A DNA stretch of 64,000 bases. Source: Haloterrigena turkmenica DSM 5511. GTDB lineage: Archaea; Halobacteriota; Halobacteria; Halobacteriales; Natrialbaceae. The position numbers and the translations under genes were made by a program. The DNA lies in contig NC_013745.1 in NCBI RefSeq assembly GCF_000025325.1, positions 1 through 64,000 on the forward strand. Direction: 5' to 3'. The notes below the pieces were generated by a model. That model made no database searches. It was not told the DNA's origin and was given only the letters and a program-made list of their open reading frames with translations. Below, in pieces: positions 1 to 64,000 of this stretch. Every line of letters begins with the position of its first letter. Position 1 is the stretch's first letter.

Positions 1-532
1 GACCCCGATTTCGAACCGGCCGCGTTTTGGTGGCGACTGGATTGGCGTAACTCAAATATACCTCCACTGACATACTTGCTATTCTTTCTCAATAGAGAGA
101 TGTGTAGACGACTGTCCGATTAGCGCGGGTCGGTCCACTCTTGACTCGAAATGCCAGCCGCGATAGCGGTGTGCGACTGCAAACCGTGCGACTCAGTTGT
201 CAAGGTAGACGTCGATTGTGGCAGCTGTTCCCTATACCCGTACGCAAAAATCGCATCGATAGATCTGTAATTTACGGTATGGCTATCCGGGATGGAAATG
301 CCCGTTAGTTCCGGGAACTGATACCGTCCCTCAAACGCTGACACCGGCTTCGAACCCGAGTACGGTCTGCTTACGCCCGCTGTTCTCGACTGCTGGTTCC
401 GCGCTCGGTCCTCGATCACGACGGTTCCGGTCCGGGACCGTCACACGTGTCCAACCCAGACCATAACTATCAATAACAGAGATATACTCTCAGTATGACC
501 GTTCGTTGGGCGAGACAGACGACTCGAGCGTC
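1..532. other. Gene-poor left edge, no supported gene
   Basis: No coding region can be supported here. A 99-codon open frame on the minus strand (120-419) has no recognisable motif, no TATA box at the usual distance and no haloarchaeal-type acidic composition, so it is treated as chance. The first 120 bases are open in one plus frame but too short to assign to an upstream gene. Around 50-110 the sequence becomes AT-rich, as is usual for haloarchaeal intergenic DNA. Confidence 0.5.
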
Positions 533-1168
533 CTAGAGGATCCCAAAGAGGAACGCACCGATCCCGACAATCGCTGCCGGCCGGAACGCGTCGCTCGTGT
601 CGACCTCGTGCGTCGCTGCAATCCCGTTTGCGAGGATGTACACGCTCCACACGACCGTGATGGCGAGCAGGAACAGGGGTATCGCTCCACCGCCGTCGAT
701 CTGTAGCGCTTCGAATTCCCGCTGGAGTGTTTGCGGATCGGACCCGTCGAACGTCTGTTGCTCGACCGAGTAGCGTGCGTGAAGATACTGCAGGGGGAGA
801 TAGAAGAGGAGATTCGGTGCGTAGGCCCAACCCGCCACCGCTAGCGCATCCCCGAACGTTCCCACGGCTCCGTGCGTTCGACTCAGATAATGCATGACGG
901 CCGCAACGACGAACAATCCGATACCCAAAGAGAAAACGAGGAACACGATCGTCGAGAGCAGGATATCCGACGCGAATGGGTCGACTGCCCGATCGAACTC
1001 CGGCGGGGCGTTCGCTACCTGACCGACGATCACGTAGAACAGCGAGACCACTGTCGCGATTTGCGCGATTACGTACGCGATAAACACGCCGAGACCGGTG
1101 AGAAGCGGATCGTGTCGAGAGTCGCTGAAGTATCTGAAGGGAGACCGTAACGGGGTGTACGGAGCCAT
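533..1168 (-). CDS. Yip1-like multi-pass membrane protein
   Basis: This 211-residue protein has about five hydrophobic segments: around residues 24-50 (LLTGLGVFIAYVIAQIA), 70-95, 105-125, 155-175 and the C-terminal stretch ending GIGAFLFGIL. The layout, with a proline- and aromatic-rich N-terminus (APYTPLRSPFRYF), is typical of haloarchaeal proteins annotated as the YIP1 family; their function is unknown. The start at 1168 is preferred over an upstream in-frame codon at 1192 because a TATA-like element (acatatattggg on the minus strand) lies about 25-32 bases upstream of 1168, so 1192 falls inside the promoter. It has no obvious link to the sugar genes to its right. Confidence 0.7.
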   Translation of the reverse strand: MAPYTPLRSPFRYFSDSRHDPLLTGLGVFIAYVIAQIATVVSLFYVIVGQVANAPPEFDRAVDPFASDILLSTIVFLVFSLGIGLFVVAAVMHYLSRTHGAVGTFGDALAVAGWAYAPNLLFYLPLQYLHARYSVEQQTFDGSDPQTLQREFEALQIDGGGAIPLFLLAITVVWSVYILANGIAATHEVDTSDAFRPAAIVGIGAFLFGIL

Positions 1169-1349
1169 GTAGGATCGCTCGTAGTGACCCAATATATGTA
1201 TTTTGATTGTAATTTATGCGCAAAATATCGCAACGGGTCGCTGAGATACCAATCGACGTTGTTCATTGTAGGGAAGTCCCGAGCACTGAGTCCGCGAGCG
1301 ACCATCGAGAGGCAGTACGTTCATTGCGGTAGCCGGTCTCGAGCCAAAC

Positions 1350-2357
1350 ATGGCACTCGATCACGTGTCTCTCGGTAGCACCGGACTCTCAGTGAGCGAG
1401 CTCGCGCTGGGGACGTGGCGCTTCGGCCGACGGCTGGTCGACGGCGAGGAACGCTACGACGCGGAGGGAGTCGTCGAAACGGACGAGGACCGCGCGTACG
1501 AACTCCTTGACGCCTACGCCGACGCGGGCGGGAACTTCATCGACACCGCCGACAAGTACGGCGATGGGCGGGCCGAGCGGTGGATCGGCAACTGGCTCGA
1601 GGACCGCGACCGACTGGACTACGTCATCGCCACGAAGATCCACCGTCCCCGACGGGAGGGCGACCCCAACGCACGGGGACTCAACCGTCGGCACCTGCGC
1701 CGGCAGATCGACACCTGCCTCGAGCGACTGGGGACGGACTACATCGATCTGCTCTACTGCCATCGGTGGGACGACGACACCCCCGCGGAGGAGTTCATGC
1801 GCACCCTGAACGGACTCGTCGAGTCCGGGAGGGTGAACTATCTCGGTATCTCCTCGGGCCGTCCCGACGCGTGGAAGATCGTCAAGGCGAACGAGATCGC
1901 CCGGCGCGAGGGGTACGAACCGTTCACGGTGACCCAACCGCGGTACAATCTCGTGGATCGGGAAATCGACGCGAACTACCTCCCGATGTGTCGCGATTAC
2001 GGGCTCGGCGCCGTGACGTGGAGCCCGCTGGCGTGGGGCTTTCTGACCGGCAAGTACCGGCGCGACGATCGGAACGACGAGTCGTCGACCGCCGCGCAGG
2101 ACGGGCGCTTCGCGGATCGGTATCTGACCGAGGAGAACTTCGACGCGCTCGAGGTCCTCCTCGAGATCGCGGACGACATCGACGCGACGCCGGCGCAGGT
2201 CGCCCTCGCGTGGCAGCTTCACCACCCCGACATCACGGCGCCCATCGTCGGCGCCAGCACGGTCGAGCAGTTGACGGAGAATCTCGGCGCCGCGGACGTG
2301 TCGCTCTCCGCCGAGCAGTTCGAGCGACTCTCCGCGACGTTCGCCGGTTCGGAGTGA
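1350..2357 (+). CDS. Aldo/keto reductase
   Basis: A 335-residue NAD(P)H-dependent oxidoreductase with a TIM-barrel fold. It carries the family catalytic set: Asp and Tyr in NFIDTADKYGDG, Lys in VIATKIHRP, and His in DLLYCHRWDDD. The segment SPLAWGFLTGKYRRDD and the C-terminal PIVGASTVEQL nucleotide-binding region are also typical. Length is normal for the family. The substrate cannot be read from the sequence; the next gene on the same strand is a Gfo/Idh dehydrogenase, so a sugar or keto-sugar is a reasonable guess. No clear TATA box is seen before ATG 1350. Confidence 0.9.
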   Translation: MALDHVSLGSTGLSVSELALGTWRFGRRLVDGEERYDAEGVVETDEDRAYELLDAYADAGGNFIDTADKYGDGRAERWIGNWLEDRDRLDYVIATKIHRPRREGDPNARGLNRRHLRRQIDTCLERLGTDYIDLLYCHRWDDDTPAEEFMRTLNGLVESGRVNYLGISSGRPDAWKIVKANEIARREGYEPFTVTQPRYNLVDREIDANYLPMCRDYGLGAVTWSPLAWGFLTGKYRRDDRNDESSTAAQDGRFADRYLTEENFDALEVLLEIADDIDATPAQVALAWQLHHPDITAPIVGASTVEQLTENLGAADVSLSAEQFERLSATFAGSE

Positions 2358-2450
2358 GATCGATCGACGCTCGCGCCGGCAGCGGTCGTCGACGTCGACG
2401 AGAGCGAACAAAACAATTATAATCGGTTTGCCTGTATGCGTGACTACGAC

Positions 2451-3503
2451 ATGGTCGATTCATCAGCAGCAGATCTCCGCGTCGGACTCGTCGGGCTTGG
2501 GAGCCTCGGCGTCCGACTCGGACGACAGTTCGAGGCCGTCCCCGACGCCGAACTGGCCGCGATCGCCGACGTCAGCGAGGCGAACCTGGCCGAGGCGGGC
2601 GGCGAACTCGAGGTCCCGTCCTCGAACCAGTTCCTCGATTACGAGACGATGCTCGACGAGGCCGACCTCGACGCGGCGGCGATCGCCACGCCGAACGGGC
2701 TCCACTACGATCAGACCGTCGCCGCGCTCGAGCGCGATCTCCACGTGCTCTGCGAGAAGCCGCTGGCGACGAATCTCGAGGACGCCCGCGACCTCTACCG
2801 GCGCGATCGGGAGACCGATCGGGTGATGATGCTGGGCTACCAGCGACACCTGAATCCGGCGTTCATCAACGCCCGCCAGCGGTGGGCGGAGGGCGATGCC
2901 GAGCCGACGTTCATCACCGGCGAGATCACCCACGACTGGCGGTCGTACTACGAGAACATGGACGACTGGCGGATGGATCCCGAACTGAGCGGCGGCGGCC
3001 ACCTGTTGAACGTCGGCTCGCACGTCATCGACGCGATCCTCTGGGTGACCGGCCTCACGCCGACCCACGTCAACGCCAACGTCGAGTTCCACGACGACGA
3101 GCAGCTCTTCGACAAGCAGTCCTCGATCACCATCGAGTTCGACAACGGGGCGATCGCCAACTTCTCCGACACCGGGATCGTCGCGTGTACCCGGGAGCAC
3201 ATCCACATCTGGGACGACGACGGCGCCGTCTACCTCGAGGGTCGGGAGTGGGACGAGCGCACCGGCTACACGATCGACGCCGAGGGCACCGAACACGACC
3301 GCCACCTCGACTACCACGGCCGCGAGACCAAGGCCGAGGCGTTTACCGAGTCCGTCCTCGAGGGCACCGAGCCGCCGATCTCAGTCCGGGACGCGTTCCG
3401 GACGCTGGTCGTGACGATGGCCGCCTACGAGTCCGGTCGCGCCGACGAGCGCATCGACCTCGCGGACCGGTACTCGTTCGTCGGCGACGGACTGCTCGAC
3501 TGA
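2451..3503 (+). CDS. Gfo/Idh/MocA family oxidoreductase
   Basis: A 350-residue sugar dehydrogenase-type protein. The N-terminal Rossmann fold starts GLVGLGSLGVRLGRQF, and the family EKP motif is present in LHVLCEKPLATN. The C-terminal alpha/beta domain contains GGGHLLNVGSHVIDAILWVTG, where the Gly-rich/His segment lines the substrate pocket in this family. ATG 2451 is chosen over ATG 2436 because TTATAA at 2417-2422 lies 29-34 bases upstream of 2451, the usual distance for a leaderless haloarchaeal transcript. The substrate is unknown. In Haloferax volcanii the pentose dehydrogenase XacA belongs to this superfamily, so oxidation of arabinose or another pectin sugar is possible but not shown. 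Confidence 0.88.
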   Translation: MVDSSAADLRVGLVGLGSLGVRLGRQFEAVPDAELAAIADVSEANLAEAGGELEVPSSNQFLDYETMLDEADLDAAAIATPNGLHYDQTVAALERDLHVLCEKPLATNLEDARDLYRRDRETDRVMMLGYQRHLNPAFINARQRWAEGDAEPTFITGEITHDWRSYYENMDDWRMDPELSGGGHLLNVGSHVIDAILWVTGLTPTHVNANVEFHDDEQLFDKQSSITIEFDNGAIANFSDTGIVACTREHIHIWDDDGAVYLEGREWDERTGYTIDAEGTEHDRHLDYHGRETKAEAFTESVLEGTEPPISVRDAFRTLVVTMAAYESGRADERIDLADRYSFVGDGLLD

Positions 3504-3652
3504 ATCGATTCCTTCTCTTCGCCGTCCGTTTCGTCCGCCGCGACCGATTCCCCGCGAATCGATACCGCCAGCGTCGCCGACATTTCGATTGTTTTCCACA
3601 GTAAATTCCATCACTGTTTAACGATAACGGTCTATTATCATGTCCTCTAGCA

Positions 3653-3714
3653 AGATTTATTTGGAGAGAAGAACATCACGAGATAGGATATGAACGTAGA
3701 CTGGTCAGTGGAGG
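3653..3714 (+). promoter_or_regulatory. Promoter, mini-ORF and Shine-Dalgarno before the chemoreceptor
   Basis: A TATA-like gatttattt at 3653-3661 sits about 30 bases before ATG 3690, which opens a 13-codon frame ending at TAG 3729-3731. That frame overlaps the chemoreceptor start. GGAGG at 3710-3714 lies nine bases before GTG 3724, a good Shine-Dalgarno spacing. The receptor therefore appears to be translated from a short leader, unlike its leaderless neighbours. Confidence 0.5.
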
Positions 3715-3723
3715 CGGTTCGGG

Positions 3724-6195
3724 GTGAGTAGCGACCGTTCGATCGTGGGACGGATCGCTCGGACGATCACGCCGTCGGTTATTCGACGGCGGTTCGCGTA
3801 CAAACTGGGCGTGTTGCTGCTTATCGTCGTCGTCGTGCTCGCGCTCGTCGGTGGCGTCGGGTACGTCCGCGCTAACAACTCCGTCGAGGATAACGCGGAC
3901 CAACAGATGCACTCGGTGGCATCGATCCAGAGCGACGAGACCGGAGACTGGATCCGAGAGCTGAAACGTCAGACGAGCGCGTTAGCCACCGACGACGAAC
4001 TCGCAGCGGACGATCCCGAGATCGTCGAGGGACAGTTAATCGCTAGATCGAACAATATGCCCCAATCGGTCAGGGAAATCCACGTGATCGACCGCGAGCA
4101 GGGGACGCTCGTCGCCTCCCATTCGAAAGGCTCGAGCGGGAAAACGCTCGAGGAAATCGACGAACCGTGGGCGGACGCCTCGCAGTACCAGGACATCAGC
4201 GATTCGGTGTACCAGGTGGACATGAGCGATCGGTCGTACGAGGCCGCCGACGGTCGCGCCGTCTACTTCTCCACGCCAGTGATGGGCGACGAGGACAGGG
4301 TCGTCGTCCTCGTGGGCGGGATCAAAGAGCAGGTGCTGGGACTCCACCAGCCGTTCGAGGAGCAACAGACGACGATCGTTCGCGGCGACGACGCCGAGGT
4401 GGTCGCCGGGGCCGAGGACGCGCCGCTCCCGGCCGAGGTTCGCAACGGCGAGGCCCAGCCGGGCATCGAGTCGATCGAGACGCTCGAGAGCGACTCGCAC
4501 GTCCACGCGGTCACGTCGATCGTCGGCACCGACTGGCTGCTGGTTACGACCGTCCCGAAATCGGTCGCGTTCCAGACCGCAAATATCGTCGGCCAGTCCA
4601 TGCTCGGCGTCGTCGGCGTCGGACTGATCGCGTTGCTCGGGATCACCGTCGTCATCGGCCGCCAGACCGCGGGGCCGCTCACGCGGCTGCGAGACAAGGC
4701 ACAGACGATGGAACAGGGGCAACTCGACGTGGATCTGGAGACGTCTCGGATCGACGAAATCGGCCAACTCTACAATGGGTTCGGGTCGATGCGAGACGCG
4801 TTGCGCGACCAGATTCGCGAGGCCGAAACGGCCCGGCAGGCGGCCGAAGAGGCGAAACGGGAGACCCAGCGCACCAACGAGCAACTGGAACGCAAGGCCG
4901 ACGAGTACAGTCGGGTTATGCGCGAGTGCGCCCAGGGTGATCTCACACAGCGGATGGATCCCGACAGCGACAACGACGCGATGGAGTCGATCGCCCGGGA
5001 GTTCAACGAGATGATCGGCGCCATCGAGGAGACGACCGCACACGTCAAGCAGTTCGCCGCAGAGGTCGCGGCCGCGAGCGAGGAGGTGACCGCCAGTTCC
5101 GAGGAGGTCAGGAACGCCAGCGAGCAGGTGACGGAATCCGTCCAGCGCATCTCCGACGGGGCGGAGCGCCAGCACGAACACGTCCAGGAAGCCACGAGCG
5201 AACTGAACACGCTCTCGTCGACGACGGAGGAGATCGCGTCGTCCTCCGACGAAGTGGCGGACATCGCCGAACGGACCGCGACGGCCGGCGACCGCGGTCG
5301 AGAGGCGGCCAATCAGGCCGCCGAGGAGATGACCGTCGTCGCCGACGACACCGACGACGTCGTCGAGCAGTTCGAACGCCTCGAGCGGGAGATCGAACAG
5401 ATCGACGAGCTGACCGAGTTCATCGACGAGATCGCCGAGCAGACTAACATGCTCGCGCTCAACGCCAACATCGAGGCCTCCAGAACGAACAGCGACGGCG
5501 GCGACGGGTTCGGCGCCGTCGCCAAGGAGGTCAAGCAGCTCTCCCAGGAGACTCGAGAGGCGACCGACGAGATCGAACAGCAGTTGGCCAGCCTGCAGTC
5601 GGCGGCCGACGACGCCGCGACGGTCGTCGGGCGAACGAGCGAGCAGGTCACGAGGAGCGTCGACACCGTCGAGGAGGCCGTCGAGGCCTTAGAGGAGATC
5701 GCCACCTACGCGGAACGGACCAACGAGGGCATCCAGGAGATCAGCACGGCCACCGACGATCAGGCCGTCGCGGTCAGCGAGACGGCCAGCGTGGTCGACG
5801 ACGTCGCGATGATCAGCGAGCAGACGTCTCAGGAGACGGAATCTGTCGCCGCCTCCGCCGAGGAACAGACGTCGGCGCTGACCCAGGTGTCACACAACGC
5901 CAGCCGACTGGCCGAACAGGCCGGACAGCTGAGCAACACCCTCGACCGATTCGACACGGCGGTCGACGCCGAGCCCGACAGGGTCGTCGCCGACGAACTG
6001 CAGAACATCGACACCGACACTGGCACTGACACCGGTATCGAAACCAACACCGCTGTCGACGACGAGGCGACCGACGACCGCGAGGATTCCGCAGACAACG
6101 TGTTCGAATACGTCTCCGACGACGAGACCGACGAGACGGCCGCGGACGCCGGCGCCGACCGGGACGGGCAGTCGAATCCCGCACCCGACGAGTAG
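3724..6195 (+). CDS. Methyl-accepting chemotaxis transducer (Htr type)
   Basis: An 823-residue membrane chemoreceptor. TM1 is at about residues 28-48 (LGVLLLIVVVVLALVGGVGY), an extracellular cache-like sensor domain spans about 50-288, and TM2 is at about 291-312. A HAMP domain follows (GPLTRLRDKAQTMEQG), then a long coiled-coil signalling domain whose hairpin tip around residues 565-610 has the conserved EIAEQTNMLALNANIEAS. The C-terminus (about 750-823) is a low-complexity acidic tail rich in Asp, Thr and Glu. GTG 3724 is supported by GGAGG at 3710-3714. The tip region would contact CheA/CheW. The ligand is unknown; its position beside carbohydrate genes makes a sugar or uronate plausible. 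The stop is 61 bases before the next start. Confidence 0.95.
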   Translation: MSSDRSIVGRIARTITPSVIRRRFAYKLGVLLLIVVVVLALVGGVGYVRANNSVEDNADQQMHSVASIQSDETGDWIRELKRQTSALATDDELAADDPEIVEGQLIARSNNMPQSVREIHVIDREQGTLVASHSKGSSGKTLEEIDEPWADASQYQDISDSVYQVDMSDRSYEAADGRAVYFSTPVMGDEDRVVVLVGGIKEQVLGLHQPFEEQQTTIVRGDDAEVVAGAEDAPLPAEVRNGEAQPGIESIETLESDSHVHAVTSIVGTDWLLVTTVPKSVAFQTANIVGQSMLGVVGVGLIALLGITVVIGRQTAGPLTRLRDKAQTMEQGQLDVDLETSRIDEIGQLYNGFGSMRDALRDQIREAETARQAAEEAKRETQRTNEQLERKADEYSRVMRECAQGDLTQRMDPDSDNDAMESIAREFNEMIGAIEETTAHVKQFAAEVAAASEEVTASSEEVRNASEQVTESVQRISDGAERQHEHVQEATSELNTLSSTTEEIASSSDEVADIAERTATAGDRGREAANQAAEEMTVVADDTDDVVEQFERLEREIEQIDELTEFIDEIAEQTNMLALNANIEASRTNSDGGDGFGAVAKEVKQLSQETREATDEIEQQLASLQSAADDAATVVGRTSEQVTRSVDTVEEAVEALEEIATYAERTNEGIQEISTATDDQAVAVSETASVVDDVAMISEQTSQETESVAASAEEQTSALTQVSHNASRLAEQAGQLSNTLDRFDTAVDAEPDRVVADELQNIDTDTGTDTGIETNTAVDDEATDDREDSADNVFEYVSDDETDETAADAGADRDGQSNPAPDE

Positions 6196-6256
6196 GCGAT
6201 CCGCCGGACGATTGGTTCCGGTGGACCCAAGGTCCGCCCGCCCGTTTCGTTCGATC

Positions 6257-7309
6257 GTGACTCGAGGCGGTCCGTATCAGACGTTCGTTTGTTCGGCCGG
6301 GAGCGACGGCGACGGCATCGTCACCGTGGCGGTAGCGCCCGACGGAACGCTGACCGAACGGGCGCGCACGACCGCGCCGCATCCGATGTTTCTGGCGCTC
6401 CGTCCCGACGGGGAGACCCTGTACGCCGTCGAGCGCGTTGATGGCGGGCGCGTGTCGGCCTATCGAATCGACGCCGAGAGCGGCGGACTCGAGCGGCTCA
6501 ACGGTCGCTCGAGCGAAGGCGCCGGTCCCTGTTACGTCAGCGTCGACGCGACCGGCCAGTACGCGTTCGTCGCGAACTACCAGGGCGGGACCGTGGCGGC
6601 GTATCCGCTCGCGGACGACGGGCGACTCGGCGAGGCCACCGACGTCGTCCGCCACGAGGGCTCCGGACCCGACCCGGAGCGGCAGGCGGTTCCGCACCCG
6701 CACGCGATCGCGCCCGGCCCGGAGAACCGGTTCCGGTACGCGCCGGACCTCGGGACCGATCGCATCGAGATCTATCGCGCCGACGAGTCAGGGGCGCTCC
6801 GGCCGGCCGAGGCCGGACCGACGACCGTCCGTGCGGGCGCGGGACCGCGCCATATCGCCTTCCACCCGACCGAGCCCTACTGTTACGTCGTCGACGAACT
6901 CGAGTCGACGGTGACCGCCTACGAGCGCGACGCCGAGAGCGGCGAGCTCGCGGCGATCGATCGGACGACCACCTTGCCGGCCGCGTTCGACGGAACCAAC
7001 GAGCCCGCCGACGTCCACGTCCATCCGTCCGGACGATGGGTGTACGTCTCTAACCGAGGCCACGACAGCGTCGCCGTTTTCGCGGTCGACGCGGCGACCG
7101 GCCGTCTCGAGCTCCTCGCCCACGAACCGACCCGGGGGGAGACGCCCCGCGATATCGCGCTGGCTCCCGACGGCGAGGTGCTCCTCGCCTGCAACCAGCA
7201 CGGCGACGCGGTCGTGAGCTTCGCCATCGACGAGACCGGACGCCTCGAGAAGATCGCGGCCCTCGACGTGCCGAAACCGGTCTGTGCGACGTTCCTCGAG
7301 TCGGCGTAA
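6257..7309 (+). CDS. Lactonase, 7-bladed beta-propeller family
   Basis: A 350-residue protein of the lactonase family named after 6-phosphogluconolactonase (Pgl/YbhE) and muconate lactonising enzyme. Repeated beta-propeller blades are visible, for example GPCYVSVDATGQYAFVANY, GPRHIAFHPTEPYCYVVDEL, VHVHPSGRWVYVSNRGHDS and ETPRDIALAPDGEVLLACNQ. No signal peptide is seen, so it is probably cytoplasmic. The open frame extends upstream to TTG 6212, but that leader is unlike the family and GTG 6257 is preferred; this choice is uncertain. It could open an aldono- or aldarolactone made by one of the sugar dehydrogenases nearby, but many members have untested substrates. Confidence 0.82.
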   Translation: MTRGGPYQTFVCSAGSDGDGIVTVAVAPDGTLTERARTTAPHPMFLALRPDGETLYAVERVDGGRVSAYRIDAESGGLERLNGRSSEGAGPCYVSVDATGQYAFVANYQGGTVAAYPLADDGRLGEATDVVRHEGSGPDPERQAVPHPHAIAPGPENRFRYAPDLGTDRIEIYRADESGALRPAEAGPTTVRAGAGPRHIAFHPTEPYCYVVDELESTVTAYERDAESGELAAIDRTTTLPAAFDGTNEPADVHVHPSGRWVYVSNRGHDSVAVFAVDAATGRLELLAHEPTRGETPRDIALAPDGEVLLACNQHGDAVVSFAIDETGRLEKIAALDVPKPVCATFLESA

Positions 7310-7375
7310 CGTTTCCCTTCCCGATCCTCCTGCAACCGACCGTTTGAACACCGTTTGTCGGGTGGGAATCGCCGG

Positions 7376-8377
7376 TCAGGTGTGCTCCTGCAGGTCGCGC
7401 ACCTCGTCGACGCGTACGGGCCGATCGAGCTCCGCCGAGGCGTAGGCGGCGAGGACGACTTCGACGGCGTCGCGGGCGTCCCGACCGCTGACGATCGGGT
7501 CGCGGTCCTCGCGGATCGCCGCGACGAAATCCCGAATCTGTCCCTCGAGTCCCGTCCCGCAGGGCGGCTCGATGAGGTCGGGCTCGACTTCCTCGTCCTC
7601 GAGGACGAACGTCCCCGAGTTGTACGAGCCCTCGGTACCGTTCAGTTCGACGCGCTCTCGGCCGCCGCGAACGCCGGTCGTGGCCGTGATCGTGCCGCGC
7701 GCGCCGTTCTCGAATCGGAGGGAGACGACCGCGACGTCCTCGCACTCCATCTCGTGGGCCATCGTCCCGGTGTCGGCGGTCACGCGCTCGATCCCGCCGG
7801 TCAGCCACTGGAGCAGGTCGACGAAGTGGATCGCCTGCTGTATGAGGACGCCGCCGTCGAGATCGCGTTGCCCGTGCCAGTGATCGTCGTAGTAGCGCTG
7901 CGGCCGGTACCACTTGACGGCCGTGTCGGCCAGCAGCAGGTCGCCGAACCGCCCCTCTTCGACCCACTGCCGGGCGGTCCACCGCTCGGGCGTGAACCGG
8001 CGCTGGAAGATCCCGCCGAGGCGCACGTCGTTCCGGTCGGCGGCCTCGATCACCCGGTCGACGCGATCGAGGTAGACGTCCAGCGGTTTCTCCGAGAGGA
8101 CGTGAATCCCGGCCTCGGCGGCGGCGGCCGCGATCTCGGCGTGGGTTCCCGAGGGGGTGCAGACGCTGATCGCGTCGAGTTCCTCCCGCTCGAGCAGCTC
8201 CTCGTAGTCCGTGTATCCCACCGCGTCGTAGGTCGACTCGAACGGCGCGATCGACTCCTCGCTTCGGGCCGTGCCCGCGACGACCTCGGCGCCGTCGATG
8301 GCGTCGATCGCGTCCGCGTGGTTGCTGCCGTATCCCGTTGCACCGACGATTCCGTATCTAACGGTCTCCGTCTCCAT
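7376..8377 (-). CDS. Gfo/Idh/MocA family oxidoreductase
   Basis: A 333-residue dehydrogenase starting METETVRYGIVGATGYGSNH, a Rossmann dinucleotide-binding motif. It has the EKP motif in GIHVLSEKPLDVYLDR and a C-terminal domain with DLDGGVLIQQAIHFVDLLQW, where Asp, Gly-Gly and His match the family substrate-site pattern. It resembles UDP-N-acetyl-aminoglucuronate dehydrogenase-like members, but such labels are unreliable in this superfamily. ATG 8377 is chosen over an in-frame start five codons upstream because homologous proteins begin close to the Rossmann strand. A sequence close to half of the palindrome found at 47383-47400 lies at 8381-8390, directly upstream of the start. Confidence 0.87.
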   Translation of the reverse strand: METETVRYGIVGATGYGSNHADAIDAIDGAEVVAGTARSEESIAPFESTYDAVGYTDYEELLEREELDAISVCTPSGTHAEIAAAAAEAGIHVLSEKPLDVYLDRVDRVIEAADRNDVRLGGIFQRRFTPERWTARQWVEEGRFGDLLLADTAVKWYRPQRYYDDHWHGQRDLDGGVLIQQAIHFVDLLQWLTGGIERVTADTGTMAHEMECEDVAVVSLRFENGARGTITATTGVRGGRERVELNGTEGSYNSGTFVLEDEEVEPDLIEPPCGTGLEGQIRDFVAAIREDRDPIVSGRDARDAVEVVLAAYASAELDRPVRVDEVRDLQEHT

Positions 8378-8463
8378 GTGATACCGTACCAACTGCCCGT
8401 CCGTACTTCAAACTAGGTTCCGCGGCGTCAAGGTTTATTCCCACGGCCGTTCCACGGGGTGAC

Positions 8464-8898
8464 ATGGAATCGTTCGAATCCGACGACGGACACGTGATCG
8501 TCCGTCTCGACCGCGGCGACATGGCCCTCGAGTCGATCGAGCGGGCCTGCGAGGACCACGACGTCGACACCGGTGCCGTCGTCACCGGCATCGGCACGTT
8601 CAGCACGCTGAACATCCACTACGTCGACCGGACGGATCTCCCCGACGACCGGTCCGACCGCAACGTCGACCTCGAACTCGAGGGCGCCTGGGAGGTCACC
8701 GACATCAACGGCGTCATCGCGGACGGCGAACCCCACCTTCACGTGACCGCGTTCGACGGCGAGCGGACCGTCGGCGGCCACTTGGAGGAGGGCTGTGAGA
8801 TCAACGTCCTCGGCGAGATAACGATCCGGAAGATCGACGGGCTCTCCCTGGAGCGACGGCCGGGCGAACGAAACGTCTCACAACTCAGCCGCCGCTGA
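8464..8898 (+). CDS. PPC/DUF296 domain protein
   Basis: A 144-residue single-domain protein of the PPC (plants and prokaryotes conserved, DUF296) family. It contains the conserved start RLDRGDMALESIERACEDHD, the GAVVTGIGTFSTLNIHYVD strand-turn segment and GEPHLHVTAFDGERTVGGHL, which holds the family GxxHxH-like motif. Prokaryotic members are small trimeric proteins of unknown function; plant members are joined to AT-hooks and bind DNA, but no AT-hook is present here. TTTATT at 8434-8439 lies 25-30 bases before ATG 8464, indicating a leaderless transcript. It diverges from the Gfo/Idh gene on its left. Confidence 0.88.
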   Translation: MESFESDDGHVIVRLDRGDMALESIERACEDHDVDTGAVVTGIGTFSTLNIHYVDRTDLPDDRSDRNVDLELEGAWEVTDINGVIADGEPHLHVTAFDGERTVGGHLEEGCEINVLGEITIRKIDGLSLERRPGERNVSQLSRR

Positions 8899-9049
8899 AG
8901 TCGCGGTTCGATTCGCGGCAGATCGGTGGGAGCGAAGCGGTTTCCCTCCCTCCGTTACCGTTCGCTCTCATCCGTCACCGAAGAAAATCGCCAACGCATC
9001 AGTCAGCTCCGTGTCTGCCGAGTGCGGTACTGTCTCCTCTCCCTCGTGC

Positions 9050-9316
9050 TCAGCGACGTCGCCACCAGACGAAGCTATAGAGGCCCAGTCCGACGAGGAT
9101 CAGTCCGGATCCCCAGACGGCGAAAATAGCCGCCCAGAGTCCCATCAGCTCGCCCTCTCCTCCCAATGTTACTCCGTTCAGAATCGCGCCCAGCGCGACG
9201 AGGGCGGCACCCGCTGCTGCGATTTTCAACAGGAGGGAGTCGAAGAGCGGCTCAAGGATCGAGTCTCGAGATTGGGACGTCGTTTCCGGATCGTTCGCTC
9301 GTTGCGTGGAACCCAT
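9050..9316 (-). CDS. Small two-TM membrane protein
   Basis: An 88-residue protein not assigned to a family. Residues 1-25 are polar (GSTQRANDPETTSQSRDS). Two hydrophobic helices follow, roughly residues 32-51 (LKIAAAGAALVALGAILNGV) and 60-82 (LWAAIFAVWGSGLILVGLGL), ending in FVWWRRR, a positive-inside C-terminus. ATG 9316 is preferred because a TATA-like ctaatttatac (minus strand, about 9340-9350) lies at the usual distance. It diverges from the aldehyde dehydrogenase gene. Confidence 0.7.
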   Translation of the reverse strand: MGSTQRANDPETTSQSRDSILEPLFDSLLLKIAAAGAALVALGAILNGVTLGGEGELMGLWAAIFAVWGSGLILVGLGLYSFVWWRRR

Positions 9317-9457
9317 TACCACGATAGTTCGCGTCTCCTGTATAAATTAGTTAGGGTTCGGCGGTCGCGCTCCGACCGTCGGGATCGTCGGTACGCGTGA
9401 TGGGAATTTTGCCGGAAAACGAGGTTTGGTGTGGAGAACACCGAAACGACTAGCCGA

Positions 9458-10909
9458 ATGCCGACAGCGCACCGCAACTACGTCGATGGAGAGTGGGTCG
9501 AATCGCGTTCCGGAGACACGTTCGAGGTACTGAACCCCGCAGACACGACCGAGGTCGTCGGCGAGTTCCAGTCGTCGACTTCCGAAGACGCCGAAGAAGC
9601 GGTCGAGGCCGCAGTCGCCGCCGAGGACGAGTGGGCGTCGACGCCCGGCCCGGCCCGCGGCGCCATCCTCAAGGACACGGCCCAGATCCTCGAGGACCAA
9701 AAGGAGGAACTGACCGAGACGCTGGTCCGGGAAGAAGGGAAGACGCGCAGCGAAGCCGGCGGGGAGGTCCAGCGGGCGATCGACATCTTCTACTACTACG
9801 CCCAGAAGGCCAGCGACCTCGGGGGCACCGTCAAGTCCCCCAGCGGCGAGGACAAGAACCTCTACACCAAACGCGAACCGCTGGGAACCGCCGCGCTGAT
9901 CACGCCGTGGAACTACCCCATCGCGATTCCGGCCTGGAAGCTCGCGCCGGCGCTGGCCGCCGGCAACACGGCCGTCCTCAAGCCCGCCTCGGCGGCGCCG
10001 ACCGTCTCCCTGAAGCTGATCGAGGCGCTCGACGAAGCGGGACTGCTCGCCGGCGTCGCGAACTACGTCACCGGCTCCGGCAGCGAGGTCGGCGGCGTGC
10101 TGACCGACCACGAGGGCGTCGACGCCGTCTCCTTCACCGGGAGCACGCAGGTCGGCACCGCCGTCGCGCAGGCCGCCGCGAACGACCTCAAACGCGTCCA
10201 GTGCGAGATGGGCGGGAAGAACCCGACGGTCGTTATGCCCAGCGCCGATGTCGACGAGGCGGTCGACATCGTCGGCGTGGGCGCGTTCGGGACGACCGGC
10301 CAGTCCTGTACCGCGGCCTCTCGCGCGATCGTCCACGAGGACGTCTACGACGAGTTCGTCGGCGCCATCGCCGACTACGCCGAGGCCCTCGAGGTCGGGC
10401 CGGGCGCGGACGATCCGGACATGGGTCCCCACGTTACCGAGAGCGAACTCGAGGGGAGCCTCGAGTACATCGAGGTCGCCGAGGACGAGGGCGCGAATCT
10501 GGTCGCCGGCGGCGAGGCGCTGACCGACGGCGAGTACGCCGACGGCTACTACGTCGAGCCGACGGTCTTCGCCGACGTGGAAAACGACATGCGCATCGCT
10601 CAGGAGGAGGTCTTCGGGCCGGTGCTGGCCGTGTTGAAGGTCGGCAGCTTCGAGGAGGGTCTCGCGGTCGCCAACGACGTCGACTACGGGCTCTCGGCGA
10701 GCATCGTCACGCAGGACCTCACCGAGGCTAACCAGTTCGCCGAGAACGTCGAGGCGGGCGTCGCGAAGGTCAACGAGAAGACGACTGGCCTCGAGCTCCA
10801 CGTGCCCTTCGGCGGCTACAAGGATTCCTCGACGAACACCTACCGCGAGCAGGGCGACGCCGGACTGGACTTCTTCACCTCGACGAAGACGGTCTACATG
10901 AACTACTGA
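9458..10909 (+). CDS. xacF: 2-oxoglutarate semialdehyde dehydrogenase
   Basis: A 483-residue NAD(P)-dependent aldehyde dehydrogenase. The N-terminus (HRNYVDGEWVESRSGDTFEV) and the active-site segment GTTGQSCTAASRAI match alpha-ketoglutarate semialdehyde (2,5-dioxopentanoate) dehydrogenases such as Haloferax XacF. Catalytic Cys is at about residue 284 and the general-base Glu at about 250 in CEMGGKNP; FTGST and PWNYPI of the coenzyme site are present. It would catalyse the last step of non-phosphorylating pentose and uronate pathways, giving 2-oxoglutarate. ATG 9458 is preferred over GTG 9431 because family members begin just before the NYVDGEW segment. The symbol is by analogy; substrate preference is inferred from family and from KdgD nearby. 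Confidence 0.88.
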   Translation: MPTAHRNYVDGEWVESRSGDTFEVLNPADTTEVVGEFQSSTSEDAEEAVEAAVAAEDEWASTPGPARGAILKDTAQILEDQKEELTETLVREEGKTRSEAGGEVQRAIDIFYYYAQKASDLGGTVKSPSGEDKNLYTKREPLGTAALITPWNYPIAIPAWKLAPALAAGNTAVLKPASAAPTVSLKLIEALDEAGLLAGVANYVTGSGSEVGGVLTDHEGVDAVSFTGSTQVGTAVAQAAANDLKRVQCEMGGKNPTVVMPSADVDEAVDIVGVGAFGTTGQSCTAASRAIVHEDVYDEFVGAIADYAEALEVGPGADDPDMGPHVTESELEGSLEYIEVAEDEGANLVAGGEALTDGEYADGYYVEPTVFADVENDMRIAQEEVFGPVLAVLKVGSFEEGLAVANDVDYGLSASIVTQDLTEANQFAENVEAGVAKVNEKTTGLELHVPFGGYKDSSTNTYREQGDAGLDFFTSTKTVYMNY

Positions 10910-11254
10910 CCCGCCGTCGACCCCTCCCGTAGCGCGCGGTTCGAGTTCGATTCTTCTCTCCGATTGAATCACCGTTCGGTTCGACGCCGGCGCCGTTCAC
11001 CATCGGTCGATCGGTCGCTCGATTCGACCGTTCAGGTTCGAGACAGCGGTTTTTTCGCCCCGACCGCATCCGTTCACGCGCTGACCGGACCGCCATCGTG
11101 CGATCGACTGCGCTAGCGATCGGCTGGTCGATCGAACTGGACAGAATCGCTGACACTCTCTGGAGAACGAATTGCGTCCTCTGGGGAACGCCGCTCCCGA
11201 CGAGCGATATGACTCCGATTCTGCGGTCGCGCGGCTCGAGCCCGATCCCGGTCC
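10910..11254. other. Intergenic stretch between convergent genes
   Basis: These 345 bases separate convergent genes. No open frame with family features is seen. A gcggttttttcgcc stretch near 11047-11060 could be part of a transcription terminator for the left-hand gene, but no strong hairpin precedes it. Confidence 0.5.
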
Positions 11255-12106
11255 TCACTCGTCCTCGAGGTAGGTCGGCGGGACGATTCCGGGCTGGCCG
11301 AGTCGGAGCCGGTCGCCGACCTCGATCTCCTCGATAATGCGGGGGTACTCGAAGGTCGTCGCGGCCGCCGAGAGCGCGCCGGGATCGGCCTGGATCGACC
11401 GCCAGCGCCGCCAGTGTTCCGGAACCAGTCGATCGATCTCGAGGGCGTTTGCGGCCTCGACGACGTCTTGGGCGTCGTTGTACAGCTTCCGGCGCTCGAT
11501 CTCGCCGTCCATTCTGATGCGGCCGCTGGTGCCGTAGGAGAGCATCCCCATGTCGATGTCGAACTCCGCGCCGATCTCGTGGAACGCCTCGCAGGGGCGG
11601 TTGTCGCCGCCGTGGAAGATCGTCCCCTCCTCGTGCTCGAGCACGTAAGTGACGCTCCCGTCGGCGTCGGGGTCGCGGCCGTCCCGGACGTGGATCGTCA
11701 GGTCGCCGATCTCGTAGCTGTCGCCGGGTTCGACGATCTCCTGCTGGTCGTCCGCGATCTCGCTCACGTCGTGGTTCTCGTAACACTCGGCGGGCGCGTG
11801 GATCGAGCCGCCGTGGTCCAGCAGCGGCCCGAACGACGGCGGCCAGAAGTGATCGCGGTGGTCGTGCGTACAGAACACGGCGTCGCAGGCGTCGGCCCAC
11901 TGCGGTTCCATCGGCACCGGCGGCATTCGGGCGATGTACTCGCGATCCCGCTCGGTGCTGAAGTAGGGGTCGATGTAGACGGCGGTCTCGGGCGTCCTGA
12001 TCGCCCAGCCGGCCACGCCGAGGAACCACAGCGAGACGCCGTCGACGTCGGCGCCGTTGATCTCCTCGCGGATCCACCACTCGCCCCAGTCGCTGTTGAT
12101 CGTCAT
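11255..12106 (-). CDS. MBL-fold metallohydrolase (UlaG-like)
   Basis: A 283-residue metallo-beta-lactamase-fold hydrolase. The metal-binding motif HxHxDH is present as FCTHDHRDHF around residues 75-84, and later ligands include His in GTIFHGGDNRP and in VPEHWRRW. The N-terminal WFLGVAGWAIRTPETAVYIDPYF is typical of UlaG-type proteins, whose founding member opens L-ascorbate-6-phosphate lactone. As I recall, the Haloferax pentonolactonase XacC is also placed in the MBL superfamily. Its position between the 2-oxoglutarate semialdehyde dehydrogenase and the uronate dehydrogenase-like gene makes it a candidate aldono- or aldarolactonase. That role is inferred, not shown. Confidence 0.82.
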   Translation of the reverse strand: MTINSDWGEWWIREEINGADVDGVSLWFLGVAGWAIRTPETAVYIDPYFSTERDREYIARMPPVPMEPQWADACDAVFCTHDHRDHFWPPSFGPLLDHGGSIHAPAECYENHDVSEIADDQQEIVEPGDSYEIGDLTIHVRDGRDPDADGSVTYVLEHEEGTIFHGGDNRPCEAFHEIGAEFDIDMGMLSYGTSGRIRMDGEIERRKLYNDAQDVVEAANALEIDRLVPEHWRRWRSIQADPGALSAAATTFEYPRIIEEIEVGDRLRLGQPGIVPPTYLEDE

Positions 12107-12327
12107 CGGGTCACCCGATACTGCGCGCTGTCGGTCTCGCTAGCACAGTCCATGCGGAACGGATCCCTCGAGAGCGCGTAAACCTTTCGACGCGATTCCG
12201 GGCCGCAAGCGCGGCTCCGTCTCGCGGGAGTCGGTAACACTCGTCCGTCATTCCGGACGGCGGCTGAAACCGAATCGTCCCGATTTCGGTGTGCAGCGAA
12301 CCGATCAGCGGGGGTTCGTCCTCGTCC

Positions 12328-12633
12328 TCATTCGTAGCCGGGCAGCGGATAGCTGATTGTTATTTCCCCATCGCTCCGAACCAGAACCGAACAGCCATCG
12401 TGCGTAAATTCCACAGATGTATCCGTTGAGTGTCGCCGCGAATGTTCCAGCAGTCCGTCCAGCGCTTCCGGATCGACGCTATCGTATAGTGGCTGGAAAT
12501 TCCGCGGGGGAACTCCTTTTACGGCAGCTATTCCACGTATTATGGCCTGTGATGCGGATTCGTTCGTCTGCTCTTCGACGAAAATTGTGGACCCGCTATC
12601 CGTCACTGTCTCCCGTCTATCCCGAGATCCCAT
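12328..12633 (-). CDS. HalOD1 domain protein
   Basis: A 101-residue single-domain protein of the haloarchaeal output domain 1 family. It has the typical layout: SASQAIIRGIAAVKGVPPRN, then LYDSVDPEALDGLLEH, then VEFTHDGCSVLVRSDGEI. HalOD1 proteins are found alone or joined to receiver and PAS domains and are thought to act in signal transduction; the molecular activity is unknown. A TATA-like gtataacta (minus strand, 12660-12668) lies 27-35 bases upstream. It is the only signalling protein inside the uronate gene block, so a regulatory role is possible but unsupported. Confidence 0.85.
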   Translation of the reverse strand: MGSRDRRETVTDSGSTIFVEEQTNESASQAIIRGIAAVKGVPPRNFQPLYDSVDPEALDGLLEHSRRHSTDTSVEFTHDGCSVLVRSDGEITISYPLPGYE

Positions 12634-12801
12634 ACGCAGTGGTAATGTACCCCCAATTAGTTATACTTTCACCAAGTCACAGGGGAAGTGATCATACAGA
12701 GTAGATTTACTACATCCGATGATCAGTCATTCTGCGCTGTTGTCCGATCTCGATTCGTCGCCGGTGTGCCGATCTGCGGTCGATACTCCGATCCGCCGTC
12801 T

Positions 12802-13638
12802 TCACTCCGGCGGCGCGTCCCACTCCTCGCCGTCGTCCTGAGGATCGTAGCCGATCCGGGCTCGGGCGTGCTCGAGGTCGTACCAGCGCCGGCGGTTGTC
12901 GCTGACGCCGCTGAAGATGTCGAACTCGACGTCGTCGTCCCGCAGGCAGCAGTCGATCTGGTGGGCGAAGTCCCGACGGGACTGCCAGGTCGCCTTCATC
13001 CGCGCGACCTGTTCCTCGTACTCGTCGCTGCCACGCTCCCAGTCGCCATCCTCGACGCCGATTTCGGCGTCGCCGTAGGGGTGGTCGTATTCCTCGCCGC
13101 GAACGCTGCAGATCCGGAGCGCGTAGAACTGTTTCGGATACTCGCAGTCCTCGATGTAGTACCGGCCGAGGTCCTCGCCGAAGCTCTTGGAGGCGCCGTA
13201 GTAGGAGTCGGGGCGAACGGGATCGGTGTGATCGATGACGAGGTCGTGATCGCGCTCGTAGATTTCTGGCGCGTTCTCGATCTCGTACATGCCCATCACG
13301 TGGTTGGTCGAGCCGAAGATAACGGACTCGACCTCGGCCTCGCGGGCGGCCTCGAGGACGTTGTACATGCCGACGATGTTGGGCTGGAAGATGTCGGTCC
13401 AGTCGCCGTCGGTGTAGGGGTAGGCGGCGAGGTGGACGATGGCGTCCTGTCCCTCGCAAGCCTCGCGGAGCGCCTCGTAGTCCGCGATATCGCCGACGAC
13501 CGTCTCGAACTCGGCGTATGGGCCTTCCTCGCGGTCGGAGCGATTGTAGTACGTGAACTCGTACCGATCGTCGTCGTGTAAGTGATCGATGATCGCGGTG
13601 CCACATCGGCCGTACGAACCGGTCACTAGTACGTCCAT
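12802..13638 (-). CDS. Uronate dehydrogenase-like NAD-dependent SDR
   Basis: A 278-residue extended-SDR protein. The Rossmann motif TGSYGRCGTAIIDHL is at residues 6-20, VHLAAYPYT is in the coenzyme-binding region, and the catalytic Tyr and Lys are in DSYYGASKSFGEDLGRYY, with Ser/Thr in IFGSTNHVMG. This architecture is shared by bacterial uronate dehydrogenases (Udh) and by the haloarchaeal NAD-dependent glucose-6-phosphate dehydrogenase Azf. The context of pectin depolymerases, aldarate dehydratases and KdgD favours oxidation of galacturonate or glucuronate to aldarolactone. An Azf-like role is the main alternative. A TATA-like element (gatattttga, minus strand, about 13664-13675) supports ATG 13638. 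Confidence 0.8.
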   Translation of the reverse strand: MDVLVTGSYGRCGTAIIDHLHDDDRYEFTYYNRSDREEGPYAEFETVVGDIADYEALREACEGQDAIVHLAAYPYTDGDWTDIFQPNIVGMYNVLEAAREAEVESVIFGSTNHVMGMYEIENAPEIYERDHDLVIDHTDPVRPDSYYGASKSFGEDLGRYYIEDCEYPKQFYALRICSVRGEEYDHPYGDAEIGVEDGDWERGSDEYEEQVARMKATWQSRRDFAHQIDCCLRDDDVEFDIFSGVSDNRRRWYDLEHARARIGYDPQDDGEEWDAPPE

Positions 13639-13748
13639 ACGCCTAGCCCTTCCGCGGAGACCATCAAAATATCGGTCGCGTGGCGGGATTCACTCGGCGC
13701 GAGCGGCCGCCGGTGCGGTTCGTGATCGGCCGTCGGCGCGGCCCGTGC

Positions 13749-14213
13749 TCACTCCATCAGGACGGTCACCGGCCCGTCGAAGTTCAGCAGGACGCGCTGG
13801 GCGAGGTCGCCGAAGATCGCCTTCCCGGTCGGCGAGCGCTTCTGGCCGACGAGGAACGTGTGATCGCAGGCCAGCCGTTCGGCCGCCGAGAGGATCTCGT
13901 CGTCGAGGTCGCCCTCCTCGGTGATGATCGGTTCGATCTCGACGTCGACGTCCGGACCGATGCCGCTGAGGACGTCCTTCGTGAACTCCTCGGCGAACTG
14001 CCTGGTCATCGCCGTCGCGTCGGTTTCCTCGAATTTGGTCCCCTCCATCCGCTCGACCCACTCGATCGCGTCGTTGCCCTCCTCGGCCGCTTCGGGCGTC
14101 GTCCACGCCAGCACGACCAGTTCCGCGTTCCCGTTCTGAGCGAACTCGCCGGATTCGGCGAGGAGTCGTTTGTGAGCCCCGGTATCGTCGATGACGACGA
14201 GTGCGCGTTGCAT
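13749..14213 (-). CDS. UspA family universal stress protein
   Basis: A 154-residue UspA-domain protein. It starts MQRALVVIDDTGAHKRLLAE and has the ATP-loop-like C-terminal motif VGQKRSPTGKAIFGDLAQRV. ATG 14213 is supported by a TATA-like gctttatcag on the minus strand (14236-14245). It is a close paralogue of the protein at 58673-59137, which has the same length and the same RSPTGKA..FGD..QR..LNFDG..T pattern. Members bind ATP or act as small signalling or stress proteins; no specific role can be given. Confidence 0.9.
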   Translation of the reverse strand: MQRALVVIDDTGAHKRLLAESGEFAQNGNAELVVLAWTTPEAAEEGNDAIEWVERMEGTKFEETDATAMTRQFAEEFTKDVLSGIGPDVDVEIEPIITEEGDLDDEILSAAERLACDHTFLVGQKRSPTGKAIFGDLAQRVLLNFDGPVTVLME

Positions 14214-14320
14214 ACCACGCACCTTGGCTGGCAGTCTGATAAAGCTACCTCCGTTCAAGCCGACGAGCGGACGCCGAATCTCCGTCCGGCCTCCGGCGGC
14301 GATAGTCCGCCGCGATCAGC

Positions 14321-15454
14321 TCAGTCGGCGCGGTAGCGCTCCAGTGCGTCCTGATCGATCTCGATGCCCAGTCCCGGCTCCTGTGGGACATCGATGGTGC
14401 CGCCGGCGGGATCGAACGGCGTCTCGAGCAACTCGCTGCGCATCGGGTTCTCGCTGCGGTCGAACTCGATCAGCATCGGCTCGGGGACGTTGCGCGTGTG
14501 GGGGTAGTTCGAGATGCTGGCGGCGAACTGCACCGCGGCGGCCATGCCGACGGCGCTGTTCCAGATGTGCGGTCTGACGGCGACGTTCTCGGTCGAGGCC
14601 ATGCCGGCGATCAAGCGCGCCTCCGAGAGGCCGCCACAGCGGCCCAGGTTCGGCTGGACGATGTCGACCGTCCGGTCGTCGATCAGTTCCTTGAACTCGA
14701 AGCGACCGTAGTGGGCCTCGCCGGCGGCGATCGGGATATCGATCTTCCCGCGCAGTTCCCGGTAGCCCGACGCGTTCTCCGGCGGCACGGGCTCTTCGAT
14801 CCAGGTCACGTCGTACTCCTCGATGGCCCGTGCGGATTTGACCGCCTGGTGCGGGCGGTAGTTGCCGTTCATGTCGACCATCAGGTCGGCGTCGTCGCCC
14901 AGGATCTCCCGCGCCGTGCGCACGCGTTCGGCGTCGGACTCGGGATCGGCGCCGATCTTGATCTTCGCGGCGGTGAATCCCTCTTCGACGGCATCGCGGA
15001 TCGGCTCCTCGATCGGCCGATCGGCCTCGGTGAAGTACATCGTTGACGCGTAGGGGGTCAGCTTCTCACAGCGCGTGCCGCCGAGCAGCCGGTGAGCCGG
15101 CCGGCCGACGCTCTTCCCGATGATGTCCCAGCAGGCGACGTCGATCGCGCTGACGGCGCTCTGGACGACGACGTCGCCGCCGAAGTGGTACGGATCGGTG
15201 TAGGAGTTCTCGGCGAGCGATTCGACCTCGAAGGGGTCCATGCCGACGACGTCGTCGGCGAACATCGTCTCGATCGTCGCCGTCGCCATCGGCCCCGGAG
15301 CGAACGCCTCGCCCCAGCCGACGGTCCCGTCGTCGGTCTCGAGGCGCACCAGCGTCGTCCCGCGGTCGGTTCCGAACCCTCGCGCGTCGCCGAGTCCCTC
15401 TCCATCGGGCAACGAGTGTGCGAGCGGAATCGCCTGAACGTCCGTGATCTCCAT
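14321..15454 (-). CDS. Enolase-superfamily acid-sugar dehydratase
   Basis: A 377-residue mandelate racemase/muconate lactonising enzyme family protein. The KxK general-base motif is in AAKIKIG; metal ligands are Asp in LMVDMNGNY, Glu in WIEEPVPPEN and Glu in IAAGEAHYG; the His of the Asp-His dyad is in VRPHIWNSAVG. These residues point to a dehydratase or epimerase acting on a carboxylate-containing sugar acid. Being divergent from kdgD, with a 126-base shared promoter region, it is the best candidate for the aldarate (galactarate or glucarate) dehydratase that makes the KdgD substrate. ATG 15454 is supported by a TATA-like gctatattgg (minus strand, 15478-15487); the open frame continues upstream but lacks family features. 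Confidence 0.85.
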   Translation of the reverse strand: MEITDVQAIPLAHSLPDGEGLGDARGFGTDRGTTLVRLETDDGTVGWGEAFAPGPMATATIETMFADDVVGMDPFEVESLAENSYTDPYHFGGDVVVQSAVSAIDVACWDIIGKSVGRPAHRLLGGTRCEKLTPYASTMYFTEADRPIEEPIRDAVEEGFTAAKIKIGADPESDAERVRTAREILGDDADLMVDMNGNYRPHQAVKSARAIEEYDVTWIEEPVPPENASGYRELRGKIDIPIAAGEAHYGRFEFKELIDDRTVDIVQPNLGRCGGLSEARLIAGMASTENVAVRPHIWNSAVGMAAAVQFAASISNYPHTRNVPEPMLIEFDRSENPMRSELLETPFDPAGGTIDVPQEPGLGIEIDQDALERYRAD

Positions 15455-15580
15455 AGCGCATCCGACAGACTCGCGTCCAATATAGCTTGCGTTGCCTCCA
15501 GTCCGGAACGGGCCTCCCGGAGCGACTCGATCGGCGGGGACACATTTATCACCGCAGTTCGTCGTAGTACCGACCACGAC
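15455..15580. promoter_or_regulatory. Divergent leaderless promoter pair
   Basis: The 126-base gap holds two promoters facing away from each other. On the plus strand TTTATC at 15545-15550 lies 31-36 bases before ATG 15581. On the minus strand a TATA-like gctatattgg at 15478-15487 lies 24-33 bases before ATG 15454. The arrangement allows joint control of the dehydratase and KdgD. Confidence 0.6.
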
Positions 15581-16516
15581 ATGCCCAGAGCTAGCCTTAG
15601 CGAGCGCTTCCAGGACGTCGCCTTCACCACCGCCGTCCCGTTCAGCGACGACGGATCGGACGTGCTATACGAGGACCTCGCGGACAACCTCGCGAAGCAG
15701 TACGACGCCGGCGCGCGCCTGTTCATCCCCTGTGGCAACACCGGAGAGTACTACTCGCTGACCGACGAGGAGCGAACCGAGATCGTCGAGACCCACGTCG
15801 AGGCGACCGGCGACGAGGCGATGATCGCCGGCGGCGTCGCCGGCAGCCTCGCGGAGGTCGAACGGCTCGCCGACGCCTACGAGGACGCCGGGGCGGACGC
15901 GATCATGGTGATGCACCCCGACCACACCTACCTGCACCAGCGCGGGCTGGCGAACTACTACCACCGGATCTGCGACGCGACCGACCTCGGCGTCGTCATC
16001 TACAAGCGCGGTCCCGAGGTGCCCCGCGACGTGATCGTCGACCTCTCCGAGCGCGAGAACGTGGTCGCGGTGAAGTTCGCTGTCAACGATATCAAGGAGT
16101 TCTCCCAGACCGTCGCGGACGCCCCGGGCGAGGTCACGTGGGTCAATGGCATCGCCGAACGGTACGCGCTCTCCTTCGCCATCGAGGGGGCGACGGGGTA
16201 CACCACCGGTCTCGGCAACTTCGCGCCGGAGGCGACGCTGGCGCTGTTCGACGCCGTCGAGGACGAGAACTGGGAGCGAGCCAGATCGATCCAGCGGCTA
16301 CTCCGTCCGATCGAGGACCTTCGCGAGGAACCCGGCGAGGACAACGCGCTCTCCGGCGCGAACAACGTCTCCGTCATCAAACGCGGGATGGATCTCGCCG
16401 GCTATACGGGCGGTTCCCTCCGCGATCCGCTGGTCGATCTCTCCGCCGACGACGCGGCGCGTCTCGAGGAGTACTACGAAACCGTACAGTCGACGCCGCT
16501 GCTGGAAGCGGCCTGA
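15581..16516 (+). CDS. kdgD: 5-dehydro-4-deoxyglucarate dehydratase-like lyase
   Basis: A 311-residue protein of the dihydrodipicolinate synthase (DHDPS) TIM-barrel family. The Schiff-base Lys is at about residue 165 in VVAVKFAVND. The substrate-carboxylate loop GNTGEYYSLTDEER replaces the GTTGE pattern of true DHDPS, and the conserved Tyr precedes KRG in VVIYKRGPEV, a pattern typical of 5-keto-4-deoxyglucarate dehydratase/decarboxylase. That enzyme releases water and CO2 to give 2-oxoglutarate semialdehyde, the substrate of the aldehyde dehydrogenase at 9458. ATG 15581 is chosen because TTTATC lies 31-36 bases upstream; the much longer open frame is not used. A paralogue lies at 42484. Confidence 0.85.
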   Translation: MPRASLSERFQDVAFTTAVPFSDDGSDVLYEDLADNLAKQYDAGARLFIPCGNTGEYYSLTDEERTEIVETHVEATGDEAMIAGGVAGSLAEVERLADAYEDAGADAIMVMHPDHTYLHQRGLANYYHRICDATDLGVVIYKRGPEVPRDVIVDLSERENVVAVKFAVNDIKEFSQTVADAPGEVTWVNGIAERYALSFAIEGATGYTTGLGNFAPEATLALFDAVEDENWERARSIQRLLRPIEDLREEPGEDNALSGANNVSVIKRGMDLAGYTGGSLRDPLVDLSADDAARLEEYYETVQSTPLLEAA

Positions 16517-16608
16517 GATCGGGATCGCAGCGATAGCCGACGCGGGAGCACAGCAATAGCTGACTGACGACGGCCGAACCCCGCTCGAGAAAACGGCTTT
16601 TCCGGGGC

Positions 16609-17853
16609 TTACTCGTCGTCGTAGTGGAACTCCGTCCACGGCCCGTCGACGAACGGGTACTCCTCGAGGACGTCGAGGTCGACGTCGACGCCGAGTCCGG
16701 GCCCGTCCGGGACGGTCAGGTGGCCGTCCTCGATGGCCGGCTGGCCCTCGATGATGTCGTAGGCGAGTTCGAACGGGTACATCCCGGGATCGACCGCCGT
16801 CTCGTCGAGCGCCGGGTCGTCCTCGAAGACGGGGTACTCGAGCAGTCGCACGTCCGGCGCCGCGGCGACGAGGTGGGCGTTGGCCTGTAGCCCGAGCCAG
16901 GTTCCGAAGTTGTGCGGGACGAACTCGACGTCGCGGCCGTCGCAGTACTCGATGGCGTCCCGGCAGCCGGTAAAGCCCTCGTGGTGACGGACGTCGCCCT
17001 GCAGGAAGTCGACCGCGCCGGTCTCACCGAGTTCGACCAGTCCCGCCGGCGACTCCTCGCTCTCCCCGCCGGCCAGCGGCGCGCCGGTCTCGGCGAGTTC
17101 GACGTAGCCCGCGTGGTCGTCAGGTTCGACCGGCTCCTCGATCCAGTAGGCGCCCCGCTCAGCGGCGTGTGCGACCAGTTCGCGAACGGTGTCGCGGCCG
17201 TAGGCCTCGCCGAGCTTCCACCAGGTGTGGACGTCGAGCATGATCTCGATATCGTCGACTGCGTCGGCGAGCAGGTCGACCGTTCGGCGGTCGCCGTCGG
17301 GCCCGATCCCGGGCCGGTACTTGTAGCCGAAAAAGCCCAACTCCTCAAGCGCTTCGGCCTGTTCGACGTATCCTTCCGGCTCCATGTACATCCCGGCGCT
17401 GGCGTACAGCGGCATCTCGGTGGTCGGCTCGGTGCCGTACTCGTCGGCCAGCAGCTCGTAGATCGGCGCACCGAGCTCCTTCCCGCGGATGTCGTACAGC
17501 GCGACGTCGACGGCCGAGATCGCCTCTGTCCGGAGGTGGGCCGGGAGGTTCGTCTCGGCGATCAGGTCGTGAGCGTCGGTGATCTCGTCGATCGACTCGT
17601 CCTCGAGCGCGTCGGCGACGGACTCCTCGAGGACGTCGGCGAACGTTCCCTGCGAGTCGCCCTCGAAGTACTCGCGCATCGCGGAGCTGCTCGCGCCCGC
17701 CGTCGCGAACCCTTGTCGGCCGTCTCGGGTCTCCACGACGACGAGGACGACGTCCCGCTTGCGAAGGCGTCGGACGCCGCCGTGAAACGGCCGTTCCTGT
17801 ACCGGATCGATCGGGGACGAGAGGGCGTACCCTCTCACATCGGCGATATCCAT
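16609..17853 (-). CDS. Enolase-superfamily dehydratase, divergent type
   Basis: A 414-residue mandelate racemase family protein. It has KxR rather than KxK (FGYKYRPG), Asp in IMLDVHTWW, Glu in YWIEEPVEPDD, Glu in LAGGESEES, and His in FVPHNFGTWLG. The N-terminal capping domain carries FHGGVRRLRKRDVVLVVVET. The metal ligands are intact, so it is probably active on a sugar acid, but the base residues differ from those of the 14321-15454 enzyme, suggesting another substrate. A TATA-like gatttatac (minus strand, 17877-17885) lies 24-32 bases upstream of ATG 17853. It is convergent with kdgD. Confidence 0.83.
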   Translation of the reverse strand: MDIADVRGYALSSPIDPVQERPFHGGVRRLRKRDVVLVVVETRDGRQGFATAGASSSAMREYFEGDSQGTFADVLEESVADALEDESIDEITDAHDLIAETNLPAHLRTEAISAVDVALYDIRGKELGAPIYELLADEYGTEPTTEMPLYASAGMYMEPEGYVEQAEALEELGFFGYKYRPGIGPDGDRRTVDLLADAVDDIEIMLDVHTWWKLGEAYGRDTVRELVAHAAERGAYWIEEPVEPDDHAGYVELAETGAPLAGGESEESPAGLVELGETGAVDFLQGDVRHHEGFTGCRDAIEYCDGRDVEFVPHNFGTWLGLQANAHLVAAAPDVRLLEYPVFEDDPALDETAVDPGMYPFELAYDIIEGQPAIEDGHLTVPDGPGLGVDVDLDVLEEYPFVDGPWTEFHYDDE

Positions 17854-18615
17854 ATGCGGGGCATTCGCAGCCGACCGTATAAATCATCCGAGTACTCGTC
17901 GTTCGATCCGGACTGAACCACCCTCTCGTTTCGGCCGCGATCGACCCGCCGATACACTAGCTATCCCCGGCGTGTGCCGGCCGGCGTTTCCGCCTTCGGG
18001 AACCGTCCGCGCAGTCCGGACGAGCGCATCTCCCGCTGGCTCGCTCGCTCGAGTCCGTTGGTCGTCGTTTCGGCCGGCCGTACGTTCCCTCTGTATGTGT
18101 ATTGGTACCATTCCTCCTGTTCTCGCCTCGGGAACGGATGGGCGCACATTCGACGCGTCCGACCGCAACTGACCGGGCGAACGATCGCCTCGATCGGGTC
18201 TCGAGCGGCTCGTTCCGCCGATATCGGGCCCATAGCCGGTATTGTTCCGCTCACTCGCGGAAATCGCTCGGAGCCGAGATTTCCCTACTGCGAACCCGTC
18301 GTAATCGGCGCTTCTGAGCCGTATTCGCACAGTATTCACTGAGAACGGAGAGTCCGCTCCGGTGACTCGGATACCGGTAATCGTTCACATAGTTACGTTT
18401 TACAGTCGTACCTTTGTATTGAAGGTTTACAACCATACGACTGTATGGTTCGGGAACGGGGAACAGACCGGTCACGATAGCCGGCGAGTCGGTGCCTGTG
18501 CCGTCAATAGTATCGACCCGCAACCGAACGCTGGGAGTGACCGATTCGAGCGTCCGCGTTCGCCGCCGCTCGTCGAATGACAACTTTTAATAACTATATT
18601 CGAGTCGTAATTTCC
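17854..18615. other. Long intergenic region upstream of the pectinesterase
   Basis: About 760 bases with no supportable gene. Several overlapping open frames exist but lack motifs, acidic composition and promoters. It contains the inverted-repeat element at 18401-18450 and, near its right end, the TATA-like cttttaataac of the pectinesterase. Confidence 0.5.
18401..18450. promoter_or_regulatory. Inverted repeat cluster, candidate operator
   Basis: AACCATAC-GACT-GTATGGTT at 18431-18450 is a perfect 8+4+8 palindrome. Its inner TACGACTGTA (18436-18445) is the exact reverse complement of TACAGTCGTA at 18401-18410, so one decamer occurs twice in opposite orientation. The cluster lies about 165-215 bases before the proposed pectinesterase start. 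A transcription-factor site is the simplest reading; an RNA hairpin is the alternative. Confidence 0.45.
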
Positions 18616-19752
18616 GTGATTGATGATAACAGTCGAGCTTGCGGGTGGTCAGTATCGCGTAGACAGCTGGTCTCCCTTGCGGGGACCGGCGCGCTCGGGT
18701 CGATCGCCGGCTGTACCGGCGGCGGATCGGATCCCGACTCAAACGAGTCGTCGGACGACAACGAGACGGATACCGAGGACGACGAGAAGAGCGTCGAAGA
18801 ACTCATCGCGGAGTACCGCTGTCCCGAGACGGGCGACGACTACGATATCGTCGTCGCACAGGACGGCAGCGGCGACTACGAGTCGGTTCAGGCCGCCATC
18901 GACGCGATCGAACCGGGAACGTTCGAGGGAACGCGAGTGTACATCAAGGAGGGCCGGTACGAGGAGAAACTGGAGCTCCCCTCCAACCGAACCGACGTGA
19001 CGTTCGTCGGCGAGAGCGCCGAGAACACGGTGCTCACGTACGACGACCACGCCGACAAGACCAACGAGCACGGCGAGGAACTCGGCACGTCCCAGTCGGC
19101 GAGCTTCTTCGTCTACGGACCGGACTTCACCGCGAAGAACATCACCTTCGAGAACGCCGCTCCCGACGTCGCACAGGCCGTTGCGATTCGCATCAAGGCC
19201 GACCGAGCCGTCTTCGAGAACTGCCGGTTCATCGGCAATCAGGACACGCTCTACACCTACGGGCGCGACACGCGCCAGTACTTCACGGACTGCTACATCG
19301 AGGGCGACGTGGACTTCATCTTCGGACTCGCGACGGCGTTCTTCGAAGACTGCGAGATCTTCTGCAAGGACGAAGGGTACATTGCGGCGCCCGCACAGCC
19401 CGAAGAGCAAGAGTTCGGATACGTGTTCAAGAACTGCGACGTGACCGGAGACGCGCCGACCGACTCCGTCTATCTCGGCCGGCCCTGGGAGCCGTACGGA
19501 CAGACGGTCTACCTCGAGTGCGACCTCGGCGATCACATCCGTCCGGTCGGCTGGGAGCCGTGGGACGAACCGGATCACGGCGACAAGACTGAGACGGCCT
19601 ACTTCGCCGAATACGACAACACCGGGCCGGGGTACACGCCGGAACGGCGTGCGGACTGGAGCCACCAACTCGATGCGGAGGAAGCCGCGGCGTACACGCT
19701 CGAGAACGTCTTCGACGGCTGGAACCCGCGGCGGTGTCTGGAGGGGAGCTAA
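18616..19752 (+). CDS. Pectinesterase, Tat lipoprotein
   Basis: A 378-residue carbohydrate esterase family 8-type pectin methylesterase that would remove methyl groups from homogalacturonan outside the cell. A Tat motif (SRRQLV) is at residues 14-19 and a lipobox with Cys33 (SIAGC), followed by an acidic linker rich in Asp, Ser and Glu. Catalytic residues are visible: Asp210 in GNQDTLY, Asp233 in VDFIFG and Arg289 in YLGRPW. The right-handed beta-helix start [20 protein letters not shown] is typical. GTG 18616 is proposed instead of ATG 18577 because cttttaataac (about 18582-18594) lies 22-34 bases upstream of GTG, and the shorter form gives a normal Tat n-region. A ThuA gene follows after 50 bases. 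Confidence 0.92.
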
Positions 19753-19802
19753 CCGCTCTCGAGGACAGAGGACTTATCCCGAATCGCCTGAAAGAATCGC
19801 AC

Positions 19803-20525
19803 ATGGCACTACAGGTCACGGTCTGGAACGAGAACGTCCACGAACTCGAGGAACCCGAGGTCGCCGAACGGTATCCCGACGGCATTCACGGGGCCATCGC
19901 GGACGCGGTGGACGGCGACGACCGCACCGTCCGGACGGCCACGCTGCAGGAACCGGAACACGGCCTGACCGAGGAGGTCCTCACGAACACCGACGTTCTG
20001 CTCTGGTGGTCACACTGCGCCAACGACGAAGTGTCCGACGAGGTCGCCGACCGCGTCGTCGACCGCGTCCACGAGGGGATGGGCTTCATCCCGGTCCACT
20101 CCGGGAAGAACTCCAAGCCGTTCAAACGGCTGATGGGGACGACCTGTAACATCAAGTACCGCCACGGCGGCGAGACCGAACGGATCTGGGCCGCCGATCC
20201 CGGCCATCCGATCGTCGACGGCCTCGAGGAGTCGTTCGAGGTCCCCTCGACGGAGATGTACGGCGAACCCTTCGACATCCCGGAACCCGACCGGACCGTC
20301 TTCATCTCGTGGTTCGAGGGCGGCGAGGTGTTCCGCTCGGGCGTCTGTTATCGCCGCGGCCGCGGGCGGATCTTCGCGTTCCGGCCCGGCCACGAGGAGT
20401 ACCCGATCTTCTTCCAGGACGAGATTCGGACGGTGCTCGACAACGCCGTCGCCTGGGCGGCGCCGACGGAGGGGGCCGACGCCGTCTGGGGCGAGGTCGA
20501 ACCGAAGGAACCGCTGGACGACTAG
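19803..20525 (+). CDS. ThuA-domain protein
   Basis: A 240-residue ThuA-like protein with a flavodoxin- or class I amidotransferase-like fold. Recognisable segments are [45 protein letters not shown] and [16 protein letters not shown] (the C-terminal H-E region). ThuA was named from trehalose utilisation in rhizobia, but the biochemical role is unclear; many members sit in sugar-degradation clusters next to Gfo/Idh enzymes. ATG 19803 is chosen because the family fold starts at LQVTVWNEN; a weak TATA-like gacttatccc lies upstream. It probably follows the pectinesterase with its own promoter. Confidence 0.85.
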
Positions 20526-20788
20526 CGCCACCGCTTGAGAGCGGTATCGGCCGCCGGATCGTTATCGATTTTCCGTCGACGCTCCGTCGAGCCGTGGAAC
20601 TGCTAGGCGTGGAAGTATGGCCATTCGAGGCCGATTCGATGGGACTCGATCGCTTGCGGTCAGTCCGTCGATGGAACCGCTGTAGCGCTCGGACCGACGT
20701 TCGATACCCTCACCAGTGGTTATATTTTTTACCATCTTCTCGGGGAAAATTATTTGTACGTGATTGTCATTTGTTGTAATGCGGTAGC

Positions 20789-22489
20789 ATGAAACAGACA
20801 CGACGAACCTACCTGAAAGGAACGGCGGCATCGGCACTGATCGGAATCGGCGCGCTTAGCGGCCTCTCCGGGTCGGCGGCGGCGGAATCGAACTTCGACC
20901 TCGAGGCCGGCTTCGCGGACACGTCGTGGCTCGACGACGACGTCGACGTCCACACGATCACCGAACCGACGCGGAGCGCGGTCGAATCGGCGTTCAGCGC
21001 CAGCGGAGCGCGCGTGGTCGTCTTCGAGACGAGCGGAACTATCGACCTCGGTGGAAACGATCTGGCGATCACCGAAGACTACTGCTGGGTGGCCGGCCAG
21101 ACCGCGCCGTCGCCCGGTATCACGTTCATCAACGGACAGGTCCGGATCAGCGCGAACAACTGCGTCGTCCAGCACATCCGCTCGCGAATCGGCCCCGGTT
21201 CCGACGGCTCGATCCAGAGCAACGACGCGTTCAACACCGCCGACGGTACCCAGAACAACGTCGTCGATCACGTCAGCGCCTCGTGGGGCACCGATGAGTG
21301 CCTCTCCGTCGGCTACGACACGCAGGATACGACGGTAACCAACTGTCTCATTTACGAGGGGCTGTACGACCCCTACGGCAACGAGGCGGACCACAACTAC
21401 GGGAGCCTGATCGGCGACGGCGCCTCGAACGTCACCCTCGCGGGCAACGTCTGGGGGAAGGTCCGCGGTCGCGCGCCGCGACTCAAGAGCGACACCGAGA
21501 CCGTCGTCGTCAACAACCTCCTGTACTTCTTCGACGAGTCGGCCAACGCCGACGACTCTGCGGTCACGAGCTTCGTCGGTAACGCGGCGATCTGTGCGGA
21601 CGACGATGACGCCATTCTCGAGGGCAGTCCGACCGCGTACCACGCCGACAACATTGCGTACGATCCGCCGATGGTCGACGAGCAGCCGATCGCCGAACCG
21701 GAGTCGACGAGTTCGCCGCCGCTGTGGCCGAGCGGCCTCAGCGAGATGCCGTCGGGTGACGTCGAGAGCCACAACCTCACCAACGCCGGGGCGCGGCCGG
21801 CCGATCGAACGCAAAACGACGCGCGAATCGTCCAGGAGATCGCCGACCGCGCCGGGCTCGACTACCTCGACTCGCCGTACGACTACTGGGTCGGCCACCA
21901 CGACGAGGTCGGCGGCTATCCGGAGCTCCCCGTGAACACCCACTCGCTCGAGGTCCCCGACAGCGGTATCCGCGACTGGCTCGCCGGCTGGGCCCAGGCC
22001 GTCGAGGAGGGCAGTTCGCCGCCCGACGGCGGTAGCGGCGACGACGGGAGCAGCGGTCCGATCCCGACGGGCACCTACGAGATCGCCAACGTCAACAGCG
22101 GGCAGCTGCTCGAGGTGGCCGACGCGTCCACCGCGGACGGCGCCAACGTCCAGCAGTGGTCCGCGACCGATCACGCCACGCAGCAGTGGTACGTCGAGGA
22201 TACCGGGAACGGCGAGTACGTCCTCCAGAACGCGAACAGCGGGCTGTTGCTCGAGGTCGCCGACGGCTCCACCGAGGACGGCGCGAACGTCCAGCAGCAC
22301 GCGGACACGGGTTGCGACTGCCAGCGGTGGTCCATCAACGACGTGGGCAACGGAGAGTACATCCTCGAGGCGGTCCACAGCGGAAAGGTAGCCGACGTCG
22401 AGGGAGCGTCGACCAGCGACGGGGCGAACGTACTCCAGTGGCCCGACACCGGCGGCGCGAACCAGCGCTGGACGTTCGACTCGGTGTAG
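20789..22489 (+). CDS. Pectate lyase (PL1-like) with ricin-type lectin domain, Tat-exported
   Basis: A 566-residue secreted polysaccharide lyase. A Tat signal is present: TRRTYLKG at residues 4-11, a hydrophobic stretch and an AAA-type cleavage site near residue 32. Residues about 35-400 form a beta-helix lyase domain with QHIRSRIGPGSDGS and VVDHVSASWGTDECLSVGYD, a pattern seen in PL1 pectate lyases. A Gly/Ser/Asp-rich linker (about 410-425) leads to a C-terminal beta-trefoil (about 427-566) with three QxW-type repeats (QQWYVED, QRWSIND, QRWTFDS), a CBM13/ricin-like carbohydrate-binding domain. It would cleave de-esterified pectin by beta-elimination. A TATA-like aaaattatttg at about 20747-20757 supports ATG 20789. 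Confidence 0.9.
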   Translation: MKQTRRTYLKGTAASALIGIGALSGLSGSAAAESNFDLEAGFADTSWLDDDVDVHTITEPTRSAVESAFSASGARVVVFETSGTIDLGGNDLAITEDYCWVAGQTAPSPGITFINGQVRISANNCVVQHIRSRIGPGSDGSIQSNDAFNTADGTQNNVVDHVSASWGTDECLSVGYDTQDTTVTNCLIYEGLYDPYGNEADHNYGSLIGDGASNVTLAGNVWGKVRGRAPRLKSDTETVVVNNLLYFFDESANADDSAVTSFVGNAAICADDDDAILEGSPTAYHADNIAYDPPMVDEQPIAEPESTSSPPLWPSGLSEMPSGDVESHNLTNAGARPADRTQNDARIVQEIADRAGLDYLDSPYDYWVGHHDEVGGYPELPVNTHSLEVPDSGIRDWLAGWAQAVEEGSSPPDGGSGDDGSSGPIPTGTYEIANVNSGQLLEVADASTADGANVQQWSATDHATQQWYVEDTGNGEYVLQNANSGLLLEVADGSTEDGANVQQHADTGCDCQRWSINDVGNGEYILEAVHSGKVADVEGASTSDGANVLQWPDTGGANQRWTFDSV

Positions 22490-22540
22490 CGAACAGGTAC
22501 TGACGACCGATTCGACGAACCGTCCCACTCGACCCGGGGC

Positions 22541-23716
22541 TCACCGCTCGCCGACGCTGCCGTCGGCGCGGTGGCCCGGCGAGCGGTCGAAGCCGAGGTC
22601 CGTTCCCGCGAGTTCGCGGACGCGATTCTCGTCGATCTCGATTCCGAGCCCCGGTCCGTCAGGCAGGTCCAGATAGCCGTCGGCCGGTTCGAAGATCTCG
22701 TCGTTTTCGACGTACCGCATCGCGTCTTCGTCGTCGACGACCACTTGCTCCTGTACCAGCGCGTTCGGCGCGGCCGCGTCGACGTGTAGCGAGGCCGCCA
22801 GCGCCAGCGGGCCGATGGGGCAGTGGGGCGCGATCGAGGCGTCGTACGTCTCGGCCATGTCGGCGATTTTCTTCGTCTCAGTGATCCCCCCGGCGCTCGA
22901 GACGTCCGGCTGGACGACGTCGACCGCGTCGGCCTCGAGGATCGGCCGGAACTCGCTCCGAGAGTAGAGGCGCTCGCCCGTCGCGATCGGAATCGTCGTC
23001 CCCTCGGCGATCCGGGGCAGCGCGTGGTCGTGCTCGGGGGTAACCGGCTCCTCGACGAACATCGGCTGGAACTCCTCGAGCGCCGTCGCCAGTCGGCGGG
23101 CCATCGCCTTCGAGGCGCGGCCGTGGAAATCCAGCGCGACGTCGACCTCGGGGCCGACGGCGTCGCGGACCGCGCCGACGATTTCGCGCGCTTCTTCGAC
23201 GGCTGCCGGCGCATCGATGATCTCGAGTCCGCCCGTCGGAACCAGCTTCACGGCGGTGTAGCCCGCTTCGACGTGCTCGCGCGCCTCGTCGGCGGCCGCG
23301 GCCGCCGGATCCGCCACGTCGTCGGCGCCGTGAGCCCTGACGTGCTGGTAGAGTCGGACGCGGTCGCGTGCAGGACCGCCGAGCAGTTCGTAGACCGGCA
23401 TCCCGGCCGCCTTCCCCTTCAGGTCCCACAGCGCCTCGTCGATGCCGGCGATGGCGCTCATGTGGACCGGTCCGCCGCGGTAGAAGCTGCTGCGGTACAT
23501 CGCCTGCCAGAGGTACTCGATGCGACTCGGGTCCTCGCCGAGGACGTACTGGTGCATCAGCTGATCGACCGCGCTCCGGGTCGCCGGTTCGCTGTCGCCC
23601 GCGAAGTGCCACTTGGTGTAGACCTCGCCCCAGCCGACGCGCCCGTCGCTCGTCTCGAGTCTGAGGAACTGCCAGCGCGGCGGCACCGCGTAGAGCTCGT
23701 AGTCTGTAACGTGCAT
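22541..23716 (-). CDS. Galactonate dehydratase-like enolase-superfamily enzyme
   Basis: A 391-residue mandelate racemase family protein closest in pattern to D-galactonate dehydratase (DgoD): Asp and His in VALDFHGRASKAMA, Glu in MFVEEPVTPEHD, Glu in IATGERLYSRSEF, and His in SIAPHCPIGPLALAA. The N-terminal domain has RLETSDGRVGWGEVYTKWH, and MYRSSFYRGGPVHMSAI is typical. It would convert an aldonate to a 2-keto-3-deoxy acid. Galactonate from galactan side chains, gluconate or L-rhamnonate are all possible in pectin use. It is convergent with the pectate lyase gene (51-base gap). Confidence 0.85.
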   Translation of the reverse strand: MHVTDYELYAVPPRWQFLRLETSDGRVGWGEVYTKWHFAGDSEPATRSAVDQLMHQYVLGEDPSRIEYLWQAMYRSSFYRGGPVHMSAIAGIDEALWDLKGKAAGMPVYELLGGPARDRVRLYQHVRAHGADDVADPAAAAADEAREHVEAGYTAVKLVPTGGLEIIDAPAAVEEAREIVGAVRDAVGPEVDVALDFHGRASKAMARRLATALEEFQPMFVEEPVTPEHDHALPRIAEGTTIPIATGERLYSRSEFRPILEADAVDVVQPDVSSAGGITETKKIADMAETYDASIAPHCPIGPLALAASLHVDAAAPNALVQEQVVVDDEDAMRYVENDEIFEPADGYLDLPDGPGLGIEIDENRVRELAGTDLGFDRSPGHRADGSVGER

Positions 23717-23820
23717 CCGGTGTGGGATGCGACCGGTTCGCTCTTGAACGTTCCGACGACTCGAAGGTACGAGACATCGACCCGGCCCGACTGTCGGGCC
23801 GGCACTCCGGCTGTAGATCG

Positions 23821-24480
23821 CTAGTCGCCGGCCGAGCTATCGGCCGCCCAGCGCACGCCGTTTCGCAGGAGCGCTCGCGTTCCGTCGGCGGTGATCGCCG
23901 GCCGGTCGTGCCCGAGCGAACAGTAGAACACGCGTCCGTCTCCGTACTCCTTCACCCACGAGACCGGCATGTCCTCGATTTCGGGATGGTCCATCCTCGC
24001 GAGCACCGTGAGGTCGTCGTCGCACTCGAGGACGTACGGCTCGTCCCAGACGCGGAAGTCCTCGAGATCGGCCGAGACGGGGTGGTGGCTGTAGACGACG
24101 TTCACGTCGAACGCCCCCTGGGACGGATGAGTGATGAAGTGGCCACCGATCAGCTCCCGAAGTTCGGGTGCGGGCTCGTCCCGGTTCTCCCCGTCGACGG
24201 TCGTCAGATCCGACGCGGAGTGAACGCCCGCGTAGCCGTTGCCCGCGTCCACGAACGACAGGAGGCCCTCGCGCTGCTCGTCGGTGAGCGTGCTGTCGGT
24301 CGTGTAATCGACGAGGACGTCGTAGCCGTCGAGATCGGTCAATGCGTCCCGGTCGGTCGTCAGCTCGGCCTCGATGCCGGCCGGGGCGAGCGCGTCCTCG
24401 AGCAGCGGCCCCATCCGTTCGAATCGGTGAAACGGGAACCGGTTTCCGCCCACGATCAGCGCCCGTTTATCGGTTTTCAT
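23821..24480 (-). CDS. ThuA-domain protein
   Basis: A 219-residue ThuA-like protein, shorter than and distinct from the one at 19803. Key segments are KRALIVGGNRFPFHRFERMG, YDVLVDYTTDSTLT, GNGYAGVHSASDLT, GGHFITHPSQGAF and the C-terminal GDGRVFYCSLGHDRPA, the H-containing end of the fold. ATG 24480 is supported by a TATA-like gaaataagtg (minus strand, 24505-24514) 25-34 bases upstream. It diverges from a Gfo/Idh gene, a pairing common for ThuA genes in bacterial sugar clusters. Confidence 0.86.
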   Translation of the reverse strand: MKTDKRALIVGGNRFPFHRFERMGPLLEDALAPAGIEAELTTDRDALTDLDGYDVLVDYTTDSTLTDEQREGLLSFVDAGNGYAGVHSASDLTTVDGENRDEPAPELRELIGGHFITHPSQGAFDVNVVYSHHPVSADLEDFRVWDEPYVLECDDDLTVLARMDHPEIEDMPVSWVKEYGDGRVFYCSLGHDRPAITADGTRALLRNGVRWAADSSAGD

Positions 24481-24651
24481 ACCTGCGGAGAACAGTTGAG
24501 AGCACTTATTTCTACTTCCTCGAGCGGGGATCGAATTCGAATCCGAATCGGGACGGCCTTCCTCGATCACCGAGCGTGCCCGTTCTTCGACCTCGGTGCG
24601 CTACGGGTCTCGACCGAAGTCCTTTTCTTTCGTTTCGTCGGGACGAACCGT

Positions 24652-25752
24652 ATGGATTCAGTTCGAACAGGCGTGCTCGGCTGCGGCACGATCAGCGACG
24701 CGTACTTTGAGGCAGACGACCGCTTCGAGGCGTTCGACATCGTCGCCTGCGCCGATCTCGACGCGGAGCGAGCGCGGGAAACGGCCGACGAGTATGGCCT
24801 GCGAGCGTGCGATCCCGATGAGCTACTCACCGCCGCCGACGTCGAACTGATCGTCAATCTGACGCCGCCGTCGGTTCACCGCGAGACGTGTCGCGACGTC
24901 TTACGGGCGGGCAAGCACGTCTACGTCGAGAAGCCACTGGCCGCTAGCTTCGGAGACGCTGAGACGATTCTCGATACGGCAGCGACGGAGGGGGTACTGG
25001 TCGGATCGGCCCCGGACACCGTGTTGGGCGCGGGGTTACAGACCGCTCGCTCTGTCATCGACGACGGGCGAATCGGCCGACCGGTGGGCGCGACGGCCGT
25101 CTGGACGTCGGGCGGACACGAGAGCTGGCATCCGTCGCCCGACCTCTACTACCAGCGTGGCGGCGGTCCGCTCTTCGACATGGGTCCGTACTACGTGACC
25201 GCGCTCGTCTCCCTGCTCGGCCCCGCCAGTCGAGTTACCGGATCGACCGCCCGTACGTTCGAACGGCGGACGATTGCGAGCGATCCCCGCCGCGGAGAGA
25301 CCATCGACGTCGAGGTCCCCACCCACGAGTCCGGAGTCATCGATTTCGCCAACGGGGCGGTCGCGAACGTCCTGACGAGCTTCGACGCGCCCGGCCGATC
25401 GACGTTCGGCTCCCCCGCGTTCGAGATCTACGGGACCGAGGGGACCCTCCAGCTCCCGGACCCGAACCGATTCGAGGGACCCGTTCGGATTCGCTCGGGG
25501 GACGGGACGACGACGGACGTCGAGCCGACCCACGAGTACACCGACGGCCGGGGGGCTGGCGTCGCGGATCTCGCGGCCGCCGTCCGCGGCGACTGGAGCC
25601 ACCGGACGAGCGGCGCCCTCGCCGAGCACGTCCTCGAGATCCTCGGCGGGATACGCGACGCCTCGGACGACGGCGCCCACGTCTCCCTCGAGACGAGCGT
25701 CGAGCATCCCGACCCGCTGCCGCCGACGTTCCCCGAGTCGATCGGAGACTGA
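24652..25752 (+). CDS. Gfo/Idh/MocA family oxidoreductase
   Basis: A 366-residue dehydrogenase. The Rossmann motif is VLGCGTISDAYFEADD, the EKP motif is in KHVYVEKPLAASFGDA, and the C-terminal domain contains GGGPLFDMGPYYVTALVSLLGP. It is the third family member in the left half of the window. The open frame extends far upstream, but ATG 24652 matches the start of the Rossmann fold. The substrate is unknown; partnership with the divergent ThuA protein is an inference from position. Confidence 0.88.
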   Translation: MDSVRTGVLGCGTISDAYFEADDRFEAFDIVACADLDAERARETADEYGLRACDPDELLTAADVELIVNLTPPSVHRETCRDVLRAGKHVYVEKPLAASFGDAETILDTAATEGVLVGSAPDTVLGAGLQTARSVIDDGRIGRPVGATAVWTSGGHESWHPSPDLYYQRGGGPLFDMGPYYVTALVSLLGPASRVTGSTARTFERRTIASDPRRGETIDVEVPTHESGVIDFANGAVANVLTSFDAPGRSTFGSPAFEIYGTEGTLQLPDPNRFEGPVRIRSGDGTTTDVEPTHEYTDGRGAGVADLAAAVRGDWSHRTSGALAEHVLEILGGIRDASDDGAHVSLETSVEHPDPLPPTFPESIGD

Positions 25753-25896
25753 CCGATCGGCGCCGCCGCGACGACCGACTCGAGACGGGACCGGTTGTCT
25801 CAAATCGAACACCGTTTTCGAAAACTGGACGACCGCGCGGAAATTGAGCAACAGAAAATGTATATAGTAGCTGACCGCATTCTAGTATCGTAACGT

Positions 25897-26883
25897 ATGA
25901 AATTCGGTATTTTCCCCGTCGAAGGCGGACGGTCGTGGGACGGTGTCGTCGAACAATGCCAACTCGCAGAGCAGGTTGGGTTCGAGTCCTGTTGGGTAAA
26001 CGACCACCAGGCGACCGAGGGCGATAACTACTGGCCGTCGCCGCTGACCCGTCTGACCAGCATCGGGACCGGAACGGAGGAGCTCGAGCTCGTCACGTCG
26101 GTACTGATCCTGCCGCTGTACCACCCGCTGCACGTGGCTCAGCGCGCGGCGATGCTCGACAACATCTCCAACGGTCGACTCACGCTCGGCGTCGGGCTCG
26201 GCTACGTCGAAGAGGAGTTCGAGGCGTTCGACGTTCCGATGGACGAGCGCGCAGGGCGCATGATCGAGGGGCTGCGCTTCCTCGACAAGTTCCTCTCCTC
26301 GGACGAACCGATCTCGTTCGAGTGTCCGTTCTTCGAGGTCGAGGACTGGCAGCCGCTCCCGTCGACGGTCCAGGAGCCGCGGCCTGATCTCTGGGTCGGC
26401 GGCTGGGGCGACAAGCAGATCGCCCGCTCTGTCAAGTTCAGCGACGCCTGGGTTCCCGGCGTCGTCGCGGACCTGGGCATCGTCGAGGACCGCAAGGAGC
26501 AACAGCGCAAGCACATCGAGGACAGCGACCAGAACTGGGACGACGTCGAACACCCGCTGATGCGCGAGGCGGTCATCGCCGAGACCGAGGAGGAGGTCAT
26601 GGAGCGCAAGGAGTACGTCCACCGGACCTACCTCGACGAGTACGGCGGCGAGTTCTCGCACCCGCTGATGACGGCCGACTCCGTCGAGGACTTCGAGGAA
26701 CTGGCCGACGACCGCTTCATCTACGGCACGCCCGAGCAGATCGTCGAGCAGATCGAGTCGATCCGGGAGCGCTTCCCGCTTGACCACCTCACGCTCCGGT
26801 TCCACCACTCCGGGATGCCCAAGGACCTCGTCGAGGATCAGATCCGTCTGTTCGGCGAGGAGGTCATTCCCGAGTTTAACTAG
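25897..26883 (+). CDS. LLM-class flavin-dependent oxidoreductase
   Basis: A 328-residue protein of the bacterial luciferase-like TIM-barrel family, in archaea often coenzyme F420-dependent. It begins MKFGIFPVEGGRSWDGVVEQ and has RLTSIGTGTEELELVTSV, YHPLHVAQRAAMLDNISNGR, LGVGLGYVEEEFEAF and WVGGWGDKQIARSVKFSDAW, all typical of the class. TATATA at 25861-25866 lies 31-36 bases before ATG 25897, so the mRNA is probably leaderless. A sequence similar to half of the 47383-47400 palindrome lies at 25885-25895. The role in carbohydrate use is not known. Confidence 0.87.
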   Translation: MKFGIFPVEGGRSWDGVVEQCQLAEQVGFESCWVNDHQATEGDNYWPSPLTRLTSIGTGTEELELVTSVLILPLYHPLHVAQRAAMLDNISNGRLTLGVGLGYVEEEFEAFDVPMDERAGRMIEGLRFLDKFLSSDEPISFECPFFEVEDWQPLPSTVQEPRPDLWVGGWGDKQIARSVKFSDAWVPGVVADLGIVEDRKEQQRKHIEDSDQNWDDVEHPLMREAVIAETEEEVMERKEYVHRTYLDEYGGEFSHPLMTADSVEDFEELADDRFIYGTPEQIVEQIESIRERFPLDHLTLRFHHSGMPKDLVEDQIRLFGEEVIPEFN

Positions 26884-27091
26884 CCGATCGCGTTCGAACG
26901 GCTCTTCTCGAGACCTCTCTGGCCGTCGCCGTCCGCCGCGGCGGCGTCCGCACCGAATTCTTCGTCCCACGAGTCCCGCGAACGGCTGCCGGCTGCCCCG
27001 TTACGGCGTGATTCCCGCACTCGCCGTGGTTCACGGAGCGGGTCAGCCGGTACCAATGCTTATATATTTCAACCCGATTACCACTAGCTGA

Positions 27092-27784
27092 ATGTCGTCC
27101 GAGCAGATCACCGTCCACCTGATCGGGGATTCCACCATAGCCGAGAAAGAGGCGAGCGCTCGCCCCGAAACGGGCTGGGGAATGCCGTTCGCCGACCGCT
27201 TCGATGACTCGGTGACGGTGGAAAACCACGCCCGCAACGGGCGCAGCACCCGTACCTTCCTCGAGGAAGGCCGTTGGGAGCCGGTCGTTCGCGACCTGAC
27301 CGAGACTCACTACGTGTTCATCCAGTTCGGCCACAACGACGAGGTGCCCTCGAAAGAACAGTATACGACCGAAGCGGAGTTCACCGCCAATCTCGAGAAA
27401 TTCGTCGACGAGACACGCGAGTGCGGGGCGTCGCCGGTGTTGCTCACGCCCGTCGCGCGCCGTCACTTCGACGAGGAGGGAACCCCGAAAGACACCCATC
27501 GAGTCTATTCGGAGCTAACGCGGGAGGTAGCGCGCGATCGGGACGTGCCACTCATCGACGCGGACGAGCGGAGTCGGTCGCTTCTGAGCGAACTGGGTCC
27601 GGAGGAGTCGACGTCGCTCTACCTTCACCTGTCGCCGGGCGAACACTCCAACTATCCCGACGGCGTGACCGACGACACGCACTTCAGCGAGTACGGGGCT
27701 CGACGGATGGCCGAACTGGTCCTCGACGGGATCGAAGAACTGAACCTCGAGTTGGCGTCACGCGTCGTCCTCGACGATCGGTGA
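27092..27784 (+). CDS. Rhamnogalacturonan acetylesterase-like SGNH hydrolase
   Basis: A 230-residue GDSL/SGNH esterase. The catalytic Ser is in VHLIGDSTIAEKE, block III Asn in FIQFGHNDEVP, and the Asp-His pair in DDTHFSEYGARRMAE; ARNGRSTRTFLEEGRW is typical of RhgT/YesT-type rhamnogalacturonan acetylesterases. No signal peptide is present, as in the Bacillus YesT type, so deacetylation probably takes place in the cytoplasm on imported oligosaccharides. TTATATATT at 27060-27068 lies 24-32 bases before ATG 27092. Confidence 0.88.
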   Translation: MSSEQITVHLIGDSTIAEKEASARPETGWGMPFADRFDDSVTVENHARNGRSTRTFLEEGRWEPVVRDLTETHYVFIQFGHNDEVPSKEQYTTEAEFTANLEKFVDETRECGASPVLLTPVARRHFDEEGTPKDTHRVYSELTREVARDRDVPLIDADERSRSLLSELGPEESTSLYLHLSPGEHSNYPDGVTDDTHFSEYGARRMAELVLDGIEELNLELASRVVLDDR

Positions 27785-27860
27785 GCGGTTCACGCCGAGC
27801 GCTCGAGTCGTGCGTTTCTCCGCCGCCTTTCACCCTCGAGAGCGCAGTTCTACGCGAGAG

Positions 27861-28625
27861 CTACTCGTCCGGACCCCAGGCGTTGGCCATCCAGCCGCCG
27901 TCGGCGCGGAGGACCTCCCCGGTGATGTAGTGGTCGCCGCCGGCGAGGAAGCGAACGCAGTTCGCGACCTCCTCCATCGTGCCGAACCGTCCGAGCGGCG
28001 CCCGCCGGTGGACGTCCTCGTCGGTGTAGCCTGCCGCATCCTGGGTCTGTTCGGTGATGTCCGTGCGGATGAACCCCGGCGCGAGCGCGTTCACGTGCAC
28101 GTCGTGTTCGGCCAGTTCGGTCGCGAAGACCCTGGTCAGGTTGTCCACGCCGGCCTTGGAGGCACAGTAGGGGGCCCGCTGTGCGAACCCTTGCTGTCCG
28201 ATCATGCTGCTGATGTTGACGATCTGCCCGCCGGTCCCCTGCTCGACCAGCTGCTGACCCGCGGCCTGCATCCCGAAGAAGACGCCGGTCAGGTTCACCT
28301 CGATCACGTGCCGCCAGTCGTCGGGATCCATCTCGAGGGCGGGGGCGATGACCGTGTTCCCGGCGTTGTTCACCATGACGTCGAGCGAGCCGAACTCCTC
28401 GACGGCGCCGTCGACGAGCGCCTGCACCTCGGCACGGTCGCTGACGTCCGCTTCGATCCCGACGGCGGTCCCGCCGTCGGCGACGATCTCCTCGGCGACG
28501 GCCTCGGCGCGAGCGCCGTCCCGGGAGTTCACGACGACGTTCGCGCCCTCCGCGGCGAAGCGCTCCGTGAGTGCCTTACCGATGCCTTTGCTCGAGCCGG
28601 TGACGATGACAGTGCTGTCGTCCAT
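27861..28625 (-). CDS. Short-chain dehydrogenase/reductase
   Basis: A 254-residue classical SDR. It has TGSSKGIGKALTERF for the coenzyme, NNAGNTV, catalytic Ser in NISSMIGQQGF and the YCASK Tyr-Lys pair, with the C-terminal ITGEVLRADGGW of FabG-like members. The substrate is not evident; a sugar dehydrogenase role (for instance L-rhamnose or glucose type) fits the locus but so does a keto reductase. A TATA-like gttttatcg (minus strand, about 28652-28660) supports ATG 28625. CGATATCGTAC at 28627-28637, directly upstream, is identical to 11 bases of the 47383-47400 palindrome. Confidence 0.88.
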   Translation of the reverse strand: MDDSTVIVTGSSKGIGKALTERFAAEGANVVVNSRDGARAEAVAEEIVADGGTAVGIEADVSDRAEVQALVDGAVEEFGSLDVMVNNAGNTVIAPALEMDPDDWRHVIEVNLTGVFFGMQAAGQQLVEQGTGGQIVNISSMIGQQGFAQRAPYCASKAGVDNLTRVFATELAEHDVHVNALAPGFIRTDITEQTQDAAGYTDEDVHRRAPLGRFGTMEEVANCVRFLAGGDHYITGEVLRADGGWMANAWGPDE

Positions 28626-28827
28626 GCGATATCGTACTCGTCTCGGAACGTCGATAAAACGTTTGCCACACTGCTCGCGATTCGACGCGCTGTCGCTCGT
28701 CTCGGCCCAATTCGCTTCGTTAGCGACGCCGCGACAGCGTCCGCGTTCGCGAATCGCCTCGGGGCTATTCGCGTCGTGATCACCTCCGTCACTAAATTAT
28801 AAATAGAGCTTCGTGTAACTGCTGCTC

Positions 28828-30642
28828 GTGGTGCAAGATAACGATTCACAGGACAGTGGAACGTACCGACGAGACGTCCTCAAATACGGCGCCGCGGGAG
28901 GGACCGTTCTCGCCGCCGGCTGCCTCGGTGGGAGCAGTAGCACGGATCGATTCCGCGTGTTCGATCCGGAGACGAGCGGGACGCTGCCGTCCCAGCGTCA
29001 CTGTAATCCGTTCAACCCGACCCAGCGCGGGACGTGGCATCCGGGAGCGCTCATCTGCGACCGGCCCGTGATGTACAGTCCGGCGGAGGTCGAAGTCTAC
29101 CCCCTGATCGTGACCGACTGGGAGATGGCCGACGACACCACGCTGGAGATGACGTTCAGCGACGAGTGGACCTGGCACAACGGCGATCAGCTCGTCGCCG
29201 ACGACTGGGTCATGCAGCTGCAGATGACGCTCTCGATTCTCGAGTTCCAGGCCGAAGACGGCGAGCGACCCCACCAGTTCATCGAGTCCGTCGAGGCGCC
29301 CGATGAGCAGACGGCGCGGGTCAGCCTCTACGATCCGATCCCGGAGACGGTCGCGATCCAGAACGCCACCGCCGACATCCTCGGCGACGAGGGTCGCGGC
29401 ATCTTCACCAAACACGACGACGACCAGTGGAGCGAGTGGCACGAGCAACTGCAGAACGCCGACGATTCCGAGATGGAGACCCTCGTCGGTGAGCTCACGT
29501 CGGAGGGGTATCCGAAGGTCGAGGACGCGATCGGAAACGGGCCGTTCCAGGTCGCCGATATCGGGGACAACGTCATGATCTTCGAGAAGTACGAGGACCA
29601 TCCGAACGCTGACAACCTCAATTTCAGCGAATTCTCGATCCATCTCTTCGATACCGATATCCCGACGCAGCCGTACGTCAACGGCGAGGTCGACGGCGCA
29701 CACAACGAGTTCCCCGTGAAGGACGACGTCAAGAGCCAACTCCCCGACGGACACTCCCTCGTCAGGGAAAATCTGTCGACCAACAAGCTGCTCACGTTCA
29801 ACTGCGGTCACAACGTCAACTACGATACGCCCTTCTCGAACGCGAACGTCCGGAAGGCGGTCTGCCACGTCTTCGACCGCCAGCAGGTCTCTGGGGTCCT
29901 CGAGGGCGTCAATCAGCTCTTCGATTGGCCGCCGTGTCGCGTCCCCGGGACCACTCTGGAGAGCGGTTCTCATGACGCTGCGGACTGGGTCGAGGACTTC
30001 ACCAAGTACGGCCAGAACGACACTGAACGCGCCGCCGAACTCCTCGAAGGAGAGGGCTACACGCTCGAAGACGGGCAGTGGTACACGCCGGACGGTGACC
30101 GCTTCGAGATCGATATCATGAACGGCTCCGAGCAGAAGCATATCGGCGTCCTCAAGAATAATCTGAACGAGTTCGGCATCAAGACGAACCAGGAGCAGGT
30201 CGACGATGCGACGTTCGACGAGCGCCGCCACGCCGGCGAGTACGACATGATGCCTGACACGTCGTCCGCTAACGGCGTCCGCGCGATGTGGGAACTGGAC
30301 CTCGTGCCGACCTGGATCCAGTCGATCACGCACTTCGACCCCAACGCGGAGATCCCGATGCCCGTCGGCGATCCCGAGGGCTCGAGCGGGACGAAGACGT
30401 TCAACGTCGAGGAACACATCCGGGACTGGCGCATCTCCGACGACGACCAGTACCACCGTGAGTTGCTGTGGTGGTGGAATCAGAACGTCCCGCAGATGGA
30501 GGCGATGTTCCAGCCCGACGCCGGCGCTTACAACGGCGACAACTGGACGATCGACGGGCCGGACGGCATCGTCCACGGGATCGACGACGCGCTGTACCTC
30601 GTTACCAAGACGGACGAGGCGACGATGGAGTACACGGGCTGA
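28828..30642 (+). CDS. ABC substrate-binding lipoprotein (family 5), copy 1 of 3
   Basis: A 604-residue solute-binding protein of the peptide/oligosaccharide family (SBP_bac_5). A Tat motif YRRDVLKYG and a lipobox ending in Cys (LAAGC) within the first 32 residues show export and lipid anchoring. Family segments include FSDEWTWHNGDQL, GNGPFQVADIGDN and FDRQQVSGVLEG. TTATAAATA at 28797-28805 lies 23-31 bases before GTG 28828; the next codon is also GTG. It is one of three same-length tandem paralogues with separate promoters upstream of one transporter. Pectin-derived oligosaccharides are the likely cargo by context, since DppA/OppA-like proteins in archaea often bind sugars. Confidence 0.92.
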   Translation: MVQDNDSQDSGTYRRDVLKYGAAGGTVLAAGCLGGSSSTDRFRVFDPETSGTLPSQRHCNPFNPTQRGTWHPGALICDRPVMYSPAEVEVYPLIVTDWEMADDTTLEMTFSDEWTWHNGDQLVADDWVMQLQMTLSILEFQAEDGERPHQFIESVEAPDEQTARVSLYDPIPETVAIQNATADILGDEGRGIFTKHDDDQWSEWHEQLQNADDSEMETLVGELTSEGYPKVEDAIGNGPFQVADIGDNVMIFEKYEDHPNADNLNFSEFSIHLFDTDIPTQPYVNGEVDGAHNEFPVKDDVKSQLPDGHSLVRENLSTNKLLTFNCGHNVNYDTPFSNANVRKAVCHVFDRQQVSGVLEGVNQLFDWPPCRVPGTTLESGSHDAADWVEDFTKYGQNDTERAAELLEGEGYTLEDGQWYTPDGDRFEIDIMNGSEQKHIGVLKNNLNEFGIKTNQEQVDDATFDERRHAGEYDMMPDTSSANGVRAMWELDLVPTWIQSITHFDPNAEIPMPVGDPEGSSGTKTFNVEEHIRDWRISDDDQYHRELLWWWNQNVPQMEAMFQPDAGAYNGDNWTIDGPDGIVHGIDDALYLVTKTDEATMEYTG

Positions 30643-30890
30643 TAGCAGCGTTCGCCGACTCGATCGAACCCCGCCTCGGATCGCTGCGATTGACGGATCG
30701 GCGTCAGTGTCGAATCGACACTCCGGCCCTGCGACTCCGTTCGGAGCCGCACTGACTAGCAGTTCGATCCGCTCTCCGGATGACACGAGGCGGTGACGGG
30801 CTGTCTCGGACGACGAAACGCCGACTCGTTTCACCCGCCACTGAGAAAAACCCGTAAATATATGTACACATCTCTAATTCATTAACGAAT
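30643..30890 (+). promoter_or_regulatory. Promoter region of SBP copy 2
   Basis: No gene is present. TAAATATATG at 30855-30864 lies 27-36 bases before ATG 30891 and gives copy 2 its own leaderless promoter. Confidence 0.55.
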
Positions 30891-32705
30891 ATGGAAGACG
30901 GTAATAGCTGTCGGAATGGCGATCACAGTCGAAGAGATGTCCTAAAATACGGCGCTGTGGGTGGCACGGCTCTCGTCGCTGGCTGTCTCGGTGGGGGAAG
31001 TAGCACGGATCGGTTCCGGGTGTTCGATCCGCAGTCGAGCGGGACGCTCCCGTCGGAGCGCCACTGTAATCCGTTCAACCCGACCCAACGCGGGACGTGG
31101 CATCCGGGGGCACTCATCTTCGACCGTCCCGCCATCCACAGTCCGGCGGAAGACGAGGTCTATCCCCTGGTCGCGACCGACTGGGAGATGGTCGACGATA
31201 CCACGCTGGAGTTCACGTTCAGCGACGAGTGGACCTGGCACAACGGCGATCAACTCGTCGCCGACGACTGGGTTATGCAGCTCCAGATGGCGCTCGCGAT
31301 TCTCGAGCACCAGGCCGAGGACGGCGACCGTCCGCACCAGTTCATCGAGTCCGCCGAAGCGCCCGACGAGCAGACGGTACAGATCAGCCTCCACGATCCG
31401 CTCTCGGAGGCGGTCGCGGTCCAGAACGCTATCGCGGACCTCGTCGGCGACGAGAGCCGCGGCATCTTCACCAAACACGACGACGACCAGTGGAGCGAGT
31501 GGCACAGCCAGCTCATGGAGGCCGACGACTCCGAGATGGAATCGCTCCTCGAGGAGCTCACATCGGAGGGATATCCGTTACTCGAGGACGCGATCGGTAA
31601 CGGCCCGTTCGAGGTCGCCGACATCGGTGACAACGTAATGGTCTTCGAGAAGTACGAGGACCATCCGAACGCTGACAACATCAACTTCAGCGAGTACTCG
31701 GTCCACCTCTACGAGAACAACAACCCAACCCAACCGTACGCTAACGGCGAGGTCGACGCCGCACACACGCAGTTCCCAGTCGAAGACGACGTCAAAAGCC
31801 AACTCCCCGGGGGACACACGCTCATCAAGGAGAGCTTCTCGACCAACAAGCTGTTCTCGTTCAACTGCGGACACGACGTTTCCTACGACACGTACCTCTC
31901 GAACGCGAACGTCCGCAAGGCGGTCTGCCACGTCTTCGACCGCCAGCAGGTCACCGAGGTCCTCGAAGGCGTCAACCGGATGTTCGACTGGCCGTCGTGT
32001 CGCGTCCCCGGAAACGTGCTGGACAGCGGTTCCCACGACGCCGCGGAGTGGATTCAGGACTTCACCGAGTACGGCCAGAACGACACCGAACGCGCCGCTG
32101 AACTCCTCGAACGGGAGGGATTCCAGCGAGACGACGGTGCGTGGTATACGCCGGACGGTGACCGGTTCGAGATCGACGTCCTGGGTGGGACCAAACGGAA
32201 GGACTTCGGCGTTCTCAAGGACAATCTGAACGAGTTCGGTATCGCGACGAATCAGGAAGAAGTCGACGACGCGACGCTCTCCGAGCGCCGACAGAACGGC
32301 GAGTTCGACATCGTGCCCGACGGCTCCTCGGCCAACGGCGTCCGGGCGATGTGGGCGCTGGATCTCGTGCCGGGTTGGCTCAGTCAGATCACGCATTTCG
32401 ATCCCAACGCGGAGATTCCGATGCCCGTCGGCGACCCCGAGGGCTCGAGCGGGACGAAGACGTTCAACGTCGAGGAACACATTCGGGAGTGGCAGGTCAC
32501 CGACGACGATCAGTACCACAAGGAACTGATGTGGTGGTGGAACCAGACCGTTCCACAGATGGAAACGATGTATCAGCCCGACGCCGGCGCCTACAACGCC
32601 GACAACTGGGAACTCGACGCGCCCGACGGCGTCATCGACGGCACCGAGGACGCGCTCTACCTCATCCCGAAGATGGACGAGGCGAGCATGGAGTACACGG
32701 GCTGA
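30891..32705 (+). CDS. ABC substrate-binding lipoprotein (family 5), copy 2 of 3
   Basis: A 604-residue paralogue of its two neighbours, most positions identical by eye. It has Tat motif SRRDVLKYG and lipobox LVAGC. Differences cluster in discrete stretches, for example PAIHSPAEDEV (copy 1 PVMYSPAEVEV), YDTYLSNANV (others YDTPFS), FQRDDGAWYTP and VLGGTKRKDF instead of IMNGSE, and LVPGWLSQITHF instead of WIQSI. These may be binding-site changes that alter specificity. The intact frame and own promoter argue against decay after duplication. Confidence 0.92.
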   Translation: MEDGNSCRNGDHSRRDVLKYGAVGGTALVAGCLGGGSSTDRFRVFDPQSSGTLPSERHCNPFNPTQRGTWHPGALIFDRPAIHSPAEDEVYPLVATDWEMVDDTTLEFTFSDEWTWHNGDQLVADDWVMQLQMALAILEHQAEDGDRPHQFIESAEAPDEQTVQISLHDPLSEAVAVQNAIADLVGDESRGIFTKHDDDQWSEWHSQLMEADDSEMESLLEELTSEGYPLLEDAIGNGPFEVADIGDNVMVFEKYEDHPNADNINFSEYSVHLYENNNPTQPYANGEVDAAHTQFPVEDDVKSQLPGGHTLIKESFSTNKLFSFNCGHDVSYDTYLSNANVRKAVCHVFDRQQVTEVLEGVNRMFDWPSCRVPGNVLDSGSHDAAEWIQDFTEYGQNDTERAAELLEREGFQRDDGAWYTPDGDRFEIDVLGGTKRKDFGVLKDNLNEFGIATNQEEVDDATLSERRQNGEFDIVPDGSSANGVRAMWALDLVPGWLSQITHFDPNAEIPMPVGDPEGSSGTKTFNVEEHIREWQVTDDDQYHKELMWWWNQTVPQMETMYQPDAGAYNADNWELDAPDGVIDGTEDALYLIPKMDEASMEYTG

Positions 32706-32950
32706 GCGGAGTCCGCCGTTTCGACCCCTCCGTCGGACTATCGCGACCGATGAATCGGTTCCGGCGATGATTCTGTCTCGGCCGTTACGAAGTCGAACGA
32801 ATTCACACCGGGCGGCAGATCGGTCCTAATTCCAGATGAGCACGAATCGTTGACAGGTTGTATCGAGCGAACGTGTGGCAAACTGGTCCGTCCACCGCTG
32901 GAAACCGTCCAATGGTTAATTATATATATCCCCTTCTATGACTAGGGAGT
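32706..32950 (+). promoter_or_regulatory. Promoter region of SBP copy 3
   Basis: No gene is present. An AT run TTAATTATATATATC at 32916-32930 ends about 21 bases before ATG 32951 and supplies a TATA box at the usual distance. Confidence 0.55.
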
Positions 32951-34765
32951 ATGCCAGAGGGTAACAACTGGCGGAACAGCGGTCCTAGCCGACGAGATGT
33001 CCTGAAATACAGCGCTGTGGGTGGCACAGCCCTCGTTGCCGGATGTCTCGGTGGGAGCAGTAGCACAGATCGATTCCGAGTGTTCGACCCGGAGACGAGC
33101 GGGACGCTGCCGTCCCAGCGTCACTGCAACCCCTACAACCCGACCCAGCGCGGGACGTGGCACCCAGGGGCGCTCATCTTCGACCGACCCGTGATGTACA
33201 GTCCGGCGGAGGACGCGGTCTATCCCCTGATCGCGACCGACTGGGAGATGGCCGACGACACCACGCTGGAGATGACGTTCAGCGAGGACTGGACCTGGCA
33301 CAACGGCGACGACCTCACCGCCGAGGACTGGGTCATGCAGCTGCAGATGTCCCTCGCGATCCTCGAGTACCAGGCGGAGGACGGGGCGCGACCACACCAG
33401 TTCATCGAGTCCGCCGAGGCGCCCGACGAGTACACGGCGCAGATCAACTTCCACGACCCGCTCTCGGAGACAGTCGCGGTCCAGAACGCCACCGCCGATC
33501 TCGTGGGTGACGAGAGTCGCGGCATCTTCACCAATTCCTCGGACGACCAGTGGACCGACTGGCACGAGCAGTTGCAGAACGCCGACGACTCCGGGATGGA
33601 GTCCATCCTCGAGGAGATCACGTCGGAGGGGTATCCGAACCTCGAGGACGCGAACGGGAACGGTCCGTTCCAGGTCGCCGATATCGGGGACAACGTGATG
33701 GTCTTCGAGAAGTACGAGGACCACCCGAACGCCGACAACATCAACTTCAGCGAGTACTCGATGCACCTCTACGAGAACAACAACCCGACCCAGCCGTACG
33801 CAAACGGCGAGGTCGACGCCGCGCACACCCAGTTCCCCGTCGAGGACGACGTCAAGAGCCAGCTCCCCAGCGGGCACACGCTCATCAAGGAGAGCTTCTC
33901 GACCAACAAACTGTTCACGTTCAACTGCGGCCACGACGTCTCTTACGACACGCCCTTCTCGAGCGTGAACGTCCGCAAGGCGGTCTGTCACGTCTTCGAC
34001 CGCCAGCAGGTCACCGAGGTCCTCGAAGGCGTCAACCGGATGTTCGACTGGGCGCCGTGTCGCGTTCCCGGAAACGTGCTGGACAGCGGTACTCACGACG
34101 CCGCGGAGTGGGTCCAGGACTTCCCCAAGTACGGCCAGAACGACACCGAGCGCGCTACCGAACTCCTCGAGGAGGAGGGCTACACGCTCGAGGACGGGCA
34201 GTGGTACACGCCGGACGGAGAGGAGTTCGAGATCAACATCATGAACGGCTCCGAGCGGAAGGACTTCGGCGTTCTCAAACAGAACCTGAACGACTTCGGC
34301 ATCAAGACGAACCAGGAGCAGGTCGACGACGCGACGTTCGACGAGCGCCGACAGAACGGCGAGTACGACATGATGCCCGACGGTTCCTCGGCCAACGGCG
34401 TCCGCGCGATGTGGGCGCTCGATCTCGTGCCGAACTGGATCCAGTCGATCTCGCACTTCGACCCCAACGCGGAGATCCCGATGCCCGTCGGCGACCCGGA
34501 GGGCTCCGAGGGGACGAAGGAGATCAACGTCGAGGAGCACATCCGTCAGTGGCAGGTCACCGACGATGATCAGTACCACAAGGAACTGATGTGGTGGTGG
34601 AACCAGACCCTCCCGGAGATGGAAGTGATGTTCCAGCCCGACGCCGGCGCCTACAACGCCGACAACTGGGAACTCGACGCGCCGGACGGCATCATCGACG
34701 GCACCGAGGACGCGCTCTACCTCATCCCAAAGACGGACGAGGCGAGCATGGAGTACATCGGGTAA
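32951..34765 (+). CDS. ABC substrate-binding lipoprotein (family 5), copy 3 of 3
   Basis: The third 604-residue paralogue, with Tat motif SRRDVLKYS and lipobox LVAGC. It is closer to copy 2 in the middle (LYENNNPTQPYANGEVDAAH) and to copy 1 near residues 395-475 (IMNGSE, LVPNWIQSI). That mosaic pattern could come from gene conversion between copies. Like the others it should hand substrate to the permeases encoded at 35226-37333. Confidence 0.92.
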   Translation: MPEGNNWRNSGPSRRDVLKYSAVGGTALVAGCLGGSSSTDRFRVFDPETSGTLPSQRHCNPYNPTQRGTWHPGALIFDRPVMYSPAEDAVYPLIATDWEMADDTTLEMTFSEDWTWHNGDDLTAEDWVMQLQMSLAILEYQAEDGARPHQFIESAEAPDEYTAQINFHDPLSETVAVQNATADLVGDESRGIFTNSSDDQWTDWHEQLQNADDSGMESILEEITSEGYPNLEDANGNGPFQVADIGDNVMVFEKYEDHPNADNINFSEYSMHLYENNNPTQPYANGEVDAAHTQFPVEDDVKSQLPSGHTLIKESFSTNKLFTFNCGHDVSYDTPFSSVNVRKAVCHVFDRQQVTEVLEGVNRMFDWAPCRVPGNVLDSGTHDAAEWVQDFPKYGQNDTERATELLEEEGYTLEDGQWYTPDGEEFEINIMNGSERKDFGVLKQNLNDFGIKTNQEQVDDATFDERRQNGEYDMMPDGSSANGVRAMWALDLVPNWIQSISHFDPNAEIPMPVGDPEGSEGTKEINVEEHIRQWQVTDDDQYHKELMWWWNQTLPEMEVMFQPDAGAYNADNWELDAPDGIIDGTEDALYLIPKTDEASMEYIG

Positions 34766-34845
34766 CACCGTCCCGTCACGACCGCGACGACGACACACTG
34801 TCCCCGCAGACTAAGATTTAAGAGCGTCTCGGGGAATGAGTTCGT

Positions 34846-35040
34846 ATGGGATTCCTCCAGTCCGCTTCGCAGATCGTTCTCGGCGTTAACTTTCTGTTCT
34901 TGCTACTGCTCGGGTTCTCGTTTCTCTTTATCGAACCCGGGACGGGCCCGTTCGTCATCGCGGTACTCACGCTCATTCCAGTCGTCCTCTCGTTAGTCGC
35001 GAGCGTCGCGGTGATCTATACCGGCTGGGAGCCGTTCTGA
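34846..35040 (+). CDS. Small two-TM protein linked to ABC importer
   Basis: A 64-residue protein with two hydrophobic helices, about residues 8-28 (QIVLGVNFLFLLLLGFSFLF) and 36-58 (FVIAVLTLIPVVLSLVASVA), joined by IEPGTGP and ending YTGWEPF. gatttaag at 34814-34821 lies 25-32 bases before ATG 34846, so it is a real transcription unit. It is not assigned to a family. A protein of the same size, topology and ending (YFGWKPF) accompanies the second importer at 49619-49831, which suggests a function tied to the transporters. Confidence 0.75.
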   Translation: MGFLQSASQIVLGVNFLFLLLLGFSFLFIEPGTGPFVIAVLTLIPVVLSLVASVAVIYTGWEPF

Positions 35041-35225
35041 TCGGTCGTCTCGATCGGCGTTCAATCCGGTCGCAACCGGCTATCAGATAGCTTCCAGGAC
35101 CGCGGAGAATCGTTCGCTCGAGTGGACGGTCGTTTTTTCGCACTGGGGTCCTGTCGACTCCTATCAGCTTTCGATGACGATGGGAAACCTTGATAATGAA
35201 CCATTCTGAATAAATACGCATCACT

Positions 35226-36218
35226 ATGGTAACGATAGACTGGCGTATCAGGAGACTCGGGCAGGCGGCGTTCACGGTATGGGCCGTGATAACGCTCTCA
35301 TTCGCGTTGGTGCGGCTAATGCCCGGGAACATGATGGGTGCGATGGTAACCCGACTGGCCCGGCAGGGTATCAACCCGGCGCGGGCTCGCGAACTCGTCG
35401 AACTTCGGATGACGATCGATCCCGACGCACCGCTCTTGCCCGCGTACGTTTCCTACGTTTCGAACACGCTGCAGGGGGATCTGGGACAGTCCGTCTACTA
35501 CAGTCGGCCGGTCGTCGATATCATCGCGGAGGCCGTTCCGTGGACGTTGTTCGTGCTGAGCTGGGCGGTCTTCATCAGCTTCTTTATCGGCATCTCCATC
35601 GGTGCGCTGATGGCCTACTGGGAGGGCGGAAAGCTGGACGTCGGGCTGACGTCGTACGCCGTCCTGATGGGATCGATCCCGTTCTACGTGCTCGCGATCC
35701 TCCTGTTGATCTTCCTGGCGTACCGACTGAGCTGGTTTCCCACCGGCGGTCGCCAGCCGATCGCTACGGATCCGGGGTTCAATCTGGTGTACATCAGCGG
35801 GATCGTTCGCCACGCTGCACTACCGGTCATCTCCATGCTCGTCGCCTCCGGCGTCGCCTCGCTGGGAATGCGCGGAAACAGTATCCGCGTCCTCGGTGAG
35901 GACTACCTCCGCGTCGCCCGTCTCCGCGGTCTCTCGGACATTACGATCTCTACCCAGTACGTCGCCCGCAACGCCGTCCTGCCGATGTACACGACCCTGC
36001 TGATCAGTATCGGCGAGATGTTCGGCGGGTCGATCGTCTTAGAGCAGGTGTTCCAGTACCGCGGAGTCGGCTGGTACATGCTGTCCGCGACCCACCAGCG
36101 CGACTACCCGCTCATGATGGGCGGATTCATGGTCATTACGGTGGCGATGGTCATCTCTCTGCTGCTGGCCGACCTGACCTACGGATACGTCGACCCGCGA
36201 GCACGGAGGTCACAATGA
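35226..36218 (+). CDS. ABC permease, DppB type
   Basis: A 330-residue inner permease of the dipeptide/oligopeptide family with about six TM helices. The N-terminal RLGQAAFTVWAVITLSFALVRLMPG is typical of DppB, and the EAA-type loop is seen in DYLRVARLRGLSD. GGSIVLEQVFQYRGVGWYML and LADLTYGYVDPRAR are family signatures. It overlaps the next permease by ATGA (36215-36218), which indicates translational coupling. With three binding proteins upstream and a fused ATPase downstream, it forms the core of importer 1. Confidence 0.95.
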   Translation: MVTIDWRIRRLGQAAFTVWAVITLSFALVRLMPGNMMGAMVTRLARQGINPARARELVELRMTIDPDAPLLPAYVSYVSNTLQGDLGQSVYYSRPVVDIIAEAVPWTLFVLSWAVFISFFIGISIGALMAYWEGGKLDVGLTSYAVLMGSIPFYVLAILLLIFLAYRLSWFPTGGRQPIATDPGFNLVYISGIVRHAALPVISMLVASGVASLGMRGNSIRVLGEDYLRVARLRGLSDITISTQYVARNAVLPMYTTLLISIGEMFGGSIVLEQVFQYRGVGWYMLSATHQRDYPLMMGGFMVITVAMVISLLLADLTYGYVDPRARRSQ

Positions 36219-37333
36219 CGCGAAATTCAGAGACACCAACGGACGACGACGAACGGATGGATTTCGAGGACGCAATCGTCAGCGACTCCGAGACGGACGC
36301 CGACGAACGGATCGAAACCGACGGCGGCGTCGGCACGCCCTTCGAGGTCGTCTCCGAGTACGAGGAGACGCGACGCGACCGCTACCGCAAGCTGTACGAC
36401 GCGTACATCTACGCGCCGATCTCTATCATTTGGCGCGACTGGCGCGCCCGAATCGGCTTCACGATCGTCGCGCTCTACCTGTTCATGGGGACCGTCGGAA
36501 CGCTGTTCATCGAACCGACGGGCGTGACCGAAGGGCCAGCACTCGCCGCGCCGTTCGAGACCATGGAGTACCCCCTCGGGACGGACAATCAGGGGCGTGA
36601 CCTGCTCTCGCAGACGGTCCACTCGACATCGACGATCCTCAAGATGGTCCTCTCGGGTGCGGTGTTTACCGTCGGGATCGGGACGATTATCGGTTCCATC
36701 GCCGGCTACAAGGGCGGCATGACCGACACGGTCCTGAGTTCGATCACCGACGTGTTCATCAACATCCCCGGCTTCCCGCTCGTGATGGTGCTGGGACTCA
36801 TGTTCGACGACCAAATTCTCGGCAACCCGTTCGCGATCGGCATATTGCTGAGCGTCGCGTCGTGGGGCGGCCTCGCCCGGGCGATCAGATCGCAGATGCT
36901 CACGCTCCGGGAGGAGTCGTTCGTCGAGGCTTCGCAGGCGATGGGGATCGGGACGCCGACGATCGTCTTCAAGGAGATCGTTCCGCACCTGATGCCGTTC
37001 GTGGTGATCAACCTCACGAACGCCGGCCGAAAGGTCATCTTCGAGGCGGTCGCCCTGTACTACCTCGGGATCCTCCCCTTCAAGAACCTGAACTGGGGAA
37101 GTATCCTGAACCAGGCCTACGGGGCGAACGCGCACGCCCGTCCCGACGCGATCCACTGGTTCCTCGTCCCCATGTTCTCGATCGTGTTCATCTCGGTCGG
37201 GCTGACCCTGCTCGGGCAGTCCCTAGACCGGGTGTTCAACCCCCGCGTCCGGGCCCGACACGAGAAGACGACCGCCGACGTCGAGACCGAAGGCGACGGC
37301 GAAACGCAGACGCAAGATGCGATGGGTGTCTAA
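36215..37333 (+). CDS. ABC permease, DppC type
   Basis: A 372-residue permease. About 75 acidic cytoplasmic residues precede the first TM helix (IGFTIVALYLFMGTVGTLFI), followed by YPLGTDNQGRDLLSQTVHST, the DppC/OppC periplasmic signature. The ATPase-contact loop is EASQAMGIGTPTIVFKEIVPH. The tail is acidic. A strong Shine-Dalgarno (ggaggt, 36206-36211) precedes ATG 36215. One base separates its stop from the ATPase start. Confidence 0.95.
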   Translation: MTRNSETPTDDDERMDFEDAIVSDSETDADERIETDGGVGTPFEVVSEYEETRRDRYRKLYDAYIYAPISIIWRDWRARIGFTIVALYLFMGTVGTLFIEPTGVTEGPALAAPFETMEYPLGTDNQGRDLLSQTVHSTSTILKMVLSGAVFTVGIGTIIGSIAGYKGGMTDTVLSSITDVFINIPGFPLVMVLGLMFDDQILGNPFAIGILLSVASWGGLARAIRSQMLTLREESFVEASQAMGIGTPTIVFKEIVPHLMPFVVINLTNAGRKVIFEAVALYYLGILPFKNLNWGSILNQAYGANAHARPDAIHWFLVPMFSIVFISVGLTLLGQSLDRVFNPRVRARHEKTTADVETEGDGETQTQDAMGV

Positions 37334-37334
37334 C

Positions 37335-39533
37335 ATGACCGTTTCCGAAACCGACTACCAACCCGAACCGGCACAAGGTGACTCGATCCTCGAAATACGC
37401 AACGCGTCCGTCACGTTCGATATGGACCGCGGCGAATCGCGCGTCCTCGACGACGTCGATCTGGATATCGAGCGAAACGAAATCCTCGGCGTCGTCGGCG
37501 AGAGCGGCAGCGGCAAATCCATGCTCGCGTCGGCGCTGCTCGACGCGATCGTCGACCCGGGCGTCCTCTACGGGGACATCACGTACCACCCCCCGGAGGG
37601 CAGCCCGATCGATATCCTCAATCTCGACAAGCAGGGGCTCAAGGAACTCCGCTGGGAGGAGATCTCGATGGTGTTCCAGGGCGCGATGAGTTCGTTCAAT
37701 CCCGTTCGCAAGATCAAAACCCACTTCGTCGAGACACTCGACGCTCACGACTACGACATCGACGAGGGCATGGAGCGGACGAAGGACATCCTCTCGGACC
37801 TCTATCTGGACCCCGAGCGCGTCCTTGACTCCTACCCGCACGAGCTCTCGGGCGGGATGAAACAGCGCGCGCTCATCGCGTTGAGCCTGGTGCTCAAGCC
37901 GGAGGTACTGGTGATGGACGAGCCGACGGCCGCGCTGGACCTCCTCATGCAGCGATCGATCATCTCGCTGATCCAGGAGATCAAGGAGGAGTACGATTTG
38001 ACGATCGTCTTCATCACCCACGACCTGCCGCTGGTCGCGGACATCGCCGACCGGATCGGGGTCCTCTATGCCTTCGAGTTCGTCGAACTCGGGCCGACCG
38101 ACGAGATCCTCGAGAACGCCGCCCACCCCTACACGCGACTACTACTGAAGTCGACGCCAAACCTCGAGGCGCCGATCGAGACCATGCAGCCGGTCGAGGG
38201 GTCGGCGCCGGACCCGGTGAACGTCCCGACGGGCTGTTCGTTCCACAGGCGGTGTCCCCTCGCCACCCAGGAGTGTCGGGACGTCGATCCCGGTCCGTAC
38301 GACGCCGGCGCGAGCCACATCTCTCATTGTCATCACTGGGAGCAGGCGCGCGAGGAGATTCCGATGTCGTACGATCTCGAGTCGATCGACGCGGGCTCCG
38401 AGACGGCGAAGACCGGCGTGGGAGATACGGCCTCGCGGACCGCGTCGGCCGAACCGGTCGTCTCGCTCGACGACGTCGAGGTCCACTTCGAGAAGGAGAA
38501 GGGCTTCCTCGACATGTTCGACGAGCCCGAAGTCGTCGAGGCCGTCGACGGCGTCTCGATGGACATCTACGAGAAGGACGTGGTCGTCCTCGTCGGCGAG
38601 TCCGGCTGCGGGAAGACCACGCTGGGCAAGACGGCGGTCGGCCTCCAGGAGCCGACCGGCGGGAGCGTCAACTACCGCGGCAACGACATCTGGGACGTCA
38701 AGGCGGGCAACGGTGACGGTTCGATGTCGTGGGACGAGATCCGCCGATCGCTCCAGATCGTCCACCAGGATCCGGGGAGCGCTCTGAACCCCCATCGCCG
38801 CGTCAAGGCGAGCCTCGAGGCGCCGCTCAAGCGCTGGAACGACGATCTCGACGGCAACGACCGGAAACAGCGCATCCTGAGCCTGCTCGAGCACGTCGGG
38901 ATGTCGCCGCCGGAGGACTACATCGATCGCTACCCACACCAGCTCTCGGGCGGCGAGCAACAGCGCGTCGCGCTCATCCGGGCGATGCTGATGAACCCAG
39001 ACGTCATCATGGCCGACGAGCCGGTCAGCGCGCTCGACGTCTCGCTGCGCGTCGAGATGATGGATCTCATGATCCAGCTGCAGGACACGTTCAACACGTC
39101 GTACCTGTTCGTCTCGCACGACCTCTCGAACGCGCGGTACATCGCCGAGAAGACCGGCGGTCGGATCGGCGTCGTCTACCTCGGCCGACTGGTCGAGATC
39201 GGTCCGCCGGACGAGATCATCCACAACCCCCAGCATCCCTACACGCAGGCGCTGTGCTGGGCGACGCCGGAACTCGGCGCCGACAACGACGAGGAGTCGC
39301 CGATCCGCGAGATCGACATTCCCGACCCGACGAACCCGCCGAGCGGCTGTCGCTACCACACGCGCTGTGCCAAGGCCCGCGAGGTCTGTCGGAACCAGGA
39401 TCCGGCGGCCTACGACATCCCCGACGACGACTTACACGAGGCCGCGTGTTTCCGCGTCTTAGACGACCACGAGTACTGGGGCAGCGAGTCGATCACCGAG
39501 GACAACGAACTGTTCGCACAGGGCGACGACTGA
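37335..39533 (+). CDS. Fused double ATPase (DppD-DppF), oligopeptide type
   Basis: A 732-residue protein carrying two complete ABC domains. Domain 1 has Walker A GESGSGKS at residues 55-62, signature LSGGMKQRA and Walker B VLVMDEPTAALD. Domain 2 has Walker A GESGCGKT near residue 420, signature LSGGEQQRV and Walker B VIMADEPVSALD. Each ends with the oligopeptide C-terminal region containing clustered Cys (CSFHRRCPLATQEC with a later SHC; CRYHTRCAKAREVC with a later AC), which in DppD-type proteins can hold an iron-sulfur cluster. ATG 37335 follows the permease stop by one base. In importer 2 the same two ATPases are separate proteins, so this is a fusion of a normal pair. Confidence 0.93.
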   Translation: MTVSETDYQPEPAQGDSILEIRNASVTFDMDRGESRVLDDVDLDIERNEILGVVGESGSGKSMLASALLDAIVDPGVLYGDITYHPPEGSPIDILNLDKQGLKELRWEEISMVFQGAMSSFNPVRKIKTHFVETLDAHDYDIDEGMERTKDILSDLYLDPERVLDSYPHELSGGMKQRALIALSLVLKPEVLVMDEPTAALDLLMQRSIISLIQEIKEEYDLTIVFITHDLPLVADIADRIGVLYAFEFVELGPTDEILENAAHPYTRLLLKSTPNLEAPIETMQPVEGSAPDPVNVPTGCSFHRRCPLATQECRDVDPGPYDAGASHISHCHHWEQAREEIPMSYDLESIDAGSETAKTGVGDTASRTASAEPVVSLDDVEVHFEKEKGFLDMFDEPEVVEAVDGVSMDIYEKDVVVLVGESGCGKTTLGKTAVGLQEPTGGSVNYRGNDIWDVKAGNGDGSMSWDEIRRSLQIVHQDPGSALNPHRRVKASLEAPLKRWNDDLDGNDRKQRILSLLEHVGMSPPEDYIDRYPHQLSGGEQQRVALIRAMLMNPDVIMADEPVSALDVSLRVEMMDLMIQLQDTFNTSYLFVSHDLSNARYIAEKTGGRIGVVYLGRLVEIGPPDEIIHNPQHPYTQALCWATPELGADNDEESPIREIDIPDPTNPPSGCRYHTRCAKAREVCRNQDPAAYDIPDDDLHEAACFRVLDDHEYWGSESITEDNELFAQGDD

Positions 39534-39642
39534 CCGCTGTCGAACCGTTTTCGCCTCGAGAATAGCGTTCACCGTTCGACCGACATCCGTTCTGCGCCGG
39601 TTTTCGCACCGATTCACCGACCGAGGGGAGCTGCGGGTCCCC

Positions 39643-40764
39643 TCATATCGACGGCCCGACGCGCGTGATCGCAAAGGACGTCACGCCGTGGCGTTCCGAA
39701 CTCGTCGGTTCGCCGTCGAGGACCGCCCGCAGCGTCGCCAGTAGTTCGTCGGGCGTCGTTTCGCCGGCGAACGTGTCGAGGTCGTCACACAGCGCGTCGT
39801 ACGTATCGCGGTCGCCGGTGACCGCGAGCACCGGGACGATCGGGTGGCCGGCGGGGATCCCGTCGGCGGTGACGTGGATCACGATCTGCGCGCCGGCGGC
39901 GGCCAACGCCGTGGCCGCCTCGTCGAACGCCGACGGCGCGTCGACCAGCGCGACGCCGGCGTCGTGGGTAGCCCGCTCCCCGTACTCGAGGACGTCCCGA
40001 ACGGAGCGGTCGCCCCAGAGCCGTCTCACCTGCTCCGGGGTCGCGTCCGCGGCGCGCTTTCGCGTCGCGGTGACGGCCGCCGGCGAGTCGTACGCACGGT
40101 CGGTCACGCCGTCGAAGCGCTCCCGCGCCTCGGCCGTGGCGACCCGTTCGCGAACGGCGTCGGGGTGGGCGTGGACCCGTTCGTTGCCCGCGATCAGGGC
40201 GCGGCCGCCGGCGTCGACGATCCGCCCGACGACGCTCCCTACGAGCGGGTCCGCCGTCTCGAGCGACGAGGGCCGACAGTCGCTGCTGACGACGCCGATC
40301 GTCGCCGCCTCGAGACCGACCTGCGAGCGCGTCGCCTCGGTCCGCGCTCTGAGGGCCGTCGCGCGATCGATCCCCGCCTCGCGACACGCGTCTGTGCCGC
40401 CTGCTCGCTGGATCGCGACCTCCTCGACCGGTACCCCTCGGTCGGCGATCGATCCGGCGAGGCGGTCGCTTTGGACCGTCTCGCAGCCGAGCCCGACGGC
40501 GAGCGCGCCGGCGACGTTCGGATTCGCCGCCACGCCGACCAGCGTCCGCTCGGTCCGCTCGCTGTCGTCGCCCAGTTGGCCGCAGCCGTGGTCGTGGGGA
40601 GTGCTCACGGCGCCGGGGACCTCGCTCGCGATCCGGTCGGCGACCGTGTGCGAACAGATGACTGACGGCACCACCAGCACCCGGTTCCGGACGCCGACGC
40701 CGTCGCGGTCCCGATCGTAGGCCGTGAATCCGATTTCCGATGCGGAGCTGGGCTCTCGAGTCAC
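39643..40764 (-). CDS. Divergent UxaA/GarD C-terminal-type protein
   Basis: A 373-residue protein of the altronate/galactarate dehydratase C-terminal family. It starts VTREPSSASEIGFTAYDRDR and keeps the family start GVGVRNRVLVVPSVICS and HDHGCGQLGDD. The conserved ECGGSDATSG and TPGNQEGGLTTIEEK segments of the neighbouring 41078-42265 protein are replaced (VSSDCRPSS, SPAAVTATRKRAAD). GTTGNP-like substrate residues are also altered (VTADGIPAGHPIVPVLAVTG). GTG 40764 overlaps the SAF gene stop as GTGA, so the two are translationally coupled. It may be a non-catalytic or altered-specificity partner subunit. Confidence 0.75.
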   Translation of the reverse strand: MTREPSSASEIGFTAYDRDRDGVGVRNRVLVVPSVICSHTVADRIASEVPGAVSTPHDHGCGQLGDDSERTERTLVGVAANPNVAGALAVGLGCETVQSDRLAGSIADRGVPVEEVAIQRAGGTDACREAGIDRATALRARTEATRSQVGLEAATIGVVSSDCRPSSLETADPLVGSVVGRIVDAGGRALIAGNERVHAHPDAVRERVATAEARERFDGVTDRAYDSPAAVTATRKRAADATPEQVRRLWGDRSVRDVLEYGERATHDAGVALVDAPSAFDEAATALAAAGAQIVIHVTADGIPAGHPIVPVLAVTGDRDTYDALCDDLDTFAGETTPDELLATLRAVLDGEPTSSERHGVTSFAITRVGPSI

Positions 40765-41081
40765 GCCGATCCCTCCGCCAGATCGCCGCGGCCGCGGTTG
40801 CTCTCGCAGTTGTGGATGTGCACCCACTCGCCCGGTTCGATCCGCTCGGTGGCCGTCCCGATGACCTCGCCGTACTTGCGGACCGGCTCGCCGGCGTCGA
40901 TCGCCATTACGGCGAGCTTGTGGCCGAACGCGATCGGTTCGGCGACCTCGAGGGCCGATCGATCGCCCGGCAGGTCGTCGGTCTCGATGGACCGGCCGGC
41001 CTCGAGATCGGCGATCGCCGTCGCCACGGTGTCGCTCTCGGCCAGCAGCACCGCCGCGTCGTCGAGCACGGCGCCCTTCAC
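40761..41081 (-). CDS. SAF-domain subunit of UxaA-type dehydratase
   Basis: A 106-residue SAF-domain protein corresponding to the N-terminal domain of altronate and galactarate dehydratases. The signatures are IAFGHKLAVMAIDAGEPVRKYG and ERIEPGEWVHIHNCES. In most bacteria this domain is fused to or encoded beside the large domain. GTG 41081 overlaps the stop of the upstream gene (GTGA), and its own stop overlaps the next GTG, so three genes are coupled. It should associate with the 395-residue large subunit. Confidence 0.88.
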   Translation of the reverse strand: MKGAVLDDAAVLLAESDTVATAIADLEAGRSIETDDLPGDRSALEVAEPIAFGHKLAVMAIDAGEPVRKYGEVIGTATERIEPGEWVHIHNCESNRGRGDLAEGSA

Positions 41082-42265
41082 GTCGGATCACCCAGCGATG
41101 CCAGCTCTCGCGGCTGGAGTTCGTTGATCGCGAACTCGGCCATCCCGCGACGCTCGGCCTCGGTTCTGGTGCCGTCGGCGACCGACAGCAGCGTCTCGTA
41201 GACGCGCTCGCCGACGGCCTCGACCGACTCGCCGTCCAGAACCGTGCTGGCGTCGACGTCCATGTTGGTCGCCATGCGCTCGGCCGTCTGGGGATTGCCG
41301 GTGACCTTGATCACCGGTGCGATCGGGTTCCCGGTCGTGCTGCCGCGGCCGGTGGTGAAGGCGATCACCTGCGCGCCGCCGGCGACCTTGCCGACGACGC
41401 TCTCGACGTCGTAGCCGGGCGTGTCCATCACGACCAGTCCGCCGCCGATCGGCAGCGGGTCGGCGTAGTCGATGACGTCGCGAATCGGCGTCGTGCCGCC
41501 CTTCGCGATGGCGCCCAGGCTCTTCTCCTCGATTGTCGTCAGTCCGCCCTCCTGATTGCCCGGCGTCGGCTGGGTTCCCCTGAGGTCGACGCCCATCAGG
41601 TCGGCGACGGACTCGCGTCTCTCGACGCACTCTATGAGTCGCTCGCGGACCGACTCATCGACGCAGCGCTCCGCGAGGATGTGCTCGGCACCGATGAACT
41701 CCGGCGTCTCGCTGAAGCAGCTCGTTCCGCCGGCCTCGACGAGCCGGTCGCAGGCGTTCCCCACCGCGGGGTTGGCCGCGATCCCGCTCGTGGCGTCGCT
41801 GCCGCCGCACTCGACGCCGAAGACGAGCTCGCTCGCGTCCGCGGTCTCGAGGCGAGCGCGCGCCGCCTCCTCGAGGAGCGCATCGACGGTCTCGCGGCCG
41901 CGGTCGACGGTCGCACGCGTGCCGCCGGCGTCGCGGATAGACAGCGTCTCGACCGGCGTGTCGGCCGCTGCGATCTCGTCGGCAATCGCCGACGCGTCGG
42001 CGCCCTCGGTTCCCAGTTCGACCACGAGCGCGCCGCCGACGTTCGGATTGCGGCCGATCCCGGCGAGAACTCGTTCGGTGCGTCTGCGGGCCGGCTCAGG
42101 CTGCTCGGTCCCCATCTGGTGGGGCGTCGCCGTCACGCGCGGTCCGCCGTTGGCCGCGATCCGATCGGCGACCGCGCTCGCCGCGACCGACGTCGGCAGG
42201 ACGGCGACTCGATTGCGGACGCCGATCCGCCCGTCCTCACGTCTGTACCCGGAAAACGTTTCCAT
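41078..42265 (-). CDS. UxaA/GarD-family dehydratase large subunit
   Basis: A 395-residue sugar-acid dehydratase of the altronate (UxaA) and galactarate (GarD) family. It has intact motifs: DGRIGVRNRVAVLPT at the start, ATPHQMG, FGVECGGSDATSGIAANPA, PTPGNQEGGLTTIEEKSLG, and VIAFTTGRGSTTGNPIAP, including residues expected to bind the metal and substrate. The substrate could be altronate, galactarate or another acid sugar. A divergent KdgD-like gene at 42484, and no altronate-forming enzymes nearby, favour an aldarate. A TATA-like agaataatgg (minus strand, 42289-42298) supports ATG 42265 as the first gene of the operon. Confidence 0.88.
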   Translation of the reverse strand: METFSGYRREDGRIGVRNRVAVLPTSVAASAVADRIAANGGPRVTATPHQMGTEQPEPARRRTERVLAGIGRNPNVGGALVVELGTEGADASAIADEIAAADTPVETLSIRDAGGTRATVDRGRETVDALLEEAARARLETADASELVFGVECGGSDATSGIAANPAVGNACDRLVEAGGTSCFSETPEFIGAEHILAERCVDESVRERLIECVERRESVADLMGVDLRGTQPTPGNQEGGLTTIEEKSLGAIAKGGTTPIRDVIDYADPLPIGGGLVVMDTPGYDVESVVGKVAGGAQVIAFTTGRGSTTGNPIAPVIKVTGNPQTAERMATNMDVDASTVLDGESVEAVGERVYETLLSVADGTRTEAERRGMAEFAINELQPRELASLGDPT

Positions 42266-42483
42266 ACGCGTTCTTCCAGCGGAATCGCCATTATTCTTCT
42301 GCCGAGCGTCCGCCGATCCGTTCGGCGCCCGCCTCGAGGGGCTGACGACCGCTGTTCGTCGCCGAGCAATCGGTGATTTCGAGAGCGATGCGACGTTTCG
42401 TTCCGCCGTCCGCGAGCGAAACGAGCCGTGAAAGATCGGCTTTAGGCGATGGATTTATATTATTCGCGATACATCGAGATTCT
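42266..42483. promoter_or_regulatory. Divergent promoter region
   Basis: The 218-base gap holds a minus-strand TATA-like element (42289-42298) for the UxaA operon and a plus-strand TTTATAT (42454-42460) 24-30 bases before ATG 42484. It may coordinate the dehydratase with the lyase. Confidence 0.55.
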
Positions 42484-43422
42484 ATGTCATTGCCAGCCGA
42501 GCAGGTACGGAGCCGTCTCCGTGGCGTTGCTGTCGGTCTGTTGACGCCATTCGACGACGACCTCGAGATCGAACACGAGAAAATCGCGGAAAACGCACAG
42601 GAGCTGTACGACGAGGGAATACGGACGTTTCTGGCGACCGCGAACATCAGCGAGTATCACTCGCTGTCGGCCAGCGAGCGCGTCGACGTCGCCGAGACGA
42701 GCGTCGACGCGCTCCCGTCTGACGCCTGCGTCCTCGCGGGCGTCGGCGGCAGCACGCACAACGCCACGGAACTGATTCAGGCGTACGATCGCATCGACGT
42801 CGACGCGATGATGATCATGCCGCCGGACCACACCTACCTCCACGAGCAGGGACTACTGGAGTACTATCGCAATCTCGTCTCGGCGACGGAGACGCCGCTC
42901 GTCCCCTACGTCCGCGGCTTCGATCCGTCCGTCGACTACCTCACCAGCCTCACCCGCGTCGACGGCGTCGTCGGGATCAAGTACGCGCTGAAGGATCCGG
43001 TCAAACTCGGCGCGGCCGTCGAGGCCGGCGCCGACGACGTCGTCTGGGTCGACGGCCTCGCGGAACCCTACGCCGTCTCGTACTGGGCGGAGGGCGCGGA
43101 GGGCTTCTCCGCGGGCGTCAGCAACTTCCGCCCGGAGATCGGGCTCGAACTGTTCGACGCGCTCTCCGAGGGCGACTGGGAGCGCGCCTGCGAACTCCGG
43201 AATATCTGTCTGCCCTACCAGAACTTCCGGGACGAAGCGGGTCAGGATAACGCGATCGCCGGCGCGATCAGCGTCTCGGCGGTCAAGAAGGGGCTCGAAC
43301 TCGCCGGCCTTCACGGCGGCAACGTCCGCGAACCGATTCGCACGCTCCAGCCCGAAGAGGAGCGGAAGGCCGAACGGCTGTATAACCAGCTCGAGGACGA
43401 CATCGAATCCCTCATCGACTGA
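42484..43422 (+). CDS. KdgD-like DHDPS-family lyase
   Basis: A 312-residue TIM-barrel lyase, paralogous to KdgD at 15581. Shared pieces include PDHTYLH..GL..YY, ER...AE and NF.PE. The Schiff-base Lys is at about residue 166 in VVGIKYALKDP. The substrate loop is ANISEYHSLSASER instead of GNTGEYYSLTDEER, and the residue stretch before RGF differs (PYVRGFDPS versus IYKRGPEV), so substrate or reaction may differ (dehydratase-decarboxylase or aldolase). ATG 42484 is supported by TTTATAT 24-30 bases upstream. It is divergent from the UxaA operon. Confidence 0.85.
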   Translation: MSLPAEQVRSRLRGVAVGLLTPFDDDLEIEHEKIAENAQELYDEGIRTFLATANISEYHSLSASERVDVAETSVDALPSDACVLAGVGGSTHNATELIQAYDRIDVDAMMIMPPDHTYLHEQGLLEYYRNLVSATETPLVPYVRGFDPSVDYLTSLTRVDGVVGIKYALKDPVKLGAAVEAGADDVVWVDGLAEPYAVSYWAEGAEGFSAGVSNFRPEIGLELFDALSEGDWERACELRNICLPYQNFRDEAGQDNAIAGAISVSAVKKGLELAGLHGGNVREPIRTLQPEEERKAERLYNQLEDDIESLID

Positions 43423-44410
43423 CTCGAGGACGATCCCCGCAGCGAACAGCGGCCTGTAGCGCGGCGTTTTCGAGACCTGCCCTTTTGCAGCCGGCCTGAT
43501 GGGTCACGAGACGACGAACCGATTCCGCCGCGTGCGGAACTGATCGTCGCGTCTCGCGGCTGTCCGATCTCGCGTTCGAGTGTGATCCGTGTGACGACAC
43601 GCGGCCGACACCGTTGCGTTCCGCAGGAAGGAACGGTTTTCATCGAGATCCACGTAAGCGACGCCGGTCGAGTTCGCGCGCCGGTGACTGCACGGGTCGG
43701 TTGCCACCGTCGGAGATCACTCTCTCCCTCTCGTTTCCGTCGGATTAGCCACGGAATCGGGTAGTGGTCGGCGCCTCGAATCGCCGACTCCAGTTTCCCA
43801 CGCCCGCCGCCGTCGATTCGACGCAACTTCTCCAGCGACTCGAGTTCGTCACTCGGGAATCGACAGTTTCAGGCCTGGGTTGTGCGGATACCTCACGAAT
43901 CGCTCCCGATCGATTCCGAACGGCGGTCCGACCGGGCCTCGAGTCCGATCGATTGGGACTTATTCGCACGTTTCTGCCGGAATCCGTTACAACCGTACTG
44001 TTGTAATTGTTCCCCTCCAGAGAACCGTTCGTGCGCTCGGTCGGATCGAACTCTCGCCGCAGTTCGGCGAAAACCACCCGACAGCATCGGCTCGGTCGAG
44101 GATCCCGATGCGAACGAAGCGGAAACGACCCGTCTGAGCGTCCGTGAGTCCACCGAGGCGATAGCTGGTCGACCGCGTCGGGATCGTGGAGCGAGCAGTC
44201 GGAGGCGCGATCCGTTTTCGCGGACCCGATTCGGGCGGCCGCTGTCGTCCCACCGATCCGTGGTACTCTCCGCGGGAACGCGGCTGAACGGCGTGGGGGA
44301 GGTTGACGGGGTCGGCGATCGGATCGGCGTTCTGACTTCGCCTGCCGTCTGTGCGGCGGCCGTTGCGGACCGCCCCGATTTATGACCGGACCGTTCGAAG
44401 GGGATCGTAC
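43423..44410. other. Long intergenic region with a palindrome
   Basis: Nearly 1 kb without a supportable gene; overlapping open frames on both strands lack motifs and promoters. It contains the perfect inverted repeat at 43987-44006 and, at 44379-44385, the TTTATGA promoter of the next gene. Remains of a decayed gene cannot be excluded. Confidence 0.5.
43987..44006. promoter_or_regulatory. Perfect inverted repeat
   Basis: TTACAAC-CGTACT-GTTGTAA is a perfect 7+6+7 inverted repeat in gene-free DNA about 405 bases before the next start codon. Its left half and spacer (TTACAACCGTAC) resemble TTACAACCATAC beginning at 18427, at the other palindrome in this window. It may be a binding site for the same regulator. 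Confidence 0.4.
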
Positions 44411-45082
44411 ATGAAGGAGTACACCATTAGCCGAACGACGGCCGATGTCCCGCTCACCGGCACGGTTGCCGGGACGCCCTGGGCGGACGCGGCCGCGTTC
44501 CGCATCGACGAATTCTCTTGGCACGACGGCGGGCCGAAACCGCTCACGACGGGGCGAGTCCTCTACGACGACCGGGCGATCTACCTGCAGTATCACGTCG
44601 AGGACACCGACATCGCCGCCGCGGTGACCGAACTCAACGGCCCGACCTACCGAGACAGTTCGGTCGAGTTCTTCGCCGATCTGACTCCGGACGACGATTC
44701 GCGGTACTTCAACTTCGAGCCCAACTGCTGTGGCCAGTTCAAACTCGCCTGGCAGGAACGGGACTGGGAGGAACGCGGCATCGGCCGCGATCTCGTCTCG
44801 CCCGACGTCGCCGCGACCGTCGACGTGGAGACGTCCGTTCCCGGCCCGACGAAAGAGCCCCATCCGGACGACGAGGAGTGGTGGCTCGCCGCCGCCGTCC
44901 CTTTCGACGCGCTCGAGGCGCTCACCGGCGTAGCCCTCGCGCCGACGTCGGGAACGGAGTGGCGCGGGAACTTCTACCGGAGCGGCGTTCCGACCGCACA
45001 GAAGGCGACCTGGAACCCGATCGAGAAACCGGAACCGGACTACCACTCGCCGGAGTACTTCGGCCGACTGCGATTCGAATAG
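44411..45082 (+). CDS. CBM9-like carbohydrate-binding protein
   Basis: A 223-residue single-domain protein resembling family 9 carbohydrate-binding modules. It begins TADVPLTGTVAGTPWADAAA, then GRVLYDDRAIYLQYHVEDTD, then YRDSSVEFFADLTPDDDSRY FNFE, and ends with a REDOX-poor FYRSGVPTAQKATWNPI segment, the usual order of strands in this fold. No signal peptide or anchor is seen, so it is probably cytoplasmic, unlike most modules of this type. TTTATGA at 44379-44385 lies 26-32 bases before ATG 44411. The gene precedes a ThDP enzyme by 100 bases; a link is unknown. Confidence 0.75.
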   Translation: MKEYTISRTTADVPLTGTVAGTPWADAAAFRIDEFSWHDGGPKPLTTGRVLYDDRAIYLQYHVEDTDIAAAVTELNGPTYRDSSVEFFADLTPDDDSRYFNFEPNCCGQFKLAWQERDWEERGIGRDLVSPDVAATVDVETSVPGPTKEPHPDDEEWWLAAAVPFDALEALTGVALAPTSGTEWRGNFYRSGVPTAQKATWNPIEKPEPDYHSPEYFGRLRFE

Positions 45083-45182
45083 CAGTCCCGTGGTGTCGTC
45101 GACGGCGCTGCCGCGGGTTCGCCGTCGGCGGCCGCGAACGACCGGCGGAATTTATGTCGCTGCATCGCCGTAGTCGCACGCA

Positions 45183-46883
45183 ATGAATCCGACCGACTCC
45201 GAGGGCGGCCCGCCGACCGCGGCCGGAAGCGAACAGCTCTACGACGCGCTGGTCGACGCCGGGATCGACCTCCTCGTCGGACTTCCCGGAACGCAGACGC
45301 TGCCGCTGGATCGAACCGTCGACCGGCGGGACGACATCCGGTACGTGATGGCCCGCCACGAGACCGCGATCCCTCACATCGCCTGGGGGCACTATGAGGC
45401 CGGCGGCGACGTCGCCGCGACGCTGACCGTTCCCGGCCCCGGCGATACGAACGCGATGCACGGGCTGAAGAACGCGCTCGACGACCGCGTTCCCCTGGTC
45501 CACATCGCCGCGGACGCCGATCCCGAGGACCGCGGGAAGGGACCGATCCACGAGATCGAACCCGACACCTACGACAACGTGGTCAAGGAGAACTACTCGA
45601 TCGAGCGCCCGGTCGAGTTCCACCGAGCGATCCGGTCGGGAATCGAAACCGCGCTGACGCCGCCGTGCGGCCCGGTCCGACTCGGCGTCCCGAAGCCGCT
45701 CCTCGACGCCGAGTTCTGCTCGCCGCCGGTGACGGTCGATCCGCCGACGAGCCGGTTTGACGGTGACGCGGAGTACGAGACCGCGCGGCAACTACTCGCC
45801 GACGCCGAACGACCGGTCGTCTACCTCGGCGTCGGCGCCCGTCGGACGGGTGATCCGGACGCCGTTCGGGCCCTCGTCGAGACGCTCGACGCTGCCGTCG
45901 TCGCCTCCTACAAGGGCAAGGGCGTCTTCCCCGAGGGCGATCCGCGCTGGCTCGGCGTGACGGCCAGTCACCTCCCAGCGGGAGCGGAACGCGCGCTCGA
46001 GGCCGCCGACGTCGTACTCGCGCTCGGCACTCGGTTCGACGGTGTAGTGACCGCCGACTGGTCGCTTCCCATGGGCGACGCACTCGTCCACGTGACCCTC
46101 GACTCGAGTCGGATCGACGTCGCCTACGACTCGGACGTGGCGATCGTCGACGACGTCGGCAGCGCGGTCGATCGGCTCCGAGACGGCCTGGGGTCCAGAG
46201 AGCGACCCGACGGCGCGTGGGACGGGGCCGCCGTCGGTCGACGCGTCCGCGCGGAGTACGACGACCGGCTCGAGGACCGCGGCCTGCTCGAGGACGACGC
46301 GCCGATCGCGACGGCCGGCGCGCTTCGGACCCTTCGCAAAGCGCTGCCACGCGAAACCGTCGTGACGACGGACATCGGCGGGTTCCGGCTCTGGGCCAAG
46401 CAGACCTTCGAGACGGAGGAGCCGGAAGCCTACGTCACGTCCGGCTCCTGGGCGGGAATGGGCGTCGGTATCCCGGCCGCGATCGGCGCGAAACTCGCCA
46501 GGCCGGAGCGGCCGGTCGTCGCGCTGACGGGCGACGGCGGGGCCATGATGTGCCTGCAGGAACTGCACACGGCCGCGGCGTACGACTTGGACGTGCTCAC
46601 GATTCTCTTCAACAACGAGGACTACGGGATCATCAGCAAGTCACCCGCCATCGACCAGTACGCCGAGGGCCACCGATTCGACTGGTCCTCGCCCGATTTC
46701 GCCGCGATCGCCGAGGGGTTCGGCTGTCGTGGACAGACGGTACAGACGCTCTCGGGGCTCGAGGACGCCGTCGAGGCCGCGCTCGCGCGGGCTGACGGAC
46801 CGGAGCTGATCGACGTTCGCGTCGACCCGGACGAGCCGACGGCCGCGTCGTTCGCCGACTACGACTCCGAACTCGAGTTCTGA
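45183..46883 (+). CDS. ThDP-dependent enzyme, acetolactate synthase-like
   Basis: A 566-residue thiamine-diphosphate enzyme with the three-domain layout of acetolactate synthases and decarboxylases. The catalytic Glu is in VMARHETAIPHIAWGHYEA, and the ThDP/Mg motif GDGG..26..NN is seen in ALTGDGGAMMC through FNNEDYGII. The middle domain has VYLGVGARRTGDPDAV and ALGTRFDGVV. Normal acetolactate synthase residues around the FAD site are not obvious, so another 2-keto acid lyase is possible. TTTATG at 45151-45156 lies 27-32 bases before ATG 45183. Its place in a pectin locus suggests action on a keto acid or aldehyde from sugar breakdown, but this is inference. Confidence 0.87.
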   Translation: MNPTDSEGGPPTAAGSEQLYDALVDAGIDLLVGLPGTQTLPLDRTVDRRDDIRYVMARHETAIPHIAWGHYEAGGDVAATLTVPGPGDTNAMHGLKNALDDRVPLVHIAADADPEDRGKGPIHEIEPDTYDNVVKENYSIERPVEFHRAIRSGIETALTPPCGPVRLGVPKPLLDAEFCSPPVTVDPPTSRFDGDAEYETARQLLADAERPVVYLGVGARRTGDPDAVRALVETLDAAVVASYKGKGVFPEGDPRWLGVTASHLPAGAERALEAADVVLALGTRFDGVVTADWSLPMGDALVHVTLDSSRIDVAYDSDVAIVDDVGSAVDRLRDGLGSRERPDGAWDGAAVGRRVRAEYDDRLEDRGLLEDDAPIATAGALRTLRKALPRETVVTTDIGGFRLWAKQTFETEEPEAYVTSGSWAGMGVGIPAAIGAKLARPERPVVALTGDGGAMMCLQELHTAAAYDLDVLTILFNNEDYGIISKSPAIDQYAEGHRFDWSSPDFAAIAEGFGCRGQTVQTLSGLEDAVEAALARADGPELIDVRVDPDEPTAASFADYDSELEF

Positions 46884-47134
46884 ACGTCCTCAAGCGGAGA
46901 CCGACCGCATTTGATCGGTTCGACTGGCCGTCTGATGGAGCGATCCGCCGTTCTCAACGGACGGTTTCCTCGAGCCGTGCAGCCATACTATTCTGCACAA
47001 CTAAATCTGATTCTCTACGCGTGATCGGATAGCTCGTGATCAATGTCCACGATATCTACTAATATGATTGAAAGATTCCATACCATCTACCCTAATGAAC
47101 GTTATAAATATATTCCAACGGGTTGTAGTTAAGA

Positions 47135-47275
47135 ATGTCTAACTTCTTCACCGCGGATTCACTACTGAGAACAGAATCTGATTTAGTACCACAGAACAGC
47201 TTTCGTGGAACCGAGGACCGTAGCTGTCGGTCCGTTGCGTATTCGGTTCCGAACGCGCCAACTACACGTGGGTGA
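47135..47275 (+). CDS. Possible 46-codon ORF with TATA box
   Basis: ATG 47135 opens a short frame (starting MSNFFTADSLLRTESD) ending at TGA 47273-47275. TTATAAATA at 47102-47110 lies 25-33 bases upstream, the spacing seen for real genes here. The product has no recognised domain and is less acidic than its neighbours. It may be a small gene, a leader or chance; support is only the promoter. Confidence 0.25.
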   Translation: MSNFFTADSLLRTESDLVPQNSFRGTEDRSCRSVAYSVPNAPTTRG

Positions 47276-47369
47276 TTAGATCGCGATCATCGTTGGTAGG
47301 GTTCAGATCGAGGATCGGTCGCGAAATAGATCCGTCGATACCGAACGGCCTCTGGCAATCATCCCCACG

Positions 47370-47400
47370 TTTATCACACGTACGGTACGATATCGTACCG
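47370..47400 (+). promoter_or_regulatory. Promoter with perfect 18-bp palindromic operator
   Basis: TTTATCAC starting at about 47370 is a TATA box 31-37 bases before ATG 47407. Between TATA and ATG lies CGGTACGATATCGTACCG (47383-47400), a perfect 9+9 palindrome. A dimeric regulator bound there would cover the transcription start, so repression is the likely mode. Confidence 0.65.
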
Positions 47401-47406
47401 ACGAGC

Positions 47407-49605
47407 ATGACGGCTCTCTTTACGCATACCAGCGACGAGTCCGAATCGCAGGCGACCGTTCGTCTCGACCCCTCGAGACAGGGCGAGACGGTAAACCCCG
47501 AACTCTACTCGAAGTTCGGCGAACACCTCTACACGCCCCGGAACGTGACGAACGTTCTCGAGGCGCAGGCGCTGTACAATCCCACGTTCGGATCCTGGAA
47601 GTTCGGCAGCCAGCAGTACGGTGTGGACGGCGGCAACAGCGCTGCCTTCGACCCCGACGAGATCGACGACCGGATCGAAACGTACGCCGAGACGCACGGA
47701 ATTCCGGACGCCGAACGGCTCCGGACGGCCTATCGAGACGGGACGGCGCTGTGGTGGTTTCCGTACGGGGACGCCCGGACGAGCCCCGATGTCGGAACGG
47801 CCGACGACCGCGCACAGCGCTTCGAGGTCGGGTCGACGGACGACTACGCCGGGCTCGCGCAGTGGTGTCACCTGCCGGTCCACCGTACGAACGCGTTCGA
47901 GGGGCAGATAACGCTGCGCGCCGCCGCGGAGACGCCGGTTCGACTCGCAGTTCACGACGTCGATCCCGACGACGGAGCGATCGGTGAGGTGCTCACGGAG
48001 ACCGACGTGACCGCTCGAGACGCGAACCGAACCGTCGACTTCTCGTTGAAACTGCCACGGGACGAACTCGAGGACGACGAGCGGCTGTTCGGGTTCAGCG
48101 TGACCACGCGGGTTTCCGACGCGAACGTCGTCCTCGACCGCGTCTGCTGTTATCCCGACGATCACGTCGCCACGGCCGATCCCGAGATCGTCGACCTGCT
48201 CGCCGACCTGAATCTCTCCGTGCTCCGGTGGCCCGGCGGGAACTTCGTCTCGGGCTATCACTGGGAGGACGGCGTCGGCCCGATCGAAGAGCGGCCGACG
48301 AAGCCGAATCCGGCGTGGGACGCCCTCGAGACGAACCTCTTCGGGACCGACGAGTTCGTCGCGCTCTGTGCGGCGGTCGGCTGCGAGCCGATGATCTGCG
48401 TCAACGCCGGCAGCGGAACGCCCGAGGAGGCGGCCCGGTGGGTGGAGTACTGCAACGGCTCGACCGACACCGAGATGGGCGCCCTGCGGGCCGAACACGG
48501 CCATCCCGAACCGTACAACGTGACCTACTGGGAAATCGGCAACGAGCTCTACGGCTCGTGGCAGATCGGCTGGACGACGCCGACGGGCAACGCCGATCGC
48601 TTTCGCCGATTCAAGGCGGCGATGGAGGCCGTCGACGACTCCATCGAGGTGATGGCCTGCGGGAACCGCCACACCGACTGGAACGAGCCGCTTCTCGGGG
48701 AACTCGAGCCGAGCGACTGGCTCACCGACCACGTCCTCATGGAGTGTCACGCCGATCCGGAGACCGACCCGGTCGAACTGTTCAACGCTCACTCGGGCGT
48801 TGCGAGCCAACTCCGCGAGGAGTACGAGGCGGTCGCCGCCGACTGCCGGGACGCCGGCCTCGAGGACGTCCGACAGGCGATCACGGAACTGCAGCTGTTC
48901 ACCCGATTCGACGGACGCGAGGACGACGAGGCGGCCGATGGTGAGTCGGCGAGCGAGGAAAGCGCGGACCAGCGGCTGAGCCGAGAGACGCTTCCGACGA
49001 ACAAGAGCGTCACCGAGGCCGTCTTCGACGCCACGATCATCCACGAGTGCATCCGGAGCGGAACCGTCGACATGGTGACCCACTCCGGCGTCGGGAACCA
49101 CGGCGGCGGCCTCCGGAAGTCCCAGGGACGAGTGTGGGCCGATCCCTGTTACTACGGCCAGCGACTCGAAACGGGGCTCGTCGGCGGCACCCCGATCGGC
49201 GTCGACGTGACGTGTCACTCTTTCTCCACGGAGACTGCGTGGGGGACGGACACGAGCCAGTGGTTCGGCGAACTCGAGCCCGTGACCGACGCGCCGGCCG
49301 TCGACGCGATGGCGGTGACTGACGCCGACGAACACGATTTCGCAGTCGTGCTGGTCCACCGCGACGCCGGGGCGGACGCCATTGACGTTACGCTCTCGGG
49401 TGAGCCGCTGGAATCGCTCGACGTGGTGACGGTCGATCGGCTCTCGGCGGAGACGATGTACGATACGAACACGCTTGAGGACCCCCGGCGGATCACGCCG
49501 ACGACCGACAGGACGGCGGTCGACGACGGGACCGTCACGGTGTCACTTCCGCCGTACTCGTTGATTCGGGTGACTGGCGATCAGGAGCCGGCCGTCGGCG
49601 AGTAG
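47407..49605 (+). CDS. GH51-like alpha-L-arabinofuranosidase, long form
   Basis: A 732-residue glycoside hydrolase that would release L-arabinose from arabinan or arabinoxylan. It has GEHLYTPRNVTN near the start, an inserted beta-sandwich-like region (about 130-245), VLRWPGGNFVSGYHWEDGVG at the barrel start, the acid/base Glu380 in YWEIGNELYG, and probable nucleophile Glu494 in AITELQLF. The nucleophile context differs from the usual DEW of GH51. A Ser/Glu/Asp-rich insert follows it (about residues 500-530). No signal peptide is present, so it acts on imported oligosaccharides. The start at 47407 is set by the TATA box and the beginning of family similarity; the open frame continues upstream. 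Confidence 0.87.
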   Translation: MTALFTHTSDESESQATVRLDPSRQGETVNPELYSKFGEHLYTPRNVTNVLEAQALYNPTFGSWKFGSQQYGVDGGNSAAFDPDEIDDRIETYAETHGIPDAERLRTAYRDGTALWWFPYGDARTSPDVGTADDRAQRFEVGSTDDYAGLAQWCHLPVHRTNAFEGQITLRAAAETPVRLAVHDVDPDDGAIGEVLTETDVTARDANRTVDFSLKLPRDELEDDERLFGFSVTTRVSDANVVLDRVCCYPDDHVATADPEIVDLLADLNLSVLRWPGGNFVSGYHWEDGVGPIEERPTKPNPAWDALETNLFGTDEFVALCAAVGCEPMICVNAGSGTPEEAARWVEYCNGSTDTEMGALRAEHGHPEPYNVTYWEIGNELYGSWQIGWTTPTGNADRFRRFKAAMEAVDDSIEVMACGNRHTDWNEPLLGELEPSDWLTDHVLMECHADPETDPVELFNAHSGVASQLREEYEAVAADCRDAGLEDVRQAITELQLFTRFDGREDDEAADGESASEESADQRLSRETLPTNKSVTEAVFDATIIHECIRSGTVDMVTHSGVGNHGGGLRKSQGRVWADPCYYGQRLETGLVGGTPIGVDVTCHSFSTETAWGTDTSQWFGELEPVTDAPAVDAMAVTDADEHDFAVVLVHRDAGADAIDVTLSGEPLESLDVVTVDRLSAETMYDTNTLEDPRRITPTTDRTAVDDGTVTVSLPPYSLIRVTGDQEPAVGE

Positions 49606-49618
49606 CTGTGCCGACGCA

Positions 49619-49831
49619 CTAGATCTCGTCGAGAAACTCGAACGGCTTCCAGCCGAAGTAGAGCCCCGCCGTGGCGATGGCGATCATGACACCCTGCACG
49701 CTCAGCGCCATGATCGATATTACGCGACTTTCCGATCCGGGTTCTTGGAACGGGAACAACGCCAGCAGGATGACCGCCAGCGTCAGGGTAATCGAGAGGA
49801 GCGCCCGAAAGACGGCTTCGCTCGTATCCAT
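49619..49831 (-). CDS. Small two-TM protein linked to ABC importer 2
   Basis: A 70-residue protein with two hydrophobic helices, about residues 9-28 (ALLSITLTLAVILLALFPF) and 38-60 (ISIMALSVQGVMIAIATAGL), joined by QEPGSESR and ending YFGWKPFEFLDEI. The topology, linker EPG and GWxPF ending match the 64-residue protein at 34846. It follows the ATPase gene by 51 bases on the same strand and has its own TATA-like element (minus strand, about 49856-49863). No family is recognised. Confidence 0.75.
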   Translation of the reverse strand: MDTSEAVFRALLSITLTLAVILLALFPFQEPGSESRVISIMALSVQGVMIAIATAGLYFGWKPFEFLDEI

Positions 49832-49882
49832 TGGACTCTTGTTTCGATGACGGCGTAATAGAAGTACTGGAACGAGAAACCG

Positions 49883-51007
49883 CTACTGAACCGGTTCGTC
49901 CGCGAGTTCGGTCTGATCAGCGTCCGATTCGCTCGAGTCGTCCTCGAGTTTCCGGCTGTCCCAGTACTCGTGATCGTCGAGTTCCCGGAAGCAGGTCACC
50001 GTGTGGTCCTCGTCGCCGTCGACCGACACCGCTTCGGGCGTGTTCCCCTTGCAGGCCTCGCGAGCTTTGGGACATCGCGTGTGGAACCGACAGCCCGACG
50101 GCGGGTTCCGCGGGTCCGGAACGTCGATTTTTCGGAGCGGCGATTCGGTCTCGTCGTCGATATCGGGGTCCAGGTTCGGCGTCGCCCACACCAGCGCCTT
50201 GGTGTAGGGGTGTTTCGGGTTCTCCAGAACCTCGTCGATGGGTCCGAGTTCGACGAGCTCGCCGAGGTACATAATGCCGATCCGACCGTCGGACTTCCCG
50301 GCGACGTAACTGGCGTTCGAGAGGTTATGGCTGATGAACAGGAACGACGTGTTGAACTCCTCCTGTAACTCGAGCATGAGGTCCATCATGTCGATCCGCA
50401 GGGAGACGTCGAGCGCGCTCACCGCCTCGTCGGCGAGGATGAGGTCGGGGTTCATCAACAGCGCTCGGATCAGCGCGACGCGTTGCTTCTCGCCGCCCGA
50501 AAGCTGGTGGGGGAACCGCTTGGCGTAGTCCTCCGGCGGGGACATGCCGACCCGCGAGATCATTTCGTGGATTCGCTCCCGCCGTTCGAACGAGTCCATC
50601 TCCGGATGCCGAAGTTTGAGCGGAGCCCCGAGGGAGTGTTGTACCGTCTTGTTCGGATTGAGCGACGCGCCCGGATCCTGCGGGATGATCTGGAGGGACT
50701 GGCGGATCTCGTCGTACGGGATCTCGACGTTTCCGTCCTTGTCCTTGGCCTTCCAGACGTCCTGACCCTTGTAGGTCACCGAACCGCTGGTCGGGCGCTG
50801 GACGCCGATGGCGGTCTTTCCGAGGGTCGACTTCCCACAGCCGCTCTCGCCGACCAGCGCGACGACGTCGTTCTCGGGAATGTCGAGCGAGATGCCGTCG
50901 ACTGCTTTGACGATGTCGGTCTCGCCTCTGAGCTTGGAGAGGAACGACTGCTCGGACTCGAAATGTACTTCCACGTTCTGTAGCGAGACGAGATGGTCCT
51001 CACTCAT
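49883..51007 (-). CDS. ABC ATPase, DppF type
   Basis: A 374-residue ATPase of importer 2. Walker A is GESGCGKS, signature LSGGEKQRV, Walker B LILADEAVSALD (Ala replaces the usual Pro after DE), and the C-terminal oligopeptide region has CRFHTRCPKAREAC with a later TCF. The tail is acidic. The gene overlaps the DppD-type gene by eight bases, which indicates coupled translation. The equivalent domain is fused to its partner in importer 1. Confidence 0.94.
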   Translation of the reverse strand: MSEDHLVSLQNVEVHFESEQSFLSKLRGETDIVKAVDGISLDIPENDVVALVGESGCGKSTLGKTAIGVQRPTSGSVTYKGQDVWKAKDKDGNVEIPYDEIRQSLQIIPQDPGASLNPNKTVQHSLGAPLKLRHPEMDSFERRERIHEMISRVGMSPPEDYAKRFPHQLSGGEKQRVALIRALLMNPDLILADEAVSALDVSLRIDMMDLMLELQEEFNTSFLFISHNLSNASYVAGKSDGRIGIMYLGELVELGPIDEVLENPKHPYTKALVWATPNLDPDIDDETESPLRKIDVPDPRNPPSGCRFHTRCPKAREACKGNTPEAVSVDGDEDHTVTCFRELDDHEYWDSRKLEDDSSESDADQTELADEPVQ

Positions 51008-52052
51008 TGACCTTCACCTCCTGAAGGGTCAGCGGAACCGTCTCTGGTACCGTATCGACGTAGTGACATGCTGCAACGTGGCCGTCCTCCGGGGTGTCCG
51101 ACTCGAGGGGTGGATCGTCGCGTTCGCAGGTCGCGTCGGCCAGTGGACAGCGCGGATGGTACGAACACCCGTTCGGTACCGACACCGGATCCGGGGCCGC
51201 GCCCTCGATCGGTCGCATCTGCTCGCGGGGCGTCTCCAGGTTCGGCGTCGAGTTGAGCAGCGCCCGCGTGTAGGGGTGTTTCGCTTCCGTCAGCACCTCG
51301 TACGCGGGGCCGACCTCGACGAACTCGAAGGCGTAGAGAACCGCGATCCGATCGGCGAGGTTCGCGACCAGCGGCAGGTCGTGGGTGATGAAGACGATCG
51401 TCAGGTCGCGCTCGTCCGCGATCTGCCTGATCAACCGGATGATACTGCGCTGCATCAGGAGGTCCAGCGCGGCCGTCGGCTCGTCCATCACCAGCACCTC
51501 CGGCTTGAGCACCAGGCTCAACGCGATGAGTGCGCGCTGGCTCATTCCGCCCGACAGTTCGTGCGGATAGGAGTCTAACACCTGATCCGACTCGAGGTAG
51601 AGATCCGAGAGGAGGTCTTCGGCGCGCTCCATCCCCTCCTCGACATCGTAGTCGTGGACGGCCAGCGTCTCACGGAAGTGGTCCCGGATCGACATCGTCG
51701 GGTTGAACGAACTCATCGCGCCCTGGAACACCATCGAGATCTCCTCCCAGCGAACCTGCTTGATCTCGCTTTGGGAGAGACTGAGCAGGTCGACGGGCTT
51801 CTCCGGTTCGGGGTAGAAGGTGATATCGCCGGTGAGCTGTCCGGGATCGACGACCGCATTGAGCAGCGCGGAGGCGAACATCGATTTCCCGCTTCCGCTT
51901 TCACCGACGACGCCGAGGACTTCGCCTCGTTCTACGTCGATGTCTACCTCGTTCAGTACTTTCGATTCCCCCCGATCCATGTCGAACGAGACGGTCGTGT
52001 CCCGAACCTCGAAGATCGGATCCTCGACGGTCTTCGTGCGTTTTCGCTGCAT
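51000..52052 (-). CDS. ABC ATPase, DppD type
   Basis: A 350-residue ATPase with Walker A GESGSGKS, signature LSGGMSQRA, Walker B VLVMDEPTAALD and the C-terminal CSYHPRCPLADATC plus AACH cysteine cluster typical of the oligopeptide family. Two bases separate its start from the permease stop upstream. It is very similar to the first half of the fused ATPase at 37335. Confidence 0.95.
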   Translation of the reverse strand: MQRKRTKTVEDPIFEVRDTTVSFDMDRGESKVLNEVDIDVERGEVLGVVGESGSGKSMFASALLNAVVDPGQLTGDITFYPEPEKPVDLLSLSQSEIKQVRWEEISMVFQGAMSSFNPTMSIRDHFRETLAVHDYDVEEGMERAEDLLSDLYLESDQVLDSYPHELSGGMSQRALIALSLVLKPEVLVMDEPTAALDLLMQRSIIRLIRQIADERDLTIVFITHDLPLVANLADRIAVLYAFEFVEVGPAYEVLTEAKHPYTRALLNSTPNLETPREQMRPIEGAAPDPVSVPNGCSYHPRCPLADATCERDDPPLESDTPEDGHVAACHYVDTVPETVPLTLQEVKVNE

Positions 52053-52054
52053 TG

Positions 52055-53047
52055 TTATTCCTCGTAGGGCGCAGTGTCATCGACCGCGTCCGCGTGGCGC
52101 GCCCGGATACGCGGATTGAACAGTTTCTCCGTTCCCTGTGCGAACAGCACCAGCCCGAACGAGAGGCCGACGATCGCTATCATCGGGAAGAGTAGCCAGT
52201 AAATGCCATCTAACGAGTATATCGCCGCATTGGTAAAGGCCTCGTTAAGCGTGATCCCCCAGTTATTCGAGAAGCCGCTGAGGAAACCGAGGTAGAACAG
52301 CGCGACCGAACCGAAGATGACCCCGCGCGCGGAGTTGACGAAGTTGATCAGCACGTAGGGCATGATGTTCGGCAGGACGTCGTCCACGATGATTTTCGGC
52401 GTCGACGCTCCCATGATCCGGGAGACCTCGACGTAGGAGTGGTCCCTGATCGAGAGCACCTGCGACCTGATCGACCGCGCGAGGCCGGCCCACGAGTTGA
52501 TCACGAGGAAGACGCCGATCACATACGGACTCTCCGGTTCGAAGACGGCGATCAGGAGGATGATCAGGGGTAAGCCAGGGATGGTCATGGCGATGTCCGT
52601 GAAGGTGGTGAGCACGCTATCGACGGTCCCCCCCTTGTAGCCCGAGACGGTTCCGACGATCGTCGCCATGATTGTCGAGAACACCGCGCCGGCCAGAATC
52701 ATCTTCAGCACCGGCGGCGTCGAGTAGACGATATCCGAGAGGAGGCTCGTCCCGAGGTTGTCCGTTCCGAGCGGATACGACATACTCTGGAACGGACCCG
52801 TAAGTCGCGGCCCCTGTCCCTGTGTCGGGGCGGGGACGAGGTAGAGGCCGACCGTGCCCATCAGTACGTAGAACAGGATGATGAGCGAGCCGGTCTTCGT
52901 TCGCCAGTCATTCCAGGCGATCCGTAGCGGGGCGAGGACGGTCACGTCGAGCCACTCCCTGTATAGTTCCGAACGGGTCGCCGCCGATCCGTCACTCGTG
53001 CTGTCGCGGTCGTCGGTCGCGTCGAACGTTGAATTGGTTTCAGCCAT
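52055..53047 (-). CDS. ABC permease, DppC type
   Basis: A 330-residue permease with an acidic, Ser/Thr-rich N-terminus, TM helix SLIILFYVLMGTVGLYLVPA, the DppC signature MSYPLGTDNLGTSLLSDIVYST, and the ATPase-contact loop EVSRIMGASTPKIIVDDVLPN. It is shorter at its N-terminus than the importer 1 counterpart. It lies 13 bases after the DppB-type gene on the same strand. Confidence 0.95.
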   Translation of the reverse strand: MAETNSTFDATDDRDSTSDGSAATRSELYREWLDVTVLAPLRIAWNDWRTKTGSLIILFYVLMGTVGLYLVPAPTQGQGPRLTGPFQSMSYPLGTDNLGTSLLSDIVYSTPPVLKMILAGAVFSTIMATIVGTVSGYKGGTVDSVLTTFTDIAMTIPGLPLIILLIAVFEPESPYVIGVFLVINSWAGLARSIRSQVLSIRDHSYVEVSRIMGASTPKIIVDDVLPNIMPYVLINFVNSARGVIFGSVALFYLGFLSGFSNNWGITLNEAFTNAAIYSLDGIYWLLFPMIAIVGLSFGLVLFAQGTEKLFNPRIRARHADAVDDTAPYEE

Positions 53048-53060
53048 CGAATGTCACCTC

Positions 53061-54074
53061 TCAGTAGGCCTCCTTGCCTTCACCCGCACTGACTCGCGGA
53101 TCGATCAGTCCGTAGGTGAGATCCGCGATCAGGATACAGATCAGCACGGCAGCGGTGATGACGATGAAGATCCCCATCATGAGCGGGTAATCGCTGTTGT
53201 TCAGCGCCTGCAGGAGGTAGTTTCCGAGACCGGGGTAGGCGAAGATCTGTTCCAGGATAATCGATCCACCGAACATGAATCCGACGGAGATCATCAGGTT
53301 GGTGTACATCGGCAGCAGCGCGTTCCGACCGACGTACCGGACCGCGATCCGGCGTCCGGGGACGCCACGGAGGTGTGCCACCCGGATGTAGTCCTCTCCG
53401 ATCTCCTGGATCGAGTTCCCTCGCATCGTGATCGCGACCCCGCCGAATCCGGTGAGGACGAGGGACGCGATCGGAAGCGTTGCGTGGTAGAATACGTCGG
53501 CGATAAATATGGGTGTCAGTCCCGGCTCTAACCCGACGGCGTAGTTCCCCGACTGCGGGAAGATACTCAGCTGGATGGAGAAGACGTACACCAGAAGCAG
53601 CGCCGCGACGTAGTAGGGAACGGAGTTCATGAACATCGAGAGGACCGTCGACCCGGTGTCGAACTGACTGCCCTCTCGGTACGCCATGACTGCGCCGAGC
53701 ACGATACCCATCGCGAACGTGAGGAGAATCGCCATCGTGAGCAGGAAGATCGTCCACGGGGCGGCCTGGATGATGATATCGCTGACGCTCCGGGTAGGGT
53801 ACGACATCGACTCTCCCAGATCCCCTTGCAGGATGTTCGTAACGTAATCGAAGTACTGAACGTACACCGGGGTCGAGGGATCGTAGTTCGTGTACGTCTC
53901 GGTCAGCGAGTTGATCTCGGCCATGCTCACGCCCTGCGACCCTCGGTTCCGCATGACTTGTGCCCTGATGTGGTCCGCCGGTCCGCCCGGTATCGCCCGT
54001 ATCAGTCCAAATGTTATCGTGATTACCGCGACAAACGTAACGAATGCTTGTCCGAGCCGCTTTATTATGTACAT
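53061..54074 (-). CDS. ABC permease, DppB type
   Basis: A 337-residue permease. It starts MYIIKRLGQAFVTFVAVITI, the DppB N-terminal helix; GGPADHIRAQVMRNRGSQGV is the extracellular insert; the coupling loop is DYIRVAHLRGVPG; and GGSIILEQIFAYPGLGNYLL is the family signature. A TATA-like actattataagg on the minus strand upstream may give the permease-ATPase genes a promoter separate from that of the binding protein. Confidence 0.95.
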   Translation of the reverse strand: MYIIKRLGQAFVTFVAVITITFGLIRAIPGGPADHIRAQVMRNRGSQGVSMAEINSLTETYTNYDPSTPVYVQYFDYVTNILQGDLGESMSYPTRSVSDIIIQAAPWTIFLLTMAILLTFAMGIVLGAVMAYREGSQFDTGSTVLSMFMNSVPYYVAALLLVYVFSIQLSIFPQSGNYAVGLEPGLTPIFIADVFYHATLPIASLVLTGFGGVAITMRGNSIQEIGEDYIRVAHLRGVPGRRIAVRYVGRNALLPMYTNLMISVGFMFGGSIILEQIFAYPGLGNYLLQALNNSDYPLMMGIFIVITAAVLICILIADLTYGLIDPRVSAGEGKEAY

Positions 54075-54152
54075 TAATTTGCGTATTTGTGGCGCGTGTT
54101 ACCTTATAATAGTTCCGTTTTAGTTGACCAATTGATTAAAAGCGGTGGCCGC

Positions 54153-55928
54153 TCAGTCCTTCGCCTGCAGCTCACCGTTCCGCGGGAACCACCAGAGGGG
54201 CCACTTCGACTGGTACTTCGGGGAGTCCGGCTCCGGGACCTCCCAGTCGTCCGTGTAGAACCAGACCGGGTCGTTGATCTCGTTGAGTTGGAGCATGGGG
54301 ACCGTCTGGTTAGTGATCCACGCGAGCTGATCGGTGAGCTCGGTCGCTCTCTCCTCGTCCTGTGCGACGAGCAACTCGTCCATCAGACCGCGCGGATCGA
54401 CCGACTGGAGGTCGCCATCGGGTTCGCCCATCGGCGGAGCCTCGAGGTTCTCGGGGTCGAGGTTCATGAACTCCGTGTCGATGTTGTAGTACATGTCGAA
54501 GACGTAGTACGGACTGGATCGCTGGAGCGTCCATCCCGTCGACGCCACCTTGAAGTTCGCCGCGGTGTAGTGGTCGGCCCAGTACGCAGACGCCTCGATC
54601 CGCTGCAGTTCGGCACCGATACCTTCGTTCGTGAGATTATCGACGATCGTCTCGTAGACCGGATGCCAATCGGTATATCCCGCAGGGACCTTGATCGTCA
54701 GTTCGAACGGGTCACCGTTGGGACGGTACCACGTACCGTCGTCCTTCTGGTACCCTTCGTTGCGGAGCAGTCGTCGACCGCGCTCCGGATCGTCGTAGCG
54801 GTAGAGCTGTTCGGCCATCTCGTCGGAGACCTTGTCCTCCCATCGGTTGGTCTGTTCGTTCTGGCCGTCGATGTTTCCGACGAGCCCGCTCGGCGCCTCG
54901 ACCGGCTGTCCGAGCCGGCCGTAGTTGTCCGCGCAGGCCTGCCTGTCGATGAACTCGCTGACGGCCTGTCGAACCCGGATGTTACTGAAGTCGTCGTCCT
55001 CGTGGTTGAAGGGAAGCGAGTGCCCCCACAGCGCGGGGAGTTGCGCGTTCAGGAGGTCGTCGGGTGCCTGCTCGAAGACCGTTTCGGGTGCGGAGAAATT
55101 CCGAATTCCGTCGACTTCGCCGCCGAGTAGCACGCTCGCGGTGTCGGTCGAAACCTTGTGGAGCTCCCAGTTCTCCCAGTTGATGTTGTCCGCGTCGGGG
55201 TGGTGTTCGTACAGGGTCATCTTGAGGTGGCGGTTGTCCCGCTCCTCGAACTGGAAGGGACCGTTCCCCTTCACCTTCGACTCGTCGAACGAGTCGTTAC
55301 GGAGGTCACTCCGGATGTCGCTGATCTCGTCGTCGCTCGTCGCGTCCTCCCACCGCTCGACGTAGTCCTTGTACAGTCGGAACGGCGTCTCGAGCCAGTA
55401 GTAGTTCAGTCCGTCCCGGAACAGTTGCTCGTTGATCGTTCCGTCGAGGGTGAGTTCGACGGACTTGTCACCGACCCGCTCGATGTCCGTCCAGAGAGTC
55501 GAGATCGTGTCACCGATGATCGCGTCGGTGACGAGTTTCGTGTAGAGGTCGTCGGCGTCGACCGGATCTCCCGGGTCACCGTTGTGCCACGTGAGACCGT
55601 CCCGAACCTTCAGAACGGCAGTCTCGCCCTCGAACTCCTCGATGGAGACCGCGTACGACTCGAACGAGCTGTCGTTGATGAAGTACCGCTGGAGCTGGTC
55701 GCTCTGCATCGCGTGCGAGAACGGGTTCTGCAGATTGAGATGGTTGAACTGATAGTTCGTCGGATCCACCGTTATCGGCTCGACGAACGTGTTTGTCTCC
55801 CCCGATGTGCCCCCGAGACAACCGGCCATTGCCATCGCGCCTCCCATCGCTGTGCCGCGAAGGAGGTGTCTTCGAGAGATCGCTTGCCGGTTCGACTTAC
55901 CCAATTTTCCCTTGCCATGTGATGGCAT
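54153..55928 (-). CDS. ABC substrate-binding lipoprotein of importer 2 (family 5)
   Basis: A 591-residue binding protein. The Tat motif SRRHLLRG is at residues 18-25 and the lipobox Cys in MAMAGC near residue 38. Family segments are VRDGLTWHNGDPGD, VKGNGPFQFEERDN and AVSEFIDRQACADNYGR. It is only distantly similar to the three paralogues of importer 1, so it probably carries another substrate, perhaps arabino-oligosaccharides given the GH51 genes on both sides. A TATA-like gttttttatctc (minus strand, 55949-55960) lies 21-32 bases upstream of ATG 55928. Confidence 0.92.
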   Translation of the reverse strand: MPSHGKGKLGKSNRQAISRRHLLRGTAMGGAMAMAGCLGGTSGETNTFVEPITVDPTNYQFNHLNLQNPFSHAMQSDQLQRYFINDSSFESYAVSIEEFEGETAVLKVRDGLTWHNGDPGDPVDADDLYTKLVTDAIIGDTISTLWTDIERVGDKSVELTLDGTINEQLFRDGLNYYWLETPFRLYKDYVERWEDATSDDEISDIRSDLRNDSFDESKVKGNGPFQFEERDNRHLKMTLYEHHPDADNINWENWELHKVSTDTASVLLGGEVDGIRNFSAPETVFEQAPDDLLNAQLPALWGHSLPFNHEDDDFSNIRVRQAVSEFIDRQACADNYGRLGQPVEAPSGLVGNIDGQNEQTNRWEDKVSDEMAEQLYRYDDPERGRRLLRNEGYQKDDGTWYRPNGDPFELTIKVPAGYTDWHPVYETIVDNLTNEGIGAELQRIEASAYWADHYTAANFKVASTGWTLQRSSPYYVFDMYYNIDTEFMNLDPENLEAPPMGEPDGDLQSVDPRGLMDELLVAQDEERATELTDQLAWITNQTVPMLQLNEINDPVWFYTDDWEVPEPDSPKYQSKWPLWWFPRNGELQAKD

Positions 55929-56909
55929 AGGAACCCATTCATATTACGAGATAAAAAACATTATGGAGAGACAGTGGGATTGACATATCTATATCTAAAT
56001 TACTACGAGGTGTCTAATCGTACTCTATCGTGTAACAAAATATAAGGAATTAATTTTCCAATCTCCGGGGTATGAATACGATGTGTGGGGTCTCCTCACA
56101 GACAATACTCCCTAAACCGCGCCTGTAGCGCCTCTCGGTGCTAATTAGCTGATCTGGTCCGATAGTAATAACGGATCGGATCGGTCACTCTATCTGCGTA
56201 CCGTTCTGTATATCTACATAGGAACCATCCAGAAATAGTGTAGCGTTCATCGTATTGCTAGTCGCGAACGACTCCTCGTCGCGTCAGGCCCAGAGTGACG
56301 TAACTGTAGGCGTTTCGAGCGACCTCGCCCCTTATCCCACTCGATCCGGCAACTCTCTCGAAAGATAGTGCGATGAACGGTACCACTGATCGTCCTGAGA
56401 GAGTGAATTATAACCCTAGCGAGGTCTACGCGGGCGCACGGTTCGATCGAATCGGCGCGGCCTGGAAGCGGTAGTTCGAGCGGTCTCGTCGAAAACACGA
56501 GTCTCGTTCTGTATGCTTACACTCGTATTCCCTCTTCAGCGAACACAGCCATCAATCGGGGGCCGACGGCGGTCAACCACAGTACCTTCGGGGTCGAACG
56601 GCTCTCCGCGAAGTCGACGACGGGAATTCTCGTCCGGGTATCGTAGTCACTGCAAGTCACTGTGCACTCGAGCACGACGGCTGCGCCGATCGGCGTGCAA
56701 ATCGTTTCAGTTGGTACTATCGGTCGCTCGAGGCGCGATGCGTTTCGGGACCGCCGGCCTCGCGTTCGTTCGCGACTGCCGATCGTTGCCGACCGTTCTG
56801 GTCAACGAGCGAATCGGCGGGATCGAACGATCGTATCGGTAACTCACCGAATCCGGTACGTCGCAGAACAAAACATCTTTGACCGCATGCTCATAGGTCG
56901 ATAACGCAC
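55929..56909. other. Long AT-rich intergenic region
   Basis: About 980 bases without a supportable gene. The left 300 bases are strongly AT-rich for this genome and include the promoter of the binding-protein gene. Open frames at 56247-56498 and 56513-56842 have no motif, promoter or acidic bias. It separates importer 2 from the MATE gene. Confidence 0.5.
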
Positions 56910-58355
56910 GTGACCCGGGTCCCGAATCCGTTCCGCCTGGTAATTCTCTATATCGGTCTCGCGCTCGCGCGCGCCGGACTCATCGACCGCGACCGCGCCG
57001 TCCAGACGACCGCCCTCGCGTGGCCGCGGATCGTTACCGGGATCGCGCGGATGTCGAAAAACGCAGTCGACGTGGCGATGGTCGGTGTGGCAGTCGGCAC
57101 CGCCGCCGTCGCCGGCGTCGGGTTCGCGGGACCGTTCTGGGGACTCGCCTTCGCGATCGGCGGCGGCGTCGCCGGCGGCGCGATCGCGCTCGTCTCACAG
57201 CGATACGGCGCGGACGCCACCGACGAACTGGGGCTCGCCGTCCGCTCGAGTACACTGCTCATCGTGGTGCTGAGCGTTCCGATCACGGTCGTGTTCTGGT
57301 TCGTTCCCCACGAGCTTATTTCCGTACTGAGCAGCAACGAACGGGCGATCGAGTACGGGGCGACGTACCTGCAGGTCGTCGGCTTCGGAATCCCCTTCGC
57401 GGGGCTGAACCTCGTCGGAAGCCGGACGCTCGTCGGCGCCGACGACTCCTACATCGCGATGCAGGTTCGGGCCGGCGGCGCCCTCGCTAACATCGGTCTG
57501 AACGCCGTGTTCATCTTCGGATTCGGCTGGGGCGTCGCCGGCGCGGCGCTCGGGACGGTCCTCTCGAACGTCGTCGTGACGGCGACGTTCGCGATCGGGA
57601 TCAGCCGCGGTCGCTTCCCCGGCATCGGCGAGTTTCCCGTTCAGGTGGATCCGCTGGGGACGTATCTCGATCCCGGGACGGTCCGCGATCTGATCGAGAT
57701 CGGACTTCCGATCGGCGCCCGGAACCTCGTCTGGACCGTCGCCGAGTTCCCGATGCTCTCCATCCTCGATATCTTCGGGGAGAACACCGTCGCCGCGTTC
57801 GTCATTGCCCGCCGCATCTGGGGCATAATGAACGCGCCCGGCTGGGGGTTCGGACTCGCTTCGTCCAGTCTGGTGGGCCAGGCGCTCGGACGAAATGACG
57901 AGGTGACGGCCGAAGCGTACGGACGCGACATCATCCGATTCGCGGTGGCGACGTACGCCCTCTCCGCGATCCTCATCGCGCTGTTCGCCGAACAGATCGT
58001 CGTGTTGTTCGCGAGCGATCCGACGAGCCCGGAGATTCCGATCGCCGTCGACCTCATCTACGCCGCCTGTGCCGCGGTCGTCTTTCAGGGCGTCTCCGGC
58101 GCCGCTGCCGGCCCGCTCGACGCGAGCGGCGACACGCGAATTCCGTTTGCCAGCCAGTTCCTCGGGATGTTCTTCGGCTCGATCCCGCTCGCGTACCTCG
58201 GCGCGACGACCGCGCTCGGATACTGGGGGCTGTACCTCGCGTTCGTCGCCGAGACGACGATTCCCGCCGCGATCAACTACTGGCGGTTCCGGACCGACAA
58301 GTGGAAATCCATCAGCGAAGCGTACCGGCCCGACGCCGCGGTTGGCGACGACTGA
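56910..58355 (+). CDS. MATE family efflux transporter
   Basis: A 481-residue protein with about twelve hydrophobic helices, the MatE layout of two six-helix bundles. Typical segments are MVGVAVGTAAVAGVGFAGPF, GGGVAGGAIALVSQRYGADA, VVGFGIPFAGLNLVGSRTLVGADDS and LASSSLVGQALGRNDE. The first 35 residues are basic and cytoplasmic. GTG 56910 gives the normal length. It exports organic cations, drugs or metabolites with Na+ or H+; the cargo cannot be told. A connection to the sugar genes is not evident. Confidence 0.92.
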   Translation: MTRVPNPFRLVILYIGLALARAGLIDRDRAVQTTALAWPRIVTGIARMSKNAVDVAMVGVAVGTAAVAGVGFAGPFWGLAFAIGGGVAGGAIALVSQRYGADATDELGLAVRSSTLLIVVLSVPITVVFWFVPHELISVLSSNERAIEYGATYLQVVGFGIPFAGLNLVGSRTLVGADDSYIAMQVRAGGALANIGLNAVFIFGFGWGVAGAALGTVLSNVVVTATFAIGISRGRFPGIGEFPVQVDPLGTYLDPGTVRDLIEIGLPIGARNLVWTVAEFPMLSILDIFGENTVAAFVIARRIWGIMNAPGWGFGLASSSLVGQALGRNDEVTAEAYGRDIIRFAVATYALSAILIALFAEQIVVLFASDPTSPEIPIAVDLIYAACAAVVFQGVSGAAAGPLDASGDTRIPFASQFLGMFFGSIPLAYLGATTALGYWGLYLAFVAETTIPAAINYWRFRTDKWKSISEAYRPDAAVGDD

Positions 58356-58672
58356 GACGCGACAGCATCGGTCGGTCGCGCCCGTTGGAACCGGTCTTCC
58401 AGCCGCGTCGGCCGGAACGAATCGCGAGGGAACGGTTCTCGGGCGATCTGTGGCACGCGCGGCGAAATCCTCTCGTCTCGAGTAAACGCACCGGGCGTCG
58501 ACAGCGAGGACGAACGATTCTGTGCTCCAGTCGATCGAGGACGTAACGCCGGTTCTCGATCCTATCGACGGCGGTTTCCGGGGTTAGCTGACGCTACTGC
58601 GAAAGATAATGTCATCGGGTAACAAAAGACACGGGCAGTACACTTATTGGGATAACTGATCAAAGCGAGGGC
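58356..58672. other. Intergenic, UspA promoter at right end
   Basis: No gene is seen. A TATA-like acttattggg at about 58639-58647 lies 26-34 bases before ATG 58673. Confidence 0.5.
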
Positions 58673-59137
58673 ATGGATAACGCACTCGTCGTCATCGATG
58701 ACACGGACGCCCACCGAGAACTGCTCGCGGAAGCCGGCCGACTCGCTCACGATACGGGCGCGACGCTGACCGTGCTCGCGTGGATCACGCCGGAGCAGGT
58801 CAACGAGACGGCGGATAACCTGGAGGTAATCGAGCAGATGGAGGGGACGTCGTACAGCGAGCCCGATTCGAAGTCCACCGCGGAGCAGTTCGCACAACAG
58901 GTCGCCGAGGACGTGTTCGACTCGTTCGACGAGCCGATCGAGTACACTACCGACGGAATCGTCGTCGAGGAGAGCGAGCGCGCCGACGAGGTCATCGCCT
59001 CCGCGGAGGAACTCGGCAGCGACCACCTCTTCGTCGTCGGCCGGCGCCGATCGCCGACCGGGAAAGCGCTGTTCGGCGACTTCGCCCAGCGCATCCTGCT
59101 CAACTTCGACGGCACCGTGACGATCAAAATGGACTGA
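58673..59137 (+). CDS. UspA family universal stress protein
   Basis: A 154-residue UspA-domain protein starting MDNALVVIDDTDAHRELLAE, with the nucleotide-loop motif VGRRRSPTGKALFGDFAQRI. It is a same-length paralogue of 13749-14213 with matching motifs along the whole protein. A TATA box at the standard distance supports ATG 58673. The role is unknown; it may respond to energy or stress state. Confidence 0.9.
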   Translation: MDNALVVIDDTDAHRELLAEAGRLAHDTGATLTVLAWITPEQVNETADNLEVIEQMEGTSYSEPDSKSTAEQFAQQVAEDVFDSFDEPIEYTTDGIVVEESERADEVIASAEELGSDHLFVVGRRRSPTGKALFGDFAQRILLNFDGTVTIKMD

Positions 59138-59257
59138 CCGCTCGCAAATCCTGCTTTTCCGCCGAAAACGCGCGGATCGTTCGGAATTCTTCGCGACGCT
59201 TCGGGATCGTTCGAACTCGTTCGGAACCGTCGAAAATCTCGAGCGCGGGTCGTCGGA

Positions 59258-60763
59258 TTACTGGATCGAGATTCCAGCGACCGTCGACGCCGGCAGCTCG
59301 GCGATCAGGGTGTCGCTGTCGACCGACACGTCGAGTTCCTCGGCGGCGAACTCGTCGGCGTTGTCTGCGTCGACTTCCAGGTCGGGCTCTTGATCCGCGA
59401 ACAGCAGTTCGCCCTCGATAGTCGCCGAGTCGAGGTCGACGCCCTCGAGGGCGACTTCGATCGTCTTCTCCTCGCGGCAGTCGAGGTTCGTGACGGTAAC
59501 GTAGGTCTCGTCGTCGTCGACCGACGCGGACGCGCCGACGAGCGGCAGTTCGCTGTCCTCGTCGTCGTCGAGTTCGCGCGTCGGCGTGTCGACCGACGTC
59601 TGCACGGCCTCGCTACCCTTGTGCGGCGCGTACAGATCGAAGACGCGGTAGGTGGGACGCGCCCAGGCCTCGTCCTCGTCGGTCTCGATGAGACACTGCA
59701 GGACGTTGACCGTCTGCGCGATGTTCGTCATCGTCAGAACGTCGCTGTGGTGGTTGAAGACGTCTAGAACGGCCGCCGCGGAGAGCGCGTCGAGGACGGT
59801 CCCCGGCTGCTCGAGCCCGTTGTCGGCCGTCGCCTCGGGATGCCAGGTCCCCCACTCGTCGATGATGACGCCGATGTCGCGGGTCGTCGCGACGGCGTTG
59901 ATCGCGCCGGCCATCCGCTCGATGTGGCGTTCCATCTCGAGGGCTTCGACGAGCATGCGGTCGTACTGGTCCTCGTCGGCCTCGTCGACGTTCATCCCGC
60001 GGCCGTAGTAGTGGTGCAGCGTGAGGTGGTCGAGCGGGAACTCCACGCCCCACCGGGACTGGTTGATCTCCTCGAGGAAGCGGCGGTTCCACTCGTGACC
60101 CTCGAAGCCGCAGGCGATGAGTTCGATGTCGTGGTCGAACATCAGGTTCGACTGGGTGCCGACGTAGGTGGCGTACCGGCGGTACTCGCGAGCGTACTGT
60201 TCGGGCGACATCTGACCGCCACAGCCCCAGTTCTCGTTACCGAGGCCCCAGTACTTGACGCCGTAGGGTTCCTCGTGACCGTTATCGCGTCGTCGGTCGG
60301 CGAGCTCGGTGTCGCCGTCGTAGTTGCAGTACTCGACCCAGTTGGCAGCCTCCTGCGGGGTGCCGGAACCGACGTTGGCCGCGAGGTACGGCTCCGTGTC
60401 GATTCGCTCGCAGAGTTGCAGGAACTCGTCGGTGCCGAAGGCGTTGGACTCCTCGGGGAGGTCCTCGGGGCCCTGCGCCCAGAAGAGGTTCCGTCGCCGC
60501 GGTCGCTCCTCCTGGGGACCGACGCCGTCTTCCCAGTGGTAGTCGTCGGCGAAACAGCCGCCGGGCCAGCGAAGAACGGGAATCTCGAGATCGGAAAGGA
60601 GCTCGACGACGTCCTCCCGGAATCCGTTCTCCTCGGAGCTGTCACTGGTCCAGAGTCCCTCGTAGACGCACCGTCCGAGGTGTTCGGAGAAGTGACCGTG
60701 AACCTCGGGGGCGATGCGGTCGATATCCGCTGCAGTATGAACCGTAATCCGTGCGTTAGCCAT
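59258..60763 (-). CDS. GH51 alpha-L-arabinofuranosidase
   Basis: A 501-residue intracellular glycoside hydrolase of family 51, near-complete length for the family. The start EVHGHFSEHLGRCVYEGLW is typical; VLRWPGGCFADDYHWEDGVG follows; the acid/base Glu177 is in YWGLGNENWG and the nucleophile Glu303 in IIDEWGTWHPE. The C-terminal beta-sandwich carries VYVTVTNLD-like strands. No signal peptide is seen. ATG 60763 is supported by a TATA-like cttataacac (minus strand, 60788-60796). It would cleave terminal L-arabinofuranose from imported arabino-oligosaccharides. Confidence 0.94.
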   Translation of the reverse strand: MANARITVHTAADIDRIAPEVHGHFSEHLGRCVYEGLWTSDSSEENGFREDVVELLSDLEIPVLRWPGGCFADDYHWEDGVGPQEERPRRRNLFWAQGPEDLPEESNAFGTDEFLQLCERIDTEPYLAANVGSGTPQEAANWVEYCNYDGDTELADRRRDNGHEEPYGVKYWGLGNENWGCGGQMSPEQYAREYRRYATYVGTQSNLMFDHDIELIACGFEGHEWNRRFLEEINQSRWGVEFPLDHLTLHHYYGRGMNVDEADEDQYDRMLVEALEMERHIERMAGAINAVATTRDIGVIIDEWGTWHPEATADNGLEQPGTVLDALSAAAVLDVFNHHSDVLTMTNIAQTVNVLQCLIETDEDEAWARPTYRVFDLYAPHKGSEAVQTSVDTPTRELDDDEDSELPLVGASASVDDDETYVTVTNLDCREEKTIEVALEGVDLDSATIEGELLFADQEPDLEVDADNADEFAAEELDVSVDSDTLIAELPASTVAGISIQ

Positions 60764-61032
60764 CCACACTCCTCTTTCCGACAAAGTGTTATAAGTTCCT
60801 CGGTTTATGTCACGCTAACCCGGTAAAACCCACAGTGCGGGGAGACCGACCGGTGGCTGAAGCCCGCGAGTAGAGGCCGCGATGGCCGGTCGTGACTGCG
60901 CCGTCGTCCGGTGTGACGAGAGACGAACGGGAGGGTCGCGACGAAGCGGGCGACGATCCGGTTTCCGGCCGATTGAAATCGTCACGGAGTACCAACCTAT
61001 TTGACGGATCAGGTTCGAGAATCACCGAGACA

Positions 61033-62922
<1,890 letters not shown>

Positions 62923-63040
62923 CTCGGTCTACGGACTGGACCGCGGACGGTCTCTGCTCTGCCAGCGTTTCGTCGACGCGGTCGCTGGGTTCAACGGCGC
63001 CACGCCGGTCGCCCCTATCGATCGGTCGCGTTCGCTCCCG

Positions 63041-63793
63041 TCAGCGCCAGTTCAGCACGGTCGCAATCGCCTCGTCGGCGTCGCCGACCGGCGAGAACTC
63101 GCAGCCGACGTAGCCGTCGTACCCCGCCTCATCGATCGCCGCGAAGACGGTCTCGTAGTCGAGTTCGCCGGTGCCTGGTTCGTGCCGTCCGGGAACGTCG
63201 GCGACGTGAATGTGGCCGATTCGGTCGACGTTCTCCGTGATCGCTCGAACGACGTCTCCCTCAGTGATCTGCTGATGGTAGACGTCGTACAGCAGCCGAA
63301 CGTTCGGCGAGTCGACCGCGTCGACGATCTCGAGCCCCTCGGCGGACGTCTCGAGGTAGTTGCCGGGGTGATCGACCGCCGTATTCAACGGTTCCAGCGC
63401 GATCGTTACGTCCGCCGCTTCGGCGTCGAGTGCGACCCGCGAGAGGACGTCGACGATCGCGCCGCGCTGGGTCGCCCGATCCAGTCCCTCCTGATCCGGT
63501 CCGCTCGTCGCGATGAGCGTGGGAATGCCGAGGTCGGCCGCCGTCTCGATCGACTCGCGGATCGTCTCGACGGCGTCGTCGGTTGCCTCGGGATCGGTGA
63601 GCGTCCCGTCCGCGACGCAGCCGGCGATCGGAATCTCGGCTTCGGCGGCGGCGCGCTCGAGCCGCTCGAGGTCCTTCCCGCGCCAGTCCCAGAACTCGAC
63701 GGCGTCGGCGCCCGCCGCGGCGGCCCGTGCGATCCGCTCGTGGAACGGCTCGTCGTCGTACACCAGCTCCACGCAGACGGAGACCGCCGGCAT
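63041..63793 (-). CDS. Sugar isomerase/epimerase-like TIM barrel (hydroxypyruvate isomerase type)
   Basis: A 250-residue xylose isomerase-like TIM barrel. It has AVSVCVELVYDDEPFHERI, DAVEFWDWRGKD, Glu in VTIALEPLNTAVDHPGNYL, YDVYHQQITEGD with the metal-binding Asp and His, IGHIHVADVPGRHEPGTGE, and the final Glu in YVGCEFSPVGD. This pattern matches hydroxypyruvate isomerase-like and 2-keto-sugar epimerases. The substrate is unknown. ATG 63793 directly follows the TAA of a short upstream frame with no spacing, so translation may depend on reinitiation from it. Confidence 0.88.
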   Translation of the reverse strand: MPAVSVCVELVYDDEPFHERIARAAAAGADAVEFWDWRGKDLERLERAAAEAEIPIAGCVADGTLTDPEATDDAVETIRESIETAADLGIPTLIATSGPDQEGLDRATQRGAIVDVLSRVALDAEAADVTIALEPLNTAVDHPGNYLETSAEGLEIVDAVDSPNVRLLYDVYHQQITEGDVVRAITENVDRIGHIHVADVPGRHEPGTGELDYETVFAAIDEAGYDGYVGCEFSPVGDADEAIATVLNWR

Positions 63794-63922
63794 TTACTCG
63801 CCCGCCCTCGCCGCGGCGTGGTGATACGCCATCGGGTAGCCGTCTTCGTCGGGACCGTCGGGACTGTCGGGGTCGGTTTCGGTTCCGGTGGCGGTGCCGA
63901 TCACGGTGACTCGATGGAACAT
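63794..63922 (-). pseudogene. N-terminal remnant of a Gfo/Idh dehydrogenase, or leader ORF
   Basis: A 42-codon frame from ATG 63922 to TAA 63794-63796. It reads FHRVTVIGTATGTETDPDSP followed by DGPDEDGYPMAYHHAAARAGE. The pattern VIGT....DPD.P...DGY.MAY.HA resembles the N-terminus of haloarchaeal Gfo/Idh dehydrogenases as I know them, but the rest of the gene is missing. A TATA-like gttatacag (minus strand, 63948-63956) lies 26-34 bases upstream, so the promoter remains. Its stop abuts the next start codon. It may be a deletion remnant or a translated leader for the isomerase gene. Confidence 0.5.
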
Positions 63923-64000
63923 ATGCCCTGATACCGGGGGACACTGTATAACAATTGTCACCGGTAGTCCACGTCGGTTCGGGCTCGGCAGTTCGAACGG

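Follow-up and report, generated by a model that had tools for sequence, protein, structure and literature searches.

The window analysed here, a 64,000 bp stretch of the Haloterrigena turkmenica DSM 5511 genome, contains two ABC importer gene sets, each with a small hairpin protein gene beside it. Importer 1, on the forward strand, opens with three tandem paralogues of SBP_bac_5-type solute-binding lipoproteins (28828..30642, 30891..32705 and 32951..34765). The first two are identified by the ABC substrate-binding annotation of the syntenic locus in Haloterrigena salifodinae, and the third by its own SBP_bac_5 match (E 6.6e-40). We note that all three, 604 amino acids each, stand ahead of a single translocator (28828-34765, +), and that related loci have one to three of them. 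They are followed by a DppB/OppB-like permease gene of a haloarchaeal clade (35226..36218; BPD_transp_1 E 3.1e-30, and 317 bits to the corresponding importer 2 permease), a DppC/OppC-like permease gene (36215..37333; BPD_transp_1 E 8.3e-27) and a gene for a fused double ATPase of 738 amino acids (37317..39533) with two ABC_tran and two oligo_HPY stretches. Importer 2 lies on the reverse strand, where the domain scan finds an SBP_bac_5 solute-binding protein with a Tat-like signal (54153..55928) and a DppC-like permease (52055..53047); between them is the DppB-like permease (53061..54074; BPD_transp_1 E 5.9e-38), whose best solved relative is E. coli DppB (8z1v, E 4e-39) and which served as the query that defines the clade. 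Its ATPases are encoded by separate genes, unlike the importer 1 fusion: the first (51000..52052) has ABC_tran and oligo_HPY domains, and the second (49883..51007) is of the oligopeptide/dipeptide type, its ATPase match lying directly upstream of the second small gene. Both importers pass the curated cut-offs for SBP_bac_5, two BPD_transp_1 domains and ABC_tran/oligo_HPY, and so are of the Opp/Dpp type.

The small gene of importer 1 (copy 1; 34846..35040, +) encodes the 64 amino acid protein MGFLQSASQIVLGVNFLFLLLLGFSFLFIEPGTGPFVIAVLTLIPVVLSLVASVAVIYTGWEPF, with the C-terminus GWEPF; the solute-binding match ends 93 bp upstream of it and the permease match begins 188 bp downstream. That of importer 2 (copy 2; 49619..49831, -) encodes 70 amino acids, including FQEPGSE and then YFGWKPFEFLDEI, and comes at the end of its gene set, behind the ATPase genes, rather than lying in the receptor-permease gap. 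A sequence-only reading of this DNA had placed a 64-residue two-helix protein between the importer 1 receptor and permease genes and a 70-residue protein of the same topology at the second importer. The open reading frame, the domains of its neighbours and an AlphaFold2 (AF2) hairpin model confirm the former, and the latter holds as well, the two copies being 36% identical over 39 amino acids (E 9e-7, in one pairwise comparison). In a tblastn search of the 5.44-Mb genome with copy 1, copy 2 ranks second (E 0.0035). The family profile described below finds exactly four places in that genome at E<=1, every one at an importer locus: copy 1 (1e-25), copy 2 (8e-25) and two further places (2e-6 and 7e-4). 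Haloterrigena salina, the sole match in a collection scan with copy 2, has a relative 94% identical to it.

These small open reading frames are protein-coding sequences under purifying selection: dN/dS is roughly 0.1-0.3 between copies of related genomes (about 0.2 for copy 1), and substitutions between the relatives compared are concentrated at third codon positions. Across 64 upstream regions A+T peaks at about -34 to -25 of the chosen ATG (roughly 0.64 vs 0.4), which is supportive rather than proof of a promoter because the start codons were picked partly by position; TTTAWW-like boxes occur in many of these regions. An A+T peak at this spacing is expected of a haloarchaeal leaderless promoter. 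Copy 1 has a TATA-like TTTAAG at 34817..34822 (+), -29 to -24 of its ATG, and the upstream sequence AGATTTAA is common to two close relatives; copy 2 has a TATA-like TATTA at 49856..49860 (-), -29 to -25, and its upstream sequence TACTTCTATTACG is retained in three of four close relatives. The box before copy 1 suggests that this gene has its own leaderless transcript, and many members of the family appear to be transcribed in this way from a TATA-like box.

The locus syntenic to importer 1 in H. salifodinae, where the small gene is annotated as a hypothetical protein, also contains rhamnogalacturonan acetylesterase, UxaA-type and dihydrodipicolinate-synthase-family genes, and importers of the importer 2 type in Halopiger lie amid alpha- and beta-L-arabinofuranosidase genes. 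Since genes for polysaccharide use neighbour these matching loci, both window importers likely take up oligosaccharides, a substrate assignment drawn from neighbouring genes only. In the window itself, several open reading frames beside importer 1 (39643-42265, -) correspond to three UxaA family hydrolase genes of the syntenic locus (L159), and alpha-L-arabinofuranosidase-like genes, judged by the matching Halopiger cluster (L163), flank importer 2 (47272-49605, +, and 59258-60784, -).

A family of small hairpin proteins

Copy 1 alone, used as the query against 292 genomes of the class, found about 80 further places; the 14-kb surroundings of these matches were taken regardless of gene content, and an iterated profile then brought the confirmed family to 77 members, the two window copies among them. 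For all but two of the 75 members elsewhere an importer gene lies inside the fetched stretch, the exceptions being a gene in a Halorhabdus tiamatea arabinan cluster and a 48 amino acid remnant. The proteins are about 60-80 amino acids long and have in common two hydrophobic helices that flank the sequence [E/D]PG[T/S]xx[Y/F]V, within which P31 and G32 are conserved in more than 90% of members. The proposed shared motif thus survives in part: the EPG turn extends through the family as a near-invariant [E/D]PG[T/S], but the GWxPF ending is not a general mark, since a C-terminal W-[DE]-P-F belongs only to the subfamily that includes the window copies. Another subfamily has a Cys close to each end and a basic tail. 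In its alignment (A3: L066:6982-7191, L112:7035-7265, L106:6912-7142 and others) the Cys near both ends are invariant and are predicted to be on the cytoplasmic side, and a metal or disulfide role for the pair is possible.

AF2 models are helical hairpins in both subfamilies (pLDDT 94.8 and 87.5), and the copy 1 model, with pLDDT 94.8, has helices at residues 3-26 and 34-59. Lysine and arginine are nearly absent from the turn and commoner in the tails of the family alignment, so both tails may be cytoplasmic with the turn outside, although in the W-x-P-F subfamily the tails are acidic on balance. When 54 members were scanned against Pfam and NCBIfam, and 14 more against Pfam, only scattered weak matches came back, those with scores being far under the curated cut-offs. 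For a hairpin no fold match is expected, and the AF2 model had none in the PDB at E<=0.001; the family profile found no PDB sequence below E 0.2. Outside Halobacteria a 295-genome sample of the phylum gave one marginal match (E 9.5e-4), and no description of the family was found in open-licence papers. The haloarchaeal hairpin family is thus real and uncatalogued, with no Pfam or NCBIfam model that fits it on the matches scored, and these scans and that literature bear out the suggestion that the protein was undescribed.

Linkage to one importer clade

The permease clade was defined by bit score to the importer 2 DppB-like permease in 26 genomes: 68 clade permeases score 257-725 bits, ordinary Dpp/Opp permeases score 178 bits or less and none falls between, a gap that was read off the same data. 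Far from lying mostly away from ABC importers, the finding that would have spoken against an importer subunit, 55 of the 60 family genes found by the profile in these genomes have a clade permease within 8 kb (about 1.1% expected by chance), and the other five are 9-22 kb from one on the same contig; none of the 82 ordinary Dpp/Opp permeases listed has a family gene within 8 kb. Conversely, 55 of the 68 clade permeases have a family gene at the 8-kb cut-off, and inspection of the remaining 13 reveals one for 11 of them, either close by or within the same gene region. The two clade importers with no recognisable member after inspection are G000:C2, in the genome of the window itself, and L134. 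At G000:C2 the family gene was lost and the importer kept, and a near-identical sister locus still has the gene, so the gene is not strictly needed at each locus. Comparison of L137 10310-10739 with L128 10373-10397 indicates that a small deletion removed it from the G000:C2 importer, the flanks being largely alignable. A different hydrophobic open reading frame of 93 amino acids adjoins the ATPase there (L128 1020-1301, -; G000:C2 near 349019-349300); it is 96% conserved in the sister locus L137 and does not match the family profile.

Among the 292 haloarchaeal genomes the family (E<=0.001) is present in 103 and the permease clade (E<=1e-60) in 105, with both in 101 (Fisher p 8e-71, phylogeny ignored); counted by genus, the family occurs in 42 and the clade in 43 of 77. 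Inspection covered four of the six discordant genomes: in two permease-only ones a diverged member lies some 4 kb away from the importer, and of the two family-only ones one has a chance match inside a larger protein and the other the 48 amino acid remnant. The hairpin family is therefore exclusively tied to one haloarchaeal importer clade. We note that the nearest bacterial importers, in Rhizobium etli, Thalassospira and Streptomyces (36-39% permease identity), have no family member.

The position of the small gene relative to its importer varies: 38 lie after the ATPase genes, 12 are convergent with them, 11 are divergent from the solute-binding protein gene, 10 precede it and 8 lie between it and the permease gene. 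That the arrangement changes while the company stays argues for a functional tie, and against a frozen operon or an RNA leader element. In Halorhabdus tiamatea the small gene is 16.6 kb from the permease and still inside the same arabinan cluster. None of the members was found naturally fused to an importer subunit; four matches in long open reading frames are apparent upstream read-through frames in which the domain is C-terminal and no importer part is present.

A proposed accessory component and its alternatives

We think it probable that the small protein is a dedicated accessory membrane component of this clade of haloarchaeal Opp/Dpp-type importers, with the permease as its probable binding partner. 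The suggestion that it is an undescribed accessory subunit gains support from the clade linkage and the 292-genome co-occurrence, with which a regulator or an assembly factor would also be compatible. In the mechanism we propose, both ends of the two-helix hairpin would probably be cytoplasmic, with the E-P-G-[T/S] turn outside; the hairpin would most likely pack against the DppB-like permease and might stabilise the complex or tune the coupling of the binding protein and ATPases to it, and in many members a leaderless promoter of its own could set its dose apart from that of the operon. Over 77 loci the distance correlation with the small protein (Mantel) is 0.37 for DppB, 0.31 for DppC, 0.28 for the solute-binding protein and 0.20 for the ATPase. 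The DppB value remains at 0.22-0.32 under control for each other subunit, and the others fall to 0.02-0.08 with DppB controlled. These values hint at the DppB-like permease as the partner, the correlation being modest and partly due to linkage, and subunit rates and match limits differing. The fuller proposal, that a haloarchaeal Opp/Dpp branch largely devoted to plant-polysaccharide oligosaccharides has a sixth, hairpin membrane subunit that contacts the DppB-like permease, is plausible, and we put it forward tentatively.

Among the other explanations, the one with the most weight is a small membrane protein with a regulatory role, which would bind the importer conditionally, inhibit or retune it, and not be a standing subunit; we regard it as unlikely. 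The TATA-like promoter of their own in many members, whatever their orientation to the operon, would suit it, and there is an archaeal precedent in the 61 amino acid sP36, which inhibits AmtB1 in Methanosarcina (PMC10714827); however, the small protein is found at nearly every clade importer, where a patchier distribution might be expected of a regulator, and its conserved parts are the turn and the membrane core, not a sensing tail. A role with the extracellular binding protein, as an anchor, maturation factor or docking aid for the lipoprotein rather than an action on the translocator, would account for the predicted outside position of the conserved turn and for the roughly 30 of 99 members that adjoin a solute-binding protein gene, 8 of them between it and the permease gene. 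We consider this improbable: the correlation with the binding protein drops to 0.03 once DppB is controlled, whereas that with DppB stays at 0.25 under the reverse control, 38 members directly follow the ATPases, and the binding proteins already have Tat-like signals themselves.

An equally small chance attaches to the protein serving some other membrane step of the polysaccharide clusters, its link to the importer being through the cluster. The window importers do lie within uronate/rhamnogalacturonan and arabinoside clusters, and the distant H. tiamatea gene is in an arabinan cluster, but the small protein tracks the importer clade within genomes that have several of its importers as well as over the set of 292 genomes, and in most loci only 70-200 bp separate it from an importer gene. 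That it is a spurious open reading frame, or a detached piece of a split permease gene, is already contradicted, and we give this next to no credence. GC-rich DNA easily yields short hydrophobic open reading frames, and a superficially similar LFIEPTG stretch follows the first helix of PermC1; against this, the frame is under purifying selection and the match of the DppB-like permease to E. coli DppB is full-length. A split permease or an internal duplication of an importer subunit was also rejected by profile-profile comparison with PermB, PermC, the solute-binding protein and the ATPase (<1% probability).

If the sixth-subunit proposal is right, the protein would be the first example of a small integral subunit in any binding-protein-dependent Opp/Dpp importer, and would belong to the sugar uptake machinery so far missing in haloarchaea that live on polysaccharides. 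A ten-genome haloarchaeal survey recognised no sugar transporters in Halorhabdus utahensis, a polysaccharide degrader, and uncharacterised families were supposed to do this work (PMC3102087); the occurrence of clade importers with the small protein inside arabinan and rhamnogalacturonan clusters, including that of Halorhabdus tiamatea, bears on this gap. The small protein would in addition make the importer branch easy to recognise.

Comparison with known systems

The importers that accompany the family have the same parts as E. coli DppABCDF, namely an SBP_bac_5 protein, two BPD_transp_1 permeases and two oligo_HPY ATPases. The E. coli system is described as having five subunits, with no mention of a small protein, and works without one (PMC12136057), whereas nearly all the haloarchaeal clade importers have the linked hairpin gene. 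A strictly linked additional membrane protein across an archaeal class would change the five-part list for Opp/Dpp systems, which are much-studied nutrient importers. The clade permeases are only about 30% identical to those of ordinary Dpp/Opp importers, and the likely substrates of the window importers are sugars.

NCBIfam NF033233, the twin transmembrane helix small protein, is also a small protein with two helices; it matches 9 of 54 members at E<=0.1 (best E 1.7e-4), and the single member listed with a score reaches 15.7 bits where the cut-off is 49. AcrZ, KdpF and the CydX-type small subunits are single helices. They resemble the hairpin proteins in being tiny, hydrophobic and attached to a large membrane machine, and differ in being bacterial, unrelated in sequence and associated with other partners. 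CbiN and NikN, the two-helix extra parts of cobalt and nickel ECF importers, have a common topology and dissimilar sequences (PMC2667541). Like the hairpin proteins they are small two-transmembrane-helix proteins linked to an ABC importer, but their importers are of another class that has no solute-binding protein. Pfam CbiN matched none of the 68 members scanned (E<=0.1), and no CbiM/Q/O or NikM/Q/O genes were found beside the small genes, whose neighbours are SBP_5-type importers instead. By analogy, the hairpin family, although a member of neither group, may work in the manner of CbiN and NikN or of AcrZ, the tiny modulator of AcrB (PMC7267776).
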